DNA of 31,958 nucleotides from a bacterium (GTDB lineage: Bacteria; UBP15; UBA6099; JAJRTR01): contig JAJRTR010000077.1 in NCBI GenBank assembly GCA_024278215.1, forward strand, positions 1 to 31,958, given 5' to 3'. Below are positions 1-31,958 of the stretch, in pieces. Position 1 is the first letter of the stretch; each line of letters opens with the position of its first letter. The translations under genes were made by a program, and so were the position numbers. Under the pieces are notes generated by a model. It did not search any database, was not told the origin of the DNA, and was given only the letters and a program-made list of their open reading frames with translations.

Positions 1-948
1 AAAACCGGTGACGTAATGACGGGCGACCTCGAAGTGGATTCCGACATAATTGCATCGGGCAATATCACAGCGGCGACGGGAACGATTACAGCGGCGAGTT
101 TCTCCGGCGACGGCAGCGCACTCACGGGTATCAGTTCGACAGACAATACGAAAGTGCTGAAAACCGGTGACGTAATGACGGGCGATCTGAATGTCGGCGC
201 GAATGTGCTTGTAGCAGGTGACATAACGGCGGCGACGGGAACGATGACAGCGGCGAGTTTCTCCGGCGACGGTTCAGCTTTAACAGGGATAGTTGTATCA
301 GGTTCTGTTGCGAAAACCGGCGACGCGATGACAGGCGATCTGAATGTCGGCGCGAATGTGCTTGTAGCAGGTGACATAACGGCGGCGACGGGAACGATTT
401 CGGCGGCGAGTTTCTCCGGCGACGGCAGCGCGCTCACGGGGATCAGTTCGACAGACAATACGAAAGTACTGAAAACCGGTGACGTAATGACGGGCGACCT
501 CGAAGTGAATTCCGACATAATTGCATCGGGCAATATCACGGCGGCGACGGGAACGATCTCGGCGAATGCTTTCTCCGGCGACGGCAGCGCACTCACGGGC
601 ATCAGTTCGACAGACAATACGAAAGTACTGAAAACCGGCGATGTAATGACGGGCGACCTCGAAGTGAATTCCGACATAATTGCATCAGGCAATATTACAG
701 CGGCGACAGGAACGATTACGGCGAATGCTTTCTCCGGCGACGGCAGCGCACTCACGGGCATCAGTTCGACAGACAATACGAAAGTGCTGAAAACCGGAGA
801 CGTAATGACGGGCGACCTCGAAGTGAATTCCGACATAATTGCATCGGGCAATATCACGGCGGCGACAGGAACGATTACGGCGTCGAGTTTCTCCGGCGAC
901 GGCAGCGCGTTAACAGGGATAACCGCAACAGACAACACAAAGGTGGCG
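1..948 (+). repeat. Six in-frame tandem repeats of 153-159 bp inside the fibre gene
   Basis: Units begin at 1, 160, 313, 472, 631 and 790; five are 159 bp and the second is 153 bp. A degenerate continuation starts at 949. Units 4 to 6 are almost identical at the DNA level. Two module types are interleaved: units 1, 4, 5 and 6 carry an SDIIASGNITAATG segment, while units 2 and 3 carry GANVLVAGDITAATG. The array continues beyond the left edge. Confidence 0.95.
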
Positions 949-1881
949 ATAGCAGGCGACACAATGACAGGGTCGCTGACGATAGGCTCACAGGGGCCGC
1001 AGACAGGTTATGACGTGACCTTTTACGGAACATTGGACAGCGGCAAAAGCATGATGTTCTGGGATGCCTCCAGAGACGCGTTCAGAGCAGGCTTTGACAG
1101 CACCACTGTATGGGACGACGCGGATGTAGGCAACTATTCATTCGCCACGGGGCACACAACAAAAGCGAACGGGGCGGAATCCTTTGCCACAGGCTACCTT
1201 ACGACTGCAAGCGGCATTGCGTCCGCCGCTTTCGGGAGAGAAACGAATGTCGCATCGGCCTTCACGTTCGCTGCGGGAAGAAGTGTGACAATTCAGGCTT
1301 CCAGCGATCATTCCGCAGGTTTCGGTTATAATAATGATATTAGTGGATTGTCCTCATTTGTTGCAGGAGAGTACAGCAACATAAATGGTGATTATTCAAT
1401 AGCGCTCGGCAGATATATAACTGCAAACAACACCGGCACTTTCGTCATAGGAAGAGGAATCGACGCTTTTAACAAGCTGGCAAACCCGGTAACAAATTCA
1501 TTGATGATAGGATTCAACAGCGATGAAGCCACCCTGTATGTAGGTCCGGCAAGCGGCGCGGTCGGCTCGTACGGGAATGTGGGGATCGGCACGAGCAGCC
1601 CGTCTTCCAGGCTCGAAGTCAATGGTAGTTTCGAACTGTCGGACCCGGAAGTCGCAGGCCAGAGCACTATAGCAAGCGGCAGCGCATGCAAGACCGTTTC
1701 GAGCTCGATAATAACAGCTTCCAGCGCTGTTATCGTCACCCCGTACACGACCTCGACGACGAGCGCGGAAGCGACATTGAAAGTGAAAACGATAACGGCG
1801 AGCGCAAGCTTTGAGGTCTGCACAGTGGACGAAAGTGTTGTATCCACAAACATAGGTTTCTCTTATGTAGTTATAAATTAG
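1..1881 (+). CDS. Tail-fibre/adhesin-like repetitive surface protein, 5'-truncated by window edge
   Basis: The frame is open from base 1, so the start lies outside the window; an apparent ATG at 16 is inside a repeat. The visible part has three zones. Bases 1-948 hold six tandem units of 51-53 codons, each with a TGD-MTGDL motif and an FSGDGSALTGI motif. Bases about 1125-1460 encode a left-handed beta-roll of the YadA head type (SFATG, SFATGY, SIALG steps). The C-terminal part contains NVGIGTSSPSSRLEV, a motif frequent in phage tail fibres and bacterial fibre-like proteins, followed by a Ser/Thr-rich end. These features suggest an elongated, probably trimeric, extracellular fibre. No outer-membrane anchor of the YadA type is visible at the C-terminus, so export and anchoring are unclear. 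The next gene probably formed an operon with it before the repeat element inserted. Function beyond fibre/adhesin is inference. Confidence 0.75.
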   Translation, partial: KTGDVMTGDLEVDSDIIASGNITAATGTITAASFSGDGSALTGISSTDNTKVLKTGDVMTGDLNVGANVLVAGDITAATGTMTAASFSGDGSALTGIVVSGSVAKTGDAMTGDLNVGANVLVAGDITAATGTISAASFSGDGSALTGISSTDNTKVLKTGDVMTGDLEVNSDIIASGNITAATGTISANAFSGDGSALTGISSTDNTKVLKTGDVMTGDLEVNSDIIASGNITAATGTITANAFSGDGSALTGISSTDNTKVLKTGDVMTGDLEVNSDIIASGNITAATGTITASSFSGDGSALTGITATDNTKVAIAGDTMTGSLTIGSQGPQTGYDVTFYGTLDSGKSMMFWDASRDAFRAGFDSTTVWDDADVGNYSFATGHTTKANGAESFATGYLTTASGIASAAFGRETNVASAFTFAAGRSVTIQASSDHSAGFGYNNDISGLSSFVAGEYSNINGDYSIALGRYITANNTGTFVIGRGIDAFNKLANPVTNSLMIGFNSDEATLYVGPASGAVGSYGNVGIGTSSPSSRLEVNGSFELSDPEVAGQSTIASGSACKTVSSSIITASSAVIVTPYTTSTTSAEATLKVKTITASASFEVCTVDESVVSTNIGFSYVVIN

Positions 1882-2058
1882 AGCCAATTGCAAAATTATG
1901 TTCGTAGCGAGGTCGAGCGAAATTGTTCAGAGCAAGGCGGAAGTGTAAAATCCTCGCAGGCGTACTTGTAGAGTACGTCGAGGACGATTTTGCGCCGACA
2001 ACGCAGCTATGGTCAATAGCAGCCGACCGCAGCAGAATCATAATTTTGCAATTGGCTC
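1881..2058. mobile_element. MITE-like 178-bp element, complete copy with 20-bp terminal inverted repeats
   Basis: The left end (1881-1900) GAGCCAATTGCAAAATTATG is the exact reverse complement of the right end (2039-2058). The element is flanked on both sides by ATTA (1877-1880 and 2059-2062), which looks like a 4-bp target-site duplication. It has no open frame of note, and an internal near-palindrome centres on GTACTTGTAGAGTAC (about 1953-1983). A second copy starts at 31807 and aligns over 152 bp without gaps and with six mismatches. This is what a non-autonomous miniature transposable element looks like. The transposase family that would mobilise it cannot be told from this window. Confidence 0.85.
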
Positions 2059-2077
2059 ATTAGTGGTGATACATCAA

Positions 2078-2914
2078 ATGGTTCGAGAGTTCATCAATAA
2101 TACAAAGGCGTTGTTTCACCCCGGCAAAGCAGTCCGCGCGGTAAGCCGCCTGGCCGGTGTCGCTTCGGTCACGGCAATTCTGGCCACACTTCTGTATTCA
2201 TTTTCGCAATGCGGTTCTGCGTGTGCCGGGACGATGAAAACCGGCGGTGTTTATACAATCGACGCGGATGTAGCCGGTGTAGCGGCAGGTGAATCCGCAG
2301 GCGGCGGCAGCTATTCTCTTGACTCGAGCGTGGCGCAGGCGGCCGGTTATGATTACTCGGCGGGCGGCAGTTATATCCTGAACGGGGGGTTCCTTTCAGT
2401 ACTTGACGATACGATACCTGTGGACATCCCGCAGGCGATCACGATAAACACAGGCTGGAATCTCGCGGGCATATCGAAAACAGGTGTCACTTTCGACCCC
2501 GCCGCGGTTTTTTCTTCAGGCACATACGAGATAGCAACATACGATGGTAAATACGAGTTCTACGCTTCCGGCACCCCGATAAATATGTCGATATGCGACA
2601 CCTACTGGATATATGCGGAAGCCGACCTTGGCGAGATCACGGATTCCGGCACGGAGATAACCGATAACTCGTACCAGATTTCGCTCGGCGCGGGCTGGGT
2701 ATCCTTTTCAATTCCGTTTAATGATACGCTGTTGTGGGATGATTCCGCAGCGGCGCTCGATTGCGGCGGTTCGGCAGCACTGCCGGCTGTCTACAGCTAC
2801 GACAACGATACCGGCTATTCGAAAATTTCACCGAACGCAGGAGCGAGTCTTATGCCCTGGACCGGTTACTGGCTGAAACTCGACCAGGCCTGCACACTGA
2901 CCCTCAGCAGATAA
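2078..2914 (+). CDS. Secreted protein with two GWN/YW-type beta modules
   Basis: The frame is open from 2009, but that ATG lies inside the inserted element; I choose ATG 2078, preceded by GGTGAT seven bases upstream, giving 278 residues. A basic N-terminus and a hydrophobic segment (about residues 27-42) look like a signal peptide. Next comes a Gly/Tyr-rich stretch with the recurring pattern GGxYxLxxxxA and GGSYILNGGF, common near the mature N-terminus of secreted proteins of unknown function. Two related modules follow, one beginning NTGWNLAGIS and ending DTYWIY, the other beginning GAGWVSFSIP and ending WTGYWLKL. No catalytic motif is seen. It probably accompanies the fibre gene just upstream: without the repeat element the two would be about 15 bp apart. 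Confidence 0.7.
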   Translation: MVREFINNTKALFHPGKAVRAVSRLAGVASVTAILATLLYSFSQCGSACAGTMKTGGVYTIDADVAGVAAGESAGGGSYSLDSSVAQAAGYDYSAGGSYILNGGFLSVLDDTIPVDIPQAITINTGWNLAGISKTGVTFDPAAVFSSGTYEIATYDGKYEFYASGTPINMSICDTYWIYAEADLGEITDSGTEITDNSYQISLGAGWVSFSIPFNDTLLWDDSAAALDCGGSAALPAVYSYDNDTGYSKISPNAGASLMPWTGYWLKLDQACTLTLSR

Positions 2915-2945
2915 TACACCTTATTTTTGTTGTGAGAAAACCGGG

Positions 2946-3752
2946 CTACTTATCCAATTCAAGGATGTCGAATTTTTTTTCAACGACGAATTCGCCGTCG
3001 CGATAGACATCCACGGACCATGTGCCGGGCACTCCGGCCGGAGGATTACCGGCAATGTCTATATAGGCATAAGTGACGCGAAGTTTTCTGTACCTGTTTT
3101 TGTTTGTCCAGTAATCGAACTCACGGTAAAGGTCACCGTCCGGAGCACGCCATTCATAATGTACTTTGTGATCGCCGTTGAGAGACCGCCACCGGAGCCA
3201 TATATAGGCCGACTTGTCGTCGACACTAAAGGTAGTCCTTTCGTCATAAGTCGAGTAATCCTTGTTGATGCCCGCACACATCGCCACCCTGTCGAGTTCT
3301 CCGTGCCGCGGAATCAGGAAGTATGCAACAGGAAGCAGTGAGCACACAATAACAGCCGCCAAGGGCAGTTTGACATACTTCCACAACGACTCGGTTCCAC
3401 CCAACGCGGAATCCATCATAGCGCGGTTTATATTGTACAGAAGCCATGCTGTTGCCGCAGATATTATCCCGCCGTAAAATGTCGACTCGAGCAGGAAATC
3501 CACCTGCCCGCCGGCTGTTTTCATCGGTAAGTAATAGAACGAACCGAACATGCCTGCCGCGATGACAAAATTCAGGCCGGGAATCAGATTCACACTTAAC
3601 TTGCTCTTTTTCGCCCATCTGTCAGGGTATCCGTTCAGCCCGAAATGAACCGGGATTCGAGCCGGGAGTTTGTCATAGATACCCGAGTTGTAGTTATTCA
3701 TAGACAGCGAAAATAGCAAAGGAATCAAGTATGGAAGGAATGCATATTGCAT
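2946..3752 (-). CDS. DUF1648 (SdpI-like N-terminal) membrane protein
   Basis: The protein has 268 residues. An N-terminal membrane segment is followed by YDKLPARIPVHFGLNGYPD and a K-rich stretch (residues about 26-50), the classic DUF1648 signature also found at the start of SdpI-type immunity proteins. Two or three further hydrophobic segments lie at about 57-75, 92-107 and 127-147. The C-terminal about 110 residues are soluble and beta-rich (for example GTWSVDVYRDGEFVVEKKFDI) and look like an extracytoplasmic domain, which plain SdpI proteins lack. It stands alone, convergent with the secreted-protein gene; their stop codons are about 30 bp apart. Its role is unknown. An immunity or stress function would be extrapolation from SdpI. 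Confidence 0.7.
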   Translation of the reverse strand: MQYAFLPYLIPLLFSLSMNNYNSGIYDKLPARIPVHFGLNGYPDRWAKKSKLSVNLIPGLNFVIAAGMFGSFYYLPMKTAGGQVDFLLESTFYGGIISAATAWLLYNINRAMMDSALGGTESLWKYVKLPLAAVIVCSLLPVAYFLIPRHGELDRVAMCAGINKDYSTYDERTTFSVDDKSAYIWLRWRSLNGDHKVHYEWRAPDGDLYREFDYWTNKNRYRKLRVTYAYIDIAGNPPAGVPGTWSVDVYRDGEFVVEKKFDILELDK

Positions 3753-4267
3753 GAATATATTTTACTTAAAAAAGCATATTGCAGCCATCGTATTGCAGAA
3801 ATACTATCCGGAGTTGATAAGCGTTATCTCATTTCATGAAACTTCAGCCCGGTACAAACCGGTTGCGGATTCGTGAAAACCTGATTCTTTCAACAACAAC
3901 TATTCGTTGGTTTTTCACAATCACTTGCCACCCGACTTTCTGTAGCGGTCAGGTGTACTTAAAACGGCATCATACTTAACCCGGATTTCTCACAAAGAAA
4001 TCCGGAAAACCGTGAGAACCTCCATTCTACTGCGTTGCGGCGGCGATTCGGGATTGGTCACATACCTGCATTTTGCGCAAGAGGCCGACTGGCCGGCGGC
4101 TCCCTCACCACTCACTTGCCACGCCTTGTATTATGCGCATTCTTCCGGTTTTCACCCGCATTTGTGAAATATGCGGTTAACCCGGAATTTGCCTGCCCAA
4201 CCCGCCTGTGATAAACTAATCAGAATCATTTAATATCTCGTGTCCTGATCGAAAGGGGTCCCCGCCT
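3753..4267. other. Hairpin-rich non-coding region upstream of the penicillin-acylase gene
   Basis: I find no convincing coding frame here. A perfect 10-bp inverted repeat with a 5-nt loop (CCGGATTTCT at 3981-3990, AGAAATCCGG at 3996-4005) has no T-tract on either side. The 11-mer TCACTTGCCAC occurs at 3921 and again at 4112. GAAAACCG (4005-4012) is the inverse of CGGTTTTC (4146-4153). A further hairpin around 4150-4180 resembles one at 6868-6900 downstream of the gene. The region looks like degenerate repetitive DNA. Confidence 0.6.
4189..4217 (+). promoter_or_regulatory. Weak sigma-70-type promoter candidate
   Basis: TTGCCT (4189-4194) and TAAACT (4212-4217) are separated by 17 bp. Each hexamer matches four of six consensus bases. 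A start near 4224 would leave a leader of about 44 nt before the GTG start at 4268. This is prediction only. Confidence 0.3.
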
Positions 4268-6802
4268 GTGCTTATTAAAATTCTTAAAGTTTTTCTTATT
4301 GCAATAGTGATAATAGCCGGATTGGGTTATGCCGCGCTTCAGTACTTCATGAATATGGGCATGCCCCAATATTCCGGCGAGATCAAAGTCGAAGGCAACG
4401 CGCTGAAGTCCGAGGTGCGTATCTACAGGGACGACTACGGTGTGCCACATATTGTCGGCAAGACGGATGCGGATGTTTATTTCGCGCTCGGCTATGTTCA
4501 TGCGCAGGAACGCCTGTTTCAAATGACATTGTTCCGCCTCTACTCGCAGGGCAGGTTGACGGAATTCGCGGGCGACCCGCCGACTGGTGGCGGGGCAGGC
4601 TTCTCGTCGATCCTCGCGCAGGACAAGTTCTATCGAGTGATCGGCCTGAAAGCGTACGGAGAAAAACAGGCGGAGGCTGTGTCTGCGGAGACAAGAGCAC
4701 TGGCCGACGCCTACACCGCCGGAGTGAACACATACATAAGCACGGCGGACAGGCTGCCGCCGGAGTTCGCGCTTGTGGGAAGGCCCGAGCCATGGAAATC
4801 CTCCGATTCGCTGATTCTCGGGCGGCTCATCGCCTGGAATCTTTCGAACAACTGGAAGATAGAGCTTGCGCGGCTTCTCGCAATAAAGGAACTGGGGCTC
4901 GCGCGCGGCTGGGAGCTGTTCCCGAGATACCCGGACCAGGGCCCGTATATAATCGACCCGGCAGTGAAGAGATATGATCCGCGGGGAAAAGTCATCGAGA
5001 AGACGCCGCTGCCCCTGCCGCCTGATTTCCTCTACGGTCCGCTCGCCACGGCGTTGCTGAACATAGACACAAACGCATACCGTGTTCTGCCGTGGCTGGC
5101 GCCGCCGTCGTCCTCGGCGGGTTTCGGCAGCAACAGCTGGGTTGTCGACGGCTCGCGCACAAAAAGCGGCGCGCCGATCCTGTGCAACGACCCGCATCTC
5201 GCACACTTTTTGCCTTCCATCTTTTTCGAAGCGCATCTCGTCAGCGAAGAAGGGCTCGACGTCATCGGCGTGACATTCCCCGGTATGCCGTTCGTCACAC
5301 TCGGCCACAACAGGAACATCGCCTGGGGCGCCACCACCACACGCGCCGACACACAGGACCTGTTTGTCGAGAAAGTTAATCCCGACAACCCCGATGAATA
5401 CATGCTCGACGGTGAATGGAAGCGGTTCGCGAAACGCGAGGAAGTGTTCAGGATAAAAAAGGCCGGAAGCGGGTATACTGAAGAGAAAATGACGGTTAGA
5501 GTGACAGCGCACGGGCCTGTGATAAACGATGTCGTCCCTGAGATCGGCGAAAAAGCGCCTCCGATTTCACTCAACTGGACAGGCCGCATAGTCGGCGACG
5601 ACGCGGCGGGTTTCTTCGCTATCGCACACGCGGCCAACACCACTGAAGCCAAGGCCGCATTCGCGAAAATCGGCACCCCTGTACAGAACTGGATATTCGC
5701 CGACACGGCGGGCAATATCGGCTACTTCGCCAACGGCTGGTTCCCGATACGGTCGCGCGGCGACGGCACTCTCCCCGTGCCCGGCTGGACCGGAGAATAC
5801 GAGTGGCAGGGCTTCGTGCCTGTCGACGAACTCCCGCAACTCGACAATCCCGCCAACGGGCTCATCATCACGGCGAACAACGCCGTCCTGCCTGAAAAGG
5901 ATTATCCTTATGTCGTTTCCAGCAACTATTCGATTTACAGGGCGACACGCATACACGAGATGGTGGAGCAGCAGACCGGCCTGACTGCCGACCTGATGAA
6001 GACATTCCAGCAGGACCGCTACGCGAAGCAGGCGGAACGAATCGCACCGCTTTTCGTGGCCGCTTTCAACAAAGTCGGCGACAAAGATAACGCACTTGCG
6101 GTGAAAGCCGCGAAGATTCTCGCCGACTGGGATTACAACACCGGCTCCGACAGCATCGCGCCGACGATTTTTTATAACACTTACCGCGAGATGCTACTGC
6201 TGAGCTTCAGCGACGAGATGCCGGAATACCTGATAAAACTGGCGTTGAAGGCGGGGGCGATGGACGCGCCCTGGGACAAAGCGTTCGAGGCGGGCAACTT
6301 CAGTTTCTTCGACAATAAAGACACCCCGGAAGTCGAAGGGCGCGACGAGGCATTCGCCCTCGCGCTCGAAAAAGCGGTCGCGAAGATTGCCGAAAAGCAC
6401 GGCGACGACACATCAGAATGGACGTGGGGTAAATATCATAAGCTGCTGTTTGTGCATCCGCTGGCGGCGGTGAAGCCCCTGGACAGGGTGTTCCCGAACA
6501 AAGTTATCGCATCCAGCGGCGGGCGCGGCACGGTTTTCGAATCATTTTTCCCGTGGACAAGCGACAACTTCACGGCGGGCATCGGCCCCTGCTTCAGGCA
6601 GGTAATCGACATGAGCGACATCGGGGGCGCGGAAATGATAATCGACACCGGCGAGTCCGGCCACCCACGCTCGAAACATTTGTTCGACCAGAACAAGATG
6701 TGGTACAACGGCGAATACATCCCCATGCGTTTCGACATCGGGGCGCTCGAAAAGAAAAACGCCGGGGTGCTGACACTCTCCCCCTCGGGCGCAGGCGGAT
6801 AG
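4268..6802 (+). CDS. Penicillin acylase family (S45) Ntn hydrolase, membrane-anchored
   Basis: The protein has 844 residues, normal for the family. The start is GTG, supported by AAAGGGG 8-9 bases upstream. One N-terminal hydrophobic segment (residues about 5-28) acts as a signal anchor and places the enzyme in the periplasm. The alpha-chain region carries DDYGVPHI (55-62) and GYVHAQERLFQM (75-86). The autoproteolysis site is GFGSNSW, making Ser288 the predicted N-terminal nucleophile of the beta chain. NDPHL (307-311), GHNRNIAWG (346-354) and the oxyanion segment TANNA (535-539) follow as in the family. Enzymes of this family cleave amide bonds of acylated small molecules such as beta-lactams and N-acyl-homoserine lactones; the natural substrate here cannot be read from sequence. 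The gene stands alone and converges on the efflux operon. Confidence 0.93.
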   Translation: MLIKILKVFLIAIVIIAGLGYAALQYFMNMGMPQYSGEIKVEGNALKSEVRIYRDDYGVPHIVGKTDADVYFALGYVHAQERLFQMTLFRLYSQGRLTEFAGDPPTGGGAGFSSILAQDKFYRVIGLKAYGEKQAEAVSAETRALADAYTAGVNTYISTADRLPPEFALVGRPEPWKSSDSLILGRLIAWNLSNNWKIELARLLAIKELGLARGWELFPRYPDQGPYIIDPAVKRYDPRGKVIEKTPLPLPPDFLYGPLATALLNIDTNAYRVLPWLAPPSSSAGFGSNSWVVDGSRTKSGAPILCNDPHLAHFLPSIFFEAHLVSEEGLDVIGVTFPGMPFVTLGHNRNIAWGATTTRADTQDLFVEKVNPDNPDEYMLDGEWKRFAKREEVFRIKKAGSGYTEEKMTVRVTAHGPVINDVVPEIGEKAPPISLNWTGRIVGDDAAGFFAIAHAANTTEAKAAFAKIGTPVQNWIFADTAGNIGYFANGWFPIRSRGDGTLPVPGWTGEYEWQGFVPVDELPQLDNPANGLIITANNAVLPEKDYPYVVSSNYSIYRATRIHEMVEQQTGLTADLMKTFQQDRYAKQAERIAPLFVAAFNKVGDKDNALAVKAAKILADWDYNTGSDSIAPTIFYNTYREMLLLSFSDEMPEYLIKLALKAGAMDAPWDKAFEAGNFSFFDNKDTPEVEGRDEAFALALEKAVAKIAEKHGDDTSEWTWGKYHKLLFVHPLAAVKPLDRVFPNKVIASSGGRGTVFESFFPWTSDNFTAGIGPCFRQVIDMSDIGGAEMIIDTGESGHPRSKHLFDQNKMWYNGEYIPMRFDIGALEKKNAGVLTLSPSGAGG

Positions 6803-6829
6803 TAGAACCTTTCAACATGTGCCGTGCTG

Positions 6830-6866
6830 AAAAAAAGCTTTTCCTATTACCCCTGGTAATCAGGAA
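6830..6866 (-). terminator. Terminator-like hairpin at the end of the efflux operon
   Basis: TTCCTATTACC and GGTAATCAGGAA form an 11-bp stem with one bulged base and a 3-nt loop (6841-6866). Read on the minus strand it is followed a few bases later by seven T (the A-run at 6830-6836). It lies about 60 bp beyond the stop of the CusA-like gene and between convergent genes. A second hairpin, TTTTACC-CGCGTT-GGTAAAA, sits at 6870-6889. Confidence 0.5.
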
Positions 6867-6928
6867 ACGTTTTACCCGCGTTGGTAAAATATCCGGGTTT
6901 ACAGCCGGGTTACGGTACACGACAGCTA

Positions 6929-9900
6929 TTATTCAGAACCCGTCAATGAATTATTGATTTCGGCCTCCCTGCGATCCAGTTCCTTTTCTTTGACCATGGA
7001 ATAGACTACAGGTATCAGAACCAGAGTGAGGATCAGCGCGGTGAAGAGCCCGCCGACCATGGGCGCGGCAATACGCTTCATGACCTGCGAGCCGCTGCCC
7101 TGCGCAAACATTATGGGCAGCAGACCGATAAGGGTTGTGGATACGGTCATGAGCATGGGCCGGACTCTCATCACGGAGCCCTGGATGGTGGCGTCTTTTA
7201 TGTCCTCATGTGTGTGCAGCGAATCGCTTTTCTCGCGGTCCTCGAAGGAATGTTTGAGAAACATGAGCATTACGATGCCTGTCTCGGCCGCGAGTCCGGC
7301 CAGTGCGATGAAGCCTACATAAACGGCCACACTTGTATTGTAGCCGAGTACGAAGAGCAGCCAGTAGCCGCCCACCAGCGAGAATGGAAGCGAAAGCAGA
7401 ACGATAAATGTTTCCTTGAAGTTGCCGAAATGGAAGTAAAGGAGCATGAAAATAGCCAGGAGCGCCGCCGGGACGACGATTTTCAGGATCGCGGCCGCCT
7501 TCTGCATGTACTCATACTGTCCGCTCCATACGATGCTGTAGCCGGGCGGCAGCTTGATTTTTTCGTTTATGACTTTCTGCGCGTTTTTAACATAGGTGCC
7601 GACGTCGATGCCCCGTAGGTCGACATATATCCAGGCCGTCCGTCTCGAGTTCTCGCTTTTAATGCCCGGCGGGCCTTTCTTGATGGACACCTTGACGAGC
7701 TCGCCCAGCGGCACACGCGCTCCCGACGCTGATATAACCAGCACCCGTTTCAGGGCGGGGATATTGTCGCGAAGTTCTCTCTGGTAACGCACATTCACGG
7801 GATACCGTTCGAGTCCTTCAACGGTTTGGGTCACATTCATTCCGCCGATCGCGCTCATGATTACATCCTGCACATCGCCTGTTGTCAGTCCGTAGCGGGC
7901 AATGGCTTCGCGGTCTATTTTCAAGTCGAGATAGTTGCCGCCTGTCGTCTTTTCGGGATATGCGCTGAGGGTACCGGGTATTCTGGCGACTTCGGACGAA
8001 ATCCGTTGCGCCAGATCGGCGAGCACCGCGAGGTCGTCGCCCATGACCTTGATGCCGACAGGTGTTTTTATGCCGGTCGAGAGCATGTCGATCCTTGTTT
8101 TGATCGGCATCGTCCAGGCGTTTGTGAGACCTGGGAATTGTACGGCGTCGTCGAGTTCTTCGATCAGTTTTTCCATCGTCATGCCTTTGCGCCAGTCTTT
8201 TTTATCCTTCAGCGTTATAGTCGTTTCGATCATGGAAAGAGGCGCGGGATCAGTCGGCGTGTCGGCCCTGCCGATCTTGCCGAAGACTGTTTTCACTTCC
8301 GGGAACTCCTTGATGATTCTGTCGGTCTGCTGCAACAGTTCCTTTGCCTTTGTGATCGAAATACCCGGGTCGGTCGTAGGCATATAGAGCAGGTCGCCTT
8401 CGTTCAGGGGCGGCATAAACTCCGAGCCGATAAATTTGTATGGGATGAACGTCAGCACGAGTATGACGACGGCAACAAGCAGGGTGGCGACCCTGTGCCT
8501 GAGAACGAAACGGATAACGGGCCTGTATACTCTTATGCAAGCCTGGCTCACGGGATGCGTCGCTTCGCTTCGGATATGACCCCGGACGAAATAGAACATA
8601 AGCACCGGAATGATGGTTATGGCGATCACCGAGGAGGAGGCCATCGCGAATGTTTTTGTAAAAGCAAGTGGTTTGAAGAGGCGTCCGCTCTGCTCCTGCA
8701 GCGCGAAGACGGGCAGGAATGAGATGGTGATGATAAGCAGCGAATAGAACAGCGCGGGGCCCACTTCCGTCGCCGCTTCGAGTATTATATCGAAGTGCGG
8801 TTTAGAATTGCCGTATAACTCCATCTTTTTGTGGGCGTTTTCCACAAGCACAACTGAGGCGTCCACCATCACCCCTATAGCAATCGCGATTCCGCCAAGG
8901 CTCATGATGTTGGCGTTTATCCCCATTATGTGCATCAGTATCAGAGTGATCATAACGCCTGCCGGAAGCGTGAACACGGCAACGAAAGCGCTGGGGAAAT
9001 GGAAGAGGAAAATGATGCACACGATGGCGACGACGATTATTTCCTCGACCAGCTTTTCCTTCAGCGTGTCCACTGCCCGCTCGATCAGGGTCGACCGGTC
9101 GTAGACTGTCTTGATCGTCACGCCCGCGGGCAATCCCGATTTAAGACTTTCAAGTTTTTTCTTCACAGCTTCTATAGTTTTCAGAGCGTTTTCGCCCTGT
9201 CGGATCAGGACGATTCCGCCGACAGCCTCACCGCGACCGTTGAGTTCCGCGACGCCGCGCCTCAGCTCCGGCCCGATCTGCACACGCGCGACATTCTCCA
9301 ATAGAATCGGAGTGCCGTTTTTGTCGGCGCCGAGAGAGATTTTCTTTATATCCTCGATCCCCTGTAGGTAGCCGAGGCCGCGCACCATGAATTCCGTTTC
9401 GCCCATCTCCATCAATTTGCCGCCCACGTCGTTGTTGCTGCGCTTTATAGCCATCTTTATTTTTTGAATCGGTATGCCGTAAGCGTCCAGCTTATTCGGG
9501 TCGAGCACGACCTGATACTGCTTGATATAGCCGCCGACGCTCGCCACTTCGGAAACACCCGGCACACTCGTGAGTTCATACTTGAGATACCAGTCCTGGA
9601 TCGAGCGCAGTTGTGCGAGATCGTGTTTTCCTGTAGTGTCTTCGAGGACATACTCATATATCCAGCCGACACCCGTGGCGTCCGGCCCGAGTGTGGGCGT
9701 CACACCGGAAGGAAGCCTTGCCGCCACCGCGCTGAGTTGTTCGAGCACCCGGCTTCGCGCCCAGTAGAGGTCCGTGCCGTCCTCGAAAATGATGTAGACG
9801 AATGAGTAACCGAAAAATGAATAGCCACGCACTACCTTCGAGTACGGAACAGCCATCATCGCCGTGGTCAGCGGATAAGTGACCTGATCCTCGACGATCT

Positions 9901-10075
9901 GCGGTCCCTGCCCGGCATATTCGGTATACACGATGACCTGCACGTCGCTGAGATCGGGGATCGCATCGACGGCGATGTTTTTTATCACATATCCGCCGGC
10001 GACGAACAGGAACAATATGAGGATGATTACAAGAATCCTGTTTTTCAGAGAATATTCAATAACTTTATCAATCAT
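6929..10075 (-). CDS. cusA: CusA-like heavy-metal RND efflux pump, Cu(I)/Ag(I) type
   Basis: The protein has 1048 residues, full length for an HME-RND inner-membrane pump with twelve membrane segments and two large periplasmic loops. The proton-relay motif MVDASVVLVENAHK in membrane segment 4 gives A399, D405 and E412, at the same positions as I recall for E. coli CusA. The periplasmic copper site is intact: LLYM gives M565, LSMIE gives M615 and E617, and RIDM gives R661 and M664. These correspond with a constant offset of eight to E. coli M573, M623, E625, R669 and M672. This predicts monovalent copper/silver rather than Zn/Co/Ni specificity. It is the last gene of the operon, 71 bp after the adaptor gene, and should form a tripartite pump with the adaptor and one or both TolC-like proteins. 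Confidence 0.95.
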   Translation of the reverse strand: MIDKVIEYSLKNRILVIILILFLFVAGGYVIKNIAVDAIPDLSDVQVIVYTEYAGQGPQIVEDQVTYPLTTAMMAVPYSKVVRGYSFFGYSFVYIIFEDGTDLYWARSRVLEQLSAVAARLPSGVTPTLGPDATGVGWIYEYVLEDTTGKHDLAQLRSIQDWYLKYELTSVPGVSEVASVGGYIKQYQVVLDPNKLDAYGIPIQKIKMAIKRSNNDVGGKLMEMGETEFMVRGLGYLQGIEDIKKISLGADKNGTPILLENVARVQIGPELRRGVAELNGRGEAVGGIVLIRQGENALKTIEAVKKKLESLKSGLPAGVTIKTVYDRSTLIERAVDTLKEKLVEEIIVVAIVCIIFLFHFPSAFVAVFTLPAGVMITLILMHIMGINANIMSLGGIAIAIGVMVDASVVLVENAHKKMELYGNSKPHFDIILEAATEVGPALFYSLLIITISFLPVFALQEQSGRLFKPLAFTKTFAMASSSVIAITIIPVLMFYFVRGHIRSEATHPVSQACIRVYRPVIRFVLRHRVATLLVAVVILVLTFIPYKFIGSEFMPPLNEGDLLYMPTTDPGISITKAKELLQQTDRIIKEFPEVKTVFGKIGRADTPTDPAPLSMIETTITLKDKKDWRKGMTMEKLIEELDDAVQFPGLTNAWTMPIKTRIDMLSTGIKTPVGIKVMGDDLAVLADLAQRISSEVARIPGTLSAYPEKTTGGNYLDLKIDREAIARYGLTTGDVQDVIMSAIGGMNVTQTVEGLERYPVNVRYQRELRDNIPALKRVLVISASGARVPLGELVKVSIKKGPPGIKSENSRRTAWIYVDLRGIDVGTYVKNAQKVINEKIKLPPGYSIVWSGQYEYMQKAAAILKIVVPAALLAIFMLLYFHFGNFKETFIVLLSLPFSLVGGYWLLFVLGYNTSVAVYVGFIALAGLAAETGIVMLMFLKHSFEDREKSDSLHTHEDIKDATIQGSVMRVRPMLMTVSTTLIGLLPIMFAQGSGSQVMKRIAAPMVGGLFTALILTLVLIPVVYSMVKEKELDRREAEINNSLTGSE

Positions 10076-10146
10076 CTGTACCCCTGCTTTCTGCGTCAGG
10101 ACTTTTCAAGTGCCTGGGATGGAAACTGAAACTCCCGAGTTCCGAA

Positions 10147-11613
10147 CTACCGGTTGCTGTCCTGCTCGCTGACCGGTTTCTCATTCTCCTGTTTATGTTC
10201 GGAGCGGCTTGCCCTGTTTTCGAATGATTCCTTTTCGTCCGATGTCATCATTTTCGCGATAGCTTCGCGCAGCTTGCTTTCGGAGTCGAGCAGGAACTGG
10301 CCGGATGTAACAACGATCTCGCCCTGCGCGAGGCCGGAGAGAATCCGTGTGTTGCCGCTGTCGTCCTCGACGCCTGTTATCACCTCGCGCGGCTGGAACT
10401 TACCCGCTTTCTTCGCCACGAATACTACGGTTCGTTCGCCTGAATGGATAATCGATTCCGTCGGTACAAACAGAGCGTCGCCGGATACTTCAGACGCTAT
10501 CCTGACAGTAGCGTACATCTGTGGTTTCAGCACGAGAGCGGGATTCGGCATAACTATTCTCACTTTTATATCCCGCGTCTTACTGTCCATGTACGGATAT
10601 ACATAATCGACCACGCCCTCGTACTCCTTGCCCGGCAGATAGGAAAGCTCGATCGTCACCTTCAGTCCCTTCTTCACCAGCGGCGCTTCGTTTTCATAAA
10701 TGTTGGCGTAAACCCACACGGTCGTCAGGTCGGCGATACGGAACAGGTCCGCGCCCTTCTTAAAGAACTTACCTTCGATAGCGTTCAGGTGTGTGAGGTA
10801 ACCGCTTAGCGGAGCGGAGAAAGTCAGTGTTTTTCTGACTTTGCGGGTCTTCTCAAGTGTGCGTATTTCCGAATCCGGAATATCCCAGAACTTCAGCCTC
10901 TTTCGCGCGGCGTTGCTTATGCGTTTCGAGCCGCTGTCGAGGCTCAGGAGGTATTCTTCCTGCGCCGAGACGAGCGCCGGCGAATAGATGTCGTAGAGCG
11001 GCTGTCCCTTTTCGACATAAGCGCCGGTTTCCTGGACATGCACTTTTTCGATCCAGCCGGAGATTTTGGTGTTTATGACCGAAAGGCGGGTTTCGTCATA
11101 ATCCACGTGTCCCACAGTTCTGATAACCCGCGAGAACGGGCCCTTCTCCACCTTTGCCGTGCGAACGCCCATGTTCTGGACGACGGACGGGTCTATCGTC
11201 ACTGTGCTGCCGCCTGCGACATCGTTTTCATACACAGGCACAAGGTCCATACCCATGGGCGACTTCCCCGGTTCGTCACGGACATAACCGGGGTCCATCG
11301 GAGCGACCCAGTAGAGTATCTTGCCCTTGCCTTCAGGCGCGCGCTCCGGCGTGCTTTTCGACGCGCCGGCGCTTTCGCCGCCGCTTTCACGCACAGGAGT
11401 CAGGTTCATTCCGCAGATAGGGCATGTGCCCGGATTGTCTTCCCTGACCTGCGGGTGCATCCCGCAGGTCCAGTACAGTATCCTGTCCGCGGCTTCTTTC
11501 ATCGGACTGTCCGGGCTTATACGGCTGAGGATATGCGGCAGGTGAACAAACTGCCCTGCCACAAAGCCGCCGAATACGAGTACGATAACGAATATAAATG
11601 TTTTAACCTTCAT
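10147..11613 (-). CDS. cusB: CusB-like periplasmic adaptor with two heavy-metal-binding modules
   Basis: The protein has 488 residues and an N-terminal membrane/signal segment (about 4-20). Two HMBD-type modules follow. The first, CGMHPQVREDNPGTCPICGM, carries C50, C64 and C67. The second, APMDPGYVRDEPGKSPMGMD, keeps the methionines but has lost the cysteines, as is common in this adaptor family. The rest is the membrane-fusion core: a biotinyl-lipoyl-like pair around ISGWIEKVHVQETGAYVEKG and FSAPLSGYLTHL, an alpha-hairpin and beta-barrel domains. The C-terminus is a charged tail. The start overlaps the stop of the upstream outer-membrane gene by 4 bp (11610-11613), so translation is probably coupled. 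It should link the pump to the outer membrane channel and pass Cu(I)/Ag(I) to it. Confidence 0.93.
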   Translation of the reverse strand: MKVKTFIFVIVLVFGGFVAGQFVHLPHILSRISPDSPMKEAADRILYWTCGMHPQVREDNPGTCPICGMNLTPVRESGGESAGASKSTPERAPEGKGKILYWVAPMDPGYVRDEPGKSPMGMDLVPVYENDVAGGSTVTIDPSVVQNMGVRTAKVEKGPFSRVIRTVGHVDYDETRLSVINTKISGWIEKVHVQETGAYVEKGQPLYDIYSPALVSAQEEYLLSLDSGSKRISNAARKRLKFWDIPDSEIRTLEKTRKVRKTLTFSAPLSGYLTHLNAIEGKFFKKGADLFRIADLTTVWVYANIYENEAPLVKKGLKVTIELSYLPGKEYEGVVDYVYPYMDSKTRDIKVRIVMPNPALVLKPQMYATVRIASEVSGDALFVPTESIIHSGERTVVFVAKKAGKFQPREVITGVEDDSGNTRILSGLAQGEIVVTSGQFLLDSESKLREAIAKMMTSDEKESFENRASRSEHKQENEKPVSEQDSNR

Positions 11614-13181
11614 TGGGAGTCAGCCCCTTTCTCTACGGCTATTTTTCCGCCGACTGTCTTTTCCAGCAAAGCGAGATTGGTTCGCGCCTTGCGCCTTGCG
11701 CCTTCGAAAGCAAGTTCCTGGTCGAGCAACACCCTGTGCGCGTCCAGCAGGTCGATGAAACTTCCATCGCCGGAAGTGTAATCGCCGAGTGTCGCCTTAT
11801 AAGCGTTGTGCGCTTTCCTGATTATTGATTTTTTATAAGTCGCCGCCGTATTCCTCGATGCGCTGTAATTCGCGAAAAACTTTTCAACCATCGAGTTCGT
11901 TCGATTCCTCATATCCTCGAGCTTTTGCGCGAGGGAGTTCCTTTTATCTTTCACTTCACGCAGGTAAGCGTTCTCGTCCGCGTAGTCCGGCATCGCGCCC
12001 GGCCCCATCGAGCGTGTCATGAAGGCCGCCGCTTTGCCCTGGGTGCCGAGCGAGAGGACTTCCCTGTTCTGGAAGTATGAAAAACCAAGCGAGTAATCGG
12101 GGAACAGTTTCCTGCCGCCCATCTCGATCATGATGTCCATACGCTCGATCATCAACTGCATCGAACGCAACTCCTGTGACCGCGACTGCGCCAGTGCCTG
12201 CAGAGCGCGAAGCCCCGGCACATCAGCCGGGCCCGTTTCGGCAAAGCTGCCCGGTTTCAGCTCGCCGGGCAGGCCGATCACTTCCCGCAGAGCGGTTATC
12301 GCGGCATTTCTCTTCCACTCGAATGTGTCTTCCATGGTCGCGAGTTTGTCGATCCGCATCGATATCTTCACCACGTTGCTGTATTCCGCCATTCCTGTTT
12401 CATAGAGCCTCAAGGCCACTTTATCTATGTCTTTCGCCAGCGACAGGTCCCGGCGTGTTATCTCCAGCGCGGCATCGAGATAGAGGACATTCGCATACTT
12501 GACCTTAACTTCGGCGAGAACGTCGCGAACCACCTTCTCGAAAGCTACTCGCGCGATTTCCACATCTTTGTCTACAGCGTCACCCTTCAGCGACACCATT
12601 CCGGGGAACGGATAGTTCATCTGCACCATGCGCCGGTTTTTCTTCGAACTCGTTTTCGTGTTTATGGATTCCGTGAACCCGAGATACTGCAACAGAACCT
12701 GGTCGAGGAACACAACCTGGTCGTACCTGTTGGCCGCCGCCCTGAGATTGTCTTCCGCCGCTTGAACCGCGGGACTGAAAACAATGGCCGAGGCAAGCAG
12801 CCTGTTCAGTGTAACAGTTCCCGGCAGCGCTCCCGGTGTACCGCCGTTTTCTATTTCCTTATTTATGCGTTCGAGTTCGGCCTGAATCTCCGGCGTCGTC
12901 GATTCTTTCAACAAAGCGGCAACGGAAAGCGGCGTTTTCTTTTTCGACACATCCGCTATAGCCTGCATCGCTTCATCAAAAGCCTTCACAGCATTTTCCT
13001 TATCCGGTGCAAACGAAGCCGGTCGCCCGGTCGCCTTCGCGCCGCTGAGACTCTGCCCGACGAAAGCGGGCCTGTATGTACCGGCCTCGCGCCGCATGTC
13101 GCCATACTGCGAAGCCGCCGCGGGCAGACTGAACGCCGCGATAAGTATGATCGGCAGTATGTGTGCGATTATTCTTTTCAT
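11610..13181 (-). CDS. TolC-family outer membrane efflux protein (first of two)
   Basis: The protein has 523 residues, with a signal peptide (KRIIAHILPIILIAAFSLPAAAS). About 110 residues of extra N-terminal sequence precede the TolC-like repeats. The typical alternation of long amphipathic helices and short beta segments is visible twice (for example LAEVKVKYANVLYLDAALE and the C-terminal GDGSFIDLLDAHRVLLDQEL). There is no lipobox cysteine, unlike E. coli CusC. The stop overlaps the adaptor start by 4 bp, and the start lies one base from the stop of the second TolC-like gene. It is the channel nearest the adaptor gene and so the more likely dedicated partner; that is inference. Confidence 0.88.
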   Translation of the reverse strand: MKRIIAHILPIILIAAFSLPAAASQYGDMRREAGTYRPAFVGQSLSGAKATGRPASFAPDKENAVKAFDEAMQAIADVSKKKTPLSVAALLKESTTPEIQAELERINKEIENGGTPGALPGTVTLNRLLASAIVFSPAVQAAEDNLRAAANRYDQVVFLDQVLLQYLGFTESINTKTSSKKNRRMVQMNYPFPGMVSLKGDAVDKDVEIARVAFEKVVRDVLAEVKVKYANVLYLDAALEITRRDLSLAKDIDKVALRLYETGMAEYSNVVKISMRIDKLATMEDTFEWKRNAAITALREVIGLPGELKPGSFAETGPADVPGLRALQALAQSRSQELRSMQLMIERMDIMIEMGGRKLFPDYSLGFSYFQNREVLSLGTQGKAAAFMTRSMGPGAMPDYADENAYLREVKDKRNSLAQKLEDMRNRTNSMVEKFFANYSASRNTAATYKKSIIRKAHNAYKATLGDYTSGDGSFIDLLDAHRVLLDQELAFEGARRKARTNLALLEKTVGGKIAVEKGADSQ

Positions 13182-13182
13182 T

Positions 13183-14565
13183 TCATTTGCCTCCCATCAC
13201 CGGAAGTGAAGTGCCCAGAACCTGCTCCAGCTTCGCGATGTTCTGAACAAGGTCTGTGCGGGCTCTGGCCCGTGCCAGCTCGAAATTCAGCCACACAGCC
13301 TGAACCTCGAGCATCTCACTGAAAGACGCCTGGCCGGAGTTGTACCACGTTTCCGAAAGTTCCAGCGATTTTCGCGCCTGCGGCACAAGCGTCTTTTCGT
13401 AAAGTTCGATGAGCCGCCCGCTCGTTCTTATCTTGAAAAACAGGTTTTTTATCATCGAGTTTGTCATATTTATTCTTTCCTGTTTTGTGTCCGCGGCGGC
13501 ATTCAATCTGAATCGGGCTTCCTTCACCGCCGCCCTGTTCCTAGTGCGCCACACGGGCAGCGACATGCCGACCGAAACACCCCATGCGTCGCGCCCTCCG
13601 TCCCGCAGCGAAGGGTTGATCGAGTCTCCAATCGTGTTGTACATAAGCCCGACCGTATAGTTCGAACTGCCGGTCTTTTTTGCGAGAGCAATCCCTATTT
13701 CGCCCAGCTCCTTTTGTATCTCCGCCAGCAGAATCTCCTGCCTGTTGGCTTTTGCCGTTGTGTAGAGAGACTCGATGTCGAGTTCCGGGAGAGGCGCTTT
13801 CGCGAGTTCCGAAACAGAGACTTCTGTCTCGGGCGCGCGGTTCAGGAGCGAGTTTATTTTCGTTATTTCAGTCTCCTGAAGTTCTTCGAGCAGCAGCAGA
13901 TCATAGCTGACCTGTGCAATCTGCGACTGCGAGCGCAGGACATCCTGAAGCGGGCTGCCACCTGCCGCATAGTCGCGCTCGGCAACCGCGAGCAGCCGTT
14001 CGACCAGTTTCTTGTTTTCCTGTGTCAGTTGTATCGCCTTACGGAGATACTGGAGTTCCGCGTAACTGGTCCTCAAATCGGTGATAACATCGCGAACGGC
14101 GATCTCGTATTTCAACTGAGCGGCATCCGCCATCTTCGCCGCCCTGTCGCCCTTCAATCGCAGTTTTCCACGTGCCGGAAACATCTGGCTAAGTTTGAAT
14201 TGGCCCCGGTTGGCACCGAGTCTCGTTTCTATCGGAGAAGGGAAGTAGGCATATCCCAGCATGGGATCGGGCAGAGATTTCGCCTGCGGAAACTTCTCGA
14301 CCGCCGCCTGCCACTCCGCCCTCGCGGCGGATATCCCCGCATTATTTTCGTAGGCGGCTTCGATCAGCGAATACAGGGAGGATTGATCGCCGGGAGTTTC
14401 ATCTCCCGCCGGTCGGGCAGTTGTCTCGACCGTTTGCGGCGCAAGGCGGACACTGACGGCGTTGCCGCCGCCAATGTCCGCGACTGCCGCCGAAGCCGCC
14501 GTCAACAGCACAAGCAGTGCCGCTGCCGGAATCACTGCATTATTCCTATTAAAAAACCTCATCAT
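13183..14565 (-). CDS. TolC-family outer membrane efflux protein (second of two)
   Basis: The protein has 460 residues with a signal peptide ending near AASAAVAD. It is a compact, canonical OEP-family protein: SLYSLIEAAYENNAGISAAR opens the first repeat, SLPDPMLGYAYFPSP is a typical early strand segment, and the second repeat ends with YNSGQASFSEMLEVQAVWLN. It is clearly not a recent copy of its neighbour, which has a longer N-terminus and different core sequence. It sits between the DUF3347 gene (92 bp upstream, with a hairpin in the gap) and the other outer-membrane gene. Two channels with one pump raise the possibility of mixed trimers or of partner exchange with another pump elsewhere. 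Confidence 0.9.
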   Translation of the reverse strand: MMRFFNRNNAVIPAAALLVLLTAASAAVADIGGGNAVSVRLAPQTVETTARPAGDETPGDQSSLYSLIEAAYENNAGISAARAEWQAAVEKFPQAKSLPDPMLGYAYFPSPIETRLGANRGQFKLSQMFPARGKLRLKGDRAAKMADAAQLKYEIAVRDVITDLRTSYAELQYLRKAIQLTQENKKLVERLLAVAERDYAAGGSPLQDVLRSQSQIAQVSYDLLLLEELQETEITKINSLLNRAPETEVSVSELAKAPLPELDIESLYTTAKANRQEILLAEIQKELGEIGIALAKKTGSSNYTVGLMYNTIGDSINPSLRDGGRDAWGVSVGMSLPVWRTRNRAAVKEARFRLNAAADTKQERINMTNSMIKNLFFKIRTSGRLIELYEKTLVPQARKSLELSETWYNSGQASFSEMLEVQAVWLNFELARARARTDLVQNIAKLEQVLGTSLPVMGGK

Positions 14566-14600
14566 TATCCCTCCTGTGCAGGCTTGATCTTGATTTCTTA

Positions 14601-14637
14601 CTGAACCGGCGCGTTGTATAAGTACGCGCTGGTTCAG
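14601..14637 (-). terminator. Stem-loop between the DUF3347 gene and the pump genes
   Basis: CTGAACC-G-GCGCGT and ACGCGC-T-GGTTCAG form a 14-bp stem with one G/T mismatch and a 9-nt loop. No long T-tract follows on the minus strand. It may be a partial terminator or an mRNA processing/stability element that gives the first two genes higher expression than the pump genes. Confidence 0.45.
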
Positions 14638-14657
14638 TTTGTTGCAAGAAATCCGGG

Positions 14658-15335
14658 TCAGTGGGTATTTGTCATGTTGTCCATGCGTTCCGAGTGTTCA
14701 TTCTTCCCTTTTTCAGAACCTTTAAACGGGCATCCGCATTTGCCCGACTGCTTTTCGCATGTGCAGTTGCCTTCGCACTCCGCGCACTCTTTCGCCCAGT
14801 CGATGCTCTGCCCGCACATAAGCATATTTCCCTTACCGTAATACGGGTTGCGGGTCTTCTTGTCTGTCTGAAGCCAGTACCCCTTCGCCATCGGGCAGTA
14901 GAACACTCGATATTCCGCCGCCGCTTTTTCGGGCAGGTGATTCTTCACCAGTTCGATGACATTATCACTCAAAGCATAGAACCCGTCCCGGGCTTCCTTC
15001 AGCTTTATGCCCTTTTTCGCGAAAGTCTTTGCCGATATCCTAACATTTCCGAGAGTTTTTATCAGCTTTTCATTTTTCTTCTTATCTTTTTCTGCAAGCT
15101 CGATCGTCGCGTCGACACTCTTCATAATCTCCCCCGCGCTTTTTTCCACATGCTCGACCGTGCTGTTTGCCAGATCGGCATGGACCTGAATGTATCCACT
15201 TACAATCTCCTGGAGATGGTCTTCAATCGTGGGGGCCTTTTTTTCTTTTCCAAGCGCACCTGTCGAGGAAACAAACACAATCAACACAGATGCAACAACA
15301 GTCGATAATACTTTAAGGTAATTCAATGTTTTCAT
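14658..15335 (-). CDS. Periplasmic DUF3347 protein with cysteine-rich metal-binding tail
   Basis: The protein has 225 residues and a signal peptide (about 1-29, ending TGALG). A helical body (about 35-140) leads into the DUF3347 signature: FYCPMAKGYWLQ (C147), RNPYYGKGNMLMCG (C174). Such domains occur alone or fused to CusB-type adaptors and are thought to bind copper. After it comes a tail that the family does not usually have: C184, C187, C191, C193, C200 and C202 within 19 residues, resembling a metallothionein or a small metal chaperone, followed by a hydrophilic, His-containing end. The gene starts inside the stop region of the 53-residue gene upstream (23-bp overlap). It is likely a periplasmic Cu(I) buffer or donor, taking the place of CusF, which is not present here; that role is inference. 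Confidence 0.82.
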   Translation of the reverse strand: MKTLNYLKVLSTVVASVLIVFVSSTGALGKEKKAPTIEDHLQEIVSGYIQVHADLANSTVEHVEKSAGEIMKSVDATIELAEKDKKKNEKLIKTLGNVRISAKTFAKKGIKLKEARDGFYALSDNVIELVKNHLPEKAAAEYRVFYCPMAKGYWLQTDKKTRNPYYGKGNMLMCGQSIDWAKECAECEGNCTCEKQSGKCGCPFKGSEKGKNEHSERMDNMTNTH

Positions 15336-15474
15336 GTTCTACACTCCTTTGGTTTTCTTCGAATTCTTTCCATTCGAGGTCTAATTTATGTTCAAACTGT
15401 TTGTAGAGATAAACAGCCAGGAACACAAGCAATACAACACATGCTGCGATAAATGTTATTTGTATTCTCATCAT
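15313..15474 (-). CDS. Small 53-residue single-pass membrane protein, first gene of the copper operon
   Basis: The frame runs from ATG 15474 to TAA 15313 and is too short for usual ORF cut-offs. It has a good ribosome binding site, GGGAGG (15483-15488), exactly 8 nt before the start. The N-terminus MMRIQITFIAACVVLLVFL continues into one transmembrane helix (about residues 4-24), followed by a charged, amphipathic tail (KQFEHKLDLEWKEFEENQ). The stop overlaps the DUF3347 gene by 23 bp, so the two are probably co-translated. There is no homologous family I recognise. Its position suggests a small accessory subunit, membrane anchor or regulator of the efflux system. A second ATG (15471) directly follows the first and could be used instead. 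Confidence 0.72.
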   Translation of the reverse strand: MMRIQITFIAACVVLLVFLAVYLYKQFEHKLDLEWKEFEENQRSVEHENIELP

Positions 15475-15514
15475 CCCGGATGCCTCCCTTCAAACCAGTG
15501 TCGGCGTCATATAA

Positions 15515-15530
15515 GACAAACTACATGCCA
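15515..15530 (-). promoter_or_regulatory. Sigma-54-like promoter facing the copper efflux operon
   Basis: On the minus strand the sequence reads TGGCATG-TAGT-TTGTC. Against TGGCACG-N4-TTGCW it matches the -24 box except for one base, and has correct spacing; the -12 box has GT in place of the usual GC. A start near 15504 would give a 30-nt leader with the GGGAGG site correctly placed before ATG 15474. The divergent NtrC-type regulator supports the reading; the -12 deviation weakens it. Confidence 0.42.
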
Positions 15531-15875
15531 AACGAAACAAAGAAGTCGACTAATTGTGTCAATAAACAAAAACGCCTGTTAAAATCTTCTTTTTTATCGG
15601 AATTATTATTTCAAAACTTCATAATATCGCAAAGCCCCAACACAGGCACATTTCTTTTTGTGCGTTTTGAATCATCCTGCTGCTTGAAATGCAACACCTT
15701 TGCGTTCAGAATATGTTCAACAGTGTACGAACAGGGGCATGACGTCACAAGAATCTCGCAATATGAAAATATGCGTGAAATACCGCGTGGAAAGCACAGG
15801 GTACGGCAAACCCGTCACAAATTTATTACAGCATATTATTGATACGACAACAGATTGTTTTCATGCGTGAATTGT

Positions 15876-15891
15876 TGGCACAAAGATTGTT
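15876..15891 (+). promoter_or_regulatory. Sigma-54-like promoter facing the histidine kinase gene
   Basis: TGGCACA-AAGA-TTGTT matches TGGCACG-N4-TTGCW at nearly every conserved base with exact spacing; again the -12 GC is GT. Transcription would begin near 15902, about 50 nt before the kinase ATG, which would let the response regulator control its own synthesis. Confidence 0.42.
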
Positions 15892-15953
15892 TCAGTAATT
15901 ATAATCGCGGATTTACTGCCCATACTATGCAAATACTGAACCGGGTGATCTGA

Positions 15954-17033
15954 ATGAACAAAAAGAAAGACCGGAATGTTATTATTGGAATAGCGCTTTT
16001 AATTCTCATTGTAACAACCCTGCATTTTTCGACCCCGATACACAGCGTTTTCTATCACGATATTTACGACAGGCTCTATTATATCCCGGTAATCATCAGT
16101 GCGTTCTTCTTTGGGATCAGGGGCGGAGGAACCGTTGCGGCATTATCCGGCGTGATATTTTTTTCGCACCTTTTCTTTCAATGGCGAGTGCATGAACACA
16201 TGGACCTCACAGGGCGTTACCTCGAGATCATGATGTACATGGTTGTCGGCATTCTGATCGGCCTGCTTACCGACCTCGAGCGAAAACAGCGCAGAAAAAC
16301 AGAGGTCGCTTATGAGCAGTTGAAGGATTCTTTTGAAAAAGCGAAGGAATCCGCGCGACTCGCCGCGCTCGGCACACTGGCAGCAGGTATCGCCCATGAG
16401 ATAAGGAATCCGCTGGGCGGCATAAAGGGCGCGATGGAGATTATTTCCGATGAATTCGCACCGTCCCATCCCAAATATCGTTTCGTCGAAATCATCAATA
16501 AAGAAATATTGAGAATGGAACGCATAGTGGGCGATTTTCTTGGGTTTTCCAGGCCGCAGAAACCTGTTCTCGCGCCCGACCGGATAAACAGCGTCGTCCG
16601 CTCCGTGCTCGATCTTTGCAACAAAAACCTCAGTAAAAACCATATCACACTGAAAACCGAATTCGGCGAGGCAGTGCCTTCCACCTGCATCGACACGAAC
16701 CAGGTCAAGCAGGTTCTCCTTAACCTCATCCTCAACAGCATCGACTCGATGCCGGAAGGCGGAGCCCTCGAAATCAGTACTCATCAGGTCGAAGACGGCA
16801 TCGAGATAAGGGTGCTCGATTCGGGGAAGGGGATCGACCCGGATGAAGTCGATAAACTGTTCGAGCCTTTTTATACAAAAAAACAGAATGGGACCGGACT
16901 GGGGCTTCCGATCAGCAGGCAGATCGTCGAGCAGCACGGAGGCAGTTTGACAATCAGCAACAGAAGTGATTCGCCCGGAACCGTGGCCGTCGTGCGGATT
17001 CCACTCAATGTTTCATGTGAAGGAGGTGTATGA
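15954..17033 (+). CDS. Membrane sensor histidine kinase (ZraS/HydH-like class)
   Basis: The protein has 359 residues. About four hydrophobic segments fill residues 8-107 with very short loops, so there is no large periplasmic sensor domain. A linker helix (about 108-135) leads to HisKA with the phosphoacceptor H148 in GIAHEIRNPLGG, then the HATPase domain: N box NLILNSIDSM (N261), DSGKGI (289-294) and TGLGLPIS (314-321). The short extracytoplasmic surface suggests sensing within the membrane or through a partner, for which the small membrane protein of the divergent operon is one candidate. The gene is followed one base later by its response regulator. Regulation of the copper operon is inferred from position. 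Confidence 0.9.
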   Translation: MNKKKDRNVIIGIALLILIVTTLHFSTPIHSVFYHDIYDRLYYIPVIISAFFFGIRGGGTVAALSGVIFFSHLFFQWRVHEHMDLTGRYLEIMMYMVVGILIGLLTDLERKQRRKTEVAYEQLKDSFEKAKESARLAALGTLAAGIAHEIRNPLGGIKGAMEIISDEFAPSHPKYRFVEIINKEILRMERIVGDFLGFSRPQKPVLAPDRINSVVRSVLDLCNKNLSKNHITLKTEFGEAVPSTCIDTNQVKQVLLNLILNSIDSMPEGGALEISTHQVEDGIEIRVLDSGKGIDPDEVDKLFEPFYTKKQNGTGLGLPISRQIVEQHGGSLTISNRSDSPGTVAVVRIPLNVSCEGGV

Positions 17034-17034
17034 T

Positions 17035-18399
17035 ATGGCCCCGACAATACTTTTTGTCGATGACGATGAAAGCCTGCGCGAGGTTACAAAGTATCACCTC
17101 GAGCAGGAAGGTTATAAGGTCTTAACCGCGGAAAACGGACTTGCGGGCTTCGAGCTTTTCACAAAACTCAATCCCGATGTCGTGGTGTCGGACATCTCGA
17201 TGCCGGAAATGGACGGTATCCAGCTCCTGAATAAGCTGAAAAGCGTAGCGGAAGACACCATGTTTATCATCGTAACAGCGCACGGCTCGGTCGAGTCCGC
17301 CGTGGAAGCGATGCAGATAGGCGCGAGTGATTATATCGAAAAACCGTTCTCTTCCGATGCCCTGAAATTGAGCATAAAGAAGGCGCTGCGCGTCGCGAAA
17401 CTCGAACGTGAAAACAGGTATCTGAGACAGGTGGCCCAGGAGAAATTTCAATTTGAAAATATTGTGGGCACATCGAGCAGCATGCAACGTGTGTATGAAG
17501 TCGCCTCTCGCGTTGCCGACAAAAACACGTCGGTGATCATACTTGGAGAAAGCGGAACCGGGAAAGAACTTCTGGCTAAGGCGATTCACTTCAACAGCCG
17601 CAGAAAATCCGAGCCTTTCATTCCGATCAACATGGGCGCTATCCCCGAGCACCTCGTAGACTCCGAACTGTTCGGTCATGAAAAAGGATCGTTCACAGGG
17701 GCGTCGGCACGCCATACAGGCGCTTTCGAGCGAGCGCACAAAGGAACGATATTCCTTGATGAAATAGCAGAAATGCGGCTGGAACACCAGGTGCGGCTTC
17801 TGCGTGTTCTACAGGAAAAGGAAATAGTGCGTGTGGGTGGTGAAAAAGCTGTTCCGGTCGACGTGCGGGTGATCGCCGCGACAAACAATAATATAGAACA
17901 ATTAGTGAAGGAAGGCACCTTCAGGGAAGACCTCTATTACCGGCTGTCGGTAGTTCCTATCAGGCTGCCGGCGTTGCGGGCGCGGGTCGACGACATCCCG
18001 TTGCTTCTCTCGCACTTCCTGAATAAGTATTGTGAAGACGCGGGCATAGCAAAACTCAAGGTGTCCGGCGACGCACTGAAAATATTGACTAAATACAGTT
18101 GGCCGGGGAACGTGCGTGAGCTGGAAAACACAGTCGAACGCTGTGTCGCAATGTCTTCTTCAGGAGAAATAACAGTGGACGATCTGCCTGAAAGGATAAG
18201 GGAAAAAGCGGCCTCGGGCGGAGCACTCGCTTTCAGTTTTGAACTGCCCGAAGAAGGCATCGTACTCGAAGATGTCGAGAAATCGCTTATCCAGGCGGCG
18301 CTTAAGAAAAACGATTACAACCAGTCCGCAACCGCCCGCTACCTCGGCGTCACCAGGAACACACTTCTCTATCGGATGGACAAATTCGGGTTGAAATAA
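17035..18399 (+). CDS. NtrC-family sigma-54-dependent response regulator
   Basis: I choose ATG 17035 because AAGGAGG lies at 17020-17026 and the REC domain begins directly (ILFVDDDES); an open frame extends upstream from 16966 but overlaps the kinase. The 454 residues hold a REC domain with phosphoacceptor D53 and K103, an AAA+ domain and a Fis-type helix-turn-helix. In the AAA+ domain are Walker A GESGTGKE (171-178), the sigma-54 contact loop GSFTGA (218-223) and Walker B IFLDEIAE. The DNA-binding end is QSATARYLGVTRNTLLYRMDKFG. The contact loop has Ser instead of the usual Ala, a mild variant of GAFTGA. It should activate sigma-54 promoters, plausibly those in the divergent control region. 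Confidence 0.94.
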   Translation: MAPTILFVDDDESLREVTKYHLEQEGYKVLTAENGLAGFELFTKLNPDVVVSDISMPEMDGIQLLNKLKSVAEDTMFIIVTAHGSVESAVEAMQIGASDYIEKPFSSDALKLSIKKALRVAKLERENRYLRQVAQEKFQFENIVGTSSSMQRVYEVASRVADKNTSVIILGESGTGKELLAKAIHFNSRRKSEPFIPINMGAIPEHLVDSELFGHEKGSFTGASARHTGAFERAHKGTIFLDEIAEMRLEHQVRLLRVLQEKEIVRVGGEKAVPVDVRVIAATNNNIEQLVKEGTFREDLYYRLSVVPIRLPALRARVDDIPLLLSHFLNKYCEDAGIAKLKVSGDALKILTKYSWPGNVRELENTVERCVAMSSSGEITVDDLPERIREKAASGGALAFSFELPEEGIVLEDVEKSLIQAALKKNDYNQSATARYLGVTRNTLLYRMDKFGLK

Positions 18400-18461
18400 G
18401 GGGGCCTGTAATTTGCAAATGCACCGTAGTGTCGTGTCAACGATGAAAAGATGTAATGTTG

Positions 18462-18480
18462 ACGCGATTTAATATCGCGT
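18462..18480. terminator. Hairpin between convergent genes
   Basis: ACGCGAT-TTAAT-ATCGCGT is a perfect 7-bp stem with a 5-nt loop, just before the stop of the minus-strand gene. Just upstream, GTCAAC and GTTGAC can pair across about 16 bases. No T-tract is present, so termination is uncertain. Confidence 0.35.
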
Positions 18481-18481
18481 A

Positions 18482-19657
18482 TTACTGATCGACTGCCTGT
18501 TCCGATGTTTCCTCTTTCGCCGCTTCTTCCGTTTCTCCTGTTTCCGTTTCCTCTTTCGCCGCTTCTTCTTTCGCTTTTTTCTCTTCCGCAAGTCGCTTCT
18601 TATATGCTTCCATAGCCTTTTTATCGGCTTCCTCCCGCGCTTTCTTTCGGGCATTATCCTTTTCCATAAACGATTGTTCTTTCTCGTAATACTTTTTCAT
18701 AGCATCCATATCTCTGCCCCTGCAGAATCCCGGAAGAATTTTTTCCTTATATATTGTCTCGCAATAATTTTTATCCTTCTCGTATCCTGTTGCGACACGC
18801 GGCAAAGATTCTGTGAATGACTGTGCGTACTCACGTCTGGTGATAGGCATATCCCGAAGTATTTTGAAAGCCAGAAGATATTCCATGGCTCTTTCGCTGG
18901 AATCGGATTCGAAGAAGCCGCTCTTCCCGGCGGTTTCCGCGTCCATCTTCGTAAATAACATACAGATGTCCCGGACATCCCCCTTTTTAATGGAAGTACA
19001 CATCGTGGAATCGCTTTTATCCAATGCGTCCAGCAGAGTATTGAAAGCGCCTTCGCAGTTATCGCCCAGACCTAAACGATCGGCAAACCTCGAACATGCA
19101 CCGGCTATAAGGCTCTTGCCAAGAAGGCTCCTGTCTCCTCGCATTATGGCAAATAAATAAGCATTGTTCAGGCAATTTTCCTCTGTTTTTTGTATCAATT
19201 CCTCTGTCTTTTGCCTGTCTTCCCGGGAAAGCGTGGCCTCGACATCGACAGTATCTGTCGCCTGTGCGAAGAACGGTTCATACTCGACACTGTCAACTTT
19301 GCACATGGGTTCATCCGTATACTCGATTTGCCTGCACAACATATAATCTCTCAGTCCGTTAATTAACGTTAGATCGTTTTCCTTCGAAAAACTGTTCAGA
19401 GCGAGATAGAATTCGTCGATATCGATAGGGCCCGCTTTTGCGATACAGGCAGCCTTTGCGGCATCCCAGTCGACATAAGAGAATGTCAGGGGGGCTGTCG
19501 CGGATTCCTCTTCGCCCTCTGCGACCGCCGTACCGGTGCCGTCAACTGCCCGGCCAGCCGTCGCGGCACTATCTTTTGTCTGGGAAACGACCTGCGATCC
19601 CGCCATCAATGTAAAAACCAAGGCGGTTATAATCAATAAGATGCTTTCTCTTTTCAT
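18482..19657 (-). CDS. Secreted cysteine-containing protein of unknown function with charged coiled-coil tail
   Basis: The protein has 391 residues. The start is supported by GAGGTGA a few bases upstream, and a signal peptide spans about residues 1-27. The middle (about 60-310) is largely helical and contains about a dozen cysteines in spaced pairs (for example MLCRQIEYTDEPMC and GACSRFADRLGLGDNC), suggesting disulfides in the periplasm. From about 320 on the sequence is a Lys/Glu/Ala-rich low-complexity helix (ARKKAREEADKKAMEAYKKR) ending in an acidic tail. I recognise no family. The gene is 62 bp downstream of another unknown gene on the same strand, so the two are probably co-transcribed. 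It could be a cell-envelope structural or scaffold protein. Confidence 0.75.
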   Translation of the reverse strand: MKRESILLIITALVFTLMAGSQVVSQTKDSAATAGRAVDGTGTAVAEGEEESATAPLTFSYVDWDAAKAACIAKAGPIDIDEFYLALNSFSKENDLTLINGLRDYMLCRQIEYTDEPMCKVDSVEYEPFFAQATDTVDVEATLSREDRQKTEELIQKTEENCLNNAYLFAIMRGDRSLLGKSLIAGACSRFADRLGLGDNCEGAFNTLLDALDKSDSTMCTSIKKGDVRDICMLFTKMDAETAGKSGFFESDSSERAMEYLLAFKILRDMPITRREYAQSFTESLPRVATGYEKDKNYCETIYKEKILPGFCRGRDMDAMKKYYEKEQSFMEKDNARKKAREEADKKAMEAYKKRLAEEKKAKEEAAKEETETGETEEAAKEETSEQAVDQ

Positions 19658-19719
19658 ATCGACTCACCTCATCATTTTAGAATCAGTTATTGTTAATAAT
19701 GTCAGAACTGCAAGTATAA

Positions 19720-20172
19720 TTATTTATTCTTTTCTTCCCACGGGACAGCAATGTTCAGAATGTCGTCAAGGTAAGATTCATCGCTGTGGGCGGAGCTCTC
19801 TTCAATAATCTTCGCTATGGACTCGGGCAGAGCTTCCTCGGGTTCTTCTTCCTTGAATATCTTCGGGTTTGATAGTGCGTTGTACACTATTTCTTCGCAG
19901 GTCTTGATATTGTTTTTCAGGATAGTTATCTGGATTTGTTTTTCGTAGAGAAGATTTCTGAACTCACGGGCGGCGGTTTTTTGTTTCTCCTCGTCCGGAT
20001 CATCATTTCCGGCGTATGCGCTGGAGGTCACCAGCACATCGTAAAACTTACCGTCTTTGCTTTTCTGCAACAGAAACGACTCTTTGTCCGTCGCGAGTTC
20101 ACAGCATGTTGCCAGTACGGCTTCCTTCTTAAACTTTGATTTCGAGACTGAAATTTTCATGTGTGGTTTCAT
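19720..20172 (-). CDS. Unknown acidic cytoplasmic-type protein
   Basis: The open frame extends to 20259, but a promoter-like TTGACA (20261-20266) with a -10 near 20238-20245 would put the transcript start at about 20232, so the first ATG is not usable. ATG 20172 has AGGG nine bases upstream and gives 150 residues; ATG 20196 (158 residues) is the alternative. There is no signal peptide or membrane segment. The N-terminus is basic (MKISVSKSKFKK), the middle contains a predicted helix region (KQIQITILKNNIKTCEE), and the C-terminus is strongly acidic (EEEPEEALPES). No known family or catalytic motif is recognised. It precedes the secreted protein gene in the same direction. Confidence 0.6.
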   Translation of the reverse strand: MKPHMKISVSKSKFKKEAVLATCCELATDKESFLLQKSKDGKFYDVLVTSSAYAGNDDPDEEKQKTAAREFRNLLYEKQIQITILKNNIKTCEEIVYNALSNPKIFKEEEPEEALPESIAKIIEESSAHSDESYLDDILNIAVPWEEKNK

Positions 20173-20237
20173 AACCCTTTTCCCTGTGGACGACATGCCG
20201 GAACCGCTCTTGCTTTGTGAAAAACGCCTATACCAAA

Positions 20238-20266
20238 AGTCTATAGTCGTGTCTGACATGTGTCAA
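20238..20266 (-). promoter_or_regulatory. Sigma-70-type promoter for the two unknown genes
   Basis: On the minus strand a perfect -35 TTGACA (20266-20261) is followed by TAGACT at 17 bp or TATAGA at 15 bp. The near-palindrome TGACATGTGTCA overlaps the -35 region and could be an operator. Confidence 0.5.
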
Positions 20267-20274
20267 CATGTTAT

Positions 20275-20358
20275 CGTAGTTCACTCTAAGGGAGATCGGC
20301 GTTATGAGGGCAATTCGCCGTTGAGATGCCCGGCGCGACTAAAGTGATGTGAACTACG
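20275..20358. other. Structured intergenic element with pseudoknot potential
   Basis: Closing arms CGTAGTTCAC (20275-20284) and GTGAACTACG (20349-20358) are perfectly complementary. Inside, CGGCG (20297-20301) can pair with CGCCG (20316-20320), while GGGCA in that loop (20308-20312) can pair with TGCCC (20327-20331). This is the geometry of an H-type pseudoknot. The element lies between divergent transcription units; whether it is ever transcribed is unknown. Confidence 0.4.
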
Positions 20359-20472
20359 GCGCGTTCAGTCGATATAATTCGAGGCGGTGTCCCGGATCGA
20401 CAAAAGAATATCCCGCGAACCCGTGCGGAGGGTAAAAAACTTCATGTATACGGAAAAAGGCACAAGTTCAGC

Positions 20473-20478
20473 TATAAT
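20473..20478 (+). promoter_or_regulatory. -10 box of the radical SAM operon (candidate)
   Basis: TATAAT is a perfect -10 hexamer, 50 bp before the chosen ATG at 20528. No good -35 is present at the matching distance, so an activator or an extended element may be needed. It argues against longer starts further upstream. Confidence 0.4.
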
Positions 20479-20527
20479 AAAATCAGGAATACGGGTCAGC
20501 CGGGTTATTTTCGGGAATCACAATTAT

Positions 20528-22027
20528 ATGAGAATCGCGTTCGTATTTAATCCGTTCAGTTACAAGCTGCACGAGGAGAACATCAGGGTCGTTCAGAAGT
20601 ACTTCGGGCTCTTCCCTCCGTTGAGTATGGCATGGGTAGCGGCGATAGCGGAGCGTGCGGGGCATGAGGTGATCCTTGTGGACGCGCGCACCCTCGGCCT
20701 CTCAAGGGAAGAAACGCTCGAGGTGCTCAAAGAGTTCGAGCCAGACCTCCTCGGCTTCATGATGACTACATACATGTTTCAGGAAACGCTTGGCTGGGCG
20801 CGGTATTTGAAAAACGAGCTGAAGGTTCCTGTCGTAATAGGCGGCTACAATCTCAGGGTATATCCGCGCGAGTCGCTTATGAACGACGTTGCCGACTTCG
20901 GTTGTTACAAGCAGGCGCTCAAGATGTTTCCGGCCTTCCTCGATCAACTCGGCGGCGACCGTGATTATGAAGGCGTTCCGGGCCTGATTTATAAAAAAGG
21001 CAACGATATTGTTGTCAACGCTCCGCATCCCGACGAGGAGAACTTCGACGAGTTTCCGAACCCGGCGCGGCATCTGCTACCCAATGAGATGTATGCCGAG
21101 TTTCCGACCGAGCGCAAGAATTTCACCGTTATGGTAACCAGCCTCGGATGTCCCCGGAAGTGTGTATTCTGCGAAGCGGGCGGCACCAGGTACGCACCAA
21201 GAAGTTCCGCCACTGTGATCGCCGAAATAGAGGAATGCAACTCGCGGTACGGTATCAGGGAAATCGACTTTTTCGATTACGAATTCACGATAGTCAGGAA
21301 GCGCACCGAGGCAATTTGCGACGGAATAATCGACCGGAAAATAGATGTAATCTGGGCGTGCAGGTCCAGAATCGATTCGGTCGACGGCGCGCTCCTCGAG
21401 AAAATGCACAATGCCGGATGCAGAAGAATATATTTCGGCATTGAAACCGGAAACCAGCAGGCTCTGGACGAGATGCACAAAGGAATAACGGTATCGCAAA
21501 TAAGAAATACCATTGATATTACTATGCAACTGGGGATAAAAACCCTTGGATTTTTCCTTGTCGGCGTGCCGGGAGAAACCCGGAAATCGCAAAAAGAAAC
21601 AGTGCGTTTCGCAGCCGGACTGAACCTGCATTACGCGCAATTCTCGAAACTCACAGCCAAGCCGCAAACACCCATGTGGCGCGAGCTTGTCGAGAATACC
21701 GGCGAGGATTACTGGAAAGAATATATACTTGGCCGCACAGAAGAAAAACAACTGCCGCGCCCCTGGACGTCACTTTCAAACGACGAGATCGATCACCTGA
21801 CAAAATGGGCTTATATACATTATTACACGAGGCCGGGATTCCTGCTCCGGGCCATCCTGTCCGTCGCTTCCTTCCCGGAGTTCAAACGCAAATTATTTGC
21901 GCTGCTCGATATGGTTTTCAGTCAGGAAAAAGTGTCTGAGGCATGGAAGAAAAAGAACCGAAAATTCAGGATATACAACGATAACAGGCGACGCCGCCTG
22001 AAGACAGGCCGGGAGATGGACAAATGA
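20528..22027 (+). CDS. Radical SAM protein with B12-binding-like N-terminal domain (1)
   Basis: The frame is open from 20387, but the natural N-terminus is MRIAFVFNPF at 20528, which gives 499 residues and lies downstream of the TATAAT. Residues 1-150 form a Rossmann-like cobalamin-binding-type fold. Its usual GGxH segment reads GGYNLRVYP (105-113), and the VxGEGE segment is replaced by DFGCYKQA, so cobalamin binding is doubtful. The radical SAM cluster motif is CPRKCVFC (C208, C212, C215). The TIM-barrel continues with FFDYEFT and YFGIETGNQ. The C-terminal region is long, basic and helical. It is the first gene of the operon and overlaps the next by 4 bp. The reaction is unknown; relatives methylate or rearrange inert carbon centres, often in lipids and natural products. 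Confidence 0.85.
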   Translation: MRIAFVFNPFSYKLHEENIRVVQKYFGLFPPLSMAWVAAIAERAGHEVILVDARTLGLSREETLEVLKEFEPDLLGFMMTTYMFQETLGWARYLKNELKVPVVIGGYNLRVYPRESLMNDVADFGCYKQALKMFPAFLDQLGGDRDYEGVPGLIYKKGNDIVVNAPHPDEENFDEFPNPARHLLPNEMYAEFPTERKNFTVMVTSLGCPRKCVFCEAGGTRYAPRSSATVIAEIEECNSRYGIREIDFFDYEFTIVRKRTEAICDGIIDRKIDVIWACRSRIDSVDGALLEKMHNAGCRRIYFGIETGNQQALDEMHKGITVSQIRNTIDITMQLGIKTLGFFLVGVPGETRKSQKETVRFAAGLNLHYAQFSKLTAKPQTPMWRELVENTGEDYWKEYILGRTEEKQLPRPWTSLSNDEIDHLTKWAYIHYYTRPGFLLRAILSVASFPEFKRKLFALLDMVFSQEKVSEAWKKKNRKFRIYNDNRRRRLKTGREMDK

Positions 22028-23550
22028 AAATCCTTTTTGTTCATCTGGGCAGGGAGCATCTGGGACTCGAGTATCTTTCCGCAATGTTGAAACAGGCGGG
22101 CCACAGCACAGCGCTTGCCTGTGACATCGGTTTGTTCGGGATCAACGATAACATAATAATCAACAAACGCCTTGAACGTCTTTTCGACCGCTCGAATTCC
22201 GTGCTCAGGAAGGTCGCGGAGTATGAACCGGATATCGTGTGCCTCTCGGCCTATACCACGACCCTGCAATGGTGCTTCAGAATCGCGGAAGCGGTGAAGG
22301 AAATGAAGCACGACACCAGGACGCTGCTCGGCGGCACTCATGTCACGTTGTCGCCGGAGAGTGCGCTCGGTTCGGCGGCTATTGATTACGCGGTTCGAGG
22401 CGAAGCCGAATTGATTATCGTGGAACTTGCAAACCGCCTGGCGGCGGGAGAGTCCGTTGAAGACATGCCCGGAGTCGTCTGCAGGAGCGCGGACGGGATA
22501 AAAATAAACGCGCTTCCGCCGCATCCACGCGACCTGGATTCACTGCCTCTGCCGGACAAGCAACTGTTCGAGCGCGTAATCAACATCAGAGACGACTACA
22601 TGACCCTGACGACCCGGGGCTGTATTTTCAACTGTACGTATTGCTGCGAACATTCGGTCAGGCGACTGTATCCGCCGGGCGAATATCGGCGCGTGCGCAG
22701 CGTTGGTTCACTTGTCGGGGAACTGGAAACGATGTACTCCAGATACGAGTTCAGGGAAGTATATTTCGCGTGTCCGCTGTTTCCGCCGGACAAGAAATGG
22801 GTAGCGGAATTCGCTGCCGAATATCGCGCGAAAATCGACAAACCGTTCTACTGCTTCAGCCATGTGAACCTTTTCGATCTCGAATATGCGCAACTGATGA
22901 AGGAAGCCGGATGCAGAAATATTGAGTTCGGCGTTCAGACGATGAACGAGGATATCCGGAGGAACAGGCTGGGCAGGCCAGAGACCAATGAAAAGATTGT
23001 CGAGACACTTTCGATCTGCGAGAGGGTCGGACTCCGCTTCGATGTTGACGCTATATTCCAGTTGCCAGGCGAGCGGGAGGAAGACTTCCGGGTCGCCATA
23101 GATACGTTCTCTTCTTTTAAAATGCTGCACCGGATCAAGGTCTTCAATCTGGCTTTGTTTCCGGGCACCGACTTGCTGGAACATTCGCTGACGGAAGGGC
23201 GGATAGACGAGAACGACCGCATGGAAATCATGGCGGGCGGCGGTGGCGACTTCTTCCACAGCAGGCAGCTCGAAAGCGGCGTGCCGCTGCGTAAACAAAG
23301 AGCTTATGAGAATATCCTTCGCATATTGCCGTTGTTCCCGGGGCTGTTTTCGGGGCGGCCGGCCGGCGGTTTCATGTTGCGCCTGATGTCGCTGCTGCCG
23401 CACCCCGCTGTCCGGTTTCTCGAATTTATCAACCTGGCGCGCCTGAGGGATTTAAGACTGTCTTTTTACATTCGACTTTATGCACGCAATTTGTTTGCCC
23501 GCACACCGGGACGTCTCCGCCGCGATTCCGGCACACGACCGGGCAAATAA
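22024..23550 (+). CDS. B12-binding radical SAM protein (2)
   Basis: The protein has 508 residues and its ATG overlaps the previous stop (ATGA). The N-terminal domain is a typical B12-binding-type domain: ILFVHLGREHLGLEYLS, then GGTHVTLSPESAL (103-115) and YAVRGEAE (122-129). The radical SAM motif is CIFNCTYC (C200, C204, C207), followed by barrel elements VYFACPLFPPDKKWV, IEFGVQTMNEDI and the SAM-contact segment FQLPGEREEDF. The C-terminal about 130 residues contain hydrophobic stretches (ILPLFPGLFS, FMLRLMSLLPHPAVRFL) that suggest membrane association or a lipid substrate. It belongs to the same broad class as the hopanoid and tetrapyrrole methyltransferases. The substrate is unknown. Confidence 0.9.
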   Translation: MKILFVHLGREHLGLEYLSAMLKQAGHSTALACDIGLFGINDNIIINKRLERLFDRSNSVLRKVAEYEPDIVCLSAYTTTLQWCFRIAEAVKEMKHDTRTLLGGTHVTLSPESALGSAAIDYAVRGEAELIIVELANRLAAGESVEDMPGVVCRSADGIKINALPPHPRDLDSLPLPDKQLFERVINIRDDYMTLTTRGCIFNCTYCCEHSVRRLYPPGEYRRVRSVGSLVGELETMYSRYEFREVYFACPLFPPDKKWVAEFAAEYRAKIDKPFYCFSHVNLFDLEYAQLMKEAGCRNIEFGVQTMNEDIRRNRLGRPETNEKIVETLSICERVGLRFDVDAIFQLPGEREEDFRVAIDTFSSFKMLHRIKVFNLALFPGTDLLEHSLTEGRIDENDRMEIMAGGGGDFFHSRQLESGVPLRKQRAYENILRILPLFPGLFSGRPAGGFMLRLMSLLPHPAVRFLEFINLARLRDLRLSFYIRLYARNLFARTPGRLRRDSGTRPGK

Positions 23551-23559
23551 ATTGCGGCG

Positions 23560-24558
23560 ATGGAAAGTTTGCCGATGAGTGTCTATTCGCAAATGATTCG
23601 AATCAGGTTCATGGGCGTTTTCCGGCCCCTGTTTATCAGTTGGATGATTACAGACCGCTGTAACCTGAAATGCAGCGCATGCAGCCGCAACAGCGGTCGC
23701 ACCGGTGATTCTCCGAAGCAGGTAGCAGACAGAATAGTAGAGATTGCCGCGCGGGAGAGTGTTTTCAAGATCAATCTCACAGGTGGCGAACCGCTCATTC
23801 ATCCCGGGATCGGCAGTATTATCGAACGGTTGCACAATAGCAACATCAAAGTCACAATGAACACCAATGGTGTTTATGCCGCCGACAGGATCGCTCTGCT
23901 CAAACCAGTGAACGGTGTAAATGTGAGCCTGGACGGGCGGCCGGAAACGCACGACGCATACCGCGGCAGTGGTGCGTATGGAGCGGCAGTCGCCGCAGTC
24001 GAAACACTTCGCGGGGCTGGCGTTCCGGTGAAAGTTACATGTTCGATAAGCTCGGCCGCCGGACTTGAAGACATACGGTCCGTACTCGAAACCGCCGGCC
24101 GGTTGGACGTTCCTGTTGTGTTCCAGCCCGGCCAGCTTTTCATTCTGGGCAGCAGGTTGCCGAATCCTGCCGCTCCCGCCCCTTCGGACTTCGGCGATCT
24201 CCTCGAGTATGTAATCAGTTTCAAACGCAAACATCCCGCCGCGATACTCAATTCACTACAGGGATTGAGTCATCTCGCGAAATTGCCCGCCGATGCGCGG
24301 CTATTCTGTGGAGCGGGGAGATTCTTCTGCAGGATCGACCCCGCGGGCAATGTCTTTGCCTGCAGCAACAGCCTGGGGCCGGAATCGCCCGCCGGCAACA
24401 TTCTCTCTTCTTCGCTGTCCGACTTATTCGCAGGCTACCGGCACCCGCCCTGCACTCAATGCTGGTGCGCGGACAGGGTTGAAGCCAATCTTATTTTCGG
24501 GCTTAACCCGGGTGCCGTAACTAATTACATGCTGCACAGGGCTCGTTTCAATCTCTGA
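23560..24558 (+). CDS. Radical SAM protein with SPASM-like C-terminal cluster region
   Basis: The protein has 332 residues and lacks a B12 domain. The motif is CNLKCSAC (C34, C38, C41), followed by TGGEPLIHP (74-82), MNTNG (100-104) and VSLDGRPETHD. The C-terminal region has C250, C257 and C268 in CGAGRFFCRIDPAGNVFACSN, then CTQCWC (C298, C301, C303). This resembles a SPASM/twitch domain that holds one or two extra iron-sulfur clusters. Such proteins modify peptides, cofactors or other small molecules. No peptide precursor is found nearby. It starts 9 bp after the previous gene with no strong ribosome site, so an internal ATG (23575) is possible. Confidence 0.88.
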   Translation: MESLPMSVYSQMIRIRFMGVFRPLFISWMITDRCNLKCSACSRNSGRTGDSPKQVADRIVEIAARESVFKINLTGGEPLIHPGIGSIIERLHNSNIKVTMNTNGVYAADRIALLKPVNGVNVSLDGRPETHDAYRGSGAYGAAVAAVETLRGAGVPVKVTCSISSAAGLEDIRSVLETAGRLDVPVVFQPGQLFILGSRLPNPAAPAPSDFGDLLEYVISFKRKHPAAILNSLQGLSHLAKLPADARLFCGAGRFFCRIDPAGNVFACSNSLGPESPAGNILSSSLSDLFAGYRHPPCTQCWCADRVEANLIFGLNPGAVTNYMLHRARFNL

Positions 24559-24591
24559 TGAGCATAGAAAGGCCCGTGACAACTGCTGACC

Positions 24592-25593
24592 ATGACGCAT
24601 CCGGATAAAGACAATGCAGCCCGTGAATACCCGGCGGCGCGGGCGTTTTTTCCAAAAGCGTTCATTGCGATATTACCGGTTGCGCTTACGGTTCTCACGA
24701 TACTTGTAGTTCTCAGGCATGTAGACCCGAAGACGGCATACGAGCATCTTCTTTTGATACATCCGGGCACACTTGCCGCGGTTTTTCTCGCCTCGATAAT
24801 TTCAAAAGTATTTCTCGCATCCCAGAAATGGCGGATATGTCTTGCATCCGCAGGCTACAAAATCGGTCTCCGGCAGTCTATCCTTATTCAGCTCGGCTAT
24901 CTCCCCGCTGCCTTGATTCTACCGTCGAAAACCGGCGAACTCGCCAGGATCATGTACCTCGAGCGTTGTCACAATATTCCTTCCGAAGTATCGCTGTCCG
25001 CGCTTGTCTATGATAATTTGATCAATATCATAGTGTTAATTTCCCTGCTCGCCGTTTCCTGGTCATACTTGCCGCGGGAGGGCGTCGCTTCATATCGTAT
25101 TCTACTGCTGCTGCCTGTTCTGCTATTGTTTTCAGGCCGTTTCCGGCGTGTTCTTTTTCGGGCGGCGAACCACCTGCCCGGCACTGTCGGAAAACGATTC
25201 CAAAATGGACTGGATTTTTTCGGCAACATAGGCTCTAAAACTTTTCTCCTTCTCATCGCGATCGGCTTTGCATACAGGCTCGTCGCACCAGTTTTCACCG
25301 CCTTGTTGCTGATGAGAGACCTCGGCATCACAGCGCCCGCGGCGGCCGTTTGCGCGTCGACCACCCTGATCGATATCGCTGTTTCGTTTCCTATCGGAAT
25401 CGGAGGCGTAGGGGCGCGGGAAGCTTTGTATATTATACTGTTCAAGGCCTATGGTCATCCGGCGGTTTTATTAGCCGCCGGGGTCGCCGCGTCGTTTGTC
25501 GAAAAGATATTCCCGGCCCTGCTCGGGTTGCCGTTTGTATATAAGCTGGTGTTGAATTATTTCGTTCACGCCGGGGACGATGGAAGCAGGTGA
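24592..25593 (+). CDS. LPG-synthase-TM (UPF0104) family membrane protein, putative lipid flippase
   Basis: The protein has 333 residues with about eight membrane segments. Family motifs are visible: SKVFLASQKWRICLASAG near 69-86, PSKTGELARIMYL near 109-121, and near the end GIGGVGAREALYIILF. It matches the transmembrane part of MprF and the stand-alone proteins such as AglD/HpnL, without the lysyl-transferase domain. Members are thought to move lipids or lipid-linked intermediates across the membrane. Its place in the middle of a radical SAM operon suggests that the pathway's substrate or product is a membrane lipid. The N-terminus is soluble for about 23 residues. It starts 33 bp after the preceding gene. 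Confidence 0.88.
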   Translation: MTHPDKDNAAREYPAARAFFPKAFIAILPVALTVLTILVVLRHVDPKTAYEHLLLIHPGTLAAVFLASIISKVFLASQKWRICLASAGYKIGLRQSILIQLGYLPAALILPSKTGELARIMYLERCHNIPSEVSLSALVYDNLINIIVLISLLAVSWSYLPREGVASYRILLLLPVLLLFSGRFRRVLFRAANHLPGTVGKRFQNGLDFFGNIGSKTFLLLIAIGFAYRLVAPVFTALLLMRDLGITAPAAAVCASTTLIDIAVSFPIGIGGVGAREALYIILFKAYGHPAVLLAAGVAASFVEKIFPALLGLPFVYKLVLNYFVHAGDDGSR

Positions 25594-25679
25594 ATGCCCC
25601 GGTAAACCGCTGATAATATTCCGGGGTGCACGCATCGGCTATGATGGAAAATGCTGTGACATGGAGTTAAACTTTTCTT

Positions 25680-27932
25680 ATGAATCATGAGGCAACAGGG
25701 AGAGTGCTGATAATCAATCCGCCGGCGATTGTCGCTTCGGATTTCATCGACTATCCCTATTTTGCGAATATCGGTGCCCTCCAGCACGCTTCCGTTATTG
25801 CCGCCGAAGGGTTCGACGTGACCGTCGCCGATTCATTCTCACATACGTCGAGTGACACCGTCGCGCTGGACGACGGTTCTTTCCTTGTCGGATGCGGGCC
25901 GGAGGCGATGTCCGAGTTGTGGCGCAACGCGACTTTCGATGCTGTGATTGTATGTGTCGGCGTTTTTCACAGACCGTTTGAGCGCAACGATTTTCTCGCC
26001 GGTTTTTTCAGGGATTTAAGAAAAACATTCGTGAACACTCCGATAGCCGCGGCTGACGCGTATTTCGGCGGGATGCACTATGTGGATTATTCGGGAGATG
26101 ATTTTATCGCCGATTATCCCGAGATAAATGTTTTAATCAGGTATGAAACCGAGGCGGCGGCGCTGCACTGGCTGAAAAATATCGGTTCGAGTGACGGGCG
26201 GGGCCGTGTGATTATCGGCGAATATCCGCGCAACCTCGACGACCTGCCGTTTCCCGCATGGGACCTGATTAATGTGGAAAACTACATGCGTTTCCTTACC
26301 TGTTTTCTTAAGTCCACCGGGCGCCGGACCGATTTTTCGGATATAATGCCGGTCCTGCCCGTTGTGACGTCCAGGGGCTGTCGCTACAATTGTTCGTTTT
26401 GCTCCGGGACCGATATAGCGCAGACCGGCAGCTACAGAAATGTCTCGAACGCGCGTCTGCGCCGTCATATAGCGGCCCTGAAAAAAGAGTACGGTATAAA
26501 AGGGATCGCGGTTCTTGACGGACTGGCGAACGATACTCCGGACGACTTCCACGAAAAGCTCGACATATTCAAGTCCGCAGATTTAAAGGTGTCTTTCCTG
26601 AACGGTCTTCGCGCCGACCGCCTGGAAAAATCACATATTGAAATGCTTTCGCAGGTTTCTCCGTCACTGACAGTTAGTGCGGAAAGCGCATCGGAAAAGG
26701 TGAGAAACGGCATATTGAACAAAAGGCTGGAGCTGTCCTCTATAGACAGGGTGGCGGCGTGGTGCGAAGAATTCAGTTTGCCGTTAAGCATTCATTACAT
26801 GGTCGGAGTGCCGGGAGAAACCACGGCGGACGTGAATGCCACACTCGATCATGCGCACTCGACGGCAGCCGGGCACGGCGCGAATCCCCTGATTCAGTTT
26901 TGTGTGCCGCTGCCGGGTTCCGTCATCCATAAAAAACTCGCTTCGGACAGCGGAATCATATCGGCTGCCGGGACAAATTACTTCGGGCTTTTCAGCGGCG
27001 GCAGGGCGGATGAACCCGCGGATGCGCACTCCGCCCGCCTGAAGCGAATGCTTCGTTATTTCAAGATGAGAATGCGGGAGTCGACCCCGGAGAAACTGAT
27101 AATCAATCTGACATACTTCTGCAACAACAAGTGCGAAATGTGCGCGGTGGGGGGCAGGCCGAGGCGCAACATGAGTTTTGAAAGATGCTCGGAACTTCTG
27201 ACGGATTACAGGCGGCGCGGCGTAAAACTTCTGGACCTCGACGGCGGGGAACCGACACTACATCCCGACCTTCTGGATATAATCGGAGCCGCCCGCGACA
27301 TGGGATACGACAGCATAAATGTGACGACAAACGGAAGGAAACTTGCCTCACGGGATTTAGCGGCGCGCCTATTGCTGAGCGGAATCACGGACCTGCACAT
27401 TTCTTTATATGGGCCGGACGCCGCGACTCACGAGCGCATAACCGGGGTGAAAGGCAGTTTCGAAGAAACGCGAAAAGGCATCCGCAACATTCTCCGGCTG
27501 AAGCCGGGGCATGTTTCGTTCGCAGCCAATACGGTATTGACAAACAGCAACTACAGGATGGTTTCCGGGCTGGCGGAATGGCTGGTGGATACAGGCGTCG
27601 CGGCACTGGACGTACAGTTCCCGACACCGTTCGGTTCCGCCGTGAAAGAGCATCTCCCGCCGGTTGGGGAAGCTGTCGCGGAATTTGAAAAAGCAGCGGG
27701 CAGGTTCGGTGATGTCATGAGGTTCAACCTGATAAATCTTCAGCCGTGCATGATGCCGCGGGGTTGGCCCGGTGCAGGGGCGGACGCGGAGAAATACAGC
27801 AGACACATGGCGTTCGTGGACGCGCCGCCGCAGAGCCTGGCGGTTTATCTCGCATCGAAGCGCAGGCGCGGCCCGGAATGCCTGAACTGCGAATATTATA
27901 TAATCTGCGAAGGTTTCTATATCTTCGATTGA
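25680..27932 (+). CDS. Tandem radical SAM fusion: B12-type N-half plus second radical SAM C-half
   Basis: The protein has 750 residues in one uninterrupted frame. The N-terminal half (1-about 460) has a degenerate B12-binding-like domain (VLIINPP, FGGMHYVDY at 129-137, IRYETE replacing VRGEGE) and a radical SAM motif CRYNCSFC (C234, C238, C241). It also has VSAESASEKVRNGI and MVGVPGETTADV. The C-terminal half (about 465-750) is a second radical SAM domain: CNNKCEMC (C481, C485, C488), DGGEPTLHPDL (521-531), VTTNGRK, ISLYGPD. It ends with C690 and CLNCEYYIIC (C734, C737, C743), probably ligands of an auxiliary cluster. Two complete domains in one chain suggest two sequential radical reactions on one bound substrate. 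Its start is 86 bp after the previous gene; a GGAG sits 13 nt upstream. Confidence 0.9.
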   Translation: MNHEATGRVLIINPPAIVASDFIDYPYFANIGALQHASVIAAEGFDVTVADSFSHTSSDTVALDDGSFLVGCGPEAMSELWRNATFDAVIVCVGVFHRPFERNDFLAGFFRDLRKTFVNTPIAAADAYFGGMHYVDYSGDDFIADYPEINVLIRYETEAAALHWLKNIGSSDGRGRVIIGEYPRNLDDLPFPAWDLINVENYMRFLTCFLKSTGRRTDFSDIMPVLPVVTSRGCRYNCSFCSGTDIAQTGSYRNVSNARLRRHIAALKKEYGIKGIAVLDGLANDTPDDFHEKLDIFKSADLKVSFLNGLRADRLEKSHIEMLSQVSPSLTVSAESASEKVRNGILNKRLELSSIDRVAAWCEEFSLPLSIHYMVGVPGETTADVNATLDHAHSTAAGHGANPLIQFCVPLPGSVIHKKLASDSGIISAAGTNYFGLFSGGRADEPADAHSARLKRMLRYFKMRMRESTPEKLIINLTYFCNNKCEMCAVGGRPRRNMSFERCSELLTDYRRRGVKLLDLDGGEPTLHPDLLDIIGAARDMGYDSINVTTNGRKLASRDLAARLLLSGITDLHISLYGPDAATHERITGVKGSFEETRKGIRNILRLKPGHVSFAANTVLTNSNYRMVSGLAEWLVDTGVAALDVQFPTPFGSAVKEHLPPVGEAVAEFEKAAGRFGDVMRFNLINLQPCMMPRGWPGAGADAEKYSRHMAFVDAPPQSLAVYLASKRRRGPECLNCEYYIICEGFYIFD

Positions 27933-27989
27933 GTGCGACAGACGCAGTGCGGGAAGTTCGTCCGTTAGAAATGCGGCAGATGCCGTCCG

Positions 27990-28907
27990 GTGGATTCGCC
28001 CGGTACTGAAGGAGTGGTCTCCCTGATAAAAAAGATAGAAATAGTCACTTGGTACAAATGCAATTGCCGGTGTTCCTTTTGTACTTCTCCATCCATGAGC
28101 GGAGACGGCATGACGACACGAAAGATCGCCTCGCTGCTGTCCGGGTACAGGGAAAAAGGCGTTGCGAAGGTGGATTTCGGAGGCGGAGAACCAACCGCGA
28201 GACATGACCTTCCGGTTCTTGCAAAGGCGGCCGCCGAACTCGGCTATAAACATATCGGTGTAAAGTCCAACGGGATGCGGTTCTGCTATCCTGATTATGC
28301 GGAGCAGTGCATGGGGGCCGGGTTCAACGACTTTTCCATTTCTTTGTGGGGATATCCGGCGGATATGCACGATCGTATGGCAGGCAGGACAGGCGCGTTC
28401 GACATGACGGAGATGGGTTTGAATAACCTTGTCGATTTCGGCGCGGATGTGTGTGTGGACCTCCTGGTCACAGTGCAATCGCTGCCGGCGCTGGGCGATG
28501 CTCTCAAGCATCTGAGCGGTGAAGTCGGAGTGAGGAAGTTCCGGTTGTGGGTGTTTTCGATATTCGGCGCGGGGGGCCTGTGCACAGACATGATGCCGCA
28601 CCTGGCACAGGTCGGCGAAAGCGCGGCTGCCGCCTACAGCGCGGTCCGGCAGGATGTCGACTGGGTGAGAACCTCTCATGTGCCGCCATGTCTGCTGGGA
28701 GGAGCCCGTGAGATGTACTTCAACGTGAGTGAACAGGGGCTGCTGGTGATTACGCCGGGACATAGTTTCATGGGTGAAGATTCTCCGTTCGAGAAAGGAG
28801 TCCACGTTGCGGCGTGCCGCACGTGCCGCCTGATGGACAAGTGCGCCGGCCCCCGCGACGAGTACGTGAGAATCCGAGGCGACGGCGAATTGAAAACCGT
28901 GGAATAA
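27990..28907 (+). CDS. Radical SAM protein paralogous to the C-half of the fusion
   Basis: With the GTG at 27990 it has 305 residues. Motif CNCRCSFC (C24, C28, C31; C26 is extra), then FGGGEPTARHDL (63-74), VKSNG and FSISLWGYP. The C-terminus has C234 and CRTCRLMDKC (C276, C279, C285), the same spacing as in the fusion protein (C-x41/43-C-x2-C-x5-C), and the barrels are also similar. The start is uncertain: AAGGAG (28009-28014) lies 8 nt before a CTG at 28023, which would give MIKKIEIVTW, the natural beginning of such proteins, whereas GTG 27990 has no clear ribosome site. It is the last gene of the operon, 57 bp after the fusion gene. Confidence 0.87.
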   Translation: MDSPGTEGVVSLIKKIEIVTWYKCNCRCSFCTSPSMSGDGMTTRKIASLLSGYREKGVAKVDFGGGEPTARHDLPVLAKAAAELGYKHIGVKSNGMRFCYPDYAEQCMGAGFNDFSISLWGYPADMHDRMAGRTGAFDMTEMGLNNLVDFGADVCVDLLVTVQSLPALGDALKHLSGEVGVRKFRLWVFSIFGAGGLCTDMMPHLAQVGESAAAAYSAVRQDVDWVRTSHVPPCLLGGAREMYFNVSEQGLLVITPGHSFMGEDSPFEKGVHVAACRTCRLMDKCAGPRDEYVRIRGDGELKTVE

Positions 28908-28910
28908 CTC

Positions 28911-29002
28911 CAATACCGTTTACTTTAACAACAATGATACGCAAAAAAGCCTGTATTTATCGCGAATATTGATACCCATACCCTCTTAAGTAAACGGTAT
29001 TG
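28911..29002. repeat. 15-bp perfect inverted repeat enclosing 62 bp
   Basis: CAATACCGTTTACTT (28911-28925) is exactly inverted at 28988-29002. It begins 4 bp after the last radical SAM gene, and the interior is AT-rich and non-coding. It may be a small inserted palindromic element or a long mRNA 3' stem. Confidence 0.6.
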
Positions 29003-29008
29003 CGCTTA

Positions 29009-29054
29009 GGCGGGGTCCGGTGACCCCGCCCTTGTCTGCACTTTTATTGTTTTT
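29009..29054 (+). terminator. Intrinsic terminator of the radical SAM operon
   Basis: GGCGGGGTC-CGGT-GACCCCGCC (29009-29030) is a perfect 9-bp GC-rich stem with a 4-nt loop. It is followed by a T-rich tract that ends TTTTATTGTTTTT (29042-29054). The T-run is not immediate, but the stem is very stable. Confidence 0.6.
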
Positions 29055-29314
29055 ACACAGGCCCCCATCTTACATCTTTTCTTTGTTGACATGCACTACC
29101 TTTTATATAAACGCACAAGTTTTGATGTTGCTAATATCCGATAAGCACATTTCCACACGCAACGCCCTGTAGCTGCTCAGCTACAACGGCTCATCCCATA
29201 TCTACAGGAATATCATTTTTTATCCACAACTTAATCATAGCCACAACGATACTGAATATTTCAAACAAAAATAGAATTTGTAAATATATAACTCGCTTCA
29301 GAAGAGGGAATGAT
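29055..29314. other. AT-rich leader region upstream of the CheA-like gene
   Basis: The region is non-coding as far as I can see. TTGACA (29088-29093) is followed by a TATATAA stretch at shorter than ideal spacing, a possible promoter. TGTAGCTG-CT-CAGCTACA (29168-29185) is a perfect 8-bp dyad, a possible operator or small hairpin. Confidence 0.4.
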
Positions 29315-31762
29315 TTGACAGTGCATTCAGGTGAAGAATACGAGATGGAACTGGAAGTCATAGCCGGCGTGATAGCCGAACTTGACGAGGATAATATCCA
29401 CGTTCTGGATGCGGTGAACAATCTCCTGAACAATCTTCTCGCGAACAATACGTCAAAAAGCATCGACGTAAATATCCATAAATGTTTGAACATTATATCG
29501 GACATCCAGTCCGGCGGCATCGACTTCGTTAACGGCTACAGGGAACTTTGCAACACCTTCGAGAAGGTGCGTAATGGAAACGACGACAGCACGGATACGG
29601 CTCGTGCGGAGAAGGCGAGGCGGCCTCAGGCAAGCTTGTCTCCGGAAGACCGCGAAGACATGCAACTGCAACTGGACGTAATCGACGGACTGCTCGAAGA
29701 TCACAGCGAAGTCGGCGAGCATGTATTTGAGGTAATGCGGAATCTCCTGAAAAAGGTATCGAGCATATCATCATTAGGTTCCGAAACAACAGACATGCTG
29801 GAAACGACCGATGATGTGCTGCGAAAACTCGTGCATGGGGATTTTGAGAGAGAGCAGGGTTTTTCGATATTGGACGAGACTCTGGAGAAACTCCGGTGTG
29901 TCTGCAACGAGAACCCGGCAGCGGCGGACGAGACCGGTGGTTCGGGTTCCGCAGTAGGCTCCGCTTTGGGGGTGGTCGACGCGGAGCCGGTTCCCGGAAG
30001 TGGAGAGCCCGCGCAAATAGAAAGCACATTGCAACTGAGCGATGGGGAAATCGCGGAATTCATAGCAGAGATATACGACTATATAGATTTCGCGGAAGCC
30101 GCCCTCCTGACTCTGGAAAAGAATACGGCCGACAAGGAGAGCCTCAATGAAGTTTTCAGGTGTTTCCATAACATAAAAGGAATCACCGGTTTTATGAATA
30201 TCGCGGACATGAACGAGCTGGCCCATCATGCCGAATCCCTGATGGATAAGGCGCGTGACGGTCGGTTGGAATTCGCGGGAGCAATATCGGAAGTCGTTTT
30301 CGAAGCGCTCGATTTCATAAAAGAAATGACTGCCCGGATCGAAATATCCAACTCGGGAACACCGTACATCACGCCCGACGGACTTGAAAAGCTGATCGCC
30401 TCGCTGGAGAATCCCGATTCGTGTGCCGGCCCGGAAGCGCCTGTGAGAGCACCGCAGCGAGCGTATCGGAATGGGGATCGCGTTCGAGCGGGCGCGACGG
30501 ACATACCCGCGGAAACTGAATCGGCACCGCAGCCGTGCTCAGCAGTGAATACGCCCGCGCGCGCCGCGACGAAAACCGGAAACATAAGGGTTTCCACCGA
30601 GCGACTGGACAACCTCGTGGATTCGGTGGGTGAGCTGGTCATAGCCAACTCTGTTGTTTTTCAGGGTATCAGCGGGCTGAACGGGCAGATAACAAAGAGG
30701 CTTAAGAGGAAACTTATCGAGAATGCAAACCACCTTGGCAAGGTGACACGTGAGTTGCAGGAACTCGCCATGAGTATGCGAATGGTGCCGCTCGCGGCGA
30801 CGTTCAATAAAATGGCGCGTGTGGCGAGAGACACGTTTTTGAAATCCGGCGTATCCGGCGAATTCTCATATTCCGGCGAAGATACCGAAATAGACCGGAA
30901 CGTGGTGGAAGAACTCGCCAGTCCGCTGATGCACATGATTCGCAACTCGATAGACCACGGCATCGAAGCGGTCGAGGACCGGCGCGCGGCGGGCAAGCCC
31001 GAAAAGGGACGGGTCCATCTCTCGGCGGCGCATGAAAGCGGCAATGTCGTCATCAGGATCGAAGACGACGGCCGGGGCCTGGACAGGGAAGCGATCCTGT
31101 CGAAAGCGGAATCGCTCGGCATCGTCATGCCGGGTATCGACATCTCCGATGAAGAAATCTATGAATTGATTTTCCACCCCGGTTTTTCGACAGCGGAGAA
31201 GGTCACGGATGTGTCGGGCCGTGGGGTCGGGATGGACGTTGTGCGACGGAATATCGAAAAGCTCAGGGGTGTCACGGAAATCGACTCGCGGCCCGGCGAG
31301 GGCTGCACTTTCACCATCAGGCTGCCGCTGACTCTCGCCATTATCGACGGCATGATGGTCACCGTCGGCCAGGAGCATTTCGTCGTCCCGACAATAGCGA
31401 TACAGGAATCCATCCGCCCCACTCGCGAGCAGCTTTCCTCCGTGCTCGGCAAGGGCGAAATGGTGAATGTGCGCGGCGTACTCGTGCCGTTGTTCAGGCT
31501 CCACGACATGTTTTGTATAGAAGGCGCGAAGCAAGACCCCTGCGACGCGCTGGTGCTCCTGCTCGGCGGCGGCACCGGCTGTGCCCTGCTCGTGGACGAA
31601 CTTCTCGGGCAGCAACAGGTGGTTATCAAGAAGCTGGGAAAGGTCTTCGACAATGTCGAAGGTATCGCCGGGGGCGCGATTATGGGAGACGGAAATGTCG
31701 CCCTGATAATCGACCCGGTGGGTATAAGCAAGACGGCACAGGCACAAGGCGCGGCGTCATAG
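29315..31762 (+). CDS. cheA: CheA-type chemotaxis/signal histidine kinase with duplicated N-terminal domain
   Basis: The protein has 815 residues from a TTG start with AGAGGGA about 6 nt upstream (GTG 29321 and ATG 29345 are in-frame alternatives). Two related helical domains come first (about 12-86 and 117-194). Then comes the HPt domain with phosphoacceptor H285 in CFHNIKGITGF, a Pro/Ala-rich linker (about 365-420) with no obvious P2 domain, and the dimerisation helices from about 424. The HATPase domain has HMIRNSIDHGIE (N544), EDDGRGL (583-589) and GRGVGMD (635-641). A CheW-like domain follows from about 680. It is a full cytoplasmic kinase of a chemotaxis-like array. No che partners are in the window, though they could lie beyond the right edge. 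Confidence 0.93.
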   Translation: MTVHSGEEYEMELEVIAGVIAELDEDNIHVLDAVNNLLNNLLANNTSKSIDVNIHKCLNIISDIQSGGIDFVNGYRELCNTFEKVRNGNDDSTDTARAEKARRPQASLSPEDREDMQLQLDVIDGLLEDHSEVGEHVFEVMRNLLKKVSSISSLGSETTDMLETTDDVLRKLVHGDFEREQGFSILDETLEKLRCVCNENPAAADETGGSGSAVGSALGVVDAEPVPGSGEPAQIESTLQLSDGEIAEFIAEIYDYIDFAEAALLTLEKNTADKESLNEVFRCFHNIKGITGFMNIADMNELAHHAESLMDKARDGRLEFAGAISEVVFEALDFIKEMTARIEISNSGTPYITPDGLEKLIASLENPDSCAGPEAPVRAPQRAYRNGDRVRAGATDIPAETESAPQPCSAVNTPARAATKTGNIRVSTERLDNLVDSVGELVIANSVVFQGISGLNGQITKRLKRKLIENANHLGKVTRELQELAMSMRMVPLAATFNKMARVARDTFLKSGVSGEFSYSGEDTEIDRNVVEELASPLMHMIRNSIDHGIEAVEDRRAAGKPEKGRVHLSAAHESGNVVIRIEDDGRGLDREAILSKAESLGIVMPGIDISDEEIYELIFHPGFSTAEKVTDVSGRGVGMDVVRRNIEKLRGVTEIDSRPGEGCTFTIRLPLTLAIIDGMMVTVGQEHFVVPTIAIQESIRPTREQLSSVLGKGEMVNVRGVLVPLFRLHDMFCIEGAKQDPCDALVLLLGGGTGCALLVDELLGQQQVVIKKLGKVFDNVEGIAGGAIMGDGNVALIIDPVGISKTAQAQGAAS

Positions 31763-31806
31763 TATGGGCTCCCGGGCTGTGTTAAGAAAATATTGTTCTG
31801 TGTAAG

Positions 31807-31958
31807 GAGCCAGTTGCAAAATTATGTTCGTAGCGAGGTCGAGCGAAATTGTTCAGAGCAAGGCGGAGGTGCAAAATCCTCGCAGGCGTACTTGTAGAGT
31901 ACGTCGAGGACGATTTTATGCCGACAACGCAGCTATGGACAATAGCAGCCGACCGCAG
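31807..31958. mobile_element. MITE-like element, second copy, cut by window edge
   Basis: It aligns without gaps to 1881-2032 with six mismatches (about 96% identical). It begins 45 bp after the CheA-like gene's stop, in the same orientation as copy 1. The right inverted repeat and any target duplication lie outside the window. Confidence 0.85.

Follow-up and report, generated by a model that had tools for sequence, protein, structure and literature searches.

The window, by which we mean the whole 31,958-nucleotide stretch of DNA that was analysed, contains an operon of six co-directional genes on the (+) strand at positions 20528-28907 (Table 1). The first two genes overlap by 4 bp, and the later gaps measure 9, 33, 86 and 57 bp in gene order, the g4-g5 gap being the widest. 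This close packing together with an LPG-synthase-TM protein (PF03706), which a sequence-only reading of the same DNA had reported, was confirmed. The count of four radical SAM (rSAM) proteins with five rSAM domains given in that reading proved too low: the operon encodes five rSAM proteins, which together have six PF04055 domains (one each in g1, g2, g3 and g6, two in g5), all of which exceeded the Pfam cut-off in a whole-genome search, and one PF03706 protein. Its placement of three rSAM domains behind B12-binding-like regions was borne out by PF02310 for g1 and g2, and for the N-terminal half of g5 only by similarity to the full-length B12-rSAM model NF038361 (residues 7-423). Promoter-like and terminator-like sites were not commoner than in shuffled sequence, and a base composition scan gave no sharp island border. 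None of the proteins of the operon passed the cut-off of a function-specific model.

Table 1. Genes of the operon, with their positions in the window.
Gene	Position	Strand	Product	Basis
g1	20528..22027	+	B12-binding-like + radical SAM protein, 499 aa; most conserved member	PF02310 + PF04055
g2	22024..23550	+	Second B12-binding + radical SAM protein, 508 aa	PF02310 + PF04055
g3	23560..24558	+	Radical SAM protein, 332 aa; C-terminal Cys-rich region of SPASM/twitch appearance	PF04055
g4	24592..25593	+	Stand-alone PF03706 polytopic membrane protein, MprF flippase-domain-like, 333 aa	PF03706 + AF2 model
g5	25680..27932	+	Fused B12-rSAM-like half and rSAM half, 750 aa; CX2CX5C at end	Two PF04055 domains
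g6	27990..28907	+	Radical SAM protein, 305 aa; CX2CX5C at end	PF04055

The start of g1 was assigned to the ATG at 20528 and not to the upstream GTG at 20387, because nearly all aligned orthologues start at that residue. Homologues of g1 were found at 54 genome loci with 57-69% identity, and the orthologue alignment had a mean column identity of 67%. At about 60% identity, the family extends across Omnitrophota, Thermodesulfobacteriota, Auribacterota, Planctomycetota, Nitrospirota, Spirochaetota, Armatimonadota and other phyla, mostly in uncultured anaerobes. The Fe-S motif CX3CX2C (residues 208-215) was present in all aligned orthologues, and the AF2 model of g1 had a pLDDT of 90. In both g1 and g2 the B12-binding domain lies N-terminal to the rSAM domain, the layout of class B cobalamin-dependent rSAM proteins, and by this layout the two are putative cobalamin-dependent rSAM enzymes.

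Relatives of g1 often stand beside relatives of g2, g3 and PF03706. Homologues of g2 (31-49% identity) occurred near g1 in many loci, with distances that co-varied with those of g1 (Mantel r 0.64), and g3 homologues were present at seven loci (L037, L040, L054, L016, L033, L034 and L046). The exact order g1-g2-g3-g4 was found in a Desulfobacterales genome (L037), where g4 is split over two frames, and the order g1-g2-g4-g3-gX in L040 and L054. A compact four-gene version, g1-g2-g4-gX, occurs in the cultured isolate Desulfatibacillum alkenivorans DSM 16219 (L042). For g4, the match to PF03706 scored 102.3 bits against a gathering cut-off of 33.4 and covered residues 27-312. Of 30 genomes, a set partly chosen for having PF03706 near g1, 20 had a PF03706 gene no more than 10 kb from it, against an expectation of 0.56; a conservative count gave 19 of the 54 loci (P ~1e-19).

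The operon consists of two modules, a g1-g4 core that recurs across phyla and g5-g6. Among the loci examined, the six-gene unit was seen solely in this window: g1-g4 are widely conserved, but the six genes that had been read as one operon are not one conserved unit, as g1-g4 and g5-g6 are separate elsewhere. Within the small candidate phylum of the window g5-g6 is conserved, but away from g1. Homologues of g6 (43-50% identity) adjoin g5 homologues elsewhere in the window's taxonomic order (G001:C147, G006:C370 and G005:C290), a paralogue of g5 lies on contig C10 of the own genome, and relatives of g5 were found in three genomes of that order. Genes adjoining g5-g6 relatives elsewhere encode a carbamoyltransferase, a PMT protein, a methyltransferase and an NTP-transferase. 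In the window, g5-g6 occupy the slot after g4 where other lineages carry gX, an unrelated B12-rSAM. A search of the own genome for gX at E 1e-60 was negative, and the N-terminal half of g5 was rejected as a gX orthologue, its top matches not being gX.

The immediate co-oriented neighbours of g1 orthologues (n = 111) included 13 PF03706 proteins, 11 GT9, 11 rSAM, 8 PMT_2, 5 GT2 and 3 DegT, so that PF03706, glycosyltransferases of GT9, PMT_2 and GT2 type, sugar aminotransferases and other rSAM proteins are the neighbour types of g1 elsewhere; many g1 loci reach contig borders, which leaves these neighbourhoods partly incomplete. In one genome of the window's own order (L001), g1 overlaps a PMT_2 glycosyltransferase gene (57.5 bits). 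The own genome carries one more PF03706 gene. It overlaps with an rSAM/SPASM gene and lies within a surface-polysaccharide cluster that holds GT2, DegT, epimerases, a sulfotransferase and a Wzx-type protein. No GT2 or GT9 gene directly adjoined the cassette in Desulfatibacillum, in a planctomycete or in a Nitrospirota genome.

Since relatives of g1-g4 recur together across many phyla beside sugar-transfer genes, the probable role of g1-g4 is to change a surface sugar linked to a lipid, through an as yet undescribed reaction. Our leading interpretation, to which we assign roughly even confidence, is that two modules for glycan tailoring are combined in the operon and that its g1-g4 core uses radical chemistry to modify a sugar that either sits on a membrane lipid or is to be placed on one. 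It draws on the gene content, the domains, the recurrence of g1/g2/g3/g4(/gX), the sugar-enzyme neighbourhoods and the folds of g1 and g4; from these we infer the sugar substrate, the lipid linkage, the flipping and the order of steps. Candidate substrates are polyprenyl-phosphate sugars, lipid-linked oligosaccharides and glycolipids. The AprD4-like g1 and the B12-rSAM g2 would act on unactivated sugar carbons, with deoxygenation, C-methylation, epimerisation and ring rearrangement as candidate reactions, and g3 would add one more radical step. Transport of this lipid-linked product through the inner membrane would fall to the flippase-domain-like g4, and g5-g6 would be an additional radical module found within this phylum. 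More speculatively, g1-g2-g3-g4(-gX) could be a multi-phylum pathway, partly spread by transfer, in which rSAM enzymes act serially on a polyprenyl- or lipid-linked sugar that a dedicated MprF-type flippase then exports. Such radical tailoring of glycans at the membrane would constitute a new class, and its products would be ones that known surface polysaccharides lack; this proposal is possible but on balance doubtful.

Against the glycan reading stand the absence of glycosyltransferase and sugar-nucleotide genes from the operon itself, the three genomes just named in which no GT2 or GT9 gene adjoins the cassette, the low identity of g1 to AprD4 and the occurrence of PF03706 in many contexts. 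The absence of a glycosyltransferase, like that of a peptide precursor, had been part of the sequence-only reading and stands for the operon (for the precursor, its gaps and flanks); glycosyltransferases are nevertheless common beside g1 in relatives.

The six genes may, alternatively, not form one pathway, g5-g6 having landed by rearrangement downstream of a conserved g1-g4 cassette and serving another product. Sister genomes carry g5-g6 and g1 on different contigs and the widest gap falls between g4 and g5, but the common strand, the short gaps, the shuffle-level frequency of promoter- and terminator-like sites and the B12-rSAM first half of g5 in the slot of gX all count against this alternative, which we consider unlikely.

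We judge similarly improbable a new membrane-lipid pathway, in which the rSAM enzymes would act on the hydrocarbon or glycerol portion of a membrane lipid and g4 would flip that lipid. The phospholipid flippase domain fold of g4, the action of B12-rSAM enzymes in known lipid pathways and the presence of the cassette in Desulfatibacillum, a genus known for ether lipids, are consistent with it. However, sugar enzymes recurred among the 111 g1 neighbours and no lipid-synthesis gene did. The model of the hopanoid-associated B12-rSAM HpnJ (TIGR03471) was the nearest NCBIfam model of g1 and g2 and aligned along most of their length, but scored 167.3 and 100.6 bits, respectively, against a cut-off of 577.6, which was reached in none of eight genomes searched. 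Several further rSAM proteins of the own genome scored as high as g1 or higher on this model (up to 216 versus 167 bits). Hopanoid biosynthesis is unlikely because no hopene cyclase (TIGR01507) was matched at E 0.001 in the own genome (95% complete), and with HpnJ so far below its cut-off it was rejected. A ladderane-type lipid was likewise rejected, as the model of the ladderane-associated B12-rSAM (TIGR04072) gave 91.6 bits for g1 and 84.7 for g2, a quarter of the cut-off of 360.

A peptide (RiPP) or cofactor pathway, with g3, g5 and g6 as maturases of an unannotated precursor encoded elsewhere, is very unlikely: the nearest NCBIfam models are indeed peptide maturases (mycofactocin MftC, TIGR03962, for g3; HxsC-type for the C-terminal half of g5 and for g6), but the scores are far below the cut-offs (108.1 of 265 bits; 91 and 80 of 500), the short ORFs in the gaps and flanks show no gene-like signs and were rejected as the precursor that an MftC-type system has, and neither proteases nor transporters nor RiPP recognition families are among the commonest g1 neighbours.

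We favour the view that radical enzymes tailor a surface glycan linked to a lipid over the view that they modify the lipid core. The sequence-only reading had proposed a new membrane-lipid or lipid-linked modification pathway; the coherent gene set and the plausibility of a lipid or lipid-linked substrate hold, modification of a lipid core found no support, and the wording "lipid-linked modification" covers the glycan reading only by half. Its proposal that the product is not a described one agrees with the literature searched, which included few subscription papers and gave no relevant description of a pathway with these parts. g1 represents an uncharacterised enzyme family that is widely conserved over phyla. 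If it modifies lipid-linked sugars, the surface glycans of these phyla would contain undescribed radical-made sugars, and the flippase-like partner would offer a handle on the export of such units. As the cassette is present in the cultured D. alkenivorans, the question is experimentally testable.

The lipid-linked glycan is the better reading because the partners of the relatives are GT9, GT2, PMT_2 and DegT and because g1 finds its closest structural match in AprD4, the aminosugar-modifying radical SAM 1,2-diol dehydratase of apramycin biosynthesis (PDB 6fd2). AprD4 was the top profile match (E 3e-31) and the top fold match of g1 (Z 31.0, rmsd 2.8 over 402 residues), with a two-domain layout common to both. 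That fold is common to many B12-rSAM enzymes and is therefore weak evidence of membership; at 20% identity the fold is shared and the function not implied. Moreover, g1 scored 94.4 bits on the AprD4 family model NF033070 (cut-off 500), the Fe-S motif of AprD4 is CX3CX3C (as printed for 6fd2) and that of g1 CX3CX2C, and unlike the AprD4 system the operon has no recognisable AprD3-type reductase. In comparison with MprF, g4 is without the C-terminal aminoacyl-transferase half, has no Pfam domain besides PF03706 and shares 10-20% identity. Its AF2 model matched the MprF flippase domain at Z 22-24 over 281-296 residues, with the next unrelated chain at 5.6, and this predicted lipid-flippase fold makes a lipid or lipid-linked substrate plausible.

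The window, contig C47, belongs to a genome of 4.55 Mb in 207 contigs, from a small candidate phylum that is represented here by seven genomes. Six genes (g1–g6) lie on the same strand at 20528–28907. Based on Pfam, five of the six proteins are radical SAM (rSAM) proteins, with six PF04055 domains between them, one more of each than the four and five counted in the sequence-only reading; the start proposed there for g1 (ATG at 20528) is borne out as the first residue in nearly all aligned orthologues. The first half of g5 showed full-length likeness to B12-binding rSAM (B12-rSAM) proteins, below the threshold of the Pfam B12 model. Many of the 106 PF04055 matches in this genome fell in runs of adjacent genes (contigs C37, C139, C205, C6 and C147), and rSAM clusters seem abundant throughout the order.

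Coordinates of features in the window and at other surveyed loci
Feature	Location	Content
Window	1–1881	weak phage-spike and chlorovirus-glycoprotein repeat matches, cut at window start; may be a repeat protein that is secreted or fibre-like
Window	6929–14565	heavy-metal-type RND efflux set: AcrB-family pump, CusB-like fusion protein with HMBD domains, two OEP outer-membrane proteins
Window	15954–18399	sensor kinase and sigma-54 regulator, after the efflux set
Window	18482–19657 and 19720–20259 (- strand)	two proteins between two-component system and operon; no match in Pfam or NCBIfam
g1	20528–22027	rSAM with Pfam B12-binding domain
g2	22024–23550	rSAM with Pfam B12-binding domain
g3	23560–24558	rSAM
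g4	24592–25593	stand-alone PF03706 protein
g5	25680–27932	rSAM; B12-rSAM-like first half
g6	27990–28907	rSAM
L037	7859–8823	PF03706 gene (g4) broken across two frames
L039	3817–17027	five TPR-tailed polytopic membrane proteins, three ahead of g1 and g2 and two behind them; may be TMTC-like glycosyltransferases
L087 (own contig C10)	563–6231	g5 paralogue; on the other strand, genes for a B12-rSAM protein and a Memo-AMMECR1 fusion
L088 (own contig C200)	4000–22000	the genome's other PF03706 gene and its surroundings

In the GTDB species set, g1 had homologues at 54 loci (57–69% identity, most near full length), and an alignment of 28 sequences had a mean column identity of 67%. Recurring next to g1 were homologues of g2 (31–49% identity) and g3 (23–36%), PF03706 proteins, and gX, a further B12-rSAM family whose members are about 40–60% identical to each other. 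A Desulfobacterales locus (L037) kept the window's order g1-g2-g3-g4, followed by gX; its split g4 gene may be a pseudogene or a real frameshift, or may reflect a sequencing error. A planctomycete (L040) and a Nitrospirota genome (L054) shared the order g1-g2-g4-g3-gX, the isolate Desulfatibacillum alkenivorans DSM 16219 had g1-g2-g4-gX, and the sister genome G001 carried the same genes as g2> gX> <g1 <g4. Distances of g1 and g2 co-varied (Mantel r 0.64, n = 17; none of 2000 permutations reached this value), which shows joint inheritance, by itself not separable from shared species history. Phyla were mixed under supported forks of the g1 tree, e.g. one joining a planctomycete and Desulfatibacillum with a Nitrospirota genome (99/99), and transfer between phyla is therefore likely, though not proved.

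Genes g5 and g6 are a module distinct from g1–g4. Three further genomes of the order carry adjacent relatives of both (G001:C147, G006:C370 and G005:C290, the last with g5 cut by the contig end) at 32–52% identity, and these pairs are not near g1. The six-gene unit is therefore seen in the window only, whereas conservation across phyla extends to g1–g4. The sequence-only reading was to count as refuted if the gene order recurred in no relative; that is so for the six genes together, but not for g1–g4.

We scanned 111 genes that share g1's orientation and lie no more than three genes away from it (B12-rSAM neighbours excluded). Most frequent were PF03706 (13), glycosyltransferase family 9 (11) and rSAM (11), followed by PMT_2-type glycosyltransferases (8), TPR (6), GT2 (5) and DegT aminotransferases (3). 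A PMT_2 gene (57.5 bits) overlaps g1 in L001, from the window's own taxonomic order, and polytopic proteins with a TPR tail occurred in 12 g1 loci; by our own comparison, their build is like that of TMTC-type transferases. In 20 of 30 genomes a PF03706 gene lay no more than 10 kb from g1, where the expected number was 0.56; these genomes were partly picked for that proximity, which is allowed for when all 54 loci are taken as trials (19 hits, P about 1e-19). At L088, the PF03706 gene overlaps an rSAM/SPASM gene with distant similarity to g3 (28%) within a surface-polysaccharide cluster (GT2, sulfotransferase, FemAB-like, epimerases, DegT and a Wzx-type protein), and the genes beside g5-g6 relatives encode a methyltransferase, PMT protein, carbamoyltransferase and nucleotidyltransferase. 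Together, these neighbourhoods point to sugars as the substrate class.

The analysis establishes the gene content, its conservation, the neighbourhoods and the predicted folds, whereas we infer a sugar substrate, lipid linkage, flipping and an order of steps as follows: g1 and g2, with g3, would most likely change unactivated carbons of a sugar already or later lipid-linked, g4 would carry the modified product over the membrane, and g5-g6 would add one more step in this lineage. In this scheme g1 may bind cobalamin, and its reaction may be a methylation, dehydration, epimerisation or rearrangement. We give such tailoring, with export by g4, about an even chance. Beside the sugar-enzyme neighbourhoods, modification of the lipid core, the pathway first proposed, seems unlikely. 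Two unrelated pathways may share one transcript, given the distinct g5-g6 module, but we hold this improbable too. A peptide or cofactor pathway is least probable of all.

The predicted g1 model (pLDDT 90) best matched AprD4 (Z 31.0, rmsd 2.8 over 402 residues); MgmA (27.5), TsrM (26.0) and OxsB (24.9) came next, and AprD4 also came first in the sequence profile (E 3e-31). AprD4 and its reductase partner AprD3 deoxygenate paromamine, a pseudodisaccharide (PMC5461906). Nevertheless g1 falls outside the AprD4 family, at 94 bits against a cut-off of 500 and 20% identity and with its cysteines spaced differently. The g4 model (pLDDT 86) matched the MprF flippase domain (Z 22–24; next unrelated chain 5.6). 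No rSAM protein of the operon exceeded the cut-off of any function-specific model in the profile search. A description of the cassette was not found in a literature search of limited coverage; its parts are members of well-known superfamilies.
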